From positions 1 through 64,000 of the forward strand of contig NZ_FPAT01000014.1 of assembly GCF_900116555.1 (NCBI RefSeq): DNA of 64,000 bases, read 5' to 3'. The translations under genes were made by a program, and so were the position numbers. The stretch comes from Actinopolyspora lacussalsi subsp. righensis. Its GTDB lineage: Bacteria; Actinomycetota; Actinomycetes; Mycobacteriales; Pseudonocardiaceae. Of this stretch, positions 1-64,000 are shown in pieces; position 1 is the first letter of the stretch; each line of letters opens with the position of its first letter. The notes under the pieces are model-generated. The model did no database searches and had not been told where the DNA came from. It was given only the letters and a program-made list of their open reading frames with translations.

Positions 1-36
1 GGGGTGCTGGTGAGGAAGGTGTCATGAGCCGTCATT
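1..36. repeat. Inverted copy of a resolvase 3' end (pairs with 2569-2604)
   Basis: Bases 1-36 match the reverse complement of 2569-2604 at 32 of 36 positions. The right-hand copy is the last codons and stop of the resolvase pseudogene at 2051-2583 plus about 25 bases beyond it. The left copy is therefore the tail of a second, related resolvase gene, here read on the minus strand with its stop at 22-24, of which only the last codons remain before similarity ends. The two copies face each other and enclose the DHFR-like and AraC genes. Confidence 0.75.
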
Positions 37-69
37 CGTTTCGGTTCGGGTGATCGGTAGCGTTCGCGC

Positions 70-544
70 ATGGTGTGGGAGGTGGATCAGGACGGGCTGG
101 TCGTGCACTGGACGCTGGTCGGTGACGATCTGGACCGGGTGGCGGGCAAGCGTGATGCGGCGAAGCTGGGTTTTGCCTTGTTGCTGAAGCTGGTGCAGTC
201 GTTGCGGTTCCGGTCGAACAACACCATGCACGCGCCGATCATCGACGGCGGCGAACTGGTGCGACGCTACGCCGACTCGAGTACGCAGACTTACCGCCGC
301 GGTGAGCAGGTGCCCATCCGGGGTGTGGTGGGTGGGGACTGGCTGGAACTGCTCTACTGAGGCGGCCTCCAGCCGGGTGCAGCGCAGCGTCTACGAGCTC
401 GCCGAGAACGAATGGGCGGGCCTGCTCAGCAGCGAGGACTACCGCGGGCTCACCCCGCTGATCTGGGCTCACGTAGCCATACACGGCGAATTCAAACTCA
501 ACATGAACAGCCGCCTCGACCTCGGTCAACGGCGCACACGATAG
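70..544 (+). pseudogene. Gutted Tn3-family transposase
   Basis: The first ~40 codons resemble the N-terminal DUF4158 region of Tn3-family transposases (WTLVGDDLDRVAGKRDAAKL, then FALLLKL). This is joined directly to a central piece (FRSNNTMHAPIIDGGELVRR), which in the fuller relative at 10100-11867 lies hundreds of residues downstream. After a stop at 358-360 the next frame carries the usual transposase end (GLTPLIWAHVAIHGEFKLNM). Both ends are thus kept, with large internal deletions and a frameshift, so no active enzyme can be made. The remnant runs into the 3' end of the convergent DHFR-like gene, so the terminal repeat expected after the transposase is lost. Confidence 0.75.
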
Positions 545-1107
545 CGCAGGTGAAGCACCCGGTTGCCCTGAATCACCACGTCAGGATCCTCCAACAGGTG
601 CTGTGTGTGGACCGACCCGAAGTAACGTTTGCCGGACCCGAGCACCACGGGTACGACGTCCATGCGTACTTCATCGATCAGACCCGCGGCAAGCACTTGG
701 CTACCGATGTCGCCAGCGGCGACCTCGACCACGCGGTCACCCGTGAGCTCCTGCGCCTTGGCCATGGCTGCCTCAATGCCATCGACGAAGTAGAACGGCG
801 CCTCGGGATACCAGCCCTCGGGTCTGCCCCGGTGGGTCACGACAACGACGTGGTCGACCCCAGCCGGAGGTGTCCCGTCCCAGCCGTTCGTCATGTCGAA
901 GACGTGGCGACCGACGATTGTCGCCCCGATCTGGTCCCAGTACGGCCGGATGTAGTCGTAGGATGTCTGCGACACCTTCAAGACGCCGCTCTCGTCCAAC
1001 GGCACGTCACCGCTGAGTAACCAGTCGAACAGCGGTCCGGGCTGGTCGTTCTCATCCGCTATGAAGCCGTCTACCGACACCGAGTTGTACATGACCACCT
1101 TGCCCAC
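526..1107 (-). CDS. Dihydrofolate reductase/RibD C-terminal family protein
   Basis: A 193-residue protein of the RibD_C/DHFR-like fold, opening with the family signature MYNSVSVDGFIADENDQPG. It has a central IVGRHVFDMTNGW segment and a C-terminal IDEVRMDVVPVVLGSGKRYF strand pair typical of these NADPH-binding reductases of unknown substrate. It is probably not the housekeeping folate enzyme. The GTG start at 1107 is chosen because GAGGAGG precedes it by five bases; an in-frame ATG lies five codons further in. It follows the AraC gene in the same orientation with a 65-bp gap, suggesting a regulator-target pair. A second member of the family is at 41181-41738. Its last codons overlap the transposase remnant. 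Confidence 0.85.
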   Translation of the reverse strand: MGKVVMYNSVSVDGFIADENDQPGPLFDWLLSGDVPLDESGVLKVSQTSYDYIRPYWDQIGATIVGRHVFDMTNGWDGTPPAGVDHVVVVTHRGRPEGWYPEAPFYFVDGIEAAMAKAQELTGDRVVEVAAGDIGSQVLAAGLIDEVRMDVVPVVLGSGKRYFGSVHTQHLLEDPDVVIQGNRVLHLRYRVRR

Positions 1108-1172
1108 GGGGCCTCCTCTACTCTGGGTGCCTCCAAGTTAAGCGTTTTGCGAGCTGTCGGTCTTGTAAGAAA

Positions 1173-2012
1173 TCAATCGGTCGGCAGCGGCCAGCTATCC
1201 AATACGTGGCCAGGATGTTCGCGCAGAAACCGCCGCCGAGCTTCGACGTACCGGGTCGGCGTGAGCCCGGTGAACGCCCGGAACTCGTGGCTGAAGTGGG
1301 CCTGGTCGTAGTAGCCTGCGCCACCGGCGAGGCCGCCCCAGTCGATCGGCCCGGCGGGGTTGATCGCGAACACGGCGGTGGCGAAGCGGTGAGTGCGGGC
1401 CAGCCGCTTCGGCGTGACGCCGATGAGCTCCTTGAACCGCTTTGCCAGATGAGTGTTGCTGGCACCGGTTGCCACGCTCAGGTCGCCGATCGCCACCGCC
1501 CCGCTGGTCGCCGCGATGACGCTGCTCGTATGGCGGACCAGCCCCAGGCCGGCGGTCTCGCACAGTCGTCGCATCAGCTCCTCCTCGAGCAGCGTCAGCA
1601 TCTCGCTCGCCCCGTCCGCCGTGCCCAGCCGGTCTCGCAGCTCAGCAATAGCGGGCTGGCCCCAAACCTGCTCTAACGTCACCGGCCGGTCGCAGAGCTC
1701 GGCCGCGGGCATCGGCAGGAACGGCGACAACCCCCACGGCTTGAAGTGCACACCGACGGACCGGGTCCAGAGCGGGTAGCCGAACTCCCACGCGCGGGTA
1801 GGCATGGTGACCACGCAACCGTCGGCGTACCCGGCCGTTTCGATCTGGGTGCCAGCACGGAGGAGAAACGGCGCTCCGAGGTTGACGATGAACAACGCCG
1901 CCGGCGTCGTCGGCAGCGTCAGCCGGGCGTACGGCGGCGCACCCTCCAGGTAGTAAAGGTCGTCGATCAGCCCATCCAGCGGCGGTCGCGGCGCTCTGGA
2001 CACGTACTCCAT
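1173..2012 (-). CDS. AraC-family transcriptional regulator
   Basis: A 279-residue protein with an N-terminal sensing domain of the DUF6597 kind (residues ~1-130) and a C-terminal double helix-turn-helix (~165-265). The second helix-turn-helix shows the AraC hallmark GYYDQAHFSHEFRAFTGLTP. It probably controls itself and the DHFR-like gene downstream on the same strand. The ATG at 2012 has no clear Shine-Dalgarno sequence, so translation may be leaderless or weak. The gene sits between two Tn3-type resolvase remnants and may be cargo of a lost transposon. Confidence 0.9.
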   Translation of the reverse strand: MEYVSRAPRPPLDGLIDDLYYLEGAPPYARLTLPTTPAALFIVNLGAPFLLRAGTQIETAGYADGCVVTMPTRAWEFGYPLWTRSVGVHFKPWGLSPFLPMPAAELCDRPVTLEQVWGQPAIAELRDRLGTADGASEMLTLLEEELMRRLCETAGLGLVRHTSSVIAATSGAVAIGDLSVATGASNTHLAKRFKELIGVTPKRLARTHRFATAVFAINPAGPIDWGGLAGGAGYYDQAHFSHEFRAFTGLTPTRYVEARRRFLREHPGHVLDSWPLPTD

Positions 2013-2050
2013 ACGTACAGTATCGACTATGCCCTGCCGGCCGGCGCGCC

Positions 2051-2583
2051 TTGATGGTCCAACCGCGCTGCCACCAACACCCTGAACTCGGCGTCGCCGA
2101 CGACCGGATCTACCTCGACCACGGACTCACCGGCACCAAGAGAACGCGGCCCGGGCTCGATCAGGCGCTGGCCACCGTCCGAACTGGCGACACCCTCGTG
2201 GTGCCCAAGCTCGATCGACTGGCCCGGTCGGTGTCGGACGCCCGCGCCATCGGCGACGACCTCGCCGAGCGCGGCGTCGCGCTGTCGCTGGGCGGACAGA
2301 TCTACGACCCGGCCGACCCCATGGGCAAGACATTCTTCAACATCCTGGCCACCTCGCCGAGTTCGAAGTCGACCTCCAACGCATGCGCACCCGCGAAGGC
2401 ATGGCCGTGGCGAAGGCGAAGGGCAAGCTGCGCGGCAAACAGCCCAAGCTCAGCGCCAAGCAGCAGACCGAGCTCTGTCGCATGCACAGCACCGAGAACT
2501 ACAGCATCAACGATCTCGCCGAGCTGTTCTCGATCGGCAGGGCCACCGTATACCGCGCCCTGCAGCGGAATGGCGGCTCATGA
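2051..2583 (+). pseudogene. Broken Tn3-type serine resolvase
   Basis: Resolvase sequence is recognisable from about 2084 (DDRIYLDHGLTGTKRTRPGL, then PKLDRLARSVSDARAIGDDL), but the catalytic N-terminal YxRxSTxxQ segment is missing. Near 2350 one base appears to be lost. The conserved LAEFEVDLQRMRTREGMAVA stretch and the C-terminal helix-turn-helix (YSINDLAELFSIGRATVYRA) continue in another frame to the stop at 2581-2583. With the active-site serine region gone and the frame broken, the product cannot be functional. A relative with an intact N-terminus but no C-terminus is at 15835. Confidence 0.85.
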
Positions 2584-2604
2584 CACGTTCCTTACCGGCA
2601 CCCC
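2569..2604. repeat. Right partner of the 1-36 inverted repeat
   Basis: Reverse-complement match to 1-36 (32 of 36 bases). It spans the last codons and stop of the resolvase remnant plus 21 bases beyond. Confidence 0.75.
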
Positions 2605-3008
2605 GACGAGTGACGCGTACACCCTCGGCCCGCGGGTCGATCGTGATCCGGTTTGCTGACCATTCGCAGTCCCGTCGCAGCGCTTCGATCACTACTTCGC
2701 GTTCCCTAGGGCACGACATCGATGAAGGATGTTCTATGAGCAGCCCGGCCTTTGCTCAGCGCGTAGGGGCGGAGGAATCATCTAGATTACTGGTCGTAGC
2801 TCGTCGTTGGACTGGTGTGGGCCCGGCGAATAGACAGGTGTCCCACACCATGGCGACCGTTCCTGGAGAAACATCGATTCCGTCGGCGCAGCCCGCATCG
2901 GCGGAGCCTCTCATCGACCGTGCCGTGCTCACCCTGACGTATCGACCGTACTGAACCGCTGCCAACGAGGTTGGAAGAGAAACCGGAGGCGATGGACGGT
3001 AGCGCGGG
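2605..3008. other. Intergenic junction, no gene recognised
   Basis: About 400 bases between the resolvase remnant and the dehydratase gene. Short open frames exist, but none has a ribosome site or recognisable family sequence. It marks the left edge of the A/T-richer island. No terminal inverted repeat was identified. Confidence 0.5.
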
Positions 3009-4688
3009 TCATTCTCGAAAGGAGGAGCCCTCCAAAGGTGTGGTTATGGCGCCGAGCGAAGCGCACGAAGCGGCACTGCCGTACTTTCCCAACACTCCGG
3101 TCGTGTAGCGGGGCGGAGGTGGATTCCAGCTTCGCGCTCTCGTTGCCAACTCCGATTCCGTCAACCGGACGGATAGTTCGCGTTGCACCAGGTCGATGGT
3201 GATCAAGTCGCCATCGACCAACATGGCGATCGGCCCTCCTACCGCGGCCTCCGGTGCCACGTGTCCGACCATGAGCCCACGAGTAGCCCCGGAGAAGCGT
3301 CCATCGGTCACCAATGCGACCGATTCGCCAAGTCCTCGGCCGACTAGAGCGGAGGTGACCCCGAGCATCTCGCGCATACCGGGGCCACCGCGAGGGCCTT
3401 CATATCGGATGACGATTACAGTTCCCGAACAGACCGCGCCTTCTTGTACCGCGAACATCGCATCCTCTTCGTTGTCGAACACGAGAGCGGATCCGGTAAA
3501 CTGCGGAGTGGATGTGGCCGAAACCTTTACCACCGCTCCTCGGGGAGCGAGATCGCCTTTGAGGATACGGATTCCGCCCGTCTCGTGAAAAGGCTGGTCA
3601 ACTGTTCGGACGACGGATTGTCCCGCTGCGGATCGCGCCCCGGAAACTTCCTCACCCAACGAACGGCCGGTCACGGTGAGCGCATTGTCGGCCAGTAGTC
3701 CCGCGTTATTCAACACACTCCCGACGAGACGTGTACCACCGGCTCGATCGAGATCAACAGCCGTATAGCTACCGCTGGGTCGAAGGTCAGCAATTACCGG
3801 AGTGCGTGTGCTGACATCGTCGAATTCCTCGATATCAAGCTCGATTCCCGCCTCACGTGCCAAGGCGAGAAGGTGCAGCACGAGATTGGTCGACCCGCCG
3901 GTCGCCACCGCACCAGTGATCGCGTTCCGGAACGAATCCTCGGTAAGAATTTTCCCGGGAACCAATCCGCCCCCGACCAACCGTGTCACGTGAGCCCCCG
4001 CGTTTTCGCACACTTCGACTTTGCGTGGATCATTCGCGGGTGGGTCCATCGATCCGAACGGGCTGAGCCCCATAAACTCCATGGCCATGGCCATCGTGTT
4101 GGCAGTGTAATTACCCGCGCACGCACCCTCACCAGGACATGCGGAACGCTCTAATTCATCGAGCGCGGTATCGTCCAGCTCGCCGCTCGCATTGCGTCCG
4201 ACCGCTTCGAAGACGTCTTGGAGCGTCACCTCCGTTCCACGAAAAGATCCAGGAAGCATCGTGCCCGAATAGATGATCGCACCAGGAATGTTGAGGCGGA
4301 TATGGGCCAAGGCCGCCGCGGGTATGGTCTTGTCACATCCGACGAGCGTAATCAGACCGTCCAGGGCGTGTCCCTTACCCACAAGTTCGATGGAGTCCGC
4401 GATTACCTCGCGGCTTACCAACGAGGTGCGCATACCCTCCGTGCCCATTGTGATGACGTCTGATATAGCCACAGTGTTGATCTCGACCGGAGTTCCCCCG
4501 GCGGTCCGCACCCCGGCCATCACGGACTCGGCGAGACGCCGATGGTTGAGGTTGCAAGGCATAGTTCCTATCCAACTGTGTGCCACCCCGATGACAGGCT
4601 TGGCGAAATCTTCCGTGGACAGGCCAGTGGCACGTAAAGCCGCGCGTGCCGGGGCGCGGCCGGACCCTTCCAGGAACGAGTTCATCAT
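3009..4688 (-). CDS. Dihydroxyacid dehydratase (SalH-like, proposed aldonate dehydratase)
   Basis: A 559-residue member of the IlvD/Edd dehydratase family. The three [2Fe-2S] cysteines are visible: Cys45 in MPCN, Cys119 in GCDKT and Cys190 in [12 protein letters not shown]. The ATG at 4688 is preferred because GAGGAA lies eight bases upstream; the frame stays open 46 codons further but without a ribosome site. Housekeeping IlvD works in valine/isoleucine synthesis, but this gene sits in an island with a nucleoside phosphorylase, APRT, dehydrogenase, phosphoesterase and cyclase. That is the context of salinosporamide SalH, which dehydrates a 5-halo-ribonate to a 2-keto-3-deoxy acid. The proposed substrate here is a 5-substituted 5-deoxyribonate. 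The GAC-AGN variant in place of the common GAC-GGM also fits divergence from IlvD. Family is certain, substrate is inferred. Confidence 0.85.
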
Positions 4689-4948
4689 CGGCGATTCCTC
4701 GGTTCGTTGTTGCTCTCCGCTGCGGAACCCAGACATCGGACGAGCAGGGTGGCGGCGGAGCTGTTCAGCTCTCACGCTACTCAAACAGAACCACCAGGAA
4801 CAGGGCAAAATCAAGAAGTGCACCATAGATGCATGAAGCTACCCTGTTAGTCGTACATACCTTTTCTCCTTTCGGTTATCAACGCGAAAACAAATCGAAT
4901 GATACTATCCTCGTTGCAGGTGCACAAAGATAGTCGGAGGTAATGGAA
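4689..4948. promoter_or_regulatory. Divergent promoter region of the dehydratase and phosphorylase genes
   Basis: A 260-bp A/T-rich spacer separates the two divergent start codons and must contain both promoters. A -10-like TACTAT lies near 4903-4908, reading toward the phosphorylase. No convincing -35 or operator was identified. GGAGG at 4936-4940 is the phosphorylase ribosome site. Confidence 0.5.
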
Positions 4949-5836
4949 ATGTCATCCACGCCGAAATCGGAAGAAATACAGATCGGCATCATAGGAGGCA
5001 GTGGTCTCTACGATTTCGAAGCACTTACCGATGTTCGACGTGTCCACACGAGCACTCCGTACGGCGACCCGAGCGACTCCTTGGTCATTGGAAGCCTGGA
5101 AGGTGTTCGAGTAGCATTCATTCCTCGTCACGGTCGAAATCATCAGATTACACCAACAAATATCCCTTCGCGTGCTAACATTTATGCGCTCAAGAGCCTG
5201 GGTGCCAGGGCCGTAGTTGGTGTCAGTGCGGTGGGAAGTCTGCGAGAGGACTTCGCTCCGGGAGATCTGGTCATTCCTGATCAAATTGTTGACCGATCCC
5301 GAGGACACCGTGCCGACACGTTCTTCGAAGGGAACACCGTGGTCCACGTTCCGTTCGGTGAACCGTTCTGCGGTACGATCCGCCCCAGCTTGATCGAGGC
5401 AGCACGCAGCCGTATTTCGGCAAACGTACACAAAACGGGAACTTACTGCTGCATAGAGGGACCACAGTTCTCGACTCGAGCAGAGTCCGAACTGTATCGG
5501 GCATGGGGAATGGACGTAATCGGCATGACAGCTCTACCGGAGGCGAAACTGGCTCGCGAGGCGGAACTTTGTTACACGGGGATCGCATTGGTAACCGATT
5601 ACGACTGCTGGCGCGCCGGCCACGAGGATGTGAGTGCGGATGAAGTCGCGGAAGTCATGAAATCGAATACCGCAGCGGCCAAGGAAACCCTGCTCGGTCT
5701 GCTGAAAGATTTCGATGTCGATACCCGGTGTTCTTGCCAGTATTCTTTGTCCACATCCATCATAACACCGATCGATACCTTGCGGTCATCCGTGAGTCGT
5801 CACGACGATTGGCTCGTTCGTAAATACGTTCCCTAA
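4949..5836 (+). CDS. 5'-deoxy-5'-methylthioadenosine phosphorylase family (MTAP/FlB/SalT-type)
   Basis: A 295-residue trimeric-type purine nucleoside phosphorylase. Landmarks: IGGSGLY at 15-21, phosphate-site PRHGR at 59-63, VSAVGSLRE at 92-100, CIEGPQFSTRAES at 168-180, DVIGMT at 189-194 and TDYDCW at 216-221. The Asp-x-Asp in TDYDCW is the 6-aminopurine (adenine) type, as in MTAP rather than inosine/guanosine phosphorylase. The reaction expected is adenine release from a 5'-substituted 5'-deoxyadenosine to give the ribose-1-phosphate. The start at 4949 is chosen over an ATG at 4943 because GGAGG ends eight bases before 4949 but only two before 4943. Residues 261-263 form a Cys-x-Cys pair like that of some thermophile MTAPs. 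It begins the proposed pathway of the island. The A/T content is unlike the rest of the window (26 G/C in 5101-5160). Confidence 0.9.
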   Translation: MSSTPKSEEIQIGIIGGSGLYDFEALTDVRRVHTSTPYGDPSDSLVIGSLEGVRVAFIPRHGRNHQITPTNIPSRANIYALKSLGARAVVGVSAVGSLREDFAPGDLVIPDQIVDRSRGHRADTFFEGNTVVHVPFGEPFCGTIRPSLIEAARSRISANVHKTGTYCCIEGPQFSTRAESELYRAWGMDVIGMTALPEAKLAREAELCYTGIALVTDYDCWRAGHEDVSADEVAEVMKSNTAAAKETLLGLLKDFDVDTRCSCQYSLSTSIITPIDTLRSSVSRHDDWLVRKYVP

Positions 5837-6507
5837 CCGGGCTTTGTTGGGTTGGGAAGCCGTTGTTGGTGATCGGGTTGTCAACCGATTGGTGGGGTTG
5901 AACGCGAGTGGATCGGGCGCCGGTCTGGAGGGCCAGGAGATCTTACGACCGAGGCCCAGCCGGTTGCACTCGCAGGCTTACCCCACCTCGGCAGTTACCG
6001 GTCTTTCTCGGTACCCGCAGCACATCCGCGCATCACCGGGCCAATCGCCATTCTCCTCGACAGGCCTCGTCTCATCCGGGCCGTCTCAATGAGACGGTAT
6101 CGTGTCCGACCGGACGAGCGGTGCGTCGCGTTCCAACATGGGTAGGAACACCATGCTGGTGCGATCGCAGGTGGAAGTATCTCATGGGGCCCGTTCGATG
6201 TGCTGCTGGTCAGCCGGACCGCGGTACAGTGCCTGCACTCCTACCTCGCTCCAACTCGGCACGGCTCGTGCTGATGGAGCACACGTACTTTGACAATCAG
6301 ATCATGACGAAGCCGGCCCGCTTCGCGAATGGTGGCGTACCCGCTGCCGCCCCAGGTTCTCAGCAGCCTCCGTAGACTCCAGTTCGAACTTCTGTCGAGC
6401 ACCACAGTACCGAGTCGTGATGCTCGACTCCCCTGAATACCTGTCAACGCGAGGTGTTTCCCACACTCCGCGAATGCTGTCGGTGGGTACCGTCCCGACT
6501 TCGGAAG
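5837..6507. other. Long non-coding gap inside the island, one hairpin
   Basis: About 670 bases between the convergent ends of the phosphorylase and APRT genes, much longer than other gaps in the island. No frame on either strand resembles a known family. A hairpin with a 7-bp stem (CCGTCTC/GAGACGG, loop AAT) lies at 6081-6097 and might end transcription. The stretch could be the footprint of a lost gene, but nothing recognisable remains. Confidence 0.5.
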
Positions 6508-7035
6508 TCAAACAACCGAGAAAACCGGTGTCGGAGACAAGCGCTCCGCGCCGTCCAGCCCCTCAATCGTCGCAGCTACGGCATATCCGGCGACTTTCGC
6601 TCCGCCGGTGACAACCAACTCTCCTGCTGCTGAGAGCGTTCCTCCTGTCGCGAGGAGATCGTCCACCACCAGCACTTGATCACCTTGCTTGAGAGTGCCC
6701 TGTTGCACTTCCAGTGTCGCCGTTCCGTACTCCAGACTGTAATCCGCCCTGTGCACTTCCCCGGGAAGCTTTCCCTTCTTTCGCGCCAACGCCAGCGGGC
6801 GCCCCCCGACGGCCGACACCGCTGTTCCGAGGATGAAACCACGAGCCTCTACGGCGAGCACGCGGTCAAATTTTCCGTCGAAAGCACTGATGAACGACTC
6901 GGCCAGACGATTTACGGTTTCAGGGTTTTGAAATACGGGAGTTAGATCCTGAAACAGGATGCCCTGTTTCGGAAAATCCGGAAAAACCCTGATTTGCTCT
7001 TCGAGTTCTTTTTTGAGGCCAAAGTCAACAGTCAT
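6508..7035 (-). CDS. apt: Adenine phosphoribosyltransferase
   Basis: A 175-residue type I phosphoribosyltransferase matching APRT along its length: FPDFPKQGILFQDLTP at 18-33, VEARGFILG at 62-70 and the PRPP-binding loop VLVVDDLLATGGTL at 121-134. It converts adenine and PRPP to AMP. In this island it would recapture the adenine freed by the neighbouring phosphorylase, which suggests a substantial flux through an adenosyl compound. It shares its orientation with the dehydrogenase gene 56 bp upstream and probably its transcript. Genomes of this group normally have another apt near relA; whether this is a second copy cannot be seen here. Confidence 0.95.
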   Translation of the reverse strand: MTVDFGLKKELEEQIRVFPDFPKQGILFQDLTPVFQNPETVNRLAESFISAFDGKFDRVLAVEARGFILGTAVSAVGGRPLALARKKGKLPGEVHRADYSLEYGTATLEVQQGTLKQGDQVLVVDDLLATGGTLSAAGELVVTGGAKVAGYAVAATIEGLDGAERLSPTPVFSVV

Positions 7036-7091
7036 GGTATTCCTTTGCGGTAAAATTTTCCGAGTGATTGAACGAGTCTACTACACGCAAA

Positions 7092-7865
7092 TCATTGCGC
7101 CAGATAACCACCATCTACCGGCAGTACGGCTCCCGTGATGAAAGAAGCTTCATCTGAAGCCAGAAAACTGATAGCGGCGGATACTTCTTCAGGGGAACCG
7201 AGACGGCCGATCGGATGTCGCTGTTCGATTTCGGAAAGGTATTCCGAACCGCCGGGCTCATGAGGAAGACGATCAACGCGTTCGGTCTTGATGGTTCCGG
7301 GAGCGACCGCGTTGACTCGAATTCCGTGCTTGGCCCATTCCACAGCCAAGTGCATTGTCAATCCTGATGCCACGAATTTGGCCGGCCCGTATGTGCTCTG
7401 CCCGTCCTGACCGGCCAATCCGGAAATGGACGACAGGCACACGATAGAACCGCTATGCGTCGACAACATAGCTTCAATGGCGTACTTGCACGTCAGAAAC
7501 ATGCCACGGCCGTCGACGGCCATCACTTGATCCCAGTCTTCGACAGTCGCATCGGTGATTCTGGTCAACGGCAGTACCCCCGCGTTCGCGACCAGAACGT
7601 CCAACCTGCCATAGCTGTTCTTCGCTCGGTCGATCATGCGCCGAGCATCCGACGGATCAGCGACATCGCCTGTGATTGTGTGCACATCTGACCCGGACGA
7701 GGCCAATCGTTGTCCCAGCTCCTGCAGTGCCGGAGTGTCGACATCACTGAGTACGAGACGGGCACCTTCACGGGCGAACCGTTCAGCGGTCGCCTTGCCG
7801 ATGCCATGAGCACTTCCGGTGATAACGCAAGATTTTCCCGCTAACCGCTCCGGTATGTCGTTCAT
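7092..7865 (-). CDS. Short-chain dehydrogenase/reductase (SalM/FdrC-like, proposed 5-deoxyribose dehydrogenase)
   Basis: A 257-residue classical SDR. The cofactor motif TGSAHGIG is at 16-23, an acidic Asp41 at the end of the second strand favours NAD+, NAG is at 94-96, and the catalytic Ser146, Tyr159 and Lys163 (YGPAK) are all present. SalM in salinosporamide synthesis and FdrC in Streptomyces sp. MA37 are SDRs that oxidise the 5-halo-5-deoxyribose to its lactone. The neighbourhood makes the same job likely here, with the substituent unknown. GAGGAC precedes the ATG at 7865. A generic SDR function cannot be excluded from sequence alone. Confidence 0.85.
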   Translation of the reverse strand: MNDIPERLAGKSCVITGSAHGIGKATAERFAREGARLVLSDVDTPALQELGQRLASSGSDVHTITGDVADPSDARRMIDRAKNSYGRLDVLVANAGVLPLTRITDATVEDWDQVMAVDGRGMFLTCKYAIEAMLSTHSGSIVCLSSISGLAGQDGQSTYGPAKFVASGLTMHLAVEWAKHGIRVNAVAPGTIKTERVDRLPHEPGGSEYLSEIEQRHPIGRLGSPEEVSAAISFLASDEASFITGAVLPVDGGYLAQ

Positions 7866-8128
7866 GATTTGTCCTCGACAAACAAGGAGAAGACCGTGGC
7901 CAAGGCCTGCGATGCTACTCCACGGTGTGAGATTTATTTAAATCCTCGATCAATATAAGTCGCAGCTTCCAGCTCCGCCAGTGACACGAGAAACAAAAGA
8001 AGTACACAATTGGTCCCATGCGGTGTACCACTCGCGGAACAGATGCGATCCCCTAGTGGCCGATGTGCGGCACGGATCAGTCGGGAAAAATAGACGTACA
8101 CAACAACCGCCTCTCTCGAGGAGTATCC
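7866..8128. promoter_or_regulatory. Divergent promoter region with a 14-bp palindrome
   Basis: Separates the dehydrogenase (minus) and phosphoesterase (plus) genes. It contains an uninterrupted palindrome GATTTATTTAAATC at 7931-7944 in an A/T-rich stretch, a good candidate operator for co-regulating both arms of the island. No regulator gene lies inside the island; the nearest is the AraC gene at 1173-2012. Confidence 0.5.
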
Positions 8129-8923
8129 GTGATCACTCTTTACTGCGGCGATATAGTCGGGGATCAGGCGACCAATCGGCTTGCTGAAAGCTTGCCCGAT
8201 CTGCGACGTAAGCACGGGGTAGACCTAGTGGTAGCCAATGCCGAAAACAGTGCTCCGAACGGCCTGGGGATGGGTACGAAACAGGTGGAGCAACTATTGG
8301 ATGCCGGAGTTGACGTAATCACCGGCGGAAACCACTCCTGGGACAGCGAGGAATCGATCGAGTCACTCAGCCTACCTCAGGTAATACGTCCAGAGAATCT
8401 GAGTGACGGGGTCCCCGGGCGAGGTTATGTACATCTCGAAGTCGGTGATGAAACGGTCACCGTGATCAACTTGGCCGATCACTGCGCCTTGAAGAACGTG
8501 GAAGCCGCTGCGGGTAGGTTCCTTCCGGCCTACGAAGGATGGAAGACGGCTCAGAAGAAGGGGGAAGTGATAGTCGACTATCACGGTGATCATGTGTTGG
8601 AGAAACAGATATTCGCCCATGCGGTCGATGGTTCTGCCACAGCGGTATTCGGCAGTCATACGCATGAGGCGACCATGCCGCTGCACGTGTTGCCCAGCGG
8701 TACGGCCTTCGTTACCGATGTCGGAATGACAGGTCCGGATCACGGTGTTCAAGGTTTCGATCCGGAAAATCTTGTATCCAACCTGAAAAGCACCGGAGAT
8801 GCTTTTTCCGGACCGTTGCCACCGGTTCGCGTGGGTCCGATTGTGCTGGGGGCCGTGTTGCTGGAAACTCATCAAGGACGAACAGTACGACTGGAGCGAA
8901 TTTCCTGGAACGAGGTGAACTGA
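8129..8923 (+). CDS. YmdB/TIGR00282-family metallophosphoesterase (proposed 5-deoxyribose-1-phosphate phosphatase)
   Basis: A 264-residue protein with all the dinuclear metal motifs of the YmdB family: GDIVG at 7-11, NAEN at 37-40, GGNHSWD at 66-72, DYHGD at 150-154, GSHTHE at 175-180 and TDVGMTGP at 196-203. Most relatives have DFHAE at the fourth motif. The GTG at 8129 is preferred, with GAGGAG ending five bases before it; the frame extends 22 codons upstream without a ribosome site. Known relatives hydrolyse phosphodiesters such as 2',3'-cAMP. The gene abuts the cyclase gene and belongs to a nucleoside-sugar island, so it is proposed to remove phosphate from the sugar-1-phosphate, the step done by SalN in salinosporamide synthesis. 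Confidence 0.85.
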   Translation: MITLYCGDIVGDQATNRLAESLPDLRRKHGVDLVVANAENSAPNGLGMGTKQVEQLLDAGVDVITGGNHSWDSEESIESLSLPQVIRPENLSDGVPGRGYVHLEVGDETVTVINLADHCALKNVEAAAGRFLPAYEGWKTAQKKGEVIVDYHGDHVLEKQIFAHAVDGSATAVFGSHTHEATMPLHVLPSGTAFVTDVGMTGPDHGVQGFDPENLVSNLKSTGDAFSGPLPPVRVGPIVLGAVLLETHQGRTVRLERISWNEVN

Positions 8924-8925
8924 AA

Positions 8926-9774
8926 ATGAGTGAAATTCTAGGGGAGCGTGACTCGGAAATCTCGCGAAGCACGCGAAATGTCGAAGTTGTTGATCTGTCC
9001 CTGCAACTGTCCGAAAACCTTCCGTGTGATTGGTCCCTGCATCAGCCTTTCCAGCACAAGGTCTGGAATTGGTTCGCCACTCGTGATGAGCAGGTAGGGC
9101 CAATTTACAACCGGAGTGGTGTGCCGTACGCCACCTCTTGGATGGCAATTGATGAGCACACCGGTACTCACTTCGACGCTCCGAGCCACTTCGTTCCTCC
9201 GCCCGGTTCCGGAGTACCGGGTTCCGCGCCAGCCGGAGAAATTTCCGCGGAGAAAGTCGAAATTTCCCAGTTGATGGGAAGCGCCAGCGTGCTCGACCTC
9301 TCTTTCCTTACCGATCAGGACGGAGAAGCGGGAGTAAGTCCTTTTATTCGCCCTGAGCACATCACTGCTTGGGAGGATTCCCACGGAACCCTGAACCCAG
9401 AAAGTGTCGTTCTGTTCCGAACAGGTTGGGACCGCTTCTTCCAGCCAAAACCCCAGGGGAGCGCTTACCTGTACGACGTGATCGTGACGGGAAAAAGCCC
9501 TGGCTGGCCCGCTCCTGATGTTCCGACGATGGAACTACTGATCGAACGCGGAGTCCGGTGTGTCGGTACCGACGCGCCATCCATGGGAGCCGCGCATGAC
9601 GGTGTGCCGGTTCACGTGCGCGGTTTGAGTGAGGGAATGCTGTACGTAGAGTGCCTTACCGGACTCGAAAAGCTCTCCCCGAAGGGGGATTGGTTTTGTT
9701 TCCTTCCGCTCAAGGTCGAAGGTGGCACCGGAGCACCGGGGCGTGCTGTCGCATTACGCCAACTGGACCGGTAG
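8926..9774 (+). CDS. PF04199 cyclase/kynurenine formamidase-like hydrolase (proposed aldonolactonase)
   Basis: A 282-residue metal-dependent hydrolase carrying the family signature HTGTHFDAPSH at 78-88, which provides the metal ligands His78, His82 and Asp84. Members include kynurenine formamidase and isatin hydrolase, which open amide or lactam bonds; hydrolysis of a lactone is chemically equivalent. It starts three bases after the phosphoesterase stop, so the two are co-transcribed and probably translationally coupled. In the proposed pathway it opens the 5-deoxyribonolactone made by the dehydrogenase. The assignment to the family is firm; the lactonase role is an inference from position. 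Confidence 0.8.
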   Translation: MSEILGERDSEISRSTRNVEVVDLSLQLSENLPCDWSLHQPFQHKVWNWFATRDEQVGPIYNRSGVPYATSWMAIDEHTGTHFDAPSHFVPPPGSGVPGSAPAGEISAEKVEISQLMGSASVLDLSFLTDQDGEAGVSPFIRPEHITAWEDSHGTLNPESVVLFRTGWDRFFQPKPQGSAYLYDVIVTGKSPGWPAPDVPTMELLIERGVRCVGTDAPSMGAAHDGVPVHVRGLSEGMLYVECLTGLEKLSPKGDWFCFLPLKVEGGTGAPGRAVALRQLDR

Positions 9775-9861
9775 GTGGAAGCACTTCGTTGTGATACTCC
9801 GCTCCGAACCGTCTGCTCGGTATTCCTCTCCGGAGGAGAACTCATTCGGACAAGGTGGCGT

Positions 9862-9894
9862 CAGGGCTGATCGTGTTTACCACGATCAGCCCTG
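9862..9894 (+). terminator. Terminator hairpin after the cyclase gene
   Basis: A perfect 14-bp stem (CAGGGCTGATCGTG, 9862-9875; CACGATCAGCCCTG, 9881-9894) with a five-base loop, 87 bases past the cyclase stop. There is no T-tract, which is common in actinomycetes. It marks the right end of the island. Confidence 0.8.
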
Positions 9895-9911
9895 GCCTGG
9901 TTGGCGCCGCG

Positions 9912-9940
9912 CTCCTGAAGTTGTCCTGAGCCGCATAGTA
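9912..9940 (+). repeat. Tn3-leader repeat, copy A
   Basis: These 29 bases match 11915-11943 in inverted orientation at 27 of 29 positions. Each copy lies just upstream of a Tn3-transposase segment reading away from it, so it is probably the 5' leader or an end-proximal site of related elements. Confidence 0.75.
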
Positions 9941-9951
9941 ATAAGAAGTCG

Positions 9952-10098
9952 GTGCCCATCGGGATGCCCGCGGATTTCGAGTCCAGCCTGGACGTGCACT
10001 ACGCCGAGCTGCGCCAGCCGCTGGATCCCAGTGAGTTCATCACCGACCTGCGTACCCGCATGAACAAGGCCTTGCAGCGGTGCGATGCCGCTCTGCCA
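9952..10098 (+). pseudogene. Short Tn3-transposase fragment, plus strand
   Basis: About 45 codons (MPADFESSLDVHYAELRQPL, then FITDLRTRMNKALQRCDAAL) match an internal part of Tn3-family transposases. They align with LPADFESTRDVHYEALRKPR encoded on the opposite strand at about 10310-10430. The two copies differ at many residues, so they come from different elements rather than a fresh duplication. The fragment breaks off near 10098 where the minus-strand transposase begins. Confidence 0.7.
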
Positions 10099-10099
10099 C

Positions 10100-11867
10100 C
10101 GAGGAGAATTTCATTGGTGAACTCGGTGAGGAAGTCGGCGTCTTTGAGTACATCGAGCAGATCCCTCGTGCCCCAGCGACGGATCACCTCGTGCTCGACC
10201 TTAGTCAGGGTACGCGGCTCCGGCAGCGGGTCGAGTTTGGGCACCGTGATCCACGGTTCGCCGCGCCGCCGCGTGATCCGCACTCCACCAGCCGTGCTGT
10301 TGGCCAGGGTGGTGTCGCAGCGGTCCAGCGCCGTGGTCATGCGCTGCTTGAGGTCGGCGATGAAGGTCTCGGTCTCGCGAGGTTTGCGCAGCGCCTCGTA
10401 GTGCACGTCGCGGGTGGATTCGAAGTCAGCCGGCAGGTGGTCCTCGGGATTGCTCCACCGGTTTTCGCCGGCCACGTACGCCTCACGGCGCCGCAGCACT
10501 TCCCGCAGGGACACCAGCACGCACAGCTCGTAAGGGATGCGCTCGATGCGACCGCGCTCGTCGATGACCGCCTCACGCCAAGCTTTCGGCACCACCCCCT
10601 CGATGGACACCGTCTCGCCGGCGTCGTAGAACCGGATCTTGCCGTCGACCTCGCGGTAGCGGCCCAGCAGCTCCAAAGCCTGCATGATCGGCCGGTAGGT
10701 GGTGTCGTTGCACCGAAACTCCAGCGCGGCCAACAACACTGGCAGCATCCACCGGTAGTGGTTCGAATACGACCCCGCGCAGCACCGTGCGCACCCGGCG
10801 GCACAGGAACGCCTGCTCGGTGCTCTTGGCCTGGGTTACCAGTTCCTGCAGGGTCTTATCGCTGACGATCGGATACAGCGCGGTGTGCACCTGCTCGCTC
10901 CAGCGCCGTCTCGGCCAGCCGAAACAAGATGCCCTCCTTGCCCCCGCCCCCGGCGCAGATCCTCGGGGAACTCGCGCTTCACACGTCGTTCGGCACGGGT
11001 GTTGACCTTGTACACCAGGATGATCAACAGATCCACCAGCGCATCGATGATCTCGCTTTGACGTATCCAGCACAACGCAGCAAGAAGCGTCAAACGAACC
11101 TCGCGGGGGCGCTATCCCGCAGGTCGGACGGGTACGAGCGCATCGCCCGCGCCCGCCAGGCAGCCACCAGCTTCTCGAAGAGTCGGCGAACAGCCCGCTC
11201 GGCGGCCCCAGCTGGCGCACCGCCGTCAGCTTGTCGACCTCGACCAGCACCGTCTCCAACCCGACCTGACCAGGATCGGCCTTCAACTCCGCCAACAGAC
11301 CCCGCCCCGCGGAGTCGTACTCGGCGACCAAGGTCTCCAGTACGGCCACACTCGTCCCCGATAGACGCTCGACAGTGCGGAGGAAAAGCCGCTGCTCGAA
11401 CGTCGAACAGGCCGAACCGATGAGGCGGTCCAACACGCCCAGGTGGCTCGATCCCCTCGGCCCGACACCGCGCCAACGCCACCTGCCGCAGCCGGTCCTC
11501 ACGCAGCTCGACCGGGCAAACCTCCTCGGCCAACCACCCAGCCAGCTTGTCCTCATCACCCCGAGAGAACTCACGAAAGCTGAACGCGGCCCGAATCTGC
11601 GCTCGATGATCTTTGATCGAGCGGGGCCGGCACGAGTAGCACCCCGGACTCCTTCGCATCCACGCCGACCTGCTCGGCGACGTAGCCAACCGCCTGCGGC
11701 GGCACCTCCTCGTCATACCGCGGGAACCGCGCCTCGATCTCGAAGAACTTCAGCAACAATGCGAAGCCGGGTCGGGTCGACACGGACTTGTTGCCCACCA
11801 AGCGCCACTCGTCACCAACCAGCGTCCACGACCCCACCAGCTCTTCCGAAGCCCACTCGCGCTGCAC
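10100..11867 (-). pseudogene. Decayed Tn3-family transposase lacking its C-terminus
   Basis: Reading leftward from about 11867, the N-terminal DUF4158 domain is clear (WASEELVGSWTLVGDEWRLV, then FALLLKFFEIEARFPRYDEE). It continues in at least three different frames (FREFSRGDEDKLAGWLAEEV; LRELLREVTEH-like regions are absent; IRQSEIIDALVDLLIILVYK; FRCNDTTYRPIMQALELLGR). The last readable part ends with LTEFTNEI near 10105. The C-terminal part with the final catalytic acid and the terminal repeat are gone. Several frameshifts make it inactive. Confidence 0.8.
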
Positions 11868-11914
11868 AGGCGCACACTATCGATCATCGTTCACACCCAC
11901 TCCCGAGCCTCCGC

Positions 11915-11943
11915 TACTTTGCGGCTCAGGACAGCTTCAGGAG
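11915..11943 (-). repeat. Tn3-leader repeat, copy B
   Basis: Inverted match (27 of 29 bases) to 9912-9940, located 48-76 bases upstream of the decayed transposase start on the minus strand. Confidence 0.75.
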
Positions 11944-12030
11944 TACAGGGCCGAGAAGTGAGCCTGGCACTAGAATGATGAATATTCGTCACCGTGACTT
12001 TATTGTCCCGTAGAGTTTCACCTTCATTTG

Positions 12031-13305
12031 TCAGTCCTCTTCGGCCTCATCCGGTTCCGTCGTGGGGTCCGTGACCTCGGTGGTCGATTGCAGGGTGGTG
12101 GCGACGAGATCGGCGGCACTGCGCTCGGGGTGGCGGGCCGCGTGGTTGTAGACGCTCTGGGTGGTGGCGATGCTGGTGTGGCCGAGATCGGCCTGGACAT
12201 CGGCGAGGGCGGCGCCGGATTCGACGGCGGTGGTGACGTAGAAGTGGCGCAGCGCGTGAGGGTGGAGCGCTTCGGCGATCTCGCGCAGTTCGGGGCTGGT
12301 TCCCGCCAGTCTGCGCAGCAGCTGCCACAGCCCCTGGCGGGTGCACCGACGGCCGCTGCGAGTACTGATCAGAGGTTGGGGACCGGAGCTGGTCTGGCCG
12401 CGTGGGGCTGGACGGTTGTTCTGCTGGGTGGCGTCGCGGGTGTGCAGGTAGTCGGTCAGGGTGGTCTCGACGCTCTCGGGTAGGTAGACGATGCGGGGTT
12501 TGTCGCCCTTGCCGGGGACGCGCAGCGCGCGGCGACCGCGTGTGGTGTGCAGGTCGGAGCGGTTGAGAGCACACATCTCGCTGACGCGCAGCCCCAGGGT
12601 CAGCAGGGCGATCACGGTTGTGGCACGGGCGGTGTCCTGTGGGGAGGCACCGCGTCGAGGAGCGGCCGCGGCGGTGTAGAGAGCGCGCACCTGCTCCACG
12701 GTGAGGTTCAGCGCGTGACCGGTCTCGCGGTTTCCGGAAAGCCCGAGGCGGCGACGGTTGAGCGCTGCCGGGTTACCGCTGGTCAAACCGGTCTCGGCGA
12801 GGTGGGCGTAGAGGGCTTTGAGAGTGGCGAGCATGCGTTCGCGTGTGGTGCGGGCCGCCTCGGCGGTGGCCAGTTCGTCCAGCCAGGCTTTGACGTGGGC
12901 ACTGTGGGCGGACAGGGGATCGATCCGGTGAGCGGCGCACCACCGCAGCCAGTGCAGCTCGCGCAGTTTTCCCGGAGCCGCGGGCGGAGGGCGTCGGGTG
13001 GTCCTCGCCGGAGTCGGTGTCCGCGGGTCGAGGCCGAGGACGGCAGCATAGGCATCCACCGTGGCGCCCCAACCGGGCGGACCTGATTCCGCGGCGGCCC
13101 AGTCGGCCAGCTCCTCGGGCCCCGCGGGCAAGCCGAGGCCGGTGGCGTAGGTGCGGCGGGTGGCGGCATTGCCGTAACCGGCCAGCCAGTCGGCGATGGC
13201 GGCCAGCAGTCGCACCGGTTGTTCGGCGCCGGGCCACGGCTCATGGGGGTGCCCAGTTTTCGGCGTCCTCGACGCGGCTCGCTCCAGCGGGCTGTTCTTA
13301 GTCAT
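12031..13305 (-). CDS. Tyrosine recombinase (TnpS-like)
   Basis: A 424-residue phage-integrase-family recombinase. The catalytic set is complete: Arg240 (GLRVSEMC), Lys266 (PGKGDK), His350 and Arg353 (HALRHFY), His376 (LGHTSI) and the nucleophile Tyr386 (SVYNHA). A SAM-like core-binding domain occupies roughly residues 110-180. The ATG at 13305 follows AAAGGTG at a good distance; the frame runs 41 codons further up through the A/T-rich spacer and is rejected. It is divergent from a coiled-coil gene and next to Tn3-transposase remains. Tn4651-type Tn3 elements have the same layout (tnpS, rst site, tnpT) and use it to resolve cointegrates. A plain XerC-like or integron-type role is the alternative. 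Confidence 0.85.
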   Translation of the reverse strand: MTKNSPLERAASRTPKTGHPHEPWPGAEQPVRLLAAIADWLAGYGNAATRRTYATGLGLPAGPEELADWAAAESGPPGWGATVDAYAAVLGLDPRTPTPARTTRRPPPAAPGKLRELHWLRWCAAHRIDPLSAHSAHVKAWLDELATAEAARTTRERMLATLKALYAHLAETGLTSGNPAALNRRRLGLSGNRETGHALNLTVEQVRALYTAAAAPRRGASPQDTARATTVIALLTLGLRVSEMCALNRSDLHTTRGRRALRVPGKGDKPRIVYLPESVETTLTDYLHTRDATQQNNRPAPRGQTSSGPQPLISTRSGRRCTRQGLWQLLRRLAGTSPELREIAEALHPHALRHFYVTTAVESGAALADVQADLGHTSIATTQSVYNHAARHPERSAADLVATTLQSTTEVTDPTTEPDEAEED

Positions 13306-13376
13306 TTTCACCTTTCGAATCCTCCTGCGGCACGTCCCATCCAGGTTAGCAACAAAACAACACTTTCGTAGCAAAG

Positions 13377-13400
13377 TTGGTTTTATATAATTAAAACCAA
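13377..13400. other. Candidate recombination core (rst-like) between the divergent genes
   Basis: TTGGTTTTA (13377-13385) and TAAAACCAA (13392-13400) are perfect inverted 9-mers around the six bases TATAAT (13386-13391). Tyrosine recombinases act on two such arms about a 6-8 base crossover region. The flanks carry a direct repeat, AAAGTTGG at 13373-13380 and AAAGTTGC at 13405-13412. The whole 140-bp spacer (13306-13445) is strikingly A/T rich and must also contain both promoters. Confidence 0.6.
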
Positions 13401-13445
13401 AACTAAAGTTGCGATATGTATAATACAAAACTAGGCTGATGGGTC

Positions 13446-14594
13446 ATGGAAACCGCCACCGACGACACGGCCCCGCAGGGCCGGTGCAAGCTGGCTGCCT
13501 GCCGCGCCTCACTGCCTCCCGCCGGCCCGCGCGGTGGTCGACCTCCCGAGTACTGCCCGGACCGCACCTGGCCCGGCGGAAAGACCTGCAAACAACTCGC
13601 CGCCGCCCAATCCGCCCTGCACGAGGCTTTCGGCGATGCCCCCGGTGCCACATTGGACAGCGCGGCCGGTGACTTCGCCCGAGCCGCCGACGCCGTCGTC
13701 GTTCCACTGTCCGAGCTGCACACTGCCCTGGAACAAGTACGCGGCCAGGTCACCGAGGAACTGACCACCGCCGCGGCGACCGCCACCGGCGCTCGCGCCG
13801 AAGCCGCCGAAGCCCGCGAGACAACCCGAATCGCGGAGAACGCTCGTACCGAGGCCGAACAGGCCCAAGCACTCGCCGAGCAAGCCCGATCCGAGGCCGA
13901 AACCGCCGCGACCGAAGCCCGCGGGGAAGCCGAGCAAGCCCGATCCGAGGCCGAGCAGGCCCGTTCGGAACGAGCCGCCGCCATCGACGCACAGCACCGA
14001 GCCGAAACCCAGGCCGCCGCGCACGAAGCCACCGCGACAGCCGCCACCGACCGCGCCACCACGGCCGAGGAACGAGCCGCGACCGCGACCGCCGAGCTGA
14101 CCCAGGCGCGCGAACGCATCGCCGCTCTGGAAGCCGAACGCGACGCGTTGCGGTCCACGCTGGAGACCGAACGTCGAACGCACGAGGCCAACGAGGCAGA
14201 CCTCCGACAAGCCCGCGACACCGCCCAGACGGCCGCCCAGGCCGCCGAGACCCGCGTCGAACAGGCCCAAACCCACCTCGACCAGGCCCTGACCCGCGCG
14301 GACAACGCCGAGACCCGCGTCGAACAGGCCGAATCCCAGCTCGCCCACGTCCACCAGCGAGCCACCGACGCCGCTGCCGACGCCGCCACCGCCCGGGCAG
14401 GTGCCGAGACCGTCACCAGTGAACTGACCCAGGCCAGGGCGCGACTACGGAACCTGCACGAGATCCTTCTCGAACCGCACGAGACCGACGAGCATCTCCG
14501 GAACCGTCTGCTCGCGTCCCTGCTCCACGAACCGGTCGAGCAGCCGCCGGCCTCTGATGAGAACAGCGCACCTCCGACCGGGGGCACACCATGA
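13446..14594 (+). CDS. Cys-rich N-terminal, long coiled-coil protein (TnpT/KfrA-like)
   Basis: A 382-residue protein. Residues ~12-50 hold four cysteines (GRCKLAAC, EYCPD, KTCKQ) in an arrangement suggesting a small zinc or DNA-binding module with an Arg/Pro-rich loop. From ~75 to ~355 it is an almost unbroken Ala/Glu/Gln/Arg coiled coil with repeats such as EQARSEAE. Such proteins occur as plasmid KfrA and as TnpT, the helper that binds the rst site beside the TnpS recombinase. The divergent recombinase and shared spacer favour the TnpT role. The ATG at 13446 lacks a strong ribosome site. The A/E/R repeats make the DNA itself look repetitive at 13830-13990. Confidence 0.7.
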   Translation: METATDDTAPQGRCKLAACRASLPPAGPRGGRPPEYCPDRTWPGGKTCKQLAAAQSALHEAFGDAPGATLDSAAGDFARAADAVVVPLSELHTALEQVRGQVTEELTTAAATATGARAEAAEARETTRIAENARTEAEQAQALAEQARSEAETAATEARGEAEQARSEAEQARSERAAAIDAQHRAETQAAAHEATATAATDRATTAEERAATATAELTQARERIAALEAERDALRSTLETERRTHEANEADLRQARDTAQTAAQAAETRVEQAQTHLDQALTRADNAETRVEQAESQLAHVHQRATDAAADAATARAGAETVTSELTQARARLRNLHEILLEPHETDEHLRNRLLASLLHEPVEQPPASDENSAPPTGGTP

Positions 14595-14752
14595 GCGCCC
14601 ACGGTCATTCCACCCGCTGATCACAGGTCGTTAGCGCGGCATCCGTGGCGGCGAAGTTCTCCGGTTCCTACGTCGGGCCGCAGGTTAGGGACTGCTCGAT
14701 CGTGGTGTGCGCCGGTGTGTTCGGCGCCGACGGGGCGTTAGCCTGTCGAGGT

Positions 14753-14971
14753 ATGCGTCGGATCGCGGTCGTCGGGAGTGGTGGGGCGAGGAAAACGACG
14801 TTCGCCCGTGAACTCGGGCGTCGTACGGGGATCGCTGTGGTCAACCTCGACGAGTTCTACTGGCGCCCCGGCTGGCGCCGTCCCGACCGCGAGTCCACCC
14901 TTGTGCTCAGGCTCGGGTTTCCCGTGATCGGCGTGGCCGACATGGATCGCGCTGTCAACTTCTGGACGTAA
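14753..14971 (+). pseudogene. Chimeric remnant: P-loop kinase head joined to VOC-domain head
   Basis: From the ATG at 14753 the first ~47 residues match the start of FlaR/adenylate-kinase-like P-loop proteins (RRIAVVGSGGARKTTFAREL, then VVNLDEFYWRPGWRRP). The phosphate loop has Ala-Arg where Gly-Lys is usual. This is then fused to the opening of a glyoxalase/VOC protein (LGFPVIGVADMDRAVNFW), which stops immediately. Two unrelated gene starts have been joined by a deletion, leaving nothing likely to work. Confidence 0.7.
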
Positions 14972-15031
14972 AGATGTCAACCTCGACTGGCCCCAGAATG
15001 ACGGCCTGAGGTGGACCCGCTCGAGCTCTCT

Positions 15032-15571
15032 TCAGCCTGACGGTTGTTGGTCGAGCAGCCCGACGGGGTCGGCGCTGTAGGCGACCATCCAGCTGGGGTC
15101 GATGCGATACCAGATGTTCTCGTCCCAGAACGGATCGTCGCCATCGCCGTCGTAGTGGTTGACGAGGTAGTCGCGGATTGTCGGCCAAGTCGGGTCGCTG
15201 CTCGTCCCCTCGGGGTTCAGCGGAACGGCGTGTCCATGCGTGAAAATGCCGAGCTGCTCGCCGCGCATGAAGGTCGCGCTGATGCCGGGCCGCGCCGCGA
15301 GATGACGGGCTTTAGCGGCTTGGCGGTGGGTGCCGACGATCCAACGGCCGTGCAGGAGGTGCCCGTCGGCGCCACTGATGCGTGGCTCGCCGCGCCGGGT
15401 GACTGTGGCGATGGCCAGGGTGCACATGCCTTGGCAGACTCGGACGACCTGCTCGGCGTCCAAGGTGCTTTCACCTGGACGGATGATCGACTTGAGATGG
15501 CTGCTGGAGTCAGCCCAAGACGTGTCGAGCAGGACTTGGAGGCTGTGGAGCTCATCGGGAGTTTCGAACAT
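15032..15571 (-). CDS. Pyridoxamine 5'-phosphate oxidase-family flavoprotein
   Basis: A 179-residue split-barrel protein of the PPOX/FMN-binding class. Landmarks are the strand TLAIATVTRRGEPRISGADG, then GRWIVGTHRQAAKARHLAAR and a C-terminal WYRIDPSWMVAYS. Such proteins bind FMN, F420 or heme and reduce varied substrates; which one applies cannot be told from sequence. It stands alone between the chimeric remnant and a truncated resolvase, so it survived in a decaying region. Confidence 0.8.
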   Translation of the reverse strand: MFETPDELHSLQVLLDTSWADSSSHLKSIIRPGESTLDAEQVVRVCQGMCTLAIATVTRRGEPRISGADGHLLHGRWIVGTHRQAAKARHLAARPGISATFMRGEQLGIFTHGHAVPLNPEGTSSDPTWPTIRDYLVNHYDGDGDDPFWDENIWYRIDPSWMVAYSADPVGLLDQQPSG

Positions 15572-15834
15572 TCGGCTAGTTAATCAGCTCCCACCGACAA
15601 AAGCGCCTGTTCGTTGATGCGGGGTAGCTGGGCAGCGACTCTCTCGCCTCTCACCAAAAGCCAACCGGTGAGCGGGGACTCTCGTGTTAGGGCGCGTTGA
15701 GCGCCCGTAAGGGGACCCCTTGCATACACCCGTCGACATGGCGCTTCGTGAGTCGTGGCCTGGACGTGCGACGTCGCAGATACCCCATACGATGAAAATT
15801 CCGGCCGTCGGAGGCTAAACGTACGCTCGCGATC
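15572..15834. other. Intergenic stretch with two small inverted repeats
   Basis: Contains GGGCGC/GCGCCC (15690-15695 and 15701-15706, loop GTTGA), followed immediately by AAGGGG-A-CCCCTT (15709-15721). These could be part of a transposon end or resolution site next to the truncated resolvase. No gene is seen. Confidence 0.4.
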
Positions 15835-16050
15835 ATGTCTGAGACGATCACCGGCTACGCCCGCTGCTCCACCGACGAACAAGACCTCGCCGCCCAACGC
15901 CAACGGCTGGGCGAGCTCGGCATCGCCGACGAGCGGATCTATCTTGACCACGGACTGACCGGAACCACCCGAGCCCGCCCTGGTCTCGATCAGGCACTCG
16001 CCGCCGTCCGCGAAGGCGACGCCCTCGTCGTACCGAAGCTCGACCGACAC
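15835..16050 (+). pseudogene. Serine resolvase truncated after its N-terminal domain
   Basis: The first ~72 residues are a good Tn3-type resolvase start, including the active-site motif YARCSTDEQDLAAQRQRLGE and DERIYLDHGLTGTTRARPGL through VVPKLDR. Where relatives continue with LARSVxDAR, the frame here runs into unrelated sequence and ends at about 16308. The catalytic core helix and DNA-binding domain are missing. It is closely related to the broken copy at 2051-2583. Confidence 0.85.
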
Positions 16051-16412
16051 ACACCCGATCACGTGGTACTCAGGAACCTGGCGCAGTCGTTGTCGACCTG
16101 GAAGAGCCGAGACCTGCGTCTCTCGGAGGACGAACTGGTCGAGCGGTGCGTGCGGATGTTCGTCGCCGTCGGCGACACGTTCCGAGACGCAGGTTCCGGG
16201 GCCATTCGTTGCCCGTCCAGCACGAGCTCCTCTCGGGAAGCGCGGCGGACGTTCTTGACACCCACCGTCCCGGGCCATAACGTGAGATCATTACTTAGCG
16301 AGCGATAAGTAAGCTTCGCGGGTGCCCGGTCGAGACACGACCTCGACACGTGGCGGGGCCTCCGTCGGGGGTCCGCAGGGAGCACCCGCCGGACCGTTCG
16401 GGAGGAATCGGG
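16051..16412. other. Unassigned stretch after the truncated resolvase
   Basis: About 360 bases in which no frame on either strand matches a family I recognise. It probably contains scrambled transposon DNA and, near its end, the promoter and ribosome site of the next remnant. Confidence 0.4.
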
Positions 16413-16520
16413 ATGCTGATCGAGGGAAGTTCAGCAGTGGTGACAGGTCGAAACCCCATGCTCAACGGGGAAACGATCCGACTGGACGGCGCCCTGCGCA
16501 TGGCATTGCCTGACCGGTGA
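16413..16520 (+). pseudogene. Internally deleted short-chain dehydrogenase
   Basis: A 35-codon frame with its ribosome site intact (GGAGGAATCGGG then ATG). It begins MLIEGSSAVVTG, the usual start of 3-hydroxyacyl-CoA-type SDRs, and jumps at once to RNPMLNGETIRLDGALRMAL, the usual end of the same proteins. Some 220 residues, including all catalytic residues, are missing, with start and stop kept in frame. The parent gene probably formed a catabolic operon with the flavoprotein downstream. Confidence 0.75.
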
Positions 16521-17567
<1,047 letters not shown>

Positions 17568-17624
17568 AGGATTCGTCTCGCTTCGCCGCACAGGGGCGGA
17601 GTCGGCGGGTACGTGTGTGATGGG

Positions 17625-18317
17625 ATGTCTGCCGTGCGAGCTTCACGGGATCCCGCCGCGGACGTGTCAACATCCGATTGGCGCGTATTCGCCGGTGAGG
17701 AGCTGTCACCGATCCTGCGTGGCGCCCTGGAGATGTTTCACGAGCACGGTTACCACGGAACGTCCGTGCGGATGATCGCCAACAGGGTAGGGGTCACCGT
17801 ACCCGCGTTGTACTATCACTACGAGAACAAGCAGGCGATGCTCGCCGCGCTGCTGGAGTCCGGCCTCCGGGAACTGGTCACCCGTGCTCGCCAGGCGGTC
17901 GCCGAAAGCAGCGAGGATCCCGTGGAACGGTTCGCGAATCTGGTCGAGTGCCTCGTGCTGTGCATGACACATCGATTGCAGTGGGCCTCGTTGGACTCCG
18001 AGCTGCGGCACCTCGACTCCGTCAACCGGGAACACTACGCGGCGCTTCGCAAGGAGATCGAGACCCTGTTCGCCACGATCCTGCACACGGGTACACAACG
18101 GGGGATTTTCGACACCGCTGGTGTCACGGACACCGCACGAGCGCTGCTCGGCATGTTTCAGGCCATCGTGACCTGGTACGACCCGGCCGGTTCAGTATCG
18201 CCGGAGAAGCTCGCCGAACGCTACGTCGGGATAGCCGCTCGCTGTGTGGGCGTCAGCGAGCAGGTGCTGCGGTGGCTCGATTCACGTGGTGGTACTCGTC
18301 CGGATCGGACCGAGTAG
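17625..18317 (+). CDS. TetR-family transcriptional regulator
   Basis: A 230-residue protein with an N-terminal helix-turn-helix (about residues 30-75; FHEHGYHGTSVRMIANRVGV, then YYHYENKQAML) and an all-helical ligand domain. The C-terminal half (MTHRLQWASLDSELRHLDSV) resembles TetR proteins controlling fatty-acid or sterol catabolism. ATG 17625 is used; an in-frame GTG lies four codons upstream and neither has a strong ribosome site. It is 57 bp after the flavoprotein gene in the same direction and probably regulates it. Confidence 0.9.
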   Translation: MSAVRASRDPAADVSTSDWRVFAGEELSPILRGALEMFHEHGYHGTSVRMIANRVGVTVPALYYHYENKQAMLAALLESGLRELVTRARQAVAESSEDPVERFANLVECLVLCMTHRLQWASLDSELRHLDSVNREHYAALRKEIETLFATILHTGTQRGIFDTAGVTDTARALLGMFQAIVTWYDPAGSVSPEKLAERYVGIAARCVGVSEQVLRWLDSRGGTRPDRTE

Positions 18318-18520
18318 TACCGCGCGCCGTGCCGCCCGGCCCGCGCGTGGCCTCGACCTGGCGGTCGGTCGCCCTCGGACCCATCTCAGGGCAGGTGGTC
18401 ACGTTCGGAGTTTCACTGTCACTTCGTGCACGCCTCTGTTGAGACGATCTTCTCGGAAATGATGCCGCGTACGATTGAGACGGTTTTCTGTCCCACTGGC
18501 GAAGAACCAACGGAGGCACG

Positions 18521-18721
18521 ATGAAAATCGAGATCGACGAGGAGAAATGCATCGGCGCCGGGCAGTGCGTCATGAGCTCCCCGGAAACCTTCGACCAACG
18601 CGAGGAGGACGGAGTCGCGTTCCTGCTCGAGGAGTCACCGGCACCGGAACGTCGGGCGCGGGTCCGTGAGGCCGCGACACTGTGCCCGGCCGCCGCGATC
18701 ACGGTTGTCGAGGACCACTAG
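18521..18721 (+). CDS. Small ferredoxin ([3Fe-4S]/[4Fe-4S] type)
   Basis: A 66-residue ferredoxin with Cys10 and Cys16 in CIGAGQC and the late CP pair (LCPAAAI), the pattern of actinomycete ferredoxins that carry a [3Fe-4S] cluster and serve cytochrome P450s. No P450 or ferredoxin reductase gene is near, so its partner must be elsewhere. A good ribosome site (GGAGG) precedes the ATG. Its stop overlaps by four bases the stop of the convergent MerR-peroxiredoxin gene. Confidence 0.9.
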   Translation: MKIEIDEEKCIGAGQCVMSSPETFDQREEDGVAFLLEESPAPERRARVREAATLCPAAAITVVEDH

Positions 18722-19698
18722 ATCTGGTTCCTCGGCAGGGTGTTCTCCCGGAGCCAACTCAACACCTGCCCGGCGTGCTCTCGCGGCGCGGAGATCGGGT
18801 GGAAGACGTGCTCGACCAGGCCCTCGTGCACGATCAGGGTCAGCCGCTCGTACAGCCGCAGCCCATCTACCCGGAACGTGGGAAGCCCGAGTGCTCGGGC
18901 CAGGTTGTGCGTGGGGTCGGACAGCATCGGAAACGGCAGGTCTAATCGCTCGACCAGTTCACGCTGGTACTCGGAGTGTTGACTGGACAGGCCGAACACC
19001 CCTGCCGCGCCCGCTGTCAGCAGTTCCCGGTGGTGATCGCGGAAACCGCAGGCCTCGGCAGTGCAGCCGCGTGCTCCGGGAATCGTGTCCCAACCGTCGG
19101 GCAGATCGACCCGCGGGCTGCCGGTGAGCGGGTAGACGTAGATCACCGTGCGCCCCGCCCCGAGTGCGTCGAGGCGGACCGTTCCGCCGTCGGTGTCACG
19201 CAACGGTAGATCCGGCATCCGCGTGCCGGGCAGCTGCTCGGCGCTGCCACCGTCAGGGGTGGGCGAGTCATCGGCCGGGGCCGGGTGGGCTCCCGCTTGC
19301 CGAACCGTGTCGGCCGACGAGTCGGCATCGCCCCGGTGGGCGGCCCGCGCGAGCTGCTCGCGCAGCGCCGCCCGCCGGTTGGTCAGTTCGTCGATGCGGT
19401 GCGTGAGCTCGTCGATGGCGTCCCGGTAGGTGGCAAGTGAGGCGGGGCAGTCGTCGGCGTGCCCGTGACCGGCCGTGAGGCAGTCCAGGAACGGCCGGCT
19501 ACGTCCCGCGGGGATTCCGAGCTCACCGAGCTCCCGGATCTGCCGCACCAGCCGCACGTCGTGCTCCCCGTAATTCCGATAACCATTGGCCAGCCGCGCG
19601 GGATCGAGCAAACCCAGCGACTCGTAGTAGCGCACCGCTTTGGTCGTCACGCCGGCCCTGCGGGCCACCTCACCGATCCGTATCCCTGTCACCACCAC
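18718..19698 (-). CDS. MerR regulator fused to a peroxiredoxin (BCP/PrxQ-like) domain
   Basis: A 326-residue two-domain protein. Residues 5-75 are a MerR winged helix (IGEVARRAGVTTKAVRYYES, then LLDPARLANGYRNYGEHDVR) followed by the dimer coiled coil (to ~118). A Pro/Asp-rich linker leads to a thioredoxin-fold peroxiredoxin domain (~155-320). In GARGCTAEACGFRD, Cys212 and Cys217 have the spacing of the peroxidatic and resolving cysteines of BCP-type enzymes. The fusion suggests a regulator that senses peroxide or disulfide state through its own catalytic cysteines. The start is one of three tandem GTG codons at 19690-19698, right after a MerR-type promoter, so the mRNA is probably leaderless. 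Confidence 0.85.
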   Translation of the reverse strand: MVVTGIRIGEVARRAGVTTKAVRYYESLGLLDPARLANGYRNYGEHDVRLVRQIRELGELGIPAGRSRPFLDCLTAGHGHADDCPASLATYRDAIDELTHRIDELTNRRAALREQLARAAHRGDADSSADTVRQAGAHPAPADDSPTPDGGSAEQLPGTRMPDLPLRDTDGGTVRLDALGAGRTVIYVYPLTGSPRVDLPDGWDTIPGARGCTAEACGFRDHHRELLTAGAAGVFGLSSQHSEYQRELVERLDLPFPMLSDPTHNLARALGLPTFRVDGLRLYERLTLIVHEGLVEHVFHPISAPREHAGQVLSWLRENTLPRNQI

Positions 19699-19707
19699 AA
19701 ACGCTAA

Positions 19708-19732
19708 ACCCTGCCCCCGAGGGCAAGGTCAA
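19708..19732 (-). promoter_or_regulatory. MerR-type operator/promoter of the fusion gene
   Basis: ACCCTGCCC (19708-19716) and GGGCAAGGT (19721-19729) form a nearly perfect 9-bp dyad around four bases. On the minus strand TTGACC (19727-19732) serves as a -35, followed after 19 bases by TTAGCG as a weak -10. The 19-bp spacer with a central dyad is the hallmark of MerR-activated promoters. It ends three bases before the first GTG, so autoregulation with leaderless translation is likely. Confidence 0.75.
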
Positions 19733-19899
19733 CTCGAAACCACCGGGCAGCCCGCGCAGCACCGACCGACAGCTGTGGTGCGGCGAGAGCTGTGCATACC
19801 CGGACCAGCGCGGTTTCGATCCCGTTGGCCGGTGCGGCATCGTGCTCGCCGTGTCCGCGCACTGCCCGGGAACGTGCCGTGCACTCATGGCCGGCTGGT

Positions 19900-20982
19900 T
19901 CAGAAGCGAGTCGGGCGGAACGGTTCGGCCAGCGGGTGCGGGGTGCCGAGCACTTCCTGTGCCGCGATCTCGCCGAGTACCGGGCCCAGCGACACGCCGC
20001 TGTGGGTGGCGATCACGTAGCAACCGTCATTCCCGGGAACCGGGCCGATGATGGACATGCCGTCACTGGGCATCGGGCGCACGCCCACGAAGACGTTCTC
20101 CACCCGGGCCCCGGCCGCACCGGGCAACACGTGCGGCAACCTGGCGAGCACCCGCTGCGCGAGGGCGTCCGCATCGGGGTCCTCGGTGAGCGTGCGGTCG
20201 AGGTCATGGCAGTGCAGCACCAACCGGTTGCCGGTGTGCGGCCGGATGCTCAGCCCAGGTGCGTGGATCACCCGGGTGACCGGCTCGGCCACCGGTGTGG
20301 TGCGCACCAGCAGGCCACGAGTCAGCCGTTCCGGAACGCCGGGCGGCAGCAACGGCAGGTCGGGTATCAGATCCACATTGCCCCGACCCGCGCAGCACAG
20401 CACGGCGTCGGCGGTGATCTCCGCCCCACTCCTCAGCCGGACACTGGAACCGGACACGCCCTCGGCCCGCTCACCGCTCCGCACCCGCACACCGGCCGCG
20501 CGGGCCCTGGCCAGCACGGCGGACAGCATGAGGCCACCGAGGACGTGCCTGTCGTTGGGGTAGAAGTGGACGGGGCCGACGACGTTTTCCAGGCTCAATC
20601 CCGGCTCCAGGTCGCGGAGCACCTCGGAGGGCATCTTCCCCTCGACCTGATAGCCGAGCTCGTGGTACCTGTCGGCGACGAGGCGCTGGGCATCCGCGCT
20701 CGCCTCGTCGGATCCCCAGTGCAGGTTGCCTTTCCGGAACAACCACTGCGGCGCGTCGACCGTGTCGGCGGCCAGACGTTCGTGTGCCGCCAACGCCTCG
20801 ACGCTCAGCTCGTAGTAGCCGGTGTGCTTGTTGTCGATGGCGTTGACCCAGCCGAAACTGTGCGCGGACAGCGTGTCGGCGGGCTCCTGCTGCGTCAGCA
20901 GTGTGACTTCGACACCGGCTTCGGCGAGCCGTAACGCGGCACAGCCGCCGACCGCACCCGCACCGATCACCAGGACCCTCAT
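19900..20982 (-). CDS. FAD-dependent D-amino-acid-oxidase-type oxidoreductase
   Basis: A 360-residue flavoenzyme of the DAO/glycine-oxidase fold. The N-terminal dinucleotide motif VLVIGAGAVGGCAALRLAEA binds FAD. The C-terminal part has VGVRPMPSDGMSIIGPVPGN and VIATHSGVSLGPVLGEIAAQ, the typical substrate-side signatures. It probably oxidises an amino or imino acid, but the substrate is unknown. The ATG at 20982 has GGAAGA just upstream; the open frame extends 66 codons further without support. Confidence 0.85.
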   Translation of the reverse strand: MRVLVIGAGAVGGCAALRLAEAGVEVTLLTQQEPADTLSAHSFGWVNAIDNKHTGYYELSVEALAAHERLAADTVDAPQWLFRKGNLHWGSDEASADAQRLVADRYHELGYQVEGKMPSEVLRDLEPGLSLENVVGPVHFYPNDRHVLGGLMLSAVLARARAAGVRVRSGERAEGVSGSSVRLRSGAEITADAVLCCAGRGNVDLIPDLPLLPPGVPERLTRGLLVRTTPVAEPVTRVIHAPGLSIRPHTGNRLVLHCHDLDRTLTEDPDADALAQRVLARLPHVLPGAAGARVENVFVGVRPMPSDGMSIIGPVPGNDGCYVIATHSGVSLGPVLGEIAAQEVLGTPHPLAEPFRPTRF

Positions 20983-21319
20983 GTTCTTCCTTCCGTTGGC
21001 CGCATCCGATTCGCGACAACCATGGACAGCAGCGGCCCGTGGTGGAAATATCCATTGTGGACCTTTTGCTGATGGCCACCGGAGGAACGTGGTCAGCCAG
21101 CCCTTGCTGTCGGCGGGAACTCGATGCCGGGAGAGCCGACTCGCGAATCCACTGGTCGAGGAGTTCCACCGGCTCGACAACCACGGGAGTGCACGGAACC
21201 GCCACGCGCCGTCTGGGAAACATCACCGACGAGCGGGAAAGAATGTTCCACCGCCGTCGGTGATGTCGACGCAGCAGGATCCGGGGCTCATGCTTGACGA
21301 AAAGTCCGGGCGAGCCGCC
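20983..21319. other. Intergenic, nothing recognised
   Basis: About 340 bases upstream of the flavoenzyme and downstream of the CsaA-like gene. It presumably holds the flavoenzyme promoter. No gene, repeat or clear terminator was seen. Confidence 0.4.
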
Positions 21320-21655
21320 TCAGACGAGGCGGTGGCCGTTCGGGACGGGGAACTCGAAGCCGGCGAGCACGACGCCCCCGTGCTCGTCGTGGACACCGGT
21401 GACCAGCACTTCCGATTTCACGCCCGCTACGCGTCTGGGTTCGAAATTGCAGACGCACAACACCTGACGCCCCAGCAGGTCCTCGGGCGTGTAGTACTCG
21501 GTGATCTGGGCGCTGGACGTGCGCACGCCGTGCTCACCGAGATCGACCGAGAGCACGTAGCAGGGGTTGCGTGCTGCCGTATTCGACTCGGCGGCGACGA
21601 CGGTCCCCACTCGAAGCTCGACCCGTTCGAAGTCGGCCCACTCGATCGTCGTCAT
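21320..21655 (-). CDS. csaA: CsaA-like tRNA-binding domain protein
   Basis: A 111-residue stand-alone OB-fold of the CsaA/EMAPII tRNA-binding family. It has the typical start FERVELRVGTVVAAE, then SSAQITEYYTPEDLLGRQVL and NFEPRRVAGVKSEVLVTG. In Bacillus CsaA acts as an export-related chaperone and binds tRNA-like structures. Many CsaA-type relatives read ITxxYxxExLxGrQV as here. No ribosome site stands out before the ATG. Confidence 0.85.
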   Translation of the reverse strand: MTTIEWADFERVELRVGTVVAAESNTAARNPCYVLSVDLGEHGVRTSSAQITEYYTPEDLLGRQVLCVCNFEPRRVAGVKSEVLVTGVHDEHGGVVLAGFEFPVPNGHRLV

Positions 21656-21754
21656 GCCATACCCGTCAACATCGGCCCGTCACGTTTCCGAGGACAGTGC
21701 GTTGTCCTCACCGAGCGGAGTGTACTGGTGCCACTGGCATCGACGTCCGAGCGT

Positions 21755-22666
21755 TCATCGGAACGACCGCAGCGCCACCTCGGCCGCTCGGGCGATGAGC
21801 GCGTTGTCGTACTCGGCGTCGGCGGCGTCCCGGTCGGACAGCACCGCGAGCACGATGGGTGCCCGTTTCGGTGGCCACAGCACGGCGATGTCGTTGCGGG
21901 TGCCGTAGTCGGCGGCGCCGCTTTTGTCCCCCACCCGCCAGCCGTCCGGGGCCCCGGCCCGGATGAGCTCGTCACCGGTGGTGACGTTGCGCAGCATCCT
22001 GTTGAGCACGGCGCGTTCGTCCTTCGGCAACGCGTTTCCGACGGTGAAAGCACGCAGGCTGGTTGCCAGTGCGCGCGGGGTGCTGGTGTCGCGGATGTCA
22101 CCGGGTTCGGTCGCGTTGAGCTCTGGCTCGATCCGGTCGACGTGGGTGGTGGCGTCACCGATCTCGCGCAGCACCGCGCTGAGCCCCTCGGGGCCGCCGA
22201 GCTCGTCGAACATGAGGTTCGCGGCGGTGTTGTCGCTGTAGCGCACGGCGGCGTCGAGCACGGAACGCAGGGTCATACCGCTGTCGACGTGTTTCTTCGT
22301 GACCGGCGAGTACGCGACGAGATCGGAGCGATCGTAGGTGATCCGCTTGTCCAGTCCTTCCAGCGAGGTTCGCCGCAGCACCGCTGCCGCCGTCAGCGCC
22401 TTGTGCGTGGAGGCATAGGCGAAACGCTCATCGGCACGGTAGGACAGTTCCCGTCCCGTCGCCGTGTCGACGGCGTAGACACCGAGGCTGACGTCGAATT
22501 CACGTTCGAGTCGTTCGAAGTCCTCGTGGGGGACCGATGCGGCGGAGGGCACGGTCGTCGAGTTCCGTGCGGGAGCAGGCTGCTCGGCCTCGACACCGGT
22601 GCAGCCGACCAGGGTGAGCAGGGCCGCCGAAGCCAGGAGGGCTCCGCAGGCACGCCGTACGAACAA
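21755..22666 (-). CDS. bla: Class A beta-lactamase, lipoprotein form
   Basis: A 303-residue protein with a lipoprotein signal: basic start, hydrophobic core and lipobox LTLVGC ending at Cys22. All class A motifs are present: Ser86-x-x-Lys89 (STHK), Ser144-Asp-Asn146 (SDN), Glu180 to Asn184 (EPELN) and Lys248-Ser-Gly (KSG). It should hydrolyse penicillins and some cephalosporins at the outer face of the membrane. The start is TTG at 22666, with AAAGGAAC upstream. It diverges from a LysR gene across about 100 bp, the arrangement of inducible ampR/ampC-type pairs. Confidence 0.93.
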   Translation of the reverse strand: MFVRRACGALLASAALLTLVGCTGVEAEQPAPARNSTTVPSAASVPHEDFERLEREFDVSLGVYAVDTATGRELSYRADERFAYASTHKALTAAAVLRRTSLEGLDKRITYDRSDLVAYSPVTKKHVDSGMTLRSVLDAAVRYSDNTAANLMFDELGGPEGLSAVLREIGDATTHVDRIEPELNATEPGDIRDTSTPRALATSLRAFTVGNALPKDERAVLNRMLRNVTTGDELIRAGAPDGWRVGDKSGAADYGTRNDIAVLWPPKRAPIVLAVLSDRDAADAEYDNALIARAAEVALRSFR

Positions 22667-22743
22667 GGCGGTTCCTTTCGTCGTCGCTTGTCCCGAGCAG
22701 TCTCATCGGCCCCGACTCATCCTGTCCAAGTCACGAACGGATG

Positions 22744-22775
22744 ATTCAATGCCGAATGCGTATAAGCTGTGGCTG
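22744..22775 (+). promoter_or_regulatory. LysR gene promoter, probably leaderless
   Basis: TATAAG at 22761-22766 is a good -10 placed two bases before GTG 22769 and eight before GTG 22775, so the transcript likely starts at or near the second GTG. ATTC-N6-GAAT at 22744-22757 is a candidate LysR half-site pair in the divergent control region. Confidence 0.5.
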
Positions 22776-23665
22776 TGGACCTGGTGGGTGGTTGCAAGGC
22801 GTTCGTGGCAGTCAGCGAAGCGGGAAGCTTCACTCGTGGTGCCGCACTGGCCGGTATTCCCCAGTCGGTGGCCAGCCGTCGGGTTTCGGCACTGGAACGC
22901 CATCTCGGTGAGCTGCTGTTCGACCGTTCGAACAGGAAGGCGGTACTGACACCGTTCGGCAGGGACATGCTTCCCTCCGCACGACGCCTGGTCCGACTCG
23001 CCGACGCGATGGAGCAGGACGCCCACCACGCCAGGTTCCGTCCGCTACGGATCGCCGTCCCCGAAACCTGCACCACTCGCGACCTGGCCGAACTCGACTC
23101 CGAAGCACGTGCTCACGAGCTGTTCCTCGAGTTCCACCCGGCTCCACCCGGCGAACGTTCCGAGCTGGTGCGCACGCACCAGGTACGGGCGGCCGTCACG
23201 GCGGTGCCCGCCGATACCGGTGTGTGGACCGTTCCACTGGGGCTGGCAGGCACTACCGCACTGGCCCCGGGTTCGGTCTACTTGGAAAGCCTGCGTGTGG
23301 GACGATCCGGCCGGTTACCGCGGCGTCGGGTCTGGATCCAACCGGAGGACGATGTTCCGCACATCCGGGACCGCCTCGTGCGAACCCGCGACGCCGTCGG
23401 ACTGCGGCCCTCCCAGATCACCGTCGCCGACTCGCTGACCGCGGCCACAGCCGAGGTGCTGGGCTCGGCGGACCTGCTGGTGTGCTCGGCCGCGCAGGCC
23501 CGTGAACTCGGAATGACATGGCGGGCGATCGGTGAGCTGCGGATCGAACGTGGTTTCGACATCGAGGCCGTTGTCGCCGCCGACGCCACACGCATCCGCG
23601 ACCGGCTCCGGCACGTCGTCGCACGAGCACTCGGAGCCACAGTGGGCGGACAGGAGACGGCATGA
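22769..23665 (+). CDS. LysR-family regulator of the beta-lactamase locus
   Basis: A 298-residue LysR-type protein. The N-terminal winged helix-turn-helix (residues ~5-65) reads AVSEAGSFTRGAALAGIPQS with VASRRVSALERHLG; the rest is a substrate-binding-type effector domain. The annotated GTG is 22769; GTG 22775 may be the actual leaderless start. It diverges from the lipoprotein beta-lactamase, and its stop overlaps the start of a second beta-lactamase-like gene by four bases (ATGA). This indicates a regulator that controls both. Confidence 0.9.
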   Translation: MAVDLVGGCKAFVAVSEAGSFTRGAALAGIPQSVASRRVSALERHLGELLFDRSNRKAVLTPFGRDMLPSARRLVRLADAMEQDAHHARFRPLRIAVPETCTTRDLAELDSEARAHELFLEFHPAPPGERSELVRTHQVRAAVTAVPADTGVWTVPLGLAGTTALAPGSVYLESLRVGRSGRLPRRRVWIQPEDDVPHIRDRLVRTRDAVGLRPSQITVADSLTAATAEVLGSADLLVCSAAQARELGMTWRAIGELRIERGFDIEAVVAADATRIRDRLRHVVARALGATVGGQETA

Positions 23666-24564
23666 GCATCGAATCACTGACCAGGGGACTGCGAGCGGAA
23701 CTCGAGAACGGGGGGCTACGGGGATCATTCCTCGTACGCGACCTGCACTCCGGTCACGAACTCGGCATCGCCCCGGACGTGTGGTACCCGATCGCCTCAT
23801 TGATCAAGGTTCCACTGGCCGCCGCCACACTCGAACGCATCCGCATCGGCGAGCTCGACGGCTCCACCACGGTCGAAGTGCGACCAGGCCGCATCACCAC
23901 ACCGGGGCCGACCGGACTGAGCCGGTTTCACCACCCGGCCCGCGTGGCGCTCGACGATCTGCTGTACCTGAGCACTTCGATCAGTGACGGAACGGCCGCC
24001 GACGCACTGTTCGACCTGACCTCACCCGAGGAGGTCACCCGGCTGCTGCGGCAGTGGGAACTGCACGGCATCACCGCACGCCACCGAATGAGCGACCTCA
24101 CCGACACCCCCGCGGAACGCCTCGAGCCCACCGAGGTCTCCCTCGCTCACACACTGGCCATCACCGCAGGTACCGCCGGGAACGGTCACCCGGTGTCCCA
24201 ACTCGACGTCACTCGTGCCAACGCGGGCTCTGCCAGAGCCCTCGTCGACCTGCTGCAGGCACTGTGGATCCCCTCCGGCATACCTCGAAGCATCGGCACG
24301 CGGGTACGCGAACTCATGGCCAACAACCTGCTGCGGCAACGCCTGGCCCCGGAATTCGTCTCCGACGCCTCGACATGGGCGTCCAAGACCGGAACACTGC
24401 TCAACCTGCGCCACGAGATCGGCGTGGTCGAACACGCCGACGGGCGGGCCTTCGGAATCGCCGCGCTGACCGAATCCCGGGTGGCCGCTGCCAATCAGCC
24501 CGAAGCCGACGCGCTGATGGCGTGGGTGGCGCGAACACTGCGCGATCAGCTGCGGCGCGGCTGA
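23662..24564 (+). CDS. Class A beta-lactamase-like serine hydrolase without signal peptide
   Basis: A 300-residue protein with the acyl-serine motif Ser46-Leu-Ile-Lys49, Ser108-Asp-Gly110 where class A enzymes have Ser-Asp-Asn, and Lys242-Thr-Gly244. No EPxLN motif like that of the first enzyme is obvious, and no export signal is present. This suggests a cytoplasmic esterase or ligand-binding homologue rather than a classical resistance enzyme. It overlaps the LysR stop by four bases and is translationally coupled to it. Confidence 0.85.
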   Translation: MSIESLTRGLRAELENGGLRGSFLVRDLHSGHELGIAPDVWYPIASLIKVPLAAATLERIRIGELDGSTTVEVRPGRITTPGPTGLSRFHHPARVALDDLLYLSTSISDGTAADALFDLTSPEEVTRLLRQWELHGITARHRMSDLTDTPAERLEPTEVSLAHTLAITAGTAGNGHPVSQLDVTRANAGSARALVDLLQALWIPSGIPRSIGTRVRELMANNLLRQRLAPEFVSDASTWASKTGTLLNLRHEIGVVEHADGRAFGIAALTESRVAAANQPEADALMAWVARTLRDQLRRG

Positions 24565-24721
24565 CCCGGGCGCTCCGCCGAGGAAGCGGTGTGCTCGCTA
24601 CCGGCACGGCGCGGTGCTCGCGATCTGGATAGGCTGAACGGCCGTGACGGTGCGGGGCGGCTGTTCGGATCCGGCTCACCGCACCGTTGCCACCACCGCC
24701 TCGGACGAAAGGACAGGGTTG

Positions 24722-25489
24722 ATGACTGCCGTACAGGGAACCATGGTGGACGTACCCACTCCGGACGGGGTCGCCGACGCCTATCTGACGCATCCCGACG
24801 ACGGGGCCGCGCATCCTGCCGTGCTGTTGTACATGGACGCCTTCGGAGTACGTCCGCACCTGACCGCGATGGCCGACCGGCTGGCCGCCGCCGGCTACAC
24901 CGTGCTGGTGCCCAACGTCTTCTACCGCCACGGGCGTGCCCCGGTCGTCGAGCTGCCCGAGTTCATCGACCCGGGCAGGCGTCCTGAGATCTTCGACGAG
25001 ATCGGTCCGATGATGCGGGCGCTGACCCCTGAACTGGCGATGCGTGATGCCGGTGCCTACCTGGATTGGCTGCGACAGCGGCCGGAGGCCGACGGGGGAG
25101 CGGTCGGTGTCACCGGCTACTGCATGGGGGCGGTGCTGGCGTTGCGCACGGCCGGGACCTATCCGGATCAGGTGGCGGCCATGGCGGGTTTCCACGGTGG
25201 TGGTCTGGCCAACGAGGAGCCCGACAGCCCGCATCTGCTGGCCGGGAACATCACGGCGGAGCTCTACTTCGGCCACGCCGATCAGGACCACGCCCTGCCG
25301 CCCGAGCAGATCGAGCGGCTCGACCGGGCGCTGACGGAGGCGGGGGTGTCGTTCCACAGCGAGGTGTACCCGGGCGCCGGACACGGCTACACCCAGGCCG
25401 ACACCGCCGCCTACGACGAGCAGGCCACCGAACGGCACTGGGCGGCGTTGCTGGACCTGTTCGGCCGTACGTTGAAACCGGGCTCATAA
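24722..25489 (+). CDS. Dienelactone hydrolase family protein
   Basis: A 255-residue alpha/beta hydrolase of the DLH family. The nucleophile Cys lies in GYCMGA, the acid in FGHADQDHAL and the histidine in GAGHGYTQ. DLH enzymes open dienelactone in chloroaromatic breakdown, but many act on other esters or lactones. The ATG at 24722 follows an AGGACAGGG ribosome site. It stands alone, convergent with the MerR gene. Confidence 0.88.
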   Translation: MTAVQGTMVDVPTPDGVADAYLTHPDDGAAHPAVLLYMDAFGVRPHLTAMADRLAAAGYTVLVPNVFYRHGRAPVVELPEFIDPGRRPEIFDEIGPMMRALTPELAMRDAGAYLDWLRQRPEADGGAVGVTGYCMGAVLALRTAGTYPDQVAAMAGFHGGGLANEEPDSPHLLAGNITAELYFGHADQDHALPPEQIERLDRALTEAGVSFHSEVYPGAGHGYTQADTAAYDEQATERHWAALLDLFGRTLKPGS

Positions 25490-25577
25490 GACCAGCGACC
25501 CGTGGTGGGCAGCGGGGAACACTCCGATGTCGGGCCGTGTTCGTCGGTTGGTCCCGTGGCTCGGCCCTGTACTTTCC

Positions 25578-26354
25578 TCATTGGTGGGGGACCGCTACGC
25601 CCGCCGAGCGGAGTTCGGCCTCGATGAGCGCGGTCAACCGGGCCGAGATCGGCATCCGGTCCTGTCGGTGGTAGTTGATCATTCTGTATTGCGGGACAGC
25701 GTCGGACCAGGCCTGCAGACCGGTGGAATCCCCCAGCAGCGTGGGGTTGGCGAGAAAGTGCTCGGCCACGGCGGTCGCGAGTTCCTCGATACAGGGGTCG
25801 TCGGGCTGCCAGTTCTCGGCCTCCCAGCAGCGTTTGGCCAGGTTGACGTATCCGGGGTCGTCGAGCCGGCGTTCGAGCAGAGTCAGGAAGCTGTCGAAAC
25901 CCTCGGGTACCAGCGCCAGGGACAGCACCAGGGCTTCCCGCTGGGTGGTCACATAGTCAGCCTCGAAGCCGAGGTCGGACATCCGGTGCAGCAGATCGAG
26001 AGCGCGGTCGGGCAGCAGGGCCCGGTCTCCCTCGGCGAGCTGGTGCAGCGTCTCGCGCCGCGCGATCAGCTCCGTGATCTGCTCGGTCAGGCGCCGCCGC
26101 ACATCGGCGATCGCCGCACCGAACTGCTCGACATCCGCGTCGAGCACGGCCCCGATCTCGGCCAACGGCACGCCCGCGGCCGCCAACGTACGGATCTGAA
26201 CCAGCCGCAGCAGCTCGTCCGATTTGTACCGCCTGTAGCCGGAGCGGTCACGCGGTGGTTCCTCGAGCAAGCCAAGCTTGTGATAGTGCCGCACGGTCTT
26301 GACCGTGACACTTGCGAATGTCGCCGCCTGGCCGATCGTGACGCCATAGGCCAT
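25578..26354 (-). CDS. MerR-family regulator with a C-terminal TipAS-like helical domain
   Basis: A 258-residue protein. The MerR helix-turn-helix (residues ~5-72) reads TIGQAATFASVTVKTVRHYH, with GYRRYKSDELLRLVQIRTLA. A coiled coil follows, then a helical effector region (~120-250) of the kind that binds drugs or peptides. It starts three bases after the alpha/beta hydrolase stop and is co-transcribed with it. Confidence 0.9.
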   Translation of the reverse strand: MAYGVTIGQAATFASVTVKTVRHYHKLGLLEEPPRDRSGYRRYKSDELLRLVQIRTLAAAGVPLAEIGAVLDADVEQFGAAIADVRRRLTEQITELIARRETLHQLAEGDRALLPDRALDLLHRMSDLGFEADYVTTQREALVLSLALVPEGFDSFLTLLERRLDDPGYVNLAKRCWEAENWQPDDPCIEELATAVAEHFLANPTLLGDSTGLQAWSDAVPQYRMINYHRQDRMPISARLTALIEAELRSAGVAVPHQ

Positions 26355-26357
26355 CTG

Positions 26358-27185
26358 TCAGGTCACCTCGTGGGAACGTGGGGCTTCGTGGGCGGAGGCG
26401 ATCTCGCGAACCGCGTCGGCGACGGCCCGGAAATCCTTGCGCAGGATCTTCGAGTGATTGCTCGCGACCTTCGCGTTCACCTCGAGGTGCGGGTTGCGGG
26501 CGAGTGCGGGGGTAAGAGTAGCGCGAGCCCGTTCCATCTCCTCGGCTCCGCCACCGAGATTGCCTCCCGAGGCGATCACCCATCGGCCCGGGCAGGTCAG
26601 GCCGTCCAGCACGGGGCCGAGGGCGCCGAGGCTCTCGTTGATCCCGATGTTGACCTCGGCGTGCTGCTCGGCGGAGAACCGTGCCGCCAGGCCCAACCGA
26701 CGGGCGATCGGGAACATCCAACGCAACCGGCGGAACAACGTCCGGATCCGTTCCCGGGCCGCGTCGTCGATCCAGTCGTACGGCATCGCACCGTCGACCG
26801 GGACCACCCCAAGGACGCGGTCCGGGTTGCGGTTGGCCCAGTGCACCGCGAGCGCGGCCCCGTAGGACCAGCCGACGAGTATCGGCCGGTCCACGTTCCT
26901 CGCTTCGAGGACGGCATCGACGTCACGGACGCACGCCTCGAACGAATAGTCCGCGGAGCGCTTCGATCTGCCGCGGGCACGCTCGTCATAGGTGATGTGT
27001 CGCCAGCCGCTGCCGAGTTCATCGATGACGCGCCGCCAGTGCGACTGATCGGCATAACAACCGTTGAGATAGACCACGGGACAGCCGGGCCCACGCGTAT
27101 CGGTCACGGCGAGCGCGGTGTCTTCGACCGGCACCATACCGGTCCAGGTCGAATCGGACGAACAGGTCGAGTTCGAGAAGTTCAT
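26358..27185 (-). CDS. Alpha/beta-fold hydrolase
   Basis: A 275-residue hydrolase with the nucleophile elbow GWSYGAA, oxyanion region YLNGCYADQSHW and a late His in ASNHSKI. ATG 27137 (MVPVEDTALAVTD) is a possible alternative start and matches where conserved sequence begins. The gene forms a two-gene operon with the MerR regulator downstream and has a MerR-like dyad upstream. That fits a hydrolase induced by its own substrate; the substrate is not known. Confidence 0.85.
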   Translation of the reverse strand: MNFSNSTCSSDSTWTGMVPVEDTALAVTDTRGPGCPVVYLNGCYADQSHWRRVIDELGSGWRHITYDERARGRSKRSADYSFEACVRDVDAVLEARNVDRPILVGWSYGAALAVHWANRNPDRVLGVVPVDGAMPYDWIDDAARERIRTLFRRLRWMFPIARRLGLAARFSAEQHAEVNIGINESLGALGPVLDGLTCPGRWVIASGGNLGGGAEEMERARATLTPALARNPHLEVNAKVASNHSKILRKDFRAVADAVREIASAHEAPRSHEVT

Positions 27186-27203
27186 GCGATGCAGTGTGAA
27201 CCC

Positions 27204-27216
27204 TGACCCGAGGTCA
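27204..27216 (-). promoter_or_regulatory. Candidate MerR operator upstream of the hydrolase-MerR operon
   Basis: TGACC-CGA-GGTCA (27204-27216) is a perfect 5-bp dyad. On the minus strand TTGACC serves as a -35. It lies 19-31 bases before the hydrolase start, as expected for autoregulation by the MerR protein. Confidence 0.5.
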
Positions 27217-27324
27217 ACCTCAACACGTGCCGCGGCCCCGGAGGAGGGATTCGGGACTTTAGGAACATCCGAACGACAACGGCGCTAAGCCGTGAACCGC
27301 CATTCTGTTCGTTATGCTCGGCCG

Positions 27325-28695
27325 CTACTCATTCCTCCTGCCGGATCTGGCTGGACTGCGGCCACTGCGTGGTCCCTCGGTCCTGGATGCCGATGAGAGT
27401 GGCTGATCGAGTGGTGGCTCATGGGCTGGCTGATGACCGCCGGAGGGCGAGGTGCTGTTGGTTCGTGTGGCGAGCGCGAGGAGGGGCAGCAGGATCACGG
27501 CGAGAAGCCCCCCGACCAGGGACAGCAGGGTGTAGCTCCCGGTGGCCACGATCATTCCGGAGGCCAGTCCGCCGCCTGCTCCGGCGAGGGCGATGGTGAC
27601 GTCGACCAGGCCTTGGATTTTGGCGCGGGTGACCAGTGAGGTGTTGTCGGTGATGATCGCGGTGCCGCTGACCAGTCCCAGGCTCCATCCCAGCCCCAGC
27701 AGTCCGAGCGCGATTGCCAGCAGCACGCCTGACTGTGGTGGGGCGAAGGCGGCCACCAGGCCCGCCGCCAGCAGGGTGAGGCCGGAGGCGCCGGCGATGG
27801 GCATTCGGCCGTAGCGGTCGACGAGGAAACCGCTCAGGGGAGACGGCAGGTACATCGAGGCGATGTGCACCGCGATGACGGCTCCGGCCGCGCCGACGGA
27901 GTGTCCGTGGTGCTGCATGTGGATCGGGGTCATGGTCATGATCGCGACCATGACCAGGTGGGCCAGGACCATGACCGCGGCCCCGAGCAGCACGAGGCGC
28001 CTGTTGTCGGCCGAGGTTGCCGAGGCTACGGTGCTGCGCCCCGGTCGGGGTGTGTCCGGGTCGTCCAGGGTGCGCGCTGTGAGCAGGGGGTCGGGGCGCA
28101 GCAGCGTCCACAGCACGATTCCGGCGGCGCCGTAGGCGACGGCGGCCAGCAGGAAGGGTCCGGCCAGCGGCGGGATGTTCCAGGATCTGGCCAGCGTGCC
28201 CAGCGGGGTGACCAGGTTGGGGCCGACGACGGCGCCGAGGGTGGTGGCCACCAGCACGGTGCTCAGCGCGCGAGCACGGTGGCCGGGGGTGGCCAGGTCG
28301 GCGCCGGAGTAGCGGGCTTGCAGGTTGGTGGCGGTGCCGGACCCGTAGATGATCAGGGCGATGAACAGCAGCGTGACGTTGTCGATGGTGGCGGCGACCA
28401 CGACACCGAGCGCTCCCAACGCCCCGACGGCGTATCCGGCCGCGAGGCCCGTGCGACGTCCCCGGTTTTGGGAGGTGCGTCCGATCATCGCGGCCGCTGC
28501 GGCCGATCCGGCGGTGAACAGGGCGCTGGGCAGGCCGGACAGGCTCGTGGTGTCGAGCATGTCTTCGGCCAGCAGGGCACCGACGGTGATGCCGGCGGCC
28601 AGCCCGGCCCCGCTGAGGATCTGTGCGGCAACGAGGACGGTCAGGATGCGTCGTTGGGCAGGGTGCAGTGCGGCCGCGGTCGCGGTGGTCATCAC
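27325..28695 (-). CDS. Major facilitator superfamily transporter
   Basis: A 456-residue membrane protein with about 12 hydrophobic segments, an MFS loop (SQNRGRRTGLAAGYAVGALG) after the second and a second repeat loop (VDRYGRMPIAGASGL). The C-terminal tail is hydrophilic. It probably exports a small molecule. It lies downstream of the ArsR-rhodanese gene in the same direction across 160 bp and may belong to the same response. Confidence 0.88.
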   Translation of the reverse strand: MMTTATAAALHPAQRRILTVLVAAQILSGAGLAAGITVGALLAEDMLDTTSLSGLPSALFTAGSAAAAAMIGRTSQNRGRRTGLAAGYAVGALGALGVVVAATIDNVTLLFIALIIYGSGTATNLQARYSGADLATPGHRARALSTVLVATTLGAVVGPNLVTPLGTLARSWNIPPLAGPFLLAAVAYGAAGIVLWTLLRPDPLLTARTLDDPDTPRPGRSTVASATSADNRRLVLLGAAVMVLAHLVMVAIMTMTPIHMQHHGHSVGAAGAVIAVHIASMYLPSPLSGFLVDRYGRMPIAGASGLTLLAAGLVAAFAPPQSGVLLAIALGLLGLGWSLGLVSGTAIITDNTSLVTRAKIQGLVDVTIALAGAGGGLASGMIVATGSYTLLSLVGGLLAVILLPLLALATRTNSTSPSGGHQPAHEPPLDQPLSSASRTEGPRSGRSPARSGRRNE

Positions 28696-28856
28696 GGTTC
28701 CTTCAGGGAAAGTGGTGGATCAAGCAGCGGTGCCGGGTGGGTCGTCGTGGCAATTCCGCGTCCAGTTGACCGACGTCGCGCTCGGCGGCCTTGCCGTCGG
28801 CAGGCGGGGCCGGGTCGTCAGCGGGCGCGCTGCGGCCGCGGGGCGTGTGGTGCTTA

Positions 28857-29516
28857 TCAGGTGGTGACCACGGGCAGGTCGGCGAGTCGCCATTCGAGCA
28901 TCCCGTCGTCCAGGCGGTGGGCGGTGCGCCCGTGGGTGGTCAGCAAGCGCACCGCGTCGTGGGCGAGCACGCAGTAGCGGCCGCGGCAGTAGGCGACGAC
29001 CTCCTGGTCGGCCGGGATGGTGTCGAGCTTGCCGGCCAGTTCCTCCAGCGGGATCGATACCGCGCCGGGGATATGTCCGGCCTCGTATTCCTCACGGGGG
29101 CGCACGTCGAGCACGATCACGTTATCGTCCTGGGCTCGGCGGAGCAGTTCCTCGCGGCTGACGTGCTCGGCATCGTCCGGGCCGAGGTAGGCGGTGCTGG
29201 TCGTGGCTACGTCGGGCAGGTGGGCACTGGCCACGTTGCGTACCAACGCGTACAGCGCGGCGACGTCAGTGCCGGCCAGCCGATAGTAGATCTTGGTTCC
29301 CTCCCGGCGGGTGGTGACCAGGTTCGCCTGCTTGAGGGTCTGCAAATGCGCCGAGGCGGTGGTGGTGCCCAGCTGGGCCGTGCGGGCCAACGACTCCACG
29401 GTGCGCTCGCCCTGGGCGAGCAGATCGAGCAGTTCGAGCCTCTTGCCACTGCCCAGTGCCTTGCCGACGCGGGCGAACTGGTCGAACAGCGCTGCCTTGG
29501 CATAATGATTAGCCAT
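28857..29516 (-). CDS. ArsR-family regulator fused to a rhodanese domain
   Basis: A 219-residue fusion. The N-terminal ~100 residues are an ArsR winged helix (LGSGKRLELLDLLAQGERTV, then LGTTTASAHLQTLKQANLVT). The C-terminal ~110 are a rhodanese domain with DVRPREEYEAGHIPGAVSIP and the active-site loop YCRGRYC. Such proteins are thought to respond to persulfides or thiosulfate-derived sulfane sulfur. GGAGGAAAG precedes the ATG at 29516. It diverges from the MBL-rhodanese gene, which it probably represses. Confidence 0.92.
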   Translation of the reverse strand: MANHYAKAALFDQFARVGKALGSGKRLELLDLLAQGERTVESLARTAQLGTTTASAHLQTLKQANLVTTRREGTKIYYRLAGTDVAALYALVRNVASAHLPDVATTSTAYLGPDDAEHVSREELLRRAQDDNVIVLDVRPREEYEAGHIPGAVSIPLEELAGKLDTIPADQEVVAYCRGRYCVLAHDAVRLLTTHGRTAHRLDDGMLEWRLADLPVVTT

Positions 29517-29527
29517 CTTTCCTCCAA

Positions 29528-29550
29528 TATTCCGTGGAATAGTGTATAAC
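29528..29550. promoter_or_regulatory. Candidate ArsR operator in the divergent sulfur promoter
   Basis: TATTCC-GT-GGAATA (29528-29541) is a perfect palindrome, followed by the -10-like TATAAC (29545-29550) reading toward the MBL gene. It sits between the two divergent starts (29516 and 29594), where a bound repressor would block both. Confidence 0.65.
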
Positions 29551-29593
29551 GGAGACCGCGTCAGGAAAAGCCACTCCGACGGGAGGTGTTGCG

Positions 29594-30955
29594 ATGAGCA
29601 CGGTGGATCTGGTTCCGCTGGTCGATGAGGGGCTGGGCAACTCGGCCTACTTGGTCGATCTGGGTGACGGACGCGCGTTGGTCGTGGATGTAAGCCTCGA
29701 TCTACGAGGCGCATGGCAGGCCGCCCGGCGACGTGGCCTGAGGCTGGCGTTTGCCGCGGATACACACCTGCACGCAGACTTCGTCTCCGGCATGCGCCAG
29801 CTGGCGGCCACCGAAGGAACCCAGGTACTCGCCTCTGCGGCCGGGCACCGGGAGTTCGCCCACACCGGATTGCACGACGGTGACGAGATAGACCTCGGCG
29901 GGCTGCGGCTGCTGGCGCTGGCCACACCCGGGCACACGCACGAGCACCTGGCCTTCCTGCTTCTCGACGGCGACCGACCGCAGGGCGTGTTCACCGGTGG
30001 ATCGCTGATCGTCGGTGCGGCGGCGCGCACCGACTTGGTCTCTCCGGACGAGACCGAGTCGCTGGCACGGCAGCAGTATGCCTCGCTGCAACGCCTGGCA
30101 GCTCTGCCCGACGAGGTGGCGGTCTGGCCCACCCACGGCGCCGGATCGTTCTGCTCGGCCCCGCCCGGTGCGCAGCGCACCAGCACCATCGGCGCGGAAA
30201 AGGCGACCAACCCGCTACTGCGGGCCCGGGACGAGGACACCTTCGTGACGGCCCTGCTCGACTCGCTGGGCAGCTTCCCGCCGTACTTCCTGAGGCTGGC
30301 CGAGTACAACCGGCGTGGGCCTGCCGTGCTCGACGCCGACCCTGGCCTTCCGGCGCTGGACGGGGCACGGGTGCGGTCGCTGCAAGCCGAAGGTGCGCAG
30401 GTGGTCGACGTGCGCCCGGTGCGCCAGTTCGCCACCGGCCACGTCCCCGGGGCGCTGTCCATTCCGCTGCGACCGGCGTTCGCTTCCTGGCTGGGATGGC
30501 TGACCTCGCCCGAGCACCCACTGGTGATCGTCCGGTCGGAGGAACAGGACCCGACCGAGATCGCCTGGCAAGCCGCCAAGATCGGCCGCATCGACCTCGT
30601 CGGCGAACTGGACGGCGGCATGCCCGCCTGGACCTCCGACGGACAGCCCACCAGCAGTACCCGCCTGCTCTGCGCCGACGAGATCACCCACCAGCGTGTG
30701 CTGGACGTGCGCCAGGACATCGAGTTCGTCGAAGGACACGTCGCCGGGGCCACCCATGTCGAACTCGGCGCCCTGGCCGACCGTGCCGACGGACTGCCAC
30801 ACGCCCCGACGGTGGTGATGTGCGGGCACGGCGAGCGTGCGATGGGCGCGGCCAGCCTGCTCGAACAGGCCGGGCACCGCGACCTCGCCGTCCTCGAAGG
30901 CGGCCCGCAGGACTGGGCCACAACCACTGGACGTTCCCTGGAGGAGGGGGAATGA
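29594..30955 (+). CDS. MBL-fold hydrolase with two C-terminal rhodanese domains
   Basis: A 453-residue protein. Residues 1-~245 are a metallo-beta-lactamase fold of the ETHE1/persulfide dioxygenase group with DTHLHADFVSG and TPGHTHEH. Where persulfide dioxygenases have TGD with an iron-binding Asp, it reads FTGGSL. Two rhodanese-like domains follow: the first (~255-350, VDVRPVRQFATGHVPGALSI) lacks a catalytic Cys, while the second (~355-450) has MCGHGERA. It starts with a good GGGAGGTG site and overlaps the MFS gene by four bases. A role in sulfane sulfur detoxification is likely; the exact reaction is open. Confidence 0.88.
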   Translation: MSTVDLVPLVDEGLGNSAYLVDLGDGRALVVDVSLDLRGAWQAARRRGLRLAFAADTHLHADFVSGMRQLAATEGTQVLASAAGHREFAHTGLHDGDEIDLGGLRLLALATPGHTHEHLAFLLLDGDRPQGVFTGGSLIVGAAARTDLVSPDETESLARQQYASLQRLAALPDEVAVWPTHGAGSFCSAPPGAQRTSTIGAEKATNPLLRARDEDTFVTALLDSLGSFPPYFLRLAEYNRRGPAVLDADPGLPALDGARVRSLQAEGAQVVDVRPVRQFATGHVPGALSIPLRPAFASWLGWLTSPEHPLVIVRSEEQDPTEIAWQAAKIGRIDLVGELDGGMPAWTSDGQPTSSTRLLCADEITHQRVLDVRQDIEFVEGHVAGATHVELGALADRADGLPHAPTVVMCGHGERAMGAASLLEQAGHRDLAVLEGGPQDWATTTGRSLEEGE

Positions 30956-32235
30956 GCACCACCGCTCTGCGGTTGGGTCTGCGCGCCAACCTGGCCCAGT
31001 TCAGCCTGCTCGTTGTTGTCAACGCCCTGGTCGGCGGCATGGTCGGCCAGGAACAAACCGTGCTGCCGCTGCTGGCCGAGCAGGAGTTTCACCTGACCGG
31101 CTACACGTTCCTGCTGAGCTACGTGCTCGTGTTCGGGCTCAGCAAGGCCACCACCAACTACTTCGCCGGCACCTGGTCGGATCGCTTCGGCCGCAAACCC
31201 GTGCTGATCGCCGGCTGGCTGATCGCCATTCCCGTGCCAGCGATGCTGATCTTCGCTCCCAACTGGAGCTGGATCGTCGCCGCCAACCTCCTGCTCGGCA
31301 TCAACCAGGGGCTGACCTGGTCAACCACTGTGATCATGAAAGTCGACCTCGTCGGGCCCCGCCAACGTGGACTGGCGTTGGGCTTCAACGAAGCAGCCGG
31401 ATACGGCGCGGTCGCAGTCACCTCGGCCCTGGCCGGCTATCTCGCCGAGCACTTCGGGCTGCGCCCCATACCGTTCCTGCTCGGCGCGGCCTACGTCGTG
31501 CTCGGCCTCGCCCTGTCGACGCTGGTGGTCCGCGAAACCCGCGAGCACGCCCGCCTCGAAGCCGCCCACCACGGTTCCGACGACGGCCACACCGAGCTGA
31601 CCAACCGGCACGTCTTCACCCGCACCACCCTCACCGAACCGGCTTTGTCCTCGGCCAGCCAGGCCGGCCTGGTCAACAACCTCAACTTCGGTTTGTCCTG
31701 GGGCCTGTTCCCCCTGCTGTTCACCGGCGCCGGACTGCCCGTCGGCCAGGTCGGCCTGCTGGTCGCGCTCTACCCCGCGGTCTGGGGAGCGGGCCAACTC
31801 GCCACCGGAGCGCTGTCCGACCGGTGGGGGCGCAAACACCTCATCACCGTCGGCATGCTCACCCAAGCCGCAGCCCTGGCGCTCATCGCCGTCGCCGGCA
31901 CTTTCCCCACATGGGCACTGGCCACCGTGCTGCTCGGTACCGGAACAGCGATGGTCTACCCCACGCTGCTGGCCGCCATCGGCGACGTCGCCCACCCCAG
32001 CTGGCGCGCGCGCTCCGTCGGCGTCTACCGCCTCTGGCGCGACAGCGGATACGCAGCCGGCGCTGTCCTCGGCGGCATCGTCGCCGACCTCACCGACCTA
32101 CGCGCTGCTGTCTGGGCAGCCGCCGCCCTGAGCCTCGCCTCCGCCTGCAGCCTCGCCCTGCGCATGTACGAAACCCATCCCCGCACCCAACGGCGAGCCT
32201 GCTCCCAGGTCGACGAGCACACTACCCGCAGATGA
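30952..32235 (+). CDS. MFS transporter of the sulfur operon
   Basis: A 427-residue MFS protein with ~12 transmembrane segments, AGTWSDRFGRKPVLIAGWLI as the first signature loop and DRWGRKHLITVGML as its repeat. The ATG at 30952 overlaps the MBL-rhodanese stop (ATGA) and follows GGAGGAGGGGG, so the two are translationally coupled. It may export a sulfur oxyanion or other product of the upstream enzyme. Confidence 0.88.
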   Translation: MSTTALRLGLRANLAQFSLLVVVNALVGGMVGQEQTVLPLLAEQEFHLTGYTFLLSYVLVFGLSKATTNYFAGTWSDRFGRKPVLIAGWLIAIPVPAMLIFAPNWSWIVAANLLLGINQGLTWSTTVIMKVDLVGPRQRGLALGFNEAAGYGAVAVTSALAGYLAEHFGLRPIPFLLGAAYVVLGLALSTLVVRETREHARLEAAHHGSDDGHTELTNRHVFTRTTLTEPALSSASQAGLVNNLNFGLSWGLFPLLFTGAGLPVGQVGLLVALYPAVWGAGQLATGALSDRWGRKHLITVGMLTQAAALALIAVAGTFPTWALATVLLGTGTAMVYPTLLAAIGDVAHPSWRARSVGVYRLWRDSGYAAGAVLGGIVADLTDLRAAVWAAAALSLASACSLALRMYETHPRTQRRACSQVDEHTTRR

Positions 32236-32268
32236 TCATGCCTTGTCTGCGGAACCAGCACACAGCCT

Positions 32269-32622
32269 TCAGCACGCCAACAGGCAGAGTCTCCGACCAG
32301 GAGCGTGGGCGCTTAGCGCCGTCTGTCGTTCGATGGCAAGCATCCCGTGAACACCTTCCCGACCCCTCGAGGTCGAGACCGTGACATTCACCGGTCCCCG
32401 CGCTCCACTTATCGTCACCGTGACGAAATCATCGCCAACCCACCCTCGTTCTTCTGCGTCAAGCTCGAGATCCACTCGCGCGGGGGGCTGCCTGAACCCG
32501 CGATCATCAGACCCGGCGTCAGGCGTTCCAAGGCTCGATGCGATCCAGGCGGCGACGCTGCTGACGCGCGGGGACTGCCATTCGGTTTTGTACAGGCTTG
32601 CGTCCCAGGGGTGAACCAACAT
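32269..32622 (-). CDS. Hypothetical protein with a PaiB-like start
   Basis: A 117-codon frame with a strong ribosome site (GGAGGACAAC then ATG). The first residues, MLVHPWDASL, are the usual start of PaiB-type FMN-binding negative regulators (commonly MLVHPWDA), but the rest does not follow that family. It may be another remnant with a preserved beginning, or a small unknown gene. Confidence 0.4.
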   Translation of the reverse strand: MLVHPWDASLYKTEWQSPRVSSVAAWIASSLGTPDAGSDDRGFRQPPARVDLELDAEERGWVGDDFVTVTISGARGPVNVTVSTSRGREGVHGMLAIERQTALSAHAPGRRLCLLAC

Positions 32623-33126
32623 GTTGTCCTCCTTCGTTTCGGGGTCAGCTCACAGCGAGCAAGCTCACGCCACAGCGGCGGTGCCCAGGCTCCAGGAACT
32701 GGCCACGGTGGACGCGTGCTGTGGTCACCCCGCAGGCGAGTAGGACCGTGCCAACGGGGTAGAGGGCGACGATCACGCGACGCACCGCACACCTACCGTG
32801 GAACGGGCACCGAGTCCTGCCGTCTGATCATGACCGTTCACCTGCCGCCTGCTCCCGCCGCCGCCACCTGAGCCGCGTGACGCGCACGAGGATCACACGG
32901 GCTGTGGTTCTGCCGCAGCAGGCGGACCATCCGCGCATCACAGAGGTCACCAGACCCAAACCGCACCAACACGACCCGCACCCCGACACGGTCGACGACC
33001 GCTAGCCCTGCACTGTCCACTGGGTACGAATGTGCGGTTGTCCGGTTTCCCGAATCAGGCACAGCGGACGACTCCGGCGAGTAACATCCCCCGACACGTT
33101 CACGCAGCCGGATCCGAGGGGGCTCA
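32623..33126. other. Intergenic, nothing recognised
   Basis: About 500 bases between the small minus-strand frame and the large membrane-tethered protein. GAGGGGG shortly before 33127 is the ribosome site of the latter. No other element was seen. Confidence 0.4.
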
Positions 33127-35916
33127 ATGGAGTCTGATCGATCCCTCCCGCATTTCACGGGGTTGCACGCGCTTCTGACACTGATCCGGAACCTATACCA
33201 CCGGCCACGGTTGTTCACCGCGCCGTCACCACACGATCGGCGTGGTGACCAGCCTCTTCCGCTCGTCTGCCTGCACCGGGACCACTCGGTCACGGATTTC
33301 CTGCCGACGCTGAAGGAGTCCCTGGATACCGCACTGCCGCAGGTTCCCCACGCCCTCATCGACGCGGACGAGGTCGTCGACACCACCACCGACGATCCAA
33401 CCCAACGTCTGCTCCCCCTCCTGCACGCGATCCAGCAGGAACTCGGTAAGGACGAGTTCACCTCCGGCGGCATCGGCGAGTTCGACAACTACAAGCTCAT
33501 CGAGTGGCTGACACGGCAACACCTGCCGCCGGAACAGGGCAAACGCGACAAACCCGTACTCCACCTGCTGCGGGAGTGGACCGGCGGCCGCCCGGGAACC
33601 GGAGGGTTGCGCACGCTCATCTCCGAAGTTCCGCACGCTCTGACCCGCTTCGTGCTGAGCGTATTCCTCTGGATCGGCCAACTCCTCGGGATGCGGTGGC
33701 TGGCGGGCAGAGTCCCGGGCCTCGGCCGCGAAGCACGCTGGATCATGCGTCAGCCGTTCATGGTGCCGCGGCACTCCATCGGCCTCCAGGGCTTCGCCGA
33801 GCGCCTGACGCTCGACCGGCGCGCCTCCGAAAGCCAGGAACAGATCAAGAAACTGCTGCTGCACGCTTTCCTGGAGGACCTCCGCATCGCCTACCGGCGC
33901 AGACGATTGCGAATCCTGCCACACAGGGCCGGCTGGCGCCGTACCACCTACGCCACGGTTCTGCTGGACAACGTCCGAGACACCAACGGTGGCTGGGAAC
34001 TGTTGCGACTGATCAACGAGGTACGCAACGAGACCGGCAAACTCGATCCGCTCCTCGTCGTCGCGGCCACCGACGACCCTCCCCAGGCCCCGCAGGACCC
34101 CGCCCCCTCGCTGACCGCCGCCGTACACGCGAACGAAGCCCTCTCCGAATGGCAACGACGGCTGCCCACCCGGCGGCAGAAACTCGCTCCCGACGCGCGC
34201 TACCTGCACATCGAACTTCCACCCGCCACACCCGAGGCCGAAACCACCGGCGAGGACCGACAAGCCTGGCAGGAGGCGGCGAGCTGGCATCCCCGACGTG
34301 CTCCGCTGCTGGCACGACGGTACGTGTGCGAGGCGCTCGTGCTGGTCCTGCTGGCCGCGGGGCTGATCCAGCCCGCCATCACAGTCAGCCAATCCTGGAC
34401 ATCGAGCTGCGCCGCGTTCGAGCGATGGTCAGCAGGAACGGTCGCCACCCGCGTGAGTCGGCTGGGTGCCGCCGGCGAGCAGTGTCTCGGCTACAGCGAC
34501 AGCACCGCACAGGTGTTCGGTGCCAACGAGCGGCTGCGTTACGCGCAGTCCGCCGTACACGCGCAGAACGAACGGGCGAAACGGCTGCATGCCGGTAACC
34601 CTGATCGGCCTTACGTCACACTGATCTATTTCGCGGGGTTGACCAACAGCCGGTTCGGTCCCCGCACCGATCACGCCGTGGCGGAAGAACTGGAAGGACT
34701 GCTGCTGCGCCAGCGAGAACAGAACAAACGGTCCGCGACGGAGCCGCTGCTTCGGATCATCATCGCCAACGGTGGGACGGGAATGCGGGGTGCGCCCGAG
34801 GTGACACGGGAGCTTCTCGTGCCGCTCATCGAGTCCGATCCCACCATCCTCGGCGTTGTGGGAATGGACCGCAGCGTGACCGAGACCGAACAGGCCATCC
34901 GCATCCTCGGCGAGCACGGCATCCCCGTCCTCGGCTCCACACTGACCAGCACCGAGCTGGCCGAGCTCACTCCGCTCTACTTCCAGCTCGTGCCGGGAAA
35001 CGAGAAACAGGCCGAGCTGATCGTCAACTACGCGGCACACCTCAACTCGCCGAAGGTCACCCTGTACCACCCGTCCACGAGCGGACGGAACATCTATGCG
35101 GCGACGCTCGTCTCGGCGCTGACCGAGAAGTTCGACAGTACCGACATCGCGTTGGAAGAGCGCACGTGGCAGCGTTCGGTCAGCGAGTTGGCACCGTTGT
35201 GCGCCGAGGACACCGACCGCAGCCGGGAGATCGCGTTCTACGCGGGCCGGGAGAACACTTTCGGCGACTTCCTGCGCACCGTCCGCCGCAACTGCCCGGA
35301 CTCAGCCGAACTCCCCATGATCGTGGCTTCGGACGCGGTGTCGCGATTCGTCTCCGACCAGCGCAGCCGCAACACCACCGAGTTCAACGGTGTGACGATC
35401 TCCTACGTCGGCATGGGAAGCCCCGTGATCCTGGCGGGTGAGGACTGCGTGGCCGGCCGTGCCAACTCACTACCCGCGGGAGGAACACAGCTCAACGCGT
35501 TCTGCAGCGGTTACCGCGAGCTGCGCGAGACACTACGCGCACAGCTGCCCCGAACGGAAGCGCCGAACATGCCCTGGCCCGGCGAGCGGGTCGGCGGCCT
35601 GTACGACGCCGCGGGATTGTTCGTCAACGCCGTCATCGCCATCCGCCACGACCGGGGGCCGACGAAGAGCGGCCTCACCCCACACCGCGCCGAGGTGGCC
35701 CAGCAACTTCGTGACACCTCATTCGAGGGGGCCACGGGCACGATCGACTTCGGCCGTTCCCAAATCGCCGATGACCGCAGTCTCGCCCTCCTGCGCATCG
35801 ACAACATCAGCGAGCTCCGCGGCCCGGCGGGAACACCGACCTGCGCCTACCTCATCGGGACGGTCTACGACGGACGGCATCCCAGCACCGCGACCGGATG
35901 CCCGCGGATCGAGTAG
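33127..35916 (+). CDS. Large membrane-tethered protein: NTPase-like cytoplasmic part plus periplasmic-binding-like domain
   Basis: A 929-residue protein of unknown function. The N-terminal ~395 residues look cytoplasmic, with a hydrophobic segment at ~172-189 and a Walker-B-like strand ending in Asp (TVLLDNVRD, ~278-285). No Walker A phosphate loop is visible, so it resembles a decayed STAND-type NTPase. A clear membrane helix is at ~401-420. The remaining ~500 residues resemble type 1 periplasmic ligand-binding proteins of amino-acid transporters (VTLIYFAGLTNSRFG, ILGVVGMDRSVTETEQAIRI, YFQLVPGNEKQAELIVNYAA). The layout suggests an external ligand sensor tethered to an internal module. It leads a locus with an ImmA/IrrE-type peptidase and a DUF6545-type membrane protein. 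Confidence 0.75.
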   Translation: MESDRSLPHFTGLHALLTLIRNLYHRPRLFTAPSPHDRRGDQPLPLVCLHRDHSVTDFLPTLKESLDTALPQVPHALIDADEVVDTTTDDPTQRLLPLLHAIQQELGKDEFTSGGIGEFDNYKLIEWLTRQHLPPEQGKRDKPVLHLLREWTGGRPGTGGLRTLISEVPHALTRFVLSVFLWIGQLLGMRWLAGRVPGLGREARWIMRQPFMVPRHSIGLQGFAERLTLDRRASESQEQIKKLLLHAFLEDLRIAYRRRRLRILPHRAGWRRTTYATVLLDNVRDTNGGWELLRLINEVRNETGKLDPLLVVAATDDPPQAPQDPAPSLTAAVHANEALSEWQRRLPTRRQKLAPDARYLHIELPPATPEAETTGEDRQAWQEAASWHPRRAPLLARRYVCEALVLVLLAAGLIQPAITVSQSWTSSCAAFERWSAGTVATRVSRLGAAGEQCLGYSDSTAQVFGANERLRYAQSAVHAQNERAKRLHAGNPDRPYVTLIYFAGLTNSRFGPRTDHAVAEELEGLLLRQREQNKRSATEPLLRIIIANGGTGMRGAPEVTRELLVPLIESDPTILGVVGMDRSVTETEQAIRILGEHGIPVLGSTLTSTELAELTPLYFQLVPGNEKQAELIVNYAAHLNSPKVTLYHPSTSGRNIYAATLVSALTEKFDSTDIALEERTWQRSVSELAPLCAEDTDRSREIAFYAGRENTFGDFLRTVRRNCPDSAELPMIVASDAVSRFVSDQRSRNTTEFNGVTISYVGMGSPVILAGEDCVAGRANSLPAGGTQLNAFCSGYRELRETLRAQLPRTEAPNMPWPGERVGGLYDAAGLFVNAVIAIRHDRGPTKSGLTPHRAEVAQQLRDTSFEGATGTIDFGRSQIADDRSLALLRIDNISELRGPAGTPTCAYLIGTVYDGRHPSTATGCPRIE

Positions 35917-36130
35917 CACCGCGGCCGGCGAAGCTGGGTTGTCGGGCAACGTCACAAACGTGGGGGAGCGGTCAACTCGGCGACCTCCCGGCGGGTGTGT
36001 GAACCGATGCGGCCGCATCACCAATAATGCGATCATGAGCGGTACGGACATCAACGTCGTGGGCGTGACACCGTGGTGCCTGCGCCCGCCGGACAGCGGA
36101 TCGGCAACCAGCGGAGAGGGGAGTGCCACC

Positions 36131-36649
36131 GTGGACCGATCCGACCTGCGCGTTCGCTGTCGCCGACGGGTCGACGAGCTGCTCGGCCACATCGGTGTGC
36201 CACACCCGTGGGACATCAACGATTTCCTCGACCGGCTCGAACAACACCGCGGCCGCGACATCGACCTGTGCCCGATCGTGTGGACCCGTGGGGACAGCTC
36301 CGGGTTGTGGCAACAGCACGCCGACCACGACGTGATCGCCTACGCCGCCAACACCAGTGGTTTTCACCAGGACCACATCATCCTGCACGAGGTCGGGCAC
36401 ATGATCTCGCGTCATCGTGGCCACTGTGTCCTGTCCGAACAGGAGGCACAGCGCATCGCACCGGATCTGGCTCCGGCGGCGCTGGCGCACCTGCTGGATC
36501 GGGCAACGGGGGAATCGCAGGAGCACGAGGCCGAAACAGTGGCCTCGCTGCTGCACCAGCGGGCACGTCGACGTCCCCACGTGGCGGGCGAGGCCCCACC
36601 GATGACCGCACGACGTCTCGCCCGGGTCGACTACATCTTCGGAGGTTGA
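36131..36649 (+). CDS. ImmA/IrrE-type metallopeptidase-like protein
   Basis: A 172-residue protein with the zinc-protease motif HEVGH (in IILHEVGHMISRHRGH), preceded by a small helical region (RCRRRVDELLGHIGVPHPWD). A late acidic segment, SQEHEAETVASLL, fits the third zinc ligand of such enzymes. GTG 36131 is preferred because AGGGGAG precedes it; an upstream ATG at 36035 has no ribosome site. ImmA/IrrE relatives cut repressors or act beside toxin systems. In actinomycetes this gene is commonly next to a MAB_1171c-type membrane protein, as here, with a two-base gap. Confidence 0.85.
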   Translation: MDRSDLRVRCRRRVDELLGHIGVPHPWDINDFLDRLEQHRGRDIDLCPIVWTRGDSSGLWQQHADHDVIAYAANTSGFHQDHIILHEVGHMISRHRGHCVLSEQEAQRIAPDLAPAALAHLLDRATGESQEHEAETVASLLHQRARRRPHVAGEAPPMTARRLARVDYIFGG

Positions 36650-36651
36650 AC

Positions 36652-37881
36652 ATGGGCGTGTCCGTGCTGTTCCTGACCACCGGCTTCGTGGTGTTCTCGG
36701 TGGCCGGTTACCGCATCGTGCTCTGGAACCGAGGACGCAGGCGCCCCACGGAGATACCGCTGATCACGCTCGCCTGCGCACTGGGAACGGCCTTCATCAC
36801 GCTGGCACCTGTCGTGCAGGCCGCCGAGAGCGCACTCCTGCCCAGTCTCGGACGGCTGCTGTCGAACATGTGCACACTCGTGGCGGCGTTCGGATTTCTG
36901 CACCTGATGCTCTACGTCGGCCACCCCGCCGAACAGGTACCCCGCAAGGTCCGTACTCGCCTGCTGACCCTGCTGCTGACGCTGCTGGGCATGATCGCGA
37001 TGTTCGCGTTCAGCGACCCGCCCGGCGGAACCGGTGTGTTCACCGGGCTCTACGCCACCCAGCCGACCCTGGCCGGCTACACACTGCTGTACTCGCTGTA
37101 CCTGGGCACGGCCGTGATCGAGCTGATCGTGCTGACCACGAGCTCGATCCGCTACACCCGAACCTGGCTACGTGCCGGGATGGTGCTGCTGGGCGTCGGC
37201 AGCACACTGGCCGCCGGATATCTCGCGCACAAACTCTGGTCAGTGCTGTCGGAACTACTGACCGGATCAGTGGCCGAGCCCTACTGCCCCACGGCGTTCG
37301 CCACGGTCGACTGCACCTTCGCGGTCGGTCTTCCGGCGCTGTCCGTGCTGGCCATCGTACTGGGGGCCGCTGTGCCCACTCTCGGGCCGCGCTGCGAACA
37401 ACTCGTCCGTTCACTGGCCCACCGACGTTCCCACCGGCGGCTGTACCCGCTGTGGCACACACTGCACACCGCGATGCCGAGCATCGCCTTCACCGTCGAA
37501 GACCCCGCGCGAACCGCCCCGACACCGGAACGTGGCGGTTCCGAACAGCTGTACCGACGTGTGGTGGCCATCCGTGACGGCCTGCTCCTGCTGCGGCCCT
37601 ACCGATCGGTCGAGGACACCCGCGACCACCAGGTCGCGGTGCGGCGGGACGGTGTCGCCGAGCAGGACCGCGCCGCCGTCGTGGAGGCCCGAGACATTCA
37701 CACCGCGCTGTCCCGCCACCACCGTGACACACCGATCCCCGAGACCGAGCGGACACGCGCCGCCGAACCCTACGACGACCTCACCGACGAAATCAGCTGG
37801 CTCGTGCGGGTATCGGAAGCCCTAGCTCGGCAACCGGCCCCGGCCGAGCCGGACAACGAGCGGCCGCAACAATCCTACTGA
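36652..37881 (+). CDS. MAB_1171c/DUF6545-type membrane protein
   Basis: A 409-residue protein with about seven hydrophobic segments in the first ~250 residues and a soluble C-terminal region (~265-409). The C-terminal region holds the family features RRLYPLWHTLHTAMPSIAF, LYRRVVAIRDGLLLLRPY and YDDLTDEISWLVRVSEAL. The function of the family is unknown; some annotations call it a putative transporter. It is translationally close to the metallopeptidase gene. Its last codons overlap the convergent 2'-5' ligase-like gene by seven bases. Confidence 0.85.
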   Translation: MGVSVLFLTTGFVVFSVAGYRIVLWNRGRRRPTEIPLITLACALGTAFITLAPVVQAAESALLPSLGRLLSNMCTLVAAFGFLHLMLYVGHPAEQVPRKVRTRLLTLLLTLLGMIAMFAFSDPPGGTGVFTGLYATQPTLAGYTLLYSLYLGTAVIELIVLTTSSIRYTRTWLRAGMVLLGVGSTLAAGYLAHKLWSVLSELLTGSVAEPYCPTAFATVDCTFAVGLPALSVLAIVLGAAVPTLGPRCEQLVRSLAHRRSHRRLYPLWHTLHTAMPSIAFTVEDPARTAPTPERGGSEQLYRRVVAIRDGLLLLRPYRSVEDTRDHQVAVRRDGVAEQDRAAVVEARDIHTALSRHHRDTPIPETERTRAAEPYDDLTDEISWLVRVSEALARQPAPAEPDNERPQQSY

Positions 37882-38393
37882 CCACGAAAGGCGAACCGCT
37901 CGTGCAGCTGCCACCGCTGCCGCGACACCACCAGCCACGCCTCGTCCAGCTCCACCGTCAGCGGCACCGACTCCGCCACTTCCCGCCGCATCGCCGCCGC
38001 CGTCCCCTCCTCGGCCCCCATCGCCACCGTCACGTGCGGCTCCAGCACGTCGTAACGCCCCTCGTAGGGAACCAGCTCCGGCCAGTGGCGCCGGACTGCC
38101 TCGGTCAACTCCCGCAGCGGATCGATCGGGTCGGGAAGCAGATACACGAACCCGCCCCGCCGGTGGCACCGCTCCAGCACCACCCGCAGCGGAGGCTGCC
38201 GGTCGAACAACGTCCGCAACGTGGTGACCACCCCGGTATCGAGATCCTCGGCGGCGAGGAACGGATACAACACCGACAGGTGCGCGGGCACCCCCTCACG
38301 CACCGCCTGCGGATACCGCTCGACCAGCGGGGCCAGCGCCTCATCGGCGGCGGGAACCGGAACGACCAGACCAGTACGACCCTCTCGTGGCAT
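37875..38393 (-). CDS. 2'-5' RNA ligase/2H phosphoesterase family protein
   Basis: A 172-residue 2H-phosphoesterase-type protein. The two His-x-Ser/Thr motifs are HLSVLYPF (about residues 42-49) and HVTVAMG (~128-134). Relatives cleave or join 2',5' or 2',3'-cyclic phosphate bonds in RNA or nucleotides. The ATG at 38393 begins the conserved part; the open frame extends upstream over the LysR remnant. Confidence 0.85.
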   Translation of the reverse strand: MPREGRTGLVVPVPAADEALAPLVERYPQAVREGVPAHLSVLYPFLAAEDLDTGVVTTLRTLFDRQPPLRVVLERCHRRGGFVYLLPDPIDPLRELTEAVRRHWPELVPYEGRYDVLEPHVTVAMGAEEGTAAAMRREVAESVPLTVELDEAWLVVSRQRWQLHERFAFRGQ

Positions 38394-38404
38394 GGCTCCG
38401 TTGT

Positions 38405-38622
38405 ACCCGATCACGAAGGCCACACCCCACCGGTTCGACCTCGGCCGCGCCGCCGAGCTGCTGCACCTGAGTCCCTCGGCGCTGAGCGAGCAGATCACCA
38501 CAACATCGCAGGCGCTTCCACCGCCCAGAACTACCCGCGCCCCGGGGTGCGGTTCGTACCCCTCCCGGCCGCAGTCGTGGTCGGCGAGCCACCGCGGCGA
38601 ACCAAAACCACCGACCTGTAGA
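38405..38622 (+). pseudogene. LysR regulator reduced to its two ends
   Basis: Near 38430-38500 a LysR helix-turn-helix is readable (FDLGRAAELLHLSPSALSEQ). About 40 bases later, in another frame, appears a typical LysR C-terminal end (YPRPGVRFVPL), then a stop at about 38622. The ~220 intervening residues are missing. It is divergent from the 2H phosphoesterase gene. Confidence 0.65.
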
Positions 38623-38690
38623 CAAGTCCGCAAACCGGCCACAAGGCGCCGCGGAACAGCCCCACTCCAAGTGGCGATACCGTCTCACCG

Positions 38691-41171
38691 ATGACGCTGA
38701 CGCTGCCCGAGCTTCCCGACCTGCCGGTCCGGCCCGTTCTCGGCGACATCAACGCCGAGCTGGACCACAGCGGCACCGCAGTGCTGGTCGCCCCACCCGG
38801 AACCGGCAAAACCACGCTGGTGCCGCTGGCACTGGCCGAACGCGGGCTGCGGGTGATGGTGGCCGAACCACGCCGCCTGGCCACCCGCGCCGCCGCCACC
38901 CGCATGGCCGACCTGCTCGGGCAACAGGTCGGCGAACAGGTCGGCTACGCGGTGCGCGGCGAACGGCGCGGCTCACCACACACCCGCGTCGAAGTCGTCA
39001 CCTCCGGACTGCTCGTGCGACGGCTGCAAACCGACCCCGAACTGTCCGACGTCGACGCCGTCGTCCTCGACGAGTGCCACGAACGACACCTCGACGCCGA
39101 TCTACTGCTGGCACTACTGCTCGACGCCCGCGACGGCCTACGCCCCGACCTGCGAGTGCTGGCCACCTCGGCCACCGTCGACAGCGACCGACTCGCCGAC
39201 CTGCTCGGCGACCACGAACCAGCACCGGTCCTGCACACCACCGGCGAAACCCACCCGGTCGAGACCACCCACATCGCCCCGCTACGCAACGAGCGGACCG
39301 AAAACACCGTGGCACGCGCCGTACGCACCGCGCTGCACGAACAACCCGGCGACGTGCTCGCCTTCCTACCCGGCGCCCGCGAAATCACCCGCACCCGCGA
39401 ACTGCTCTCCGACGAAACCGACGTGGACGTGCTACCACTGCACGGCAGACTGCCCACCAACGAGCAGGACGACGCACTCACCCCCAGAACACGACGCCGC
39501 GTCGTCCTGGCCACCGCCGTGGCCGAATCCAGCCTCACCGTGCCCGGCGTACGCACCGTGGTCGACTCCGGCCTGTCCCGCGTCTCCCGCGTCGACCACC
39601 GCCGCGGCCTGTCCGGACTGGTCACCGTCCGAACCCCCCGGGCGGTCACCGAACAACGCGCGGGCCGCGCCGGCCGCGAAGCCCCCGGCAAGGCATACCG
39701 GTGCTGGCCCGAACACGAACACAGCACCCTCACCAGCTACCCCGAACCCGAGATCCGCACCACCGACCTCACCCGCCTCGCACTCGAACTGGCCTGCTGG
39801 GGAACCCCGGACGGGCAGGCGCTGCGCTGGTGGGACACCCCACCGCAGGGGCCGCTGACAGCGGGACACCAAGTGCTCTCGGCGCTGGGAGCCCTCGACA
39901 ACCACGGAAAGATCACCGAACGCGGACACCGCATGGCCGAACTCGGCCTGCACCCCCGCCTGTCCCGCGCACTACTGGACGGCAGCGCCCGCGCCGGACG
40001 ACGCACCGCCGCCGAAGTCGTCGCGCTACTCGACGACGACACCCTCTCGACCGAGACCGAACTGAGCACCAGCCTGCGCAAACTCCGCGACAACACCACC
40101 GGGACCCGCCGCTGGCGACGTGAGGCACGACGACTGGAAAAAATGGTGCCCGCCACACCGAACCCACCCGAGGCCGACGACGAGGCCCTGGTGGTGGCCC
40201 TGGCACATCCCGAACGACTGGCCAGACGCCGCGCGCCCCGCTCCCGGGTGTATCTCATGGCAGGCGGCACCGCCGTGGAACTGCCCCGCTCCGAAGTGCG
40301 CGAAGACCCCTCCGGCATGCCCACCTCCGAAGGACTGGCCGGCTCGGAGTGGCTGGCCGTGGCCGTGGCCGAACGCGACCCCAGCCGCGCACACGGCTTC
40401 GTGCGGCTGGCCGCACGCGCCGACCAACGACTCGCCGAACAAGCCGCCCCCGGGCTCGTGGAACACACCGACGAGATCGACTGGAACCAGGGCGACATAC
40501 GCGCCCGCACCCTGCGCCGCCTGGGATCGATCGTGCTGTCGGACACACCACTGCGACAACCCCCACCGGAACAGGTGCGAGCGGCGCTGCTCGACGGGCT
40601 GCACGACGAGGGACTACGGCTGCTGACCTGGGACACCGAAGCACACCAGCTCCGGCAACGACTGGCCTTCCTGCACCGCACGTTCGGCGAACCCTGGCCC
40701 GGCACCGACGAGACCGACCTGCTGGCCGAGCTCGACACCTGGCTGGAACCCGAACTCTCGGCCGCACGCTGCCGTGCCGACCTGGAACGCATCGACATCG
40801 AACAAGCGCTGCACCGCCTGCTGCCGTGGCCCGAAGCCGGGCGGCTCGACGAACTGGCCCCGCCACGGATGCAGGTGCCGTCCGGTGCGCGGATCCACCT
40901 CGACTACAACGACGAACAACCCGTCCTGCCGGTACGGCTCCAGGAAGTCTTCGGCTGGACCAGCGTGCCCACCATCGCCGACGGCCGCGTCACGGTGCTG
41001 ATGCGGCTGCTCGACCCCGCCGGACGGCCCGCAGCCGTCACCGGCGACCTGACCTCGTTCTGGAACAACGGCTACCACCAGGTCCGCGCCGAACTGCGGG
41101 GCCAGTACCTCAAGCACCCGTGGCCGGAGGACCCGTGGAACGCCGCACCCGACCGACCACGCGGAGGCTGA
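38691..41171 (+). CDS. hrpB: ATP-dependent RNA helicase HrpB
   Basis: An 826-residue DEAH/RHA-family helicase. Walker A APPGTGKT is at 34-41, DECH at 127-130, the SAT motif in LATSATVDS, and motif VI in TEQRAGRAGREAPGKAYR. A winged-helix/OB region and the HrpB-specific C-terminal domain (SGARIHLDYNDEQPVLPVRL, then GQYLKHPWPEDPW) complete it. Length fits the family (about 800-850). HrpB helicases are widespread but their cellular role is poorly known. Confidence 0.95.
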   Translation: MTLTLPELPDLPVRPVLGDINAELDHSGTAVLVAPPGTGKTTLVPLALAERGLRVMVAEPRRLATRAAATRMADLLGQQVGEQVGYAVRGERRGSPHTRVEVVTSGLLVRRLQTDPELSDVDAVVLDECHERHLDADLLLALLLDARDGLRPDLRVLATSATVDSDRLADLLGDHEPAPVLHTTGETHPVETTHIAPLRNERTENTVARAVRTALHEQPGDVLAFLPGAREITRTRELLSDETDVDVLPLHGRLPTNEQDDALTPRTRRRVVLATAVAESSLTVPGVRTVVDSGLSRVSRVDHRRGLSGLVTVRTPRAVTEQRAGRAGREAPGKAYRCWPEHEHSTLTSYPEPEIRTTDLTRLALELACWGTPDGQALRWWDTPPQGPLTAGHQVLSALGALDNHGKITERGHRMAELGLHPRLSRALLDGSARAGRRTAAEVVALLDDDTLSTETELSTSLRKLRDNTTGTRRWRREARRLEKMVPATPNPPEADDEALVVALAHPERLARRRAPRSRVYLMAGGTAVELPRSEVREDPSGMPTSEGLAGSEWLAVAVAERDPSRAHGFVRLAARADQRLAEQAAPGLVEHTDEIDWNQGDIRARTLRRLGSIVLSDTPLRQPPPEQVRAALLDGLHDEGLRLLTWDTEAHQLRQRLAFLHRTFGEPWPGTDETDLLAELDTWLEPELSAARCRADLERIDIEQALHRLLPWPEAGRLDELAPPRMQVPSGARIHLDYNDEQPVLPVRLQEVFGWTSVPTIADGRVTVLMRLLDPAGRPAAVTGDLTSFWNNGYHQVRAELRGQYLKHPWPEDPWNAAPDRPRGG

Positions 41172-41180
41172 CAAGACCGG

Positions 41181-41738
41181 CTACCGAAGCCGGTAGCGCA
41201 CATGGACCATGCCATTACCGAAACGACGCTGGTCGAGCAGCTCAAGCTCGGCAGGCACCCCGCGCGGAAAGAACGACTTACCACCACCCACCAACACCGG
41301 AGCGAAAAACAGCCCGCACTCATCGATCAGCCCCGCCTCGAACGCGTGAGCCGCCAACTCCGGGCCGCCCACGGCGAGATCGTGCTCGGCCGAGTTCTTC
41401 AGACGCCGCACCGCCTCGACGTCGAAGGTTCGTTCGATCCGGGTGCGGGTGGTGACCACCCTGTCCAGCGTGCCGGAATAGACGATCTTGTCGGCCGCCC
41501 GCCACAGTCGCGCGAACTCACCCATGGCGGGGGAGCGTTCGGCCAGCGTGGGATCGGTCTCCCAACCGGTCATCAACTCGTAGAGCCTACGCCCGTACAG
41601 ATGCGTACCGACCGGCCGCTCCAGCTCGTTGATGAACGACAGGACCTCCTCATCGGGCACTGCCCAGTCGAAACGGCCGTGCTCGTCGGCGATGTAGCCG
41701 TCGAGCGAGGCCAGCGCGGAACAGATCAGCCTCGCCAT
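41181..41738 (-). CDS. Dihydrofolate reductase/RibD C-terminal family protein
   Basis: A 185-residue protein like the one at 526-1107: ICSALASLDGYIADEHGRFD, then a C-terminal IDECGLFFAPVLVGGGKSFF and MVHVRYRLR. The ATG at 41738 follows GGGAG. It is the last gene of a likely three-gene transcript with the acetyltransferase and the NmrA-like gene. Confidence 0.88.
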   Translation of the reverse strand: MARLICSALASLDGYIADEHGRFDWAVPDEEVLSFINELERPVGTHLYGRRLYELMTGWETDPTLAERSPAMGEFARLWRAADKIVYSGTLDRVVTTRTRIERTFDVEAVRRLKNSAEHDLAVGGPELAAHAFEAGLIDECGLFFAPVLVGGGKSFFPRGVPAELELLDQRRFGNGMVHVRYRLR

Positions 41739-41791
41739 GGCACTCCCGTCCTGTGCGACGTGTCCGCTGCGGGCGCTTTCCCGCGGTCTCG

Positions 41792-42466
41792 TCACGACAG
41801 CACTTCACTGCGGTAGTGGTACCGGCACACCTCGGTAAACCCCATGCTCTCGTACAACCGCAGCGCCGGCGAGTTGCCACCGTCGACCTGCAGATACATC
41901 CCCCCAGTTCCCAGGTCCGACGCCCAATCGGCCAACGACCGCAACACCTCACGAGCCGCACCCCGCCCACGTGCTCGCGGCAGGGTAGCCATCCCGAACA
42001 CACCGGCCCACCCGAAGTCGACGACCGCACGTCCCACCGCCACCAGTTCACCACCGTCGAACACGCCGGCATAGGTACTCGGCTGCCCCACCCGGGCGAG
42101 CATCTCCCACTCCGGCCTGCAATCACCGCCATCACCGTGCACCGCACGCCACACGTCGAACCACGCCCCAGTGGGTGACTCCGTCAACCGGGTCCCCGCA
42201 CCGCTCGATCGCGCCCCAGCGCGGACGTCGTCCACCGACGCCGCCCACAACGACATCGGAGTGTGCCGGTAGTAACCACGTTCGGCCAACAGCGCATCGA
42301 GCTCGACCGGACAGGCACCCGGTGTGAGCTGAAAACACGCCGCCCGCCCGAACCCCGAGTAGAACCTCTCTGCCACCGAAACCGCACGCACCAGATCCTC
42401 CCGCCCGGACACACCGTGCGGCAACACCGTGGCCGTCCACCACGACGAACCGACGTCGTGGCGCAT
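41792..42466 (-). CDS. GNAT-family N-acetyltransferase
   Basis: A 224-residue acetyltransferase. The C-terminal half has the acetyl-CoA-binding pattern LPRARGRGAAREVLRSLADW (Arg/Gly-rich loop) and the final MYLQVDGGNSPALRLYESMG followed by FTEVCRYHYR. The substrate is unknown. It begins seven bases after the NmrA-like gene stop. Confidence 0.9.
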   Translation of the reverse strand: MRHDVGSSWWTATVLPHGVSGREDLVRAVSVAERFYSGFGRAACFQLTPGACPVELDALLAERGYYRHTPMSLWAASVDDVRAGARSSGAGTRLTESPTGAWFDVWRAVHGDGGDCRPEWEMLARVGQPSTYAGVFDGGELVAVGRAVVDFGWAGVFGMATLPRARGRGAAREVLRSLADWASDLGTGGMYLQVDGGNSPALRLYESMGFTEVCRYHYRSEVLS

Positions 42467-42473
42467 CGGACGT

Positions 42474-43334
42474 TCACGCGGCCAGGTGCCGCCAACTGTC
42501 CGGCTCGGCCCGCAGATACTCGGCGAAACTCCACGGCCGACGCCCGGTGACGTGCTCGACCGTGTGGCTGGTCACCGAGGTTTCCCCCGAGGCGATGGCC
42601 AAATACGACCCCACCCAGGCGTCGACCTGCCACTGCTGGGCACCGGCCCGCGACCGGCGCGCCTCCTGCTCCTCCTCCGCGTGATAGGTGATGTCACGAC
42701 CGGTGACCTCACCGAGCAGCCGAGCGGTTTCGTGCAGATCCAGCGGCTCCGGCCCGGACACATCGTAAACCCGGTCGGCGTGGTCGTCGTCGAGCAACAC
42801 CTCCGTCGCCAACCGCGCCACGTCCCACCTGGCCACCCAGGCGGCCCGACCACTTCCAGCCGGCCCCCGGATCACCCCGTCGTCACCGACGAAACGCGGC
42901 ACCAGGTCGGCATACATCGAATTGCGCAGCGCGGTCAACCGCATCCCGCCGGCGGCGATGGCCTGTTCAGTGGCCGAGTGCTCCCGAGCGAACGGAAACG
43001 TAGCGTGCGGAGCAGCCCCCATGAACGAGGTGTAGACGACACGACGCACCCCAGCCTCGGCCGCCGCATCGATCACCGTGCGATGCAGCCACAACCGGGC
43101 CGGATCCTCGTGAGCGGAAACGAACAGCACCGTGTCCACACCACGAAACGCCCGCAGCAACGCCGCCTGGTCCGTATAGGACGCCCGCACCACCGAACAG
43201 TTCTCCACCCGGGGAAGACGTTCGGGGCTGCGAGCCACGAGCCGCTGCGGCACCCCACGCCGCTCGAGCAATCGACAGATCCCACTGCCGAGTTCACCGG
43301 TGGCGCCGGTAAGCGCGATCGACTCCGCCAACAT
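42474..43334 (-). CDS. NmrA/atypical SDR-type NAD(P)-binding protein
   Basis: A 286-residue Rossmann protein with the N-terminal TGATGELGSGICRLLERRGV motif and RSPERL soon after, typical of NmrA-like quinone or NADPH-sensing oxidoreductases. The classical YxxxK pair is replaced (FPFAREHSATEQAI). It heads the three-gene minus-strand group. Confidence 0.88.
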   Translation of the reverse strand: MLAESIALTGATGELGSGICRLLERRGVPQRLVARSPERLPRVENCSVVRASYTDQAALLRAFRGVDTVLFVSAHEDPARLWLHRTVIDAAAEAGVRRVVYTSFMGAAPHATFPFAREHSATEQAIAAGGMRLTALRNSMYADLVPRFVGDDGVIRGPAGSGRAAWVARWDVARLATEVLLDDDHADRVYDVSGPEPLDLHETARLLGEVTGRDITYHAEEEQEARRSRAGAQQWQVDAWVGSYLAIASGETSVTSHTVEHVTGRRPWSFAEYLRAEPDSWRHLAA

Positions 43335-43410
43335 CGCACCCTTCAGCCGTGTGTGATCGATCGTATCCGAAACACGACCACCACGCCGCCCACAAGGGCA
43401 ACGACACGGT

Positions 43411-46400
43411 TCAGAGCAGACTCAGCTGCCGAGCGGCGGAGCGTTTGCCCCCCTCGTCACCATCGCGCACCGCCGTGTCACCCAGTTCGGCCAGGAACGG
43501 ACTGGGCGTGCGCTGCCCCGCGGTGGACGCCTGGCCACGACGCGCCGCACGGGTCAGGTACAACCGCCGCTGGGCCCGCGTCATCCCCACGAAGAACAAC
43601 CGCCGCTCCTCGGCGGTGTCGTCGCGCTGCTCGCCCGGCCAGCGCAGCGGCAACAACCCGTCCTCACAACCGGTCACGAACACAACCGGGTACTCCAGCC
43701 CCTTCGCGGCGTGCAGCGTCAAGAGCGACACCGCGTCCGCACGCGGATCCAACGCGTCGACCTCCGCGCCCAGCATGACCTCCCGGCAAAACCCGACCAC
43801 GTCCTCACCGAAACGCGAAGCCAGCGGGGTCAACAACTCCACGGCCGCGTGCAGCTGTTCAACCTGCTCGCCCAGCGTCCCGGCCACAGTGGCGACAGCC
43901 TGCTCCAGCTGCCGCAGCACCGTGCCGGAGCGACGACCGGCATAACCGAGCTCCCGCAGCAACGGCTCCACCCCGGCGCGTGCCGACAGCGGGTCGTGAC
44001 TACGTTTCTGCACCGGAAATCCGTACCGGGTCAACTCCTCGGCCAACACCCGCGACTGCGCATCGGTGCGGTAGACCACCGCGATGTCGCCGAACCCCAA
44101 CGACGAGGTCTCGTAACCGTCGGCGCTGCCGCTGTCCAACGAATGGAAGGTGGCACCGCCGAGCAGCCCGTCGACGGTGCGGGCCACGAACCTGGCCTCG
44201 GCCCGCTCGTCGGACGACCGATGCAGCACGATCGGGTGGTCACTGTCGGCACCCACCGGCCGCAACGTTCGCTCCGGAACCAGACTCTCCGGACGAATCG
44301 CCCGCACCGCCCCCTCGACGATGCGCCGCCCACTGCGATAGTTCCGCGTCAACGCCCGCACCGGAGCATCCGGATAGTCCTGCTCGAACCGCAGGAAAAA
44401 CCCCACATCGGCGCCACGGAAACCGTAAATCGCCTGATCCGGATCCCCGATAACGGTCAGATTGGCCGCGGCGGGCGCCAGCAACCGCAACAGTCGGTAC
44501 TGCACCTCGTCGACATCCTGGTACTCGTCGACGCTGATCCAGCGATACCGCCGCCGATACCACTCGGCCAACTCGGGATCGGCCCCCAACAACTCGACCG
44601 GCAGCACCAGCAGATCGTCGAAATCCACCAACCCCTCCCGCCGCAGCGCCGCGGTGTAGCCGGGCAGCAACTCCGCGACCTCACCGGAAACCTCACCACC
44701 CCGACGAGCACGGGACAGCCCCGAGACACACTGCCGCGCCCTGCGCTCGTCACCGGTCAACGACACCAGAATCCGGTGTCGCCGGTCGGCGTCGACCAGG
44801 GCGACGTCCTCGGGCAACCCCAGCGCGGCGTGGTTGTCCCGCACAATGCTCAACCCCAACGAGTGAAACGTCGCCACAGTGACCTCCCGGCCCTGTTCTC
44901 CCACCAACGCGGTGATCCGTCGACTCATCTCCGCCGCGGCCCGTCGGGTGAACGTGATGGCCAAGCAGCTCGAGGCGGGTACATTCCGTTCCACGACCAG
45001 GTGAGCGATCCGGTGCGTGATCGTGCGGGTCTTGCCCGTACCCGGCCCGGCAACGATCATCAACGGCCCGGACTCCACCTCGGCCGCGGCCCGCTGCTCG
45101 GCATCGAGTTCGGCCAGCATCCCAGCGGCCGGGGCCACGTCGACCCCTGCATCATCCGGGATATCCAGGATATCCGGGGCGCCGGAGGATTCCCGCTCCT
45201 GCTCCTCGAGCGGTGCGGTGACCTCGTCAACGAACGGTGGGGAAGTGGTGACGACCCCGCCGCCGACCTTCCCCGAGCCGCCCGCCGCGTCCGGCAGGGT
45301 AGGGGTCGTCAACTCGTCGTCGGCGAATAACGAGGCGGCACCGCCACCGCGCACCCGCGGGAGCTCTTCCGGCTCGAACACGCGAATCGTGCCGTACTCA
45401 CCGTCAAAACCGGCTTCCCGGTGCACCACGCCCGTACGCAGCCGCTCGATCGCCTCGGCCAACGCACCGCTGTCCCGCCGCAACCGCTCGACCGGGACAT
45501 CCTCCAGAATGGCCAGTTCGGAACCGTGCCGCGCCGTGAGCTCGCTGATCTCACCGAAGACCTTCTTGCTCTTGGGCCCGACACCCCGGATCTCACCGAC
45601 GATCTCCGGAAGCGGTATCAGATTGCGGTATCCCGCCGCGCCGGACGGGCGCACACCCTCCGGACGATCCGCCAGCGCATCCACCCGGTTGAGCACCCCC
45701 ACCGTCAACGGTTTGCCACAGTCCGGACACCTGCGCCCGTGACGCCGCGTCTCGGCCGGATCGAATCGCACCCCGCACTTGCGGTGCCCGTCGAGGTGAT
45801 ACTTGCCCTCCTCGGGGAAGAACTCCACCGTCCCCTCGAAACCCACACCGGTCTCCAACGCACGACGCATCGCGAAATAGTCAAGCTCGGTGTCGAACAC
45901 AGTGGCTTCCCGAGCCAACATCGGCGGTGAATGCGCGTCGGAATGACTCACCAGGGTGTACCCGTCCAACGCCGACAGTCGCCAGTTCATCTCCGGGTCA
46001 CTGGACAACCCCGTCTCCAGCGCGAAAACGTGGCCCGCCAGATCCCGGTAACACTCACCGATCGAATCGAACCCGGCCTTGGAGCCCAGAACGGCGAACC
46101 ACGGAGTCCAGATATGAGCGGGCACCAAATACGAACCCGCCCCGGACTCCAACGTGATCTCCAGCAGATCCCGCGCGTCCAACCCCAGAATAGGACGCCC
46201 GTCCGAACCCAGATTGCCGATGTTTCCGAGTCTGCGGCTGAATTCCTCGGCCGCGTCGAAATCCGGGACATAGCACAAATGGTGGATCTTGCGGGTATAG
46301 TCCCCGTACTTGTAGATCGTGGCGATCTCCACCGAGAGCATGAACCGCACCGGAGTGTGACACTCGGTGGGCAACGTGCGCAGCACCGCACGCTCGTACT

Positions 46401-46605
46401 CCGGACGCAGCCGCAACAGTCCCGGCTCGGCGGGCTCCAGAACCTCACGCAGGTGCGCACGCCAAGCCGGATGTGTGAAGTCCCCGGTACCCACCACCGT
46501 GACTCCCTTGCGACGCGCCCACCAGGCCAGGTGCTCGATGTCGCAGTCCTTGCTGCACGCGCGGGAATACTTGGAGTGGATATGCAAGTCAGCGTAGAAG
46601 CGCAC
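43411..46605 (-). CDS. PHP phosphoesterase-UvrD helicase fusion
   Basis: A 1064-residue fusion. Residues 1-~410 are a PHP-type domain of the TIGR00375/YqxK group: DLHIHSKYS with His8 and His10, HSDAH at 221-225, and a Cys cluster (Cys277, Cys293, Cys296) that may bind zinc. After an acidic linker, residues ~497-1064 are a superfamily 1 helicase: Walker A AGPGTGKT at 519-526, VDEYQDVD, DPDQAIYGFRGAD, TLHAAKGLEYPVVFV and VGMTRAQRRLYLTR. The combination suggests repair, with the PHP part as a nuclease or phosphatase acting on DNA the helicase exposes. Confidence 0.93.
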   Translation of the reverse strand: MRFYADLHIHSKYSRACSKDCDIEHLAWWARRKGVTVVGTGDFTHPAWRAHLREVLEPAEPGLLRLRPEYERAVLRTLPTECHTPVRFMLSVEIATIYKYGDYTRKIHHLCYVPDFDAAEEFSRRLGNIGNLGSDGRPILGLDARDLLEITLESGAGSYLVPAHIWTPWFAVLGSKAGFDSIGECYRDLAGHVFALETGLSSDPEMNWRLSALDGYTLVSHSDAHSPPMLAREATVFDTELDYFAMRRALETGVGFEGTVEFFPEEGKYHLDGHRKCGVRFDPAETRRHGRRCPDCGKPLTVGVLNRVDALADRPEGVRPSGAAGYRNLIPLPEIVGEIRGVGPKSKKVFGEISELTARHGSELAILEDVPVERLRRDSGALAEAIERLRTGVVHREAGFDGEYGTIRVFEPEELPRVRGGGAASLFADDELTTPTLPDAAGGSGKVGGGVVTTSPPFVDEVTAPLEEQERESSGAPDILDIPDDAGVDVAPAAGMLAELDAEQRAAAEVESGPLMIVAGPGTGKTRTITHRIAHLVVERNVPASSCLAITFTRRAAAEMSRRITALVGEQGREVTVATFHSLGLSIVRDNHAALGLPEDVALVDADRRHRILVSLTGDERRARQCVSGLSRARRGGEVSGEVAELLPGYTAALRREGLVDFDDLLVLPVELLGADPELAEWYRRRYRWISVDEYQDVDEVQYRLLRLLAPAAANLTVIGDPDQAIYGFRGADVGFFLRFEQDYPDAPVRALTRNYRSGRRIVEGAVRAIRPESLVPERTLRPVGADSDHPIVLHRSSDERAEARFVARTVDGLLGGATFHSLDSGSADGYETSSLGFGDIAVVYRTDAQSRVLAEELTRYGFPVQKRSHDPLSARAGVEPLLRELGYAGRRSGTVLRQLEQAVATVAGTLGEQVEQLHAAVELLTPLASRFGEDVVGFCREVMLGAEVDALDPRADAVSLLTLHAAKGLEYPVVFVTGCEDGLLPLRWPGEQRDDTAEERRLFFVGMTRAQRRLYLTRAARRGQASTAGQRTPSPFLAELGDTAVRDGDEGGKRSAARQLSLL

Positions 46606-46721
46606 CCGTCGATCTTGCCAAACCAGCCACCCCGGTCACGCCCGGGCCACACAGCACCCCGCACGAACCCGACGTAACTCCTCTCGACAAGGCCGACATC
46701 TTCCGGGGCCCCGACAAACAC

Positions 46722-46759
46722 GCGGGGCCGGTGGAAACATCCGCAACCACCGGCCCCGC
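46722..46759 (-). terminator. Terminator hairpin of the malate dehydrogenase gene
   Basis: A perfect 13-bp stem (GCGGGGCCGGTGG, 46722-46734; CCACCGGCCCCGC, 46747-46759) with a 12-base loop, 16 bases past the mdh stop on the minus strand. Confidence 0.85.
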
Positions 46760-46775
46760 ACACCGCACGAACGGA

Positions 46776-47801
<1,026 letters not shown>

Positions 47802-47995
47802 CTATCCACCCGAACACCACGATCCGGGCGCCCCCGCCACGGATCACACCCCGAGCACCGGCCATACCGAAACGAAACCGATTCAGCCGAAACCCCCGCA
47901 CAACGATCCAACGACACAATCGACACACCCGGTCACCACCACCGCACGACACACGTCGTGTTTCGCCACACACCACGATCCAGCAGAATGAAGTC

Positions 47996-48712
47996 ATGCT
48001 GCAGGTCTGCCTCAACGGCCCCCGGGGCATTCGGGAACACCACCACCTACCCGTACAACCACCGGACCTCGCCGCGGCCGCAGCTCAAAGCATCGCCGCG
48101 GGTGCCGAGGACATCCACGTACACCCCAAAACCCCCGACGGTGCCGACAGCCTCGACGCCACCACGGTGGCCGCCGCCGTCAACGCGATCCGCGCCGCCG
48201 CCCCGGGCATCACAGTGGGAATCCCCACCACCGCCTGGACCACCCCCGACACATCCTCCCGACTCGACGCCATCGCGAGCTGGACCGTCCTCCCGGACCA
48301 CGCCTCGGTCGACTGGCACGAACCCGACGCCGAACGAATCGCCCAGGCACTGCTGAAGCGCGGGATCGGCATCGAAGCCGGCATCCACTCCGGAACCGAG
48401 GCCGGTGAGCACTTCGCCGGATGGCCCCACCGCGAGCAGGCACTCCGCATCCTCGCCGAGGTCGTCGACCCCACCACGACGGGCGCGACAGCCACCGCCG
48501 AAACCCTGCTGGCACGAGTCCGCCCCAGCAGCACACCCATCCTGCTGCACGGCAGAGCAGCCGGTGCCTGGCCGGTACTGCGCCTCGCAGAGCAACAGGG
48601 TCTGCACACCCGAATCGGTCTGGAAGACACCCTGCTGCTTCCCGACGGCACCATCGCCGACGACAACGCCCAACTCGTCACCGCCGTACGCACCCGAGCG
48701 GCACACGGCTGA
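47996..48712 (+). CDS. DUF849/BKACE-type beta-keto acid cleavage enzyme
   Basis: A 238-residue TIM-barrel protein of the 3-keto-5-aminohexanoate cleavage family. It has CLNGPRGI at the start, the zinc-binding IHVHPKT, SVDWHEPDAERIAQALLKRG, then EAGIHSG and HGRAAGAW. Classical members exchange acetyl-CoA with a beta-keto acid. This shorter form is common in actinomycetes and its substrate is unknown. It diverges from mdh. Confidence 0.85.
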   Translation: MLQVCLNGPRGIREHHHLPVQPPDLAAAAAQSIAAGAEDIHVHPKTPDGADSLDATTVAAAVNAIRAAAPGITVGIPTTAWTTPDTSSRLDAIASWTVLPDHASVDWHEPDAERIAQALLKRGIGIEAGIHSGTEAGEHFAGWPHREQALRILAEVVDPTTTGATATAETLLARVRPSSTPILLHGRAAGAWPVLRLAEQQGLHTRIGLEDTLLLPDGTIADDNAQLVTAVRTRAAHG

Positions 48713-49479
48713 ACCGCACGAATCGTCACCGCCCAGCACGATGGGGAAGTGGTACCTCGCAGCGCCGGTCAACGGGCCCATACCCCGTGTCCGACCTACC
48801 CGCACTGTCCCGCGACGGACGGTCACCACAATCTGACAACCGTTCTCGTGACGAATCGAGAGGTTCTCGACGTGTTCGGCCTCGACTCGCGCTCGAAGTA
48901 GTCCTCACACTTGGCGTTCTTCCGCAGGTATCGAGGAGCACGACCACGAGTCGGACACCTCGGACGCCGACACTTCTCCCGGACTTCCCACGTCCGCACC
49001 GGACAGTGGCACAGCTCGGGAGGAGGGCGGGTCGTCGCCGCGAAATCCATTACTTAACATAATGTGTATTATCGGCTAAAGCTGTAATCGGCGGATTCGG
49101 CGGTCGCGGTGACCGCTCGGCGTTCTTTCACCTTCCACCGGAGACTGCTGGCGGCGCCCGCAGGTGCTGAGTGCTCGCCCCGCTGGCGGACATTCCGCGG
49201 GGTGACTCCGCCGGTGCTTCCGCCGTCTGGCGGACCGGGACAACGATCTCGGGATGTCCGTGGGAACGTGCGAATTCGTCACCGTGATGACGCCGTCTCG
49301 TGCGGGAAGAAAACCGGAGCGTGTCACCGGCGCTTGTACCGATGCCGACCGGGACACGTCGACACACCCCCACTTCGGGTCCGGTGTTCGTTCCGCCCGC
49401 TCTCATGAAACGTGGATAACAAATATTATCCATCATTTGGGGTGTCGACTTCTCACGCCGAGGCCGACTGGTGACATGT
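48713..49479. other. Long intergenic stretch with two A/T-rich palindromes
   Basis: About 770 bases without a recognisable gene on either strand. It contains ATAAT-GTGT-ATTAT (49059-49072) and TGGATAA-CAAATA-TTATCCA (49413-49432), both perfect. The second looks like an operator for a dimeric repressor but lies past the 3' end of the exporter gene, with no obvious gene starting beside it. Confidence 0.5.
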
Positions 49480-50946
49480 TCACCGAGGGTTCCGGGTGCA
49501 CGGATCCTGGCAGGCGTGGTTCACCGCCGGCAGCGGCAGTGAACGCACCCGGGCGGCGTTCTCGACCCCGGCCACCGCTGTCACGGCCCCTGCCACACAC
49601 AGTCCGGCGGAGATGAGCATGGCTGTCGCGTACCCCTGCCCCAGCGGTTGTCCCGCGGCGATCCCGGACAGCCCCGCCAGCGGCGGCAGTACCGCCACCG
49701 CCAGCAGCCCGGCCATCCGCGATATGGCGTTGTTGACGCCGGAGGCGACACCGCCGTGTTCGCGTCCGACCGAGGCGAGCACGGCCGACGTCAGCGGTGC
49801 CACGGTGACCGACAGTCCGAGACCGAAGATCAGCACGGCGGGAAGCACGGTCGTCGCATAGTCCGTTCCGGGCATCACACGTGTCATCAGCACGAGCCCG
49901 CAGGCACACACCAGGGGGCCGATGGTCATCGGCCACCGCGGACCGATCCGCTGCGCCAGTGCTCCCATCCTGCTGGACAGCAGCAGCATGACCACGGTGA
50001 TCGGCAACGTGGCGAGTCCCGCGGCCATCGCCGAGTAGCCGAGTGTCTGCTGCAGCTGTAACGACAGCAGGAACAACGCCGAGCTCAGGGCGCCGTAGAC
50101 GGTGAACGTGGTGAGGTTGGCCCCGACGAACTGGCGCGAGCGGAACAGCGACAGCTGCAGCAACGGTGCGGACTGCTTCGCCTCGACGAACGGGAAGGCG
50201 AGCAGCCCCACCGTCCCGACGATGGCCGCGAGCACGGTGATCGTGTTCCAACCGTGCGCGGGGGTTTCGATCAGCGCGTACACGGCACCGGTCAATCCGA
50301 GCGTGACCGCAGCCGCGCCGGTGATGTCGGGCGGTCCCGAGATGGTGGGGTCGCGGGTCTCGGGAACGTGGCGGCGGGTGACCAGCAGAGCGATCGCGGC
50401 GATGGGAAGGTTGATGAGGAACACCCAGCGCCAGGAGGCGGTGTCGACCAGCCAGCCGCCCACGAAGGGTCCGATCGCGGCGGCGATGCCGGTCAGCCCC
50501 GCCCAGGTACCGACGGCTTTACCGCGGTCGTCCTGGCTGATGGAGGCGTTGATCAGGGCGAGGCTGCCCGGAACCAGCAGTGCACCACCGATGCCCTGCA
50601 CCAGCCGGGCCGTGACCAGTTCCGCTCCCCCGCTGGCGAGTCCGCAGCCCAGTGAGGCCAGGGTGAACAGCACCAGTCCGGCGCTGAAGACGCGGCGGCG
50701 GCCGTACCGGTCCCCGAGCGCTCCTCCCAGCAGCAACAGGGAGCTCAGTGTCAGCAGGTAGGCGTCGAGCACCCACTGCAGCAGGGCGAAGGTGCCGCCG
50801 AGGTCGCGGCCGATGGCGGGCAGCGCGACGTTGACCACCGATCCGTCGAGGAAGGCGACTCCGGAGCCGAGCATGGTGGCGAGGATGATCCACCGTCCTC
50901 GTGCGGAGCGCAGTGGCACGGGGTCGTCGGCGCGGTGAGCGCTCAT
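49480..50946 (-). CDS. EmrB/QacA (DHA2) family MFS exporter
   Basis: A 488-residue drug:H+ antiporter with 14 predicted membrane segments. Signatures are FLDGSVVNVALPAIGRDLGG (motif D1), LGDRYGRRRVFSAGLVLFTL (motif A), ARLVQGIGGALLVPGSLALI (motif B) and TGIAAAIGPFVGGWL (motif C). It should export hydrophobic drugs or a secondary metabolite. No regulator is adjacent. Confidence 0.93.
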   Translation of the reverse strand: MSAHRADDPVPLRSARGRWIILATMLGSGVAFLDGSVVNVALPAIGRDLGGTFALLQWVLDAYLLTLSSLLLLGGALGDRYGRRRVFSAGLVLFTLASLGCGLASGGAELVTARLVQGIGGALLVPGSLALINASISQDDRGKAVGTWAGLTGIAAAIGPFVGGWLVDTASWRWVFLINLPIAAIALLVTRRHVPETRDPTISGPPDITGAAAVTLGLTGAVYALIETPAHGWNTITVLAAIVGTVGLLAFPFVEAKQSAPLLQLSLFRSRQFVGANLTTFTVYGALSSALFLLSLQLQQTLGYSAMAAGLATLPITVVMLLLSSRMGALAQRIGPRWPMTIGPLVCACGLVLMTRVMPGTDYATTVLPAVLIFGLGLSVTVAPLTSAVLASVGREHGGVASGVNNAISRMAGLLAVAVLPPLAGLSGIAAGQPLGQGYATAMLISAGLCVAGAVTAVAGVENAARVRSLPLPAVNHACQDPCTRNPR

Positions 50947-51015
50947 CGGGTGAGGGTAACCGTTGTGGGCGGCTTCGGCCGGGGTGTTGTCGCGGACTGT
51001 GGTTCCTAGTGGTGT

Positions 51016-51324
51016 TCAGGGGCGCCACCGGTGGTGGTAGCCGGGGCGGTCGTTGTAGGGCAGTCCGAGCAGGGCTCGGGTGAGGCATCCGCGCTCGTCC
51101 TCGTGGGGGAACGAGGTGTTGAGGGCGTCGCAGGGGCCGTGGCCGGTGCCGCAGTACCGGTGCTGGTCGAGGACGCGGGCTTTGAGTTCGCATTCGCGGA
51201 ATCCTCGGGTGATGCGGGCGGTGGAGCAGGTGGCGGCTCCGGATTCGCCGTCTCGTCGGGCGTCGGTGAGGCGTTCCAGGTCGTGCAGGATCTGTGTGCG
51301 CAGGAATTCCCGGAACCGGTCCAC
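51016..51324 (-). CDS. DUF6221-like small protein
   Basis: A 102-residue protein with GTG start and GAGGAGGG upstream. The C-terminal LLGLPYNDRPGYHHRWRP matches the usual end of DUF6221 proteins (common form: ALPYADHPDYRPEWRP). In the middle are CGTGHGPC and nearby His residues that could bind metal. Function is unknown; it lies upstream of the exporter gene. Confidence 0.7.
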   Translation of the reverse strand: MDRFREFLRTQILHDLERLTDARRDGESGAATCSTARITRGFRECELKARVLDQHRYCGTGHGPCDALNTSFPHEDERGCLTRALLGLPYNDRPGYHHRWRP

Positions 51325-51533
51325 GATCGCCCTCCTCGCCTGGTCCTGGCTTCGGCCGTCCCGTTCGTGGTGCGGCCACGGGCATCATTGTCGATCATGG
51401 GCTGGGGTTGTCTCGGGCGTGGTGCGGCCGAGTGGGAAACGAATGCGCTGGGTATCGGCGTGTGTGGTTGTCGTGATCAGGGTGGGGGTCGCATGCTGTG
51501 GTTGTTACGGTCGTTGGTTCCGAGGGGGGCGTC

Positions 51534-51794
51534 ATGGCGACGTGTGAGGTTTGTGGCAATGACTACTGGATGACGTTCGAGGTGCGTACGGCGGGTGATC
51601 AGGTGCACGTGTTCGATTCGTTCGAGTGCGCGGCGCACCGGTTGGCTCCGTCCTGCGAGCACTGTGGGTGCCGCGTGCTCGGGCACGGTGTGGAGGATTC
51701 GGGGCAGTTCTTCTGCTGCGCGCATTGTGCGCGGCAGGCGGGTGCGTCGATGGCCGATCAGCTGCGGGACGCGGTGGGGGCTCATCCGGGCTGA
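51534..51794 (+). CDS. Small Cys-rich zinc-binding protein
   Basis: An 86-residue protein with CEVCGNDY near the start, a central CEHCGCRVLG and a late FCCAHCARQAG. This gives three Cys-x-x-Cys-type clusters plus single Cys/His, suggesting a zinc-ribbon or metallothionein-like fold known in actinomycetes as a conserved hypothetical. The ATG at 51534 follows GAGGGGGGC. Confidence 0.75.
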   Translation: MATCEVCGNDYWMTFEVRTAGDQVHVFDSFECAAHRLAPSCEHCGCRVLGHGVEDSGQFFCCAHCARQAGASMADQLRDAVGAHPG

Positions 51795-51910
51795 GCGGGC
51801 CCTGTGAACGTCGTCCCGGTCGGTTTCGGTGCTGATGTGCCCGGGTGGGACCCGGTATGGTCCACCCGGGCATCGGTTCGGCGTCGCCGGTTGCTTCGTG
51901 GTGGGTGTGG

Positions 51911-52423
51911 CTAGATGCCGGTGGTGCCGTCGAGGCGTTCCCGCAGCAGGTCGGCGTGGCCGTTGTGGCGGGCGTATTCCTCGATCATGTGCACGTAGAT
52001 CCAGCGCAGGTTGACGTGCTGGCCGCCGAGGTCGCCGGTGTCGGTCAACGAGTGCTCGCGGCTGCTGCGGCGGGCGTGCTCGATCTCGGTGTGCCAGGTG
52101 TTCAGGGCGTCGTGCAGGGTGGTGTGCTCGGCCAGTTCGAATCCGCCGTCGGTTCCGTCGGTTCGGGCCTGCTCGGTGCGGGTGGTGGCCAGTTCCTCGG
52201 CGGCCAGGATTCGGCGGAACCAGGTGCGTTCCACCTCGGTCATGTGTTGGACGAGGCCGGTCAGGGTGAGTTCGGACGGCGGGACGGTGGCGGTGGCCGC
52301 CTGGGTGTCGTCCAGTCCTTCGCATTTTCGGGCGAGGGTGGCGCGGTGGAAGTCGAGCCAGCCTTCGAGTACGGCGCGTTCGTCGGCGTCGAGGGGTGGC
52401 GTGGGGCGTTCGGTGCTATTCAC
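51911..52423 (-). CDS. DinB/DUF664 mycothiol-transferase-like protein
   Basis: A 170-residue four-helix-bundle protein. It has LTLTGLVQHMTEVERTWFRR with the first His, and a C-terminal NLRWIYVHMIEEYARHNGHA with the others, the three-His metal site of the DinB/MST superfamily. Actinomycete DUF664 proteins are mycothiol-dependent S-transferases or isomerases used in detoxification; this role is inferred from the family. Confidence 0.88.
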   Translation of the reverse strand: MNSTERPTPPLDADERAVLEGWLDFHRATLARKCEGLDDTQAATATVPPSELTLTGLVQHMTEVERTWFRRILAAEELATTRTEQARTDGTDGGFELAEHTTLHDALNTWHTEIEHARRSSREHSLTDTGDLGGQHVNLRWIYVHMIEEYARHNGHADLLRERLDGTTGI

Positions 52424-52649
52424 CGACTGATTATCGCACCTGGTGTGAGAATTTCACTTTTCAGACTGGATCGGTGCGTTTGCTTCGGCGTTTCGCGTAT
52501 GGCGGGGGCCGGTCACGAGCTGCAGCTGCAACAGCCCGATGTCTGGATCACTGTTCTGTGAGAGTTTCTCGAGGAGTCTCCGGCGCATGTAGCTCGGTGA
52601 GTGTTCGTTCCTTCGCAGGGGCGCCGGGGTGGTGAGCGGTTGCGGTTCG

Positions 52650-53141
52650 CTACTGGTGGTGGGCGTGTGCCAGCGCGGTGCTGACGCTGTCGTGGCAGGT
52701 CAGGCTGGCGTTGATGCCGGTGAGGTCGAGCAGGCGGGGCACGCAGCCCTGGCCGGGGACCACGTGCATGTCGATGCCGCGTTGGTCGGCGCGGCGTTGG
52801 GCTTTGAGGAGCAGTTCGGCTCCGGTGGTGTCGATGAACGAGACCATGCTCAGGTCCACGATCAGTGTTCGCAGGGCGGCTGCGGTGAGGCGTTGCCGGA
52901 TGAGTTCGGTGACTCGGGGTGCCGCGGCGAGGTCGATGTCTCCGTTCATGCTCACCACCACCACACCGGGGGCGGGGCGTTGCACCGACATGCGCAGTGC
53001 CGGGTCGAGTCGGTGTTGTCCCTGTGCGAGTTCCTCTTCGCCCGCTCGTCTGGTGGGTACGGTCGGCTGGGGCGGGTTCGCCGGGGTGGTGTCGGGCTGG
53101 TCGCTGTGGACCGACTGTGGTGTGGGTCGAGAAACGATCAC
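52650..53141 (-). CDS. STAS-domain anti-sigma-factor antagonist
   Basis: A 163-residue protein. A Pro/Thr-rich N-terminal extension (~1-45) is followed by a STAS domain (~50-155; VVVSMNGDIDLAAAPRVTEL, then LIVDLSMVSFIDTTGAELLL). At the usual phosphorylation site (typically Asp-Ser-Ser-Gly) it reads Asp-Thr-Thr-Gly, still a possible kinase target. It would free a sigma factor by binding an anti-sigma kinase not encoded nearby. GTG start with GGAGGAAAC upstream. Confidence 0.9.
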   Translation of the reverse strand: MIVSRPTPQSVHSDQPDTTPANPPQPTVPTRRAGEEELAQGQHRLDPALRMSVQRPAPGVVVVSMNGDIDLAAAPRVTELIRQRLTAAALRTLIVDLSMVSFIDTTGAELLLKAQRRADQRGIDMHVVPGQGCVPRLLDLTGINASLTCHDSVSTALAHAHHQ

Positions 53142-53313
53142 GTTTCCTCCTGCGGCGTCCGCCGGGTGGCGAGGAGGTGGCGGGCACGGCGCGTTGCTCG
53201 GTTACGCCGTGTCGCGTTTTGACTACTTTTCGCCAGATGTGGTTCCCACCGTAGTGGCCCCGTTGGTGGTACTACAACCGCTGGGGAGTCGGGTCGGCGG
53301 ATACATGCGGGGG

Positions 53314-55281
53314 TCAGGGGCCGCTGTGCGGGGTGGTTTCGGCGAGCATGGGGATGATTCCCCCGGCCAGCACGGCGTTGACCTGTCGGGGGGACAGCCG
53401 GTGGCCGACTCGGTAGTCGGTGCCGCGGGTGGTGTTGTGCAGCGTCAGGGTGTGGTGCTCGGGCAGTTGCCGGTGCAGCTCGTCGAGGTGGAGCACATCA
53501 CCGTGGTCGATGTCGTCGTAGTCGGCCGGGTCGGTGAATTCCAGTGGCAGGATGCCGAAGTTGATCAGGTTCTGCCAGTGGATCCGGGCGAAGGATTTGG
53601 CCACCACCAGCCGTAGTCCCAGGTGGCGGGGTGTGATGGCGGCGTGTTCCCGGGAGGAGCCCTGTCCGTAGTTGTCACCGCCGATCACCGCGTGCGGGTG
53701 GTGGTGTTGGCGGGCCCGCTGGGGGTAGTCGGGGTCGAGTCGGGTGAAGGTGTATTCGGCCAGTGCCGGGACGTTGGAGCGCAGCGGTAGTGCTTGCGCA
53801 CCGGCGGGTGAGATCTCGTCGGTGGAGACGTTGTCGCCGGTTTTGAGTAGCACGGCCGTTTCGAGGTGTTGCGGTGGTGGTGCCAGGTCCGGCAGTGCGG
53901 AGATGTTGGGGCCTTTGACGGGCTGGATGCGCAGCGCCTCGGTTTCCTCGGGCGGTGCCAGCAGCATGGCGGTGTTGACGGAGCTGTGTTCGGGTTCTTC
54001 GACGGTGTCGTCGGTGAGGCCGAGCCGCTCGGCCAGTTCCCGGGGGTCGGTGATGCTGCCGGTCAGCGCGGCGGCGGCGGCGGTTTCCGGTGAGCACAGC
54101 CACACCGAGTCCTCGGGGGTGCCGGAGCGGCCGGGGAAGTTGCGGGGAAACGTTCGTAGCGAGTTCTGTCCCACCGCCGGGGCTTGGCCCATGCCGATGC
54201 AGCCCATGCAGCCGGACTGGTGGATGCGTGCTCCAGCGCCGATCAGGTCGGCGACGGCGCCGGAGCGTGCCAGGTCCTGCAGGATCTCGCGGGAGGTGGG
54301 GTTGATGTCGACGCTGACCGCGTCGCTGGTGGAGCGGCCGCGCAGCATGCGGGCGGGGACGGCGAAGTCGCGCAGCCCCGGGTTGGCCGAGGAGCCGATC
54401 ACGGTTTGGCTCACCTCGCGGCCGGCGACGTCGCTGACCGGGACGACGTTGTCGGGTGCGGAGGGTTGGGCGATCAGCGGCTGCAGGCCGGTCAGGTCGA
54501 TTTCGTCGGTGAGGTCGTAGGTGGCGTCGGGGTCGGCGGCCAGCTCGGTGAAGTCGTGTTCGCGTCCTTCGGCGCGTAGGAACCGCCGCACGGCCTCGTC
54601 GGCGGGGAACACGGTGGTGGTGGCGCCGAGTTCGGCGCCCATGTTGGCGATGACGTGGCGGTCCATGGCCGACAGCTCGGCCATGCCGGGGCCGTGGTAT
54701 TCGATGATGCGGTCGACTCCACCTGTGACGGTGTGTCTGCGCAGCATTTCCAGGATGACGTCCTTGGCCGAGACCCAGGGGGGCAGTTGTCCGGTCAGGC
54801 GCACTCCCCAGATTTCGGGCATGCGCAGGCGCAGGGGTTCGCCGGCGATGGCCAGGGCGACCTCGAGTCCGCCCACCCCGATGGCGAGCATACCCAGTGA
54901 TCCGGCGGCGCAGGTGTGCGAGTCGGAGCCGACCATGGATTTGCCCGGGATGCCGAACCGCTGCATGTGGGTGGGGTGGGACACGCCGTTGCCGGGTTTG
55001 GAGTACCACAGCCCGTAGCGCTGTGCGGCGGTGCGCAGGAATTCGTGGTCCTCGGCGTTTTTCTCGTCGGCCTGCAGCAGGTTGTGGTCGACGTACTGCA
55101 CGCTGACCTCGGTGCGGGCGCGGCGCAGCCCCAGTGACTCGAGTTCCTGCATGACCAGTGTGCCGGTGGCGTCCTGGGTCAGGGTCTGGTCGACCGACAG
55201 CGCCACCTCGTGGCCGGGAGTCATGTGGCCGTCGACGAGGTGTTCGGCGATGAGTTTGTGCGCCAGGGTACGTGCGGGCAC
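53314..55281 (-). CDS. Aconitate hydratase, short (~650-residue) type
   Basis: A 655-residue aconitase. Substrate and [4Fe-4S] elements include [40 protein letters not shown] with two cluster cysteines, and the fused C-terminal swivel domain with [20 protein letters not shown] and [20 protein letters not shown]. Length matches the putative aconitase group TIGR01342 rather than the ~900-residue AcnA usual in actinomycetes, so it may be a second aconitase or act on a related hydroxy-tricarboxylate. GTG 55281 with AGGGGAG seven bases before is preferred. Confidence 0.9.
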
Positions 55282-55444
55282 GGCGGGACTCCCCTTTCGT
55301 GATCGTGTGCTCACCGGGTGCCGGTGCCCTGGTTGGGGCTCGGCCCGGGTGGGCCGTGTTCGGGTTACCCGCCGTGGTTGGTGTTGAAACGATCAGCCGG
55401 GCAGCACGCGGCGCGGTCGGGGATGTTCACCGCCGGTGGGTGCG

Positions 55445-56443
55445 TCAGTGTGGGGTCGCGGGCTCCAGCGGCAGGGTGGCTACGGCGCGGCTGGTCAGGC
55501 TGCCGAGGTAGAGCGTGCCCTGGTACTGGCGCACTCCGGTGACCATCCCGAAGTCGCCCACCGGCGCGGCGAGTTCGTGCACCACTCGCCCGTGGGTGTC
55601 GACGGCCAGCAGCCACAGCGTTTCGGCGGGCTGTGGTTGCAGCGGTTGCGGTAGTGCGGCGGCCAGGCGCAGCAGCGCCGGGGCGTGGGTGTGGGCGGTG
55701 TCGAGCAGGCGGCTGCGTGCCGCGGCCTGGGTCACCCAGATCAGCCCGTCGGTGCCGGTGGAGATGTTGTCGGGGAAACCGGCCATCGCCGACAGCATCG
55801 TGTCGCTGCTGCCCGCGCGAGGCCCGGTCAGCATCACGCGGCGCAGCCGGTAGGCGCCGGTTTCGGCCACCACCACGCTCGTCTCGTCGGGGGTCAGTGC
55901 CACCCCGTTGGCGAACTGCAGCCCGTCGAGCAGCACCTCGGCGGGCCCGTCCGGCGGTAGGCGCCACAACCGGCCGGTGCCGGAGTGTTCCATGAGGTCG
56001 TGCCGCCACCGGGACAGTGGGAATCGGCGGGAGGAGTCGCTGAAGTACACGGTGCCGTCGGTGGCCACGGCGGCGTTGTTGCACAGTGCCGGCCGTCCCG
56101 GACCGCCGCCGGCGAGCAGGGTGTGGACGTGGCCGTGCCGCGGGTCGATTCGCAGCAGCCCGCGTTCGGCGTCGCAGACCAGCAGTGCCCCGTCGGGCAG
56201 CGTTTCGATGCCCAGCGGACGGCCGCCGGTGTCGGCCAGCACCCGCAGCTGCCGCCCGTCCTGGTCGAGGGCGAGCAGGCGGCCGTCGTCGACGCCGGTG
56301 ATGATCCGGTCGTGTTCGTCGAGCACGACGTCTTCGGGGCCGAGTCCGTTGACCGGCAGCAGGTGCGGGACGGCGAGTCGTCGTGGTTGGGTGCGGCGGG
56401 CTCGGGGTGGGCGCCACCCACGGGGGCGGATCCCGGTGGTCAT
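55445..56443 (-). CDS. SMP-30/strictosidine-synthase-like beta-propeller protein
   Basis: A 332-residue six-bladed propeller of the gluconolactonase/strictosidine synthase group. Landmarks are LGPEDVVLDEHDRIITGVDD, LCNNAAVATDGTVYFSDSS, FANGVALTPDETSVVVAETG and AGFPDNISTGTDGLIWV, which supply the metal-site Glu, Asn and Asp. Members hydrolyse lactones or esters; the substrate is unknown. It lies between aconitase and the SAM hydrolase in the same orientation. Confidence 0.88.
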   Translation of the reverse strand: MTTGIRPRGWRPPRARRTQPRRLAVPHLLPVNGLGPEDVVLDEHDRIITGVDDGRLLALDQDGRQLRVLADTGGRPLGIETLPDGALLVCDAERGLLRIDPRHGHVHTLLAGGGPGRPALCNNAAVATDGTVYFSDSSRRFPLSRWRHDLMEHSGTGRLWRLPPDGPAEVLLDGLQFANGVALTPDETSVVVAETGAYRLRRVMLTGPRAGSSDTMLSAMAGFPDNISTGTDGLIWVTQAAARSRLLDTAHTHAPALLRLAAALPQPLQPQPAETLWLLAVDTHGRVVHELAAPVGDFGMVTGVRQYQGTLYLGSLTSRAVATLPLEPATPH

Positions 56444-56533
56444 GGTCGGCTCCTGGTGTGTGGGCGGCGGTGTGGGGACAACGAGAGCGCTGCCGCCGGG
56501 TGACGCGGCGGTGTCGCGGCGGGTCCGTGGTGG

Positions 56534-57358
56534 TTATGTGTCCTGGTCGGCGGGTGTGATGTCGAGGAGCTGGTCGCGGTCGACGTCGAGGTGGGCGGCG
56601 GCCGAGGCGGTGTTGACGGCCACGGCCAGGTGTCCGGCCGAGTCGGCCAGGACCAGGCAGTCGCCTTCGGCGACGTCGCCGAAGGTGCGGCCGTACCGGG
56701 CGGTGAATCGGCCTGTGGGGGTGGTGATCAGCAGCGGGTCGCCGTGGTGCCAGGGTGCCCGCGTCGCGGGCAGCGCCAGCTGCAGGTTGCCGAAGTGGTC
56801 GATGGTGATCACCTGTGCCCGCACGTTGCGGCCGTGGCTGCTGGAGTGGGGTGTGGGGGCTGGCACGAGTTGTTCGGGGGAGAGTGCGGGTCCCGCTGTG
56901 CGGATGTCGGCGCCCAGCGCGGCGGCCGCGGCCACGGGGGCGAAGACGTCGCGCCCGTGGAAGGTGGCCGAGACGTCGGGCAGCCACCAGTCCGGTTCGG
57001 CCAGTTCCACGGCGGTGGTGATCCCGCCGAGCCGGTCGGCCGGGGCGAGCAGCACACCGTTGTCCGGCCCGACGAGCAGGCTGCCGGAGGTGGTTTCCAG
57101 TGCGATGCCGCGCCGGGCGGTTCCCACACCGGGGTCGACGACGACCAGGTGCACCGCGGTGGGCAGGTAGGGCACGGTCTGGGTCAGCACCGCCGAGGCG
57201 GCGGTGATCGCCTGTGGGGGAATGTGGTGGCTGATGTCGATGACCGACGCGCCGGGGGCGTGGCGGGCCAGCACTCCTCGGCAGGCGGCGACGAACCCGT
57301 CGGCGGTGCCGTAGTCGGTGGTAAACGAGATCCACGGGTAGCGCGGTTGATCGTTCAT
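56534..57358 (-). CDS. SAM hydrolase (DUF62, SAM hydroxide adenosyltransferase)
   Basis: A 274-residue member of the superfamily that includes fluorinase and chlorinase. It begins FTTDYGTADGFVAACRGVL with the nucleoside-binding Asp. The hydrolase triad is complete: Asp75 and Arg82 in DPGVGTARR, and His134 in FHGRD, with the same spacing as the known archaeal SAM hydrolase. Halogenases lack this triad and carry an extra loop absent here. The reaction is therefore SAM plus water to adenosine and methionine. Its ATG overlaps the stop of the ClpA-type gene by four bases (ATGA), so the two are translationally coupled. Confidence 0.92.
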   Translation of the reverse strand: MNDQPRYPWISFTTDYGTADGFVAACRGVLARHAPGASVIDISHHIPPQAITAASAVLTQTVPYLPTAVHLVVVDPGVGTARRGIALETTSGSLLVGPDNGVLLAPADRLGGITTAVELAEPDWWLPDVSATFHGRDVFAPVAAAAALGADIRTAGPALSPEQLVPAPTPHSSSHGRNVRAQVITIDHFGNLQLALPATRAPWHHGDPLLITTPTGRFTARYGRTFGDVAEGDCLVLADSAGHLAVAVNTASAAAHLDVDRDQLLDITPADQDT

Positions 57359-59787
57359 GGCTCCATCGTGGCACCGTCGCCGCCGGCCGGGGTGGTGACC
57401 GGTGTGCTCGCTCGGTCGGGCTCGGTGGGGCGGTCGCCGTCGGTGTGCCGCTGCGCCCCGGCCAGCCGCACGGTCAGTGTTTCCTGTTCGTCGAGGTCGA
57501 CGTGCACGGTCTTGCCCTCCGGGGCGGGGTGTTCGGTCAGCAGGGTGGCGATGCGGTTGTGCAGTTCCCGTTCGATGACCCGTCGCAGCTGCCGCGCCCC
57601 GAACTCGCGGTGTTCGCCGCGGTGCACGAGCCATGCCACGGCGGGCTCGGTGATCTCCAGCCGCATCCCCCGGGTGCGCAGCCGCTGCCGGGTGTGCTCC
57701 AGCAACGACTCGGCGATGTCGACCAGCGCGTCGGTGGTCAGCGGCTGGAACGGCACGATCTCGTCGATGCGGTTGACGAACTCCGGCCGCAGTCGCGTGC
57801 TCAGCGCGGCGACGGGGTCGAACGGGGGCTGGTCGGGCTCGGCGGCGAGCAGTGCCTGCTCGGCTCCGATGTTGGAGGTCATGATCACCACGGTGTTGCT
57901 GAAGTTCACGGTGGTGCCGTTGGAGTCGGTGAGTCTGCCCGCGTCGAGTACCTGCAGCAGCGTGTTGAGGATGTCGGGGTGGGCTTTTTCGATCTCGTCG
58001 AGCAGCAGCACGCTGTAGGGGTGGGTGCGGATGCTGTTGGTGAGTTGGCCGGGTTCGTCGTGGCCGAGATAGCCGGGTGGGGCGCCGATCAGGCGGGACA
58101 CACTGTGTTTTTCCTGGAATTCGCCCATGTCGAACCGCACTGTGCGGTCGCTGTCGGAAAACAGCGCGGCCGCCAGCGCTCGCGCCAGTTCCGTTTTGCC
58201 CACCCCGGTGGGGCCGGTGAACGCGAAGCTGCACAACGGGCGGTCCGGGTCGGACAGGCCGGTGCGGGCACGGCGGATGGCGTCGGCGACGGTGCGGGTG
58301 GCCTGTGGCTGGCCGATGACGCGTTCGGACAGTCGGGTGTCGAGTTCGCGGAGTTTGCCGCGTTCGGTGGTGCCGAGTTCGGTCAGTGGCAGGCCGGTGC
58401 GTTCGGCGACGACTTCGGTGACGGTGTCGGTTCCCAGCAGTGGCCTGGTGGCGGTGCCAGTGGGCTCGCGGTCGTGCCGTAGTCGCAGGCGGGCGCAGGC
58501 CTGGTCGAGCACGTCGACGGCCTTGTCGGGCAGGAAACGGTCGGGGATGTGGCGCTCGGCCAGCGCGGCGGCGTGCCGCAGCGCCCGTTCGTCGATGCGG
58601 ATGTGGTGGTGCTGCTGGTAGCGCTGCCGCAGGCCCCGCAGGATCGCGGTGGTCTCGGCCACCGTGGGTTCGGGCACCGTGACGGGGTGGAACCGTCGTT
58701 CCAGGGCCGGGTCCTTTTCGATGTGCCTGCGGTATTCCTCGGTGGTGGTGGCGCCGATCAGGGGGAGTTCGCCACGTGCCAGGGCGGGTTTGACCACGGT
58801 GGCCGCGTCCAGCGCGCCGTCACCGGAGCCGGTGCCGATCAGCGCGTGGATCTCGTCGACGAACACGATCAGGTCCTGCCGGTGTTCGGTGACTTCACGG
58901 AGCAGTTCCCGCAGTCGTCGTTCGAAGTCACCGCGGTGTTGCGCGCCCGCGACGAGGCCGGTGACGTCGAGGGAGACGAGTCGACGGCCCGCCAGCAGCG
59001 GCGGTGCGGTGTTGGTGCTGATGCGGTGGGCCAGCCCTTCCACGATGGCGGTTTTGCCCACCCCGGCTTCCCCCAGCAGCACGGGGCTGTTCTTACCGCG
59101 CCGTGCCAGCACCTCCACGATCTGGTCGATCTGGTGGTCTCGTCCTGTCACGGGGTCGATGTCGCCCGCGGCGGCGCGGGCGGTGATGTCCACACTGAAC
59201 TCGTCCAGCCACGGCGTGGCGGGGTGCGTGGTGTCGTGGTGGTTCTGCTCGGTGTGCTCGGCGGGGCCGGCGCGGTGGTGCTCGCCCTGTTCGATCGCCC
59301 GTGCCAGTGCTCGCCCCGCCGCGGAGTCGGCGTCGGTGGCCACACCCAGCAGCAGGTGCCGCGTCCCGAGCTGGGCGGCGCCCTCGTGCCGTGCCTGCCG
59401 GTAGGAACCCAGCAGGGCGTGCCGTGCGGCGCTGGTCAGCCAGGGGCGCGGGTCGGCCGAGCCGCCGGTGGCCTCGTGCGCCCCGGCCAGGGTGCGCAGG
59501 CTGCGGGCCAGCCGGTCCACGGCCACCCCGGTCTCGCGCAGCATCGAGGCGGTGGGGCCGGTCTGGGTCAGTGCCCACAGCAGGTGGGTGTCGTCGAGGG
59601 CGGTGTGTCCCCAGTCGCGGGCGGCGTGCACGGCTGTGGACAGCACCGTGCGGGCCTGCTCGTCGAGCACCCCGGCCTGCCCGCGGTGGGTGGTGTCGCT
59701 GCCGGTGTCATCGCCGCGGGCGCGCAGCAGTTCGTCGAGCAGCGACTCGACACCCGGTGATGGTTCGAAGGCCCGGCCGCTACTCAC
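57355..59787 (-). CDS. ClpA/ClpC-type AAA+ unfoldase without middle domain
   Basis: An 810-residue two-ring-domain Clp ATPase. The N-terminal repeat domain covers ~40-165; AAA-1 has Walker A GEAGVGKT (239-246) and VDEIHAL; AAA-2 has GPTGVGKT (525-532), LLDEIEKAHPDILN and sensor-2 near FGARQLRRVIE. Only ~60 residues link the two AAA domains, so no ClpB/ClpC middle domain exists. After TSNIGAEQALL the loop that carries the ClpP-docking IGF/LGF motif in ClpA/ClpC is short and without that tripeptide. It may act as a disaggregase or unfoldase without ClpP. Coupled to the SAM hydrolase gene. Confidence 0.9.
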   Translation of the reverse strand: MSSGRAFEPSPGVESLLDELLRARGDDTGSDTTHRGQAGVLDEQARTVLSTAVHAARDWGHTALDDTHLLWALTQTGPTASMLRETGVAVDRLARSLRTLAGAHEATGGSADPRPWLTSAARHALLGSYRQARHEGAAQLGTRHLLLGVATDADSAAGRALARAIEQGEHHRAGPAEHTEQNHHDTTHPATPWLDEFSVDITARAAAGDIDPVTGRDHQIDQIVEVLARRGKNSPVLLGEAGVGKTAIVEGLAHRISTNTAPPLLAGRRLVSLDVTGLVAGAQHRGDFERRLRELLREVTEHRQDLIVFVDEIHALIGTGSGDGALDAATVVKPALARGELPLIGATTTEEYRRHIEKDPALERRFHPVTVPEPTVAETTAILRGLRQRYQQHHHIRIDERALRHAAALAERHIPDRFLPDKAVDVLDQACARLRLRHDREPTGTATRPLLGTDTVTEVVAERTGLPLTELGTTERGKLRELDTRLSERVIGQPQATRTVADAIRRARTGLSDPDRPLCSFAFTGPTGVGKTELARALAAALFSDSDRTVRFDMGEFQEKHSVSRLIGAPPGYLGHDEPGQLTNSIRTHPYSVLLLDEIEKAHPDILNTLLQVLDAGRLTDSNGTTVNFSNTVVIMTSNIGAEQALLAAEPDQPPFDPVAALSTRLRPEFVNRIDEIVPFQPLTTDALVDIAESLLEHTRQRLRTRGMRLEITEPAVAWLVHRGEHREFGARQLRRVIERELHNRIATLLTEHPAPEGKTVHVDLDEQETLTVRLAGAQRHTDGDRPTEPDRASTPVTTPAGGDGATMEP

Positions 59788-59885
59788 GTCGCACTCCCGA
59801 TCGGCGTGGCTGGTCGTGGTGTGCTCCCACGGTGATCACGTTGTCCATCCTGGCCAATACCGATGTGGCGGTGTGCGGGTGGTGC

Positions 59886-60551
59886 CTATCCCGGCACGCC
59901 GTGGCCCAGCAGCCGGTGCAGCTCGTCGTCGGTGACCGGCCGGAAGTCGCGGTACCACTGCCCCACCGCGGAGAACGCGGCCGGAGTGCTGGGGCACACC
60001 AGCAGGTCGACCTCGCCGGACAGCGCCGCCACGGCTTCGGGGGATCCGACCGGCACGGCCAGCACGACGCGGGCAGGCTCGTCCTGGTGGACTCGCCGTA
60101 TCGCGGCGCGGGCGGTGGCGCCGGTGGCCAGCCCGTCGTCGACGACGATCACGTCCCGGCCGGACAGTTCCACCGGCGCCTCGTGCTGGTAGGCCCGCTC
60201 CTGCCTGCGGGCCTCGGCCCGTTGCTGTTCGCACTGGGTGCTGAGCTGTTCGGCGTCGAGCCCGAAGGCCCGCAGCAGCCGCTGGTCGTAGGTGGGCGGG
60301 CCCTGCGCGGCCACCGCACCCAACGCCAGTTCCGGCTGGCCGGGTGCGCCGATCTTGCGGGCCACGCAGGCCCGCACCGGGGCGTGCAGCGCCGCGGCCA
60401 CTTCCGCGGCCACCGGAACCCCGCCGCGGGCCAGCCCCAGCACCACCGGCTCGACCAGCCGGTGCTGGGCCAGTTGCCCGGCCAGGACACGCCCCGCGTG
60501 GGCGCGGTCGGTGTAGACCGTGTCGTTGTCGAAGGCATCGCGGTTGCCCAT
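59886..60551 (-). CDS. Phosphoribosyltransferase-domain protein
   Basis: A 221-residue type I PRTase-fold protein with VLGLARGGVPVAAEVAAAL and the PRPP loop VIVVDDGLATGATARAAI. Such proteins, related to MSMEG-type dormancy PRTases, have an unknown base or regulatory role. ATG 60551 has AAGGAGG at ideal spacing; the open frame upstream is Arg-rich and unsupported. It lies 98 bases upstream of the ClpA-type gene and may be in the same transcript. Confidence 0.85.
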   Translation of the reverse strand: MGNRDAFDNDTVYTDRAHAGRVLAGQLAQHRLVEPVVLGLARGGVPVAAEVAAALHAPVRACVARKIGAPGQPELALGAVAAQGPPTYDQRLLRAFGLDAEQLSTQCEQQRAEARRQERAYQHEAPVELSGRDVIVVDDGLATGATARAAIRRVHQDEPARVVLAVPVGSPEAVAALSGEVDLLVCPSTPAAFSAVGQWYRDFRPVTDDELHRLLGHGVPG

Positions 60552-60672
60552 GGTCGGCCTCCTTCGGGCCGCGGTGCGGGTGCGGCGCCGTCGACGTCCC
60601 GGGGTCCCTGGTGCCAGGGTGCCCACCTCGGTGTGCGGGGAAAACCCGCCTGCCACGGTGCGGGCGGGGTTG

Positions 60673-62403
60673 TCAGTCCCGGAAGGCCCCGACACGCAGG
60701 GTGCGCAGCCGGTTGAGCGCGGCGGCGAGTTCGAAACGACGCGGCACGGCGAAGTCGCCGACGTAGCGGTCGTCGACGGCGTGGATGCCGCGTTTGGCGA
60801 CTTCGGCGTCGTAGGCGTCGAGCACCTCGTGCACGGTGCGGCTGCCGTCGAGCATGCCGGAGCGGGCGCAGGTGACCAGCGCCAGGCCGATGCCGGTGAC
60901 CTGGCTGGGGTCGACCAGCTGCTCCACGGCCCGCAGTTCCACGGTGGACTGTCCCAGGGTCAACGCGTCGGTGCCGCGCGAACGCACTTTCGGCCGGTCG
61001 GTCTCGACCGACTTGGGGTCGGGCACGCGGGCGCGGGTGTCGGGAAACGTCTCGGCTTCCCGGTGCCGCCCGGTGGGGGTGGTGGCCAGGGCGCGGGCTC
61101 GGTCGGTGACCTCGTAGCAGCGGTAGGAGTCCAGCATCAGCACCCGGTCGGCGACGTCCATGTAGTCACCGGAGCCACCCATGACCATCACGGTGGACAC
61201 GCCGTGCCGCTGGTGCAGCGGGCGGATGAGGTCCAGGAACGGTGTCAACGGTTCGGAGTCCTTGGCCACCAGTTCCTGCATCCGCGCGTCGCGGATCATC
61301 AGGTTGGTCGCGGCGGTGTCCTCGTCCAGCAGCAGCGCGTTCGACCCGGCTTCGACCGCTTCGACGATCGAGGCTGCCTGCGAGGTCGAGCCCGAGGCGT
61401 TGTCGGTGGAGAAGTCGCTGGTGTCCGAGCCGGTGGGCAGGTGGCTGACGAAGGGGCTGACGTCGACGCGGTGCACGCGCCTGCCGTCCTCGGCGCGGAC
61501 CTTGACGGTGTCGGGGGTGCACACCACCAGTTCCCGGCCGTCGCCGGGAACATGGTCGTAGATGCCGTGTTCCAGGGCGCGCAGCAGGGTGGACTTGCCG
61601 TGGAAACCACCGCCGACGATCAGGCTGATGCCTTCGGGGATGCCCATGCCGGACACGCGCCCCCGGTTGGGCAGGTCGAACTCCACCCGCAGCGATTCCG
61701 GGGAGGAGAAGGGCACTGCCTGCTGCAGCGGGCGGTCGTCGATGCCGCTGCGGCGGGGAAGCACCGCGCCGTCGGCGACGAAGGCCACCAGGTTGTGCGG
61801 GGCGAGTTCGCGCCGCAGCGCGTCGGTGTCCTCGATGGAGTCGACGAACTCACGCACCCGGGACTGGTCGGCGGTGTGCCACCGCAGCGCGGCCTCGACG
61901 GTGTCGGGCAGATCACGGCACAGCGCCTGCTCGGCCTGCTTGCCGTCGATGCTGCGTCCGCGTCCGGGCATGTCGATGCCCAGCCGCAGGATCACGGTGC
62001 CGTCGACGATCTGGCAGGCGCTACGGTCGAGGACCTGTTGCCTGCCCGCGTCGACGCTGAGTTTGCTGTCTTTGAGTCGGCGGTGCACCGCCCGCACCAG
62101 CACCCCGGCGAGGCCGCGGGCTCGTGCCGGGTTGGACCACAGGTCGGGGGGAAACCCGGCGTGTTCGGGGGTGACGCGGACTTCGCAGCGGCTGGCCGGG
62201 GCGTAGGGGTCGGGCTGGACCCGCTGTATCTGCAGCGTGAACCCGTCGAAGGACCAGGTGCCGGTCAGCGACTTGTAGCGCCCGTAGCTGGCGCCGTGCA
62301 TCGACCTGAGTTGGTCGCGTAGCCCCTGGGCGGTGCGATTGGTCGGTTCGGCCGATTGACCACGCCCACTCGGTCCACGATTGTTACTCGCTCGTTGTGC
62401 CAT
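60673..62403 (-). CDS. ABC-class predicted ATPase (PF09818)
   Basis: A 576-residue P-loop protein of the unusual ABC-class ATPase family of unknown function. It has LIVGGGFHGKSTLLRALEHG (Walker A), ANLLLDEDTAA-type Walker B (NALLLDEDTAATNLMIRDAR), and the family-specific VDVSPFVSHLPTGSDTSDFS. The C-terminal region YVGDFAVPRRFELAAALNRL is also family-typical. It has no membrane segments. ATG 62403 is used, though no clear ribosome site is seen. Confidence 0.88.
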   Translation of the reverse strand: MAQRASNNRGPSGRGQSAEPTNRTAQGLRDQLRSMHGASYGRYKSLTGTWSFDGFTLQIQRVQPDPYAPASRCEVRVTPEHAGFPPDLWSNPARARGLAGVLVRAVHRRLKDSKLSVDAGRQQVLDRSACQIVDGTVILRLGIDMPGRGRSIDGKQAEQALCRDLPDTVEAALRWHTADQSRVREFVDSIEDTDALRRELAPHNLVAFVADGAVLPRRSGIDDRPLQQAVPFSSPESLRVEFDLPNRGRVSGMGIPEGISLIVGGGFHGKSTLLRALEHGIYDHVPGDGRELVVCTPDTVKVRAEDGRRVHRVDVSPFVSHLPTGSDTSDFSTDNASGSTSQAASIVEAVEAGSNALLLDEDTAATNLMIRDARMQELVAKDSEPLTPFLDLIRPLHQRHGVSTVMVMGGSGDYMDVADRVLMLDSYRCYEVTDRARALATTPTGRHREAETFPDTRARVPDPKSVETDRPKVRSRGTDALTLGQSTVELRAVEQLVDPSQVTGIGLALVTCARSGMLDGSRTVHEVLDAYDAEVAKRGIHAVDDRYVGDFAVPRRFELAAALNRLRTLRVGAFRD

Positions 62404-62573
62404 CCCCCGATGGGTACCCGAGCCGTCGGTGAATATCCAATCGAGTTCTCCCCGGCGCGTGTGACAGGGCCTGACGGGGCGCTTTCGGTAGCCTCCCAGC
62501 CGGGTCACGGCGACACGGTGCGTGTTTGAACGCGCGGTCGTCACCACCCGAATCATCGAGGAGGATCACCGTC

Positions 62574-63368
62574 GTGAGCGATGTCAGCTCCGCAGCCAGC
62601 CGATCACGTCGACACCCCGGAACGAAACCGCGCCGCGCGGCCCGTCTGGCGAGTGTGCTCGCTGTCACCGTGGTGGGACTGGCCACACCCGCCGCAGCGG
62701 CCCCCCACGCCCCCGGCCCTCTCACCTCCGGCGCCACCGTCGCCGGGATGGACGTCAGCGGGCACCAGGGCACGGTGAACTGGAACTCCGCCTGGCGCCG
62801 GGGCGCCCGGTTCAGCTACGTCAAAGCCACCGAAGGCACCGGGTTCCGCAGCCCGACCTTCTCGTCGCAGTACGAAGGGGCGCTGCGTGTGGGAATGCTG
62901 CGCGGGGCCTACCACTTCGGCCGCCCCGACCTGTCCGGCGCGGCCGAACAGGCCCGGTTCTTCGTCGCCAACGGCGGCGGATGGTCCCCCGACGGGCACA
63001 CCCTTCCGGGAGCGCTGGACATCGAGTACAACCCGTACGGGCCCGACGACTGCTACGGGCTCTCCCCCGCCGCCATGTCCGGCTGGATCGCCGAATTCAG
63101 CGACACCTACCGCGCGTTGACCGGCCGTTTCCCCGCTGTCTACACCACCCGCCACTGGTGGAACACCTGCACCGCGGCCAACCCGGACTTCGCGGGCAAC
63201 AATCCCCTGTGGGTGGCACGGTACGGTCCACGGGTGGGGGAGCTTCCCGCCGGCTGGGGCAGTCACGCGATCTGGCAACACGACAACCGGGGTACGTTTC
63301 CCGGCGACCAGAACCTGTTCAACGGCGACATGGCCGCGCTGAAACGGTTCGCCACCGCGGCTCCGTGA
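62574..63368 (+). CDS. Secreted GH25 lysozyme (N-acetylmuramidase)
   Basis: A 264-residue secreted muramidase. A signal peptide (twin Arg near RRHPGTKPRRAARLA, hydrophobic core to ATPAAAA) precedes a GH25 domain: GMDVSGHQGTVNWNSAWRRG, AYHFGRPD, the catalytic-acid strand ALDIEYNPY and HAIWQHDN near the end. It cleaves peptidoglycan between MurNAc and GlcNAc, probably in wall remodelling. GTG 62574 follows GAGGAGG. Confidence 0.93.
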   Translation: MSDVSSAASRSRRHPGTKPRRAARLASVLAVTVVGLATPAAAAPHAPGPLTSGATVAGMDVSGHQGTVNWNSAWRRGARFSYVKATEGTGFRSPTFSSQYEGALRVGMLRGAYHFGRPDLSGAAEQARFFVANGGGWSPDGHTLPGALDIEYNPYGPDDCYGLSPAAMSGWIAEFSDTYRALTGRFPAVYTTRHWWNTCTAANPDFAGNNPLWVARYGPRVGELPAGWGSHAIWQHDNRGTFPGDQNLFNGDMAALKRFATAAP

Positions 63369-63407
63369 GCCCGCGGCCCCGTCTCCCGCACACCCCGAGT
63401 CCGGACG

Positions 63408-63429
63408 GGCACCGGCCCCAGCCGGTGCC
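63408..63429. terminator. Bidirectional terminator between convergent genes
   Basis: A perfect 9-bp stem (GGCACCGGC, 63408-63416; GCCGGTGCC, 63421-63429) with a four-base loop, between the ends of the GH25 and LCP genes. Confidence 0.8.
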
Positions 63430-63443
63430 TCCGGTGGCCGTCG

Positions 63444-64000
63444 CTAGCCCAGCATCCGCTCGGAAACCGCCCGGTCGGCGGCGATGGCCTCGAACAGCCG
63501 CGACGCCCGCTGTGAATCCCACTGCACCACCGACTGGTCGTTGAGCCTGTCGAACCCGGCGATGGGCACCGTGCCGGACAACCCCTCGCCGGAGGAAATG
63601 TCGCCCATCGCTCCCGCCAGCCCCGCCAGGTGCCACGCGTGATCACCGTTGTCGAGCAGGAACGTGTCGCCGGTGGCCGAGATCAACGGAAACATCCGGA
63701 ACGGGTTGAGCAACGTCGTCGGGCTGGTGGTCTTGTCGATCAACGCGCCCAGCAGTTTGCGCTGGTTCTCCACCCGCTGCAGGTCCCCATCGGCGTAGGC
63801 GCGGCTGCGCACGAAGCCCAACGCCTGCGACCCGTCGAGCCGCTGGCAGCCGGCGGAGAGGTTCACCCCCGCCTTGGGGTCGTCCATCGGCTGGTCCAGA
63901 CACATCTCGACCCCGCCGACCGACTCGACCAGATTGGCGAATCCCCCCAGGCCGATCTCGGCGTAGTGATCCATGTGCACCCCGGTGATCGTTTCCACCG
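63444..64000 (-). CDS. LCP (LytR-CpsA-Psr) family protein, 5' end outside the window
   Basis: The last ~185 residues of an LCP-domain protein: HMDHYAEIGLGGFANLVESV, GGVEMCLDQPMDDPKAG, LDGSQALGFVRSRAYADGDL and RVENQRKLLGALIDKT. These contain the conserved Asp and Arg residues that bind the lipid pyrophosphate. LCP enzymes attach arabinogalactan or teichoic acids to peptidoglycan outside the membrane. The gene continues beyond 64000. Confidence 0.93.
   Translation of the reverse strand, partial: VETITGVHMDHYAEIGLGGFANLVESVGGVEMCLDQPMDDPKAGVNLSAGCQRLDGSQALGFVRSRAYADGDLQRVENQRKLLGALIDKTTSPTTLLNPFRMFPLISATGDTFLLDNGDHAWHLAGLAGAMGDISSGEGLSGTVPIAGFDRLNDQSVVQWDSQRASRLFEAIAADRAVSERMLG

Follow-up and report, generated by a model that had tools for sequence, protein, structure and literature searches.

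The window, a 64,000-nucleotide stretch of the Actinopolyspora lacussalsi subsp. righensis genome whose first letter is base 1 of contig C13, carries a six-gene cassette close to its left end, with a Tn3-family element on one side and a Tn3-family transposase relic on the other (Table 1). Family-profile matches confirmed all six genes that a preliminary description had placed at 3009-9774, as well as their orientation, with the dehydratase diverging from the phosphorylase, and the dehydrogenase and phosphoribosyltransferase genes diverging from the phosphoesterase and cyclase genes. The island was also described as A/T-richer than the rest, and this was the case: its GC fraction was 0.573, compared to at least 0.662 in all equal-length windows to the right, and the reported G/C counts of 26/60 (5101-5160) and 39/60 (40021-40080) were exact.

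Table 1. Features of the window, with positions counted from its first letter
Feature	Position	Strand	Evidence
Tn3-family element reduced to its ends	1-2604		inverted repeats 1-37 (left) and 2568-2604 (right), 37 bp, 89% identical
Start of tnpA in the element	70-357		DUF4158, weak, E 0.0008, below cut-off
RibD-like cargo of the element	526-1107	-	
AraC cargo of the element	1173-2012	-	
Resolvase ORF of the element	2051-2659		Resolvase PF00239
SalH/FdrB-like dihydroxyacid dehydratase (DHAD, IlvD/EDD; P0001)	3009-4688	-	PF00920/PF24877
MTAP-type phosphorylase (putative SalT/FlB role)	4943-5836	+	TIGR01694, 321.8 bits vs cut-off 274.85
Adenine phosphoribosyltransferase (APRT), predicted adenine recycling	6508-7035	-	NF002636, 188.6 vs 125
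SalM/FdrC-like SDR, proposed 5-halo-5-deoxyribose dehydrogenase	7092-7865	-	homologues in other cassette loci
YmdB/TIGR00282-type metallophosphoesterase (putative SalN/FdrA role)	8063-8923	+	PF13277
PF04199 cyclase-fold hydrolase (putative SalO/FdrD role), candidate lactonase	8926-9774	+	PF04199, 94.3 bits
Tn3-family transposase relic behind the cassette	9999-10748	-	NF033527, E 2.8e-34, model positions 373-577 of 954; no Pfam match
First chromosomal block right of the insertion	11982-14894		96.7% identical to G397:C1:1005227-1008139, reversed
DUF62-type SAM hydrolase, outside the island	56534-57358	-	best PDB 2zbu 133.8 and 2cw5 123.5 bits; SalL 113

The cassette thus encodes together the phosphorylase, phosphoesterase, SDR and DHAD of a sal/fdr-type pathway, and family profiles found no kinase, isomerase or class II aldolase of the DHAP shunt (DrdAIK) among the six genes. 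The DHAD was 61-65% identical to dehydratases of six halogenase-bearing genomes, and its score exceeded the TIGR00110 cut-off for IlvD equivalogs (635.3 vs 618.15). Four further IlvD/EDD loci were found elsewhere in the genome, the best of them 50% identical, and given these a special role for the cassette enzyme is likely. The DHAD reading frame extends to 4826, and by eye an ATG near 4688 fits the homologues better. The MTAP-type phosphorylase has the TDYDC motif noted in the preliminary description, and one partial match of 33% aside, nothing else in the genome was MTAP-like. The YmdB-type phosphoesterase scored below the TIGR00282 cut-off (178.9 vs 254.15), placing it in a divergent subfamily. 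The best PDB relatives of the PF04199 cyclase were isatin hydrolases.

The preliminary description had called the island one without a halogenase, which holds for the window but not for the genome, since contig C22 encodes a SalL-type enzyme (P0007) that was out of view from a window beginning at the first base of C13. P0007 was closer to SalL (2q6i, 344 bits) than to fluorinases (177-180 bits) or hydrolase-type entries (at most 94 bits), its score to the PDB entry 7ccg was 443 bits, and it failed the fluorinase model TIGR04507 (175.1 bits vs a cut-off of 400). In the alignment it lacked both the fluorinase loop and RNAA, a motif given as a fluorinase mark in passages of PMC12871659, and had WYGKD instead. 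The His-Arg-Asp triad of DUF62 hydrolases, as outlined in parts of PMC10491745, was also missing as judged from two aligned sites, with Tyr in the Asp column and YGKD in place of HGRD. By these sequence features P0007 is a SalL-type chlorinase that would use chloride. Chlorinase-type enzymes above 39% identity at E <= 1e-30 were found only in this genome, both in a 296-genome sample of the phylum and among 61 relatives (each set including the genome itself), but fluorinases are about 37% identical to the query and so are not excluded by these searches. The only SAM_HAT protein in the window, encoded outside the island, was considered as the missing halogenase and ruled out, as it is of the hydrolase type and retains VDPG..R and FHGRD. 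A fluorinase remnant in the window was likewise rejected, with tblastn giving chance matches only (best E 1.0).

Contigs C13 and C22 start, and C19 ends, with the same 399 bases of the Tn3-family element (C13:1-399 is 100% identical to C22:1-399 and C19:8623-9021). A 5-base target duplication, TTGTC, stands before the left repeat in C19 and after the right repeat in C22; no partner was found for GACGA at the element in C13. The C13 and C22 flanks map to positions 1008139 and 1009800 of G397, a complete genome of the same species, where they are 1.66 kb apart and point towards one another. G397 had neither a match to the cassette YmdB at E <= 1e-50 nor a halogenase match above 31%. The two pieces thus look like halves of one insertion. 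An SDR gene present at this site in G397 is inverted and cut in C22. The three island pieces had GC fractions of 0.576, 0.579 and 0.559, compared to 0.683 and 0.654. Synteny with G397, the shared repeat and the target duplication suggest that cassette and chlorinase are probably in the same insertion, with the contigs not joined by assembled sequence.

C19 carries LeuA, LeuB, LeuC, LeuD and an aminotransferase. The four Leu proteins scored above their cut-offs (NF002991, 674 vs 455; TIGR00169, 427 vs 353; NF004016, 752 vs 510; NF002458, 239 vs 167), and the IlvE-like protein was below its closest one (248.3 vs 279). No regulatory domain was detected in the C19 LeuA, and the Pfam matches of this protein and of its homologue from Streptomyces sp. 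sk2.1 were limited to the catalytic and post-catalytic domains. The latter genome encodes LeuA (67%) and LeuD (59%) homologues beside its cassette, LeuC (72%), LeuB (64%) and SDR (55%) homologues beside its chlorinase, and an MTAP homologue of 53%. The extension module was thus seen in two of eight cassette genomes, LeuA-LeuD homologues being absent from the stretches of about 20 kb read at four fluorinase loci, L008 and G593. The cassette, chlorinase and Leu genes are open frames that span their family models from end to end, except for LeuA, where the C-terminus was uncovered.

Seven further actinomycete genomes proved to hold related cassettes, with three to six of the six genes. A family search with YmdB at E <= 1e-50 matched 14 other genomes, 11 of which had their neighbourhoods read. 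The five best loci reached via the YmdB subfamily carried 3-6 cassette genes (44-74% identity) in a span of about 11.5 kb, while among 70 weaker YmdB loci (L018-L087, an imperfect control with many short contigs) only one had another cassette family at E <= 1e-6 (MTAP 37%, APRT 40%), suggesting that the grouping is more than chance. Across the other cassette loci, SDR (61-74%) and YmdB-type phosphoesterase (52-65%) were present in 7/7 and the cyclase (56-62%) in 6/7; APRT was 47-59% identical in four and 44% in L011. All eight genomes, ours included, encode a SAM-dependent fluorinase or chlorinase-type enzyme, which in six cases shares a locus or contig with the cassette. The enzyme is a fluorinase at L009, L010, L012 and L108, of the chlorinase type in our genome, L008 (which has only 3/6 cassette genes) and L138, whereas G593, an assembly with 8% contamination, has a relative of 46-51% identity. 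The preliminary description had named homologues in unrelated contexts as a sign against its reading. When this was checked in part, more distant homologues did lie elsewhere, including an SDR (57%) on a Komagataeibacter plasmid and a cyclase (54%) in a sugar-acid region of a Rubrobacter plasmid, whereas the closest DHAD, SDR and cyclase found were in halogenase-bearing genomes. Plasmid-borne copies were rejected after a search of 72,556 plasmid records; all five neighbourhoods inspected belonged to other systems. The best plasmid matches were 40% for YmdB (best 15 of 35 records), 54% for the cyclase (best 15 of 146), 34% for the chlorinase (3 records, E <= 1e-30) and 57% for the SDR (4 records, E <= 1e-50).

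Compared to the sal cluster of Salinispora tropica, which makes salinosporamide A, our island shares the SalL-type chlorinase, compared by sequence via the PDB, and by role (passages of PMC5947533) the phosphorylase, phosphoesterase, SDR, DHAD, cyclase and LuxR-type regulator. It differs in having LeuABCD, IlvE-like, RidA and methyltransferase genes, with no polyketide or SalQ gene recognised. The fdr cluster of Streptomyces sp. MA37 likewise has, by role, the phosphoesterase FdrA, DHAD FdrB, SDR FdrC and cyclase FdrD, and it too lies on a different scaffold from its halogenase (same source, in part). In contrast, MA37 has a fluorinase, with a pathway reported in parts of PMC5947533 and PMC7408626 to go no further than 5-FHPA or perhaps a dehydrated product, and no counterpart of its epimerase-like fdrF and ABC fdrG genes was recognised in our island. 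In the fluorinase clusters of Amycolatopsis bartoniae, Solihabitans fulvus, a Streptosporangiales MAG and G481, DHAD, SDR and YmdB were found in 4/4 and cyclase, MTAP and APRT in 3/4. These four differ in a fluorinase with loop and RNAA motif, in lacking LeuA-LeuD homologues across the loci read, and in MetK-, SahH-, CPA2- and PfkB-like genes in 3/4 (named by eye, placed by tblastn); no MetK was seen in our island pieces. The DHAP shunt also handles 5'-deoxynucleosides or 5-deoxyribose (passages of PMC6079011 and PMC10986504), but with a kinase, isomerase and aldolase that our six genes lack. In accounts of HphA-type and methylthioalkylmalate synthases, a LeuA-type condensation, isomerase and dehydrogenase were also recruited for special metabolites; our module is instead proposed to act on a chlorinated oxo acid.

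We consider it quite probable that these six genes form the sugar-processing section of a cluster around a SalL-type chlorinase, which entered the strain as one insertion and is now interrupted by Tn3-family elements and contig ends. From the observed genes, homology, synteny, apparent shared insertion site and 5-base duplication we infer every reaction, the halide, the step order and the product. The chlorinase on C22 would convert SAM and chloride to 5'-chloro-5'-deoxyadenosine, which MTAP would split into 5-chloro-5-deoxyribose-1-phosphate and adenine, the latter being recycled by APRT. The YmdB-type phosphoesterase would then release 5-chlororibose and the SDR oxidise it to 5-chlororibonolactone, to be opened to 5-chlororibonate by the SDR itself and/or the PF04199 hydrolase. 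According to passages of PMC5947533, FdrC both oxidises 5-fluororibose and hydrolyses the lactone, and it oxidises D-ribose about as well; the cassette SDR thus need not be halide-specific. The DHAD would yield 5-chloro-4-hydroxy-2-oxopentanoate. Up to this point the preliminary description, with its phosphorylase, phosphoesterase, dehydrogenase and dehydratase acting on a 5-substituted deoxyribose, appears right in outline, and the halogenases in all eight cassette genomes support its sal/fdr-like reading. It had left the substituent open between halogen, S-methyl and H, of which chlorine is now favoured: the cluster most likely puts chlorine on the sugar. It had also proposed an aldolase split, but no aldolase was recognised in the three island pieces and a LeuABCD-type chain-extension module is present. 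LeuA, LeuC, LeuD and LeuB from C19 would extend the oxo acid to 6-chloro-5-hydroxy-2-oxohexanoate, which the IlvE-like enzyme would perhaps aminate while RidA clears stray imines, and two SDRs and a methyltransferase on C22 could tailor the product. A chlorinated amino-acid-like compound may thus be built from the chlorinated sugar. More tentatively, chlorinase chemistry and leucine-type homologation might give 6-chloro-5-hydroxynorleucine, perhaps oxidised by one of the two C22 SDRs to 6-chloro-5-oxonorleucine.

Other readings were weighed against this chlorinase cluster. The cassette could serve by itself to salvage 5'-deoxyadenosine or methylthioadenosine, the chlorinase being an unrelated neighbour. 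This would fit its MTAP being the only good match in the genome, the acceptance of D-ribose by the fdr dehydrogenase (PMC5947533, in part) and the absence of YmdB from the 8 congeners searched, as expected of an accessory salvage trait. However, a SAM halogenase accompanies the cassette in 8/8 genomes, whereas G616, G709 and G710, which have a YmdB relative and no cassette in the 20-kb locus read, had no halogenase match above 31% identity. Cassette and chlorinase also appear to share an insertion site and a similarly low GC, and we regard simple salvage as improbable. We give equally little credence to conversion of the chlorinated oxo acid to chloroethylmalonyl-CoA for a salinosporamide-like polyketide; the early enzyme roles are those of the sal cluster (PMC5947533, in part), but no SalQ-like, CCR-like or polyketide gene was seen by eye in the island stretches read.

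Somewhat less remote, though still unlikely, is that chlorinase and cassette are linked while the Leu genes are a separate passenger making leucine precursors only. Six of eight cassette genomes had no LeuA-LeuD homologue in the stretches read, and C19 and C22 are connected by the 5-base duplication and shared repeat, not by continuous assembly. Against this, Streptomyces sp. sk2.1 splits its four Leu homologues between cassette locus and chlorinase contig, and LeuA has the same reduced domain content in both genomes. We judge it similarly doubtful that the island is a decaying, non-working remnant. Two Tn3-family elements and the transposase relic interrupt it, and the SDR gene that G397 carries at the site is inverted and cut in C22, yet the frames of cassette, chlorinase and Leu genes are open over their models, the LeuA C-terminus excepted. 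Points that count against the chlorinase-cluster reading itself are the DHAD score above the IlvD cut-off, the IlvE-like score below its own, the lack of assembled sequence between the contigs, and the transposon insertions, which could have silenced the cluster.

To our knowledge, the known pathways that open with a SAM-dependent chlorinase are few, and the best-known one ends in a polyketide. In the open-access literature, as covered by the titles listed, abstract openings and some passages and with subscription papers mostly outside, no chlorinase cluster combined with chain extension of the leucine type was described. With sal-type opening steps and a leucine-type extension module together in two genera of actinomycetes, the predicted product is a chlorinated oxo acid or amino acid. 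6-Chloro-5-oxonorleucine is a synthetic analogue of glutamine and alkylates GlmS at its essential cysteine (PMC12844806, in part); if it were the product, it would be a natural chloromethyl-ketone glutamine analogue, made by bacteria via a new route. The fdr/sal sugar cassette was accompanied by a SAM halogenase in every one of the eight genomes found, which suggests the cassette as bait for new halogenases, such as that of G593, only 46-51% like the chlorinase type.

All six genes of the cassette, encoding a dehydratase (DHAD), an MTAP, an APRT, an SDR, a YmdB-type phosphoesterase and a PF04199 cyclase, were found where the preliminary description had placed them on contig C13, whose bases 1-64000 are the window, in a genome of 22 contigs with 99.94% completeness. 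A recount of G/C gave identical values (26/60 at 5101-5160 and 39/60 at 40021-40080); the island has a GC content of 0.573, and equal-length stretches to its right all have at least 0.662. The cassette is a real pathway cassette and its chemistry had been read well from sequence alone, but the lack of a halogenase holds for the window and not for the genome: a chlorinase-type enzyme was found on contig C22. This enzyme scored 443 bits to PDB 7ccg, 344 to SalL (the chlorinase of the Salinispora tropica salinosporamide cluster, sal) and 177-180 to fluorinases, and it has no insertion loop, no RNAA motif and no hydrolase motifs, going by the typing criteria in PMC12871659 and PMC10491745. The 7ccg chain, although the best structural-database match, carries the name RNA polymerase subunit delta, which may be a mistake in the entry.

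C13 and C22 start with an identical stretch of 399 bases, of which the genome has just one further full copy, at the end of C19, a contig with leucine-type genes. The stretch is the left terminus of an element of the Tn3 family with 37-base inverted repeats, a resolvase and Tn3 transposase fragments. The five bases ahead of the left repeat on C19 (TTGTC) recur directly after the right repeat on C22, the pattern that a Tn3-type duplication would leave, and C19 is thus joined to C22; the counterpart bases on C13 are GACGA, for which no duplication partner was found. The same-species genome G397, a single contig, had no match to the cassette YmdB at E <= 1e-50 and no halogenase match above 31%. 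There, the blocks matching C13 and C22 are separated by a 1.66 kb gap with one SDR gene, of which a 92% copy lies inverted within C22. Since the two blocks abut this gap in opposite directions, the contig ends face each other at one site. Most simply, these alignments suggest that the cassette and the chlorinase are two halves of a single insertion, with the chlorinase probably just past the end of C13. Transposons may have silenced the cluster.

Positions of the cassette, its insertion site and related loci
Location	Strand	Feature	Remark
Window 3009-9774		Six-gene cassette	
Window 56534-57358	-	DUF62-type SAM hydrolase	Region unrelated to the island
C13 from 11982		Block matching G397	Ends at 1008139 in G397
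C22 from 9890		Block matching G397	Starts at 1009800 in G397, opposite direction
C22 1013-1911		Copy of the SDR gene in the G397 gap	
L137:7963-8916		Halogenase of G593	G593 loci: L137 and L110
L008:5169-8381		Chlorinase-type locus, Streptomyces sp. MUM 2J	No MTAP or DHAD match
L003:9389-10177		YmdB relative (52-55%), Rubrobacter taiwanensis (G026; same contig as L013)	Behind sugar ABC transporter genes; no cassette or chlorinase-type enzyme
L004:13980-18449; L007:9962-14416		PF04199 proteins	Among sugar-acid genes (SDR, UxaA or altronate dehydratase, DHDPS-type aldolase)
L005:12001-12801; L006:12001-12771		TIGR00282 phosphoesterases, Thermus plasmids	Adjoin carbohydrate ABC transporter genes

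Named-species genomes were scanned with an alignment of the island YmdB and one relative, which confirmed 432 relatives. Among the best 80 loci kept, the top five contained further cassette genes. Amycolatopsis bartoniae and Solihabitans fulvus had the complete set of six. Streptomyces sp. sk2.1 had SDR, DHAD, YmdB and cyclase (plus an APRT at 44%, perhaps a housekeeping copy), a Streptosporangiales MAG had SDR, DHAD and YmdB, and MUM 2J had SDR, YmdB and cyclase. Another of the six families was present at E <= 1e-6 in 1 of the 70 loci L018-L087, many of them on short contigs. When 390 genomes of the host family were searched, 14 others had YmdB matches at E <= 1e-50. Eleven of these neighbourhoods were read, and in eight YmdB had no cassette neighbour, or at most a distant SDR; G481 and G593 had all six genes, and G508 was A. 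bartoniae again, with an identical fluorinase. YmdB was absent from all eight congeners searched, where halogenase-family matches reached only 31-34%, in two genomes. On Thermus plasmid pVV8, a TIGR00282 phosphoesterase lies downstream of a C-P lyase operon, and this phosphoesterase subfamily may act on sugar phosphates.

In the proposed check for co-occurrence with a fluorinase or chlorinase, a SAM halogenase was present in 8/8 cassette genomes, a count that passes over sets lacking YmdB and includes MUM 2J with three of six genes and G593 with 8% assembly contamination. The fluorinases of A. bartoniae, S. fulvus, the MAG and G481 (loci L009, L010, L012 and, for G481, L108) are 77-88% identical and have the insertion loop and RNAA motif. 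Chlorinase-type enzymes occur in MUM 2J, in sk2.1 (L138, on a contig other than that of the cassette) and on C22. The G593 halogenase is only 46-51% identical to the chlorinase type, and its contig also carries the complete cassette together with MetK and a gene resembling 2-oxopent-4-enoate hydratase. Three genomes with a YmdB relative and no cassette in the locus read (G616, G709 and G710) had no halogenase match above 31%. In place of MTAP and DHAD, the MUM 2J locus encodes an amidohydrolase and a different phosphorylase of the PNP family, a gene set that suggests deamination ahead of phosphorolysis.

In the fluorometabolite (fdr) cluster of Streptomyces sp. MA37, the SDR counterpart FdrC is described as oxidizing 5-fluororibose with NAD+ and also hydrolyzing the lactone (PMC5947533). 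FdrA is a predicted phosphoesterase, FdrB a predicted dehydratase and FdrD a cyclase, and deletion of fdrA or fdrB lowered the product 5-FHPA (PMC5947533; PMC7408626). By homology, the cassette would convert 5'-chloro-5'-deoxyadenosine to 5-chloro-4-hydroxy-2-oxopentanoate. Enzymes of the 2-oxopent-4-enoate hydratase type act on a carbon skeleton of the 4-hydroxy-2-oxopentanoate kind, and the hydratase-like gene adjoining the SDR in G593 (E 1.5e-70; 237.6 bits, below the cut-off of 408.8) fits the proposed DHAD product. The sugar-acid neighbourhoods of PF04199 proteins in L004 and L007 fit a sugar lactonase role. Counted against the pathway are the score of DHAD over the curated IlvD cut-off, the score of the IlvE-like protein on C19 under its own, D-ribose as a further FdrC substrate (PMC5947533), and the fact that no MetK was seen in the island pieces of our genome. 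A further contrary result is that the island MTAP is the sole good MTAP match in the genome and may therefore also work in MTA salvage.

C19 (9,021 bases; GC 0.56-0.61 outside the first kilobase) encodes TetR/ScbR-like, RidA, IlvE-like, LeuB, LeuC, LeuA and LeuD proteins. Independent support that this module belongs to the pathway comes from sk2.1, where LeuA (67%) and LeuD (59%) homologues follow the cyclase and the chlorinase contig carries LeuC (72%), LeuB (64%), SDR (55%) and MTAP (53%), with MetF and a MetK whose frame is seemingly cut short recognized by eye. LeuA normally carries a regulatory domain at its C-terminus; in both LeuA proteins Pfam shows catalytic and post-catalytic domains only, and the alignment between C19 LeuA and the enzyme of structure 1sr9 ends at residue 490 of 644. 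The module was seen in two of the eight cassette genomes, with no LeuA-LeuD homologues in the stretches read of the four fluorinase loci, MUM 2J and G593. By carbon counting, LeuA, LeuC, LeuD and LeuB would lengthen the chlorinated oxo acid by one CH2, amination by the IlvE-like enzyme would give 6-chloro-5-hydroxynorleucine, and oxidation at C5 would lead to 6-chloro-5-oxonorleucine. The latter is described in PMC12844806 as a synthetic glutamine analogue used for GlmS inactivation.

Overall, this is probably a variant of the sal/fdr-type pathway, and the leucine-type extension module is an addition to the earlier account. The fluorinase clusters L108 (G481), L009 and L010 combine the full oxidative sugar cassette with MetK-, SahH-, CPA2- and PfkB-like genes and are candidate sources of new fluorometabolites.
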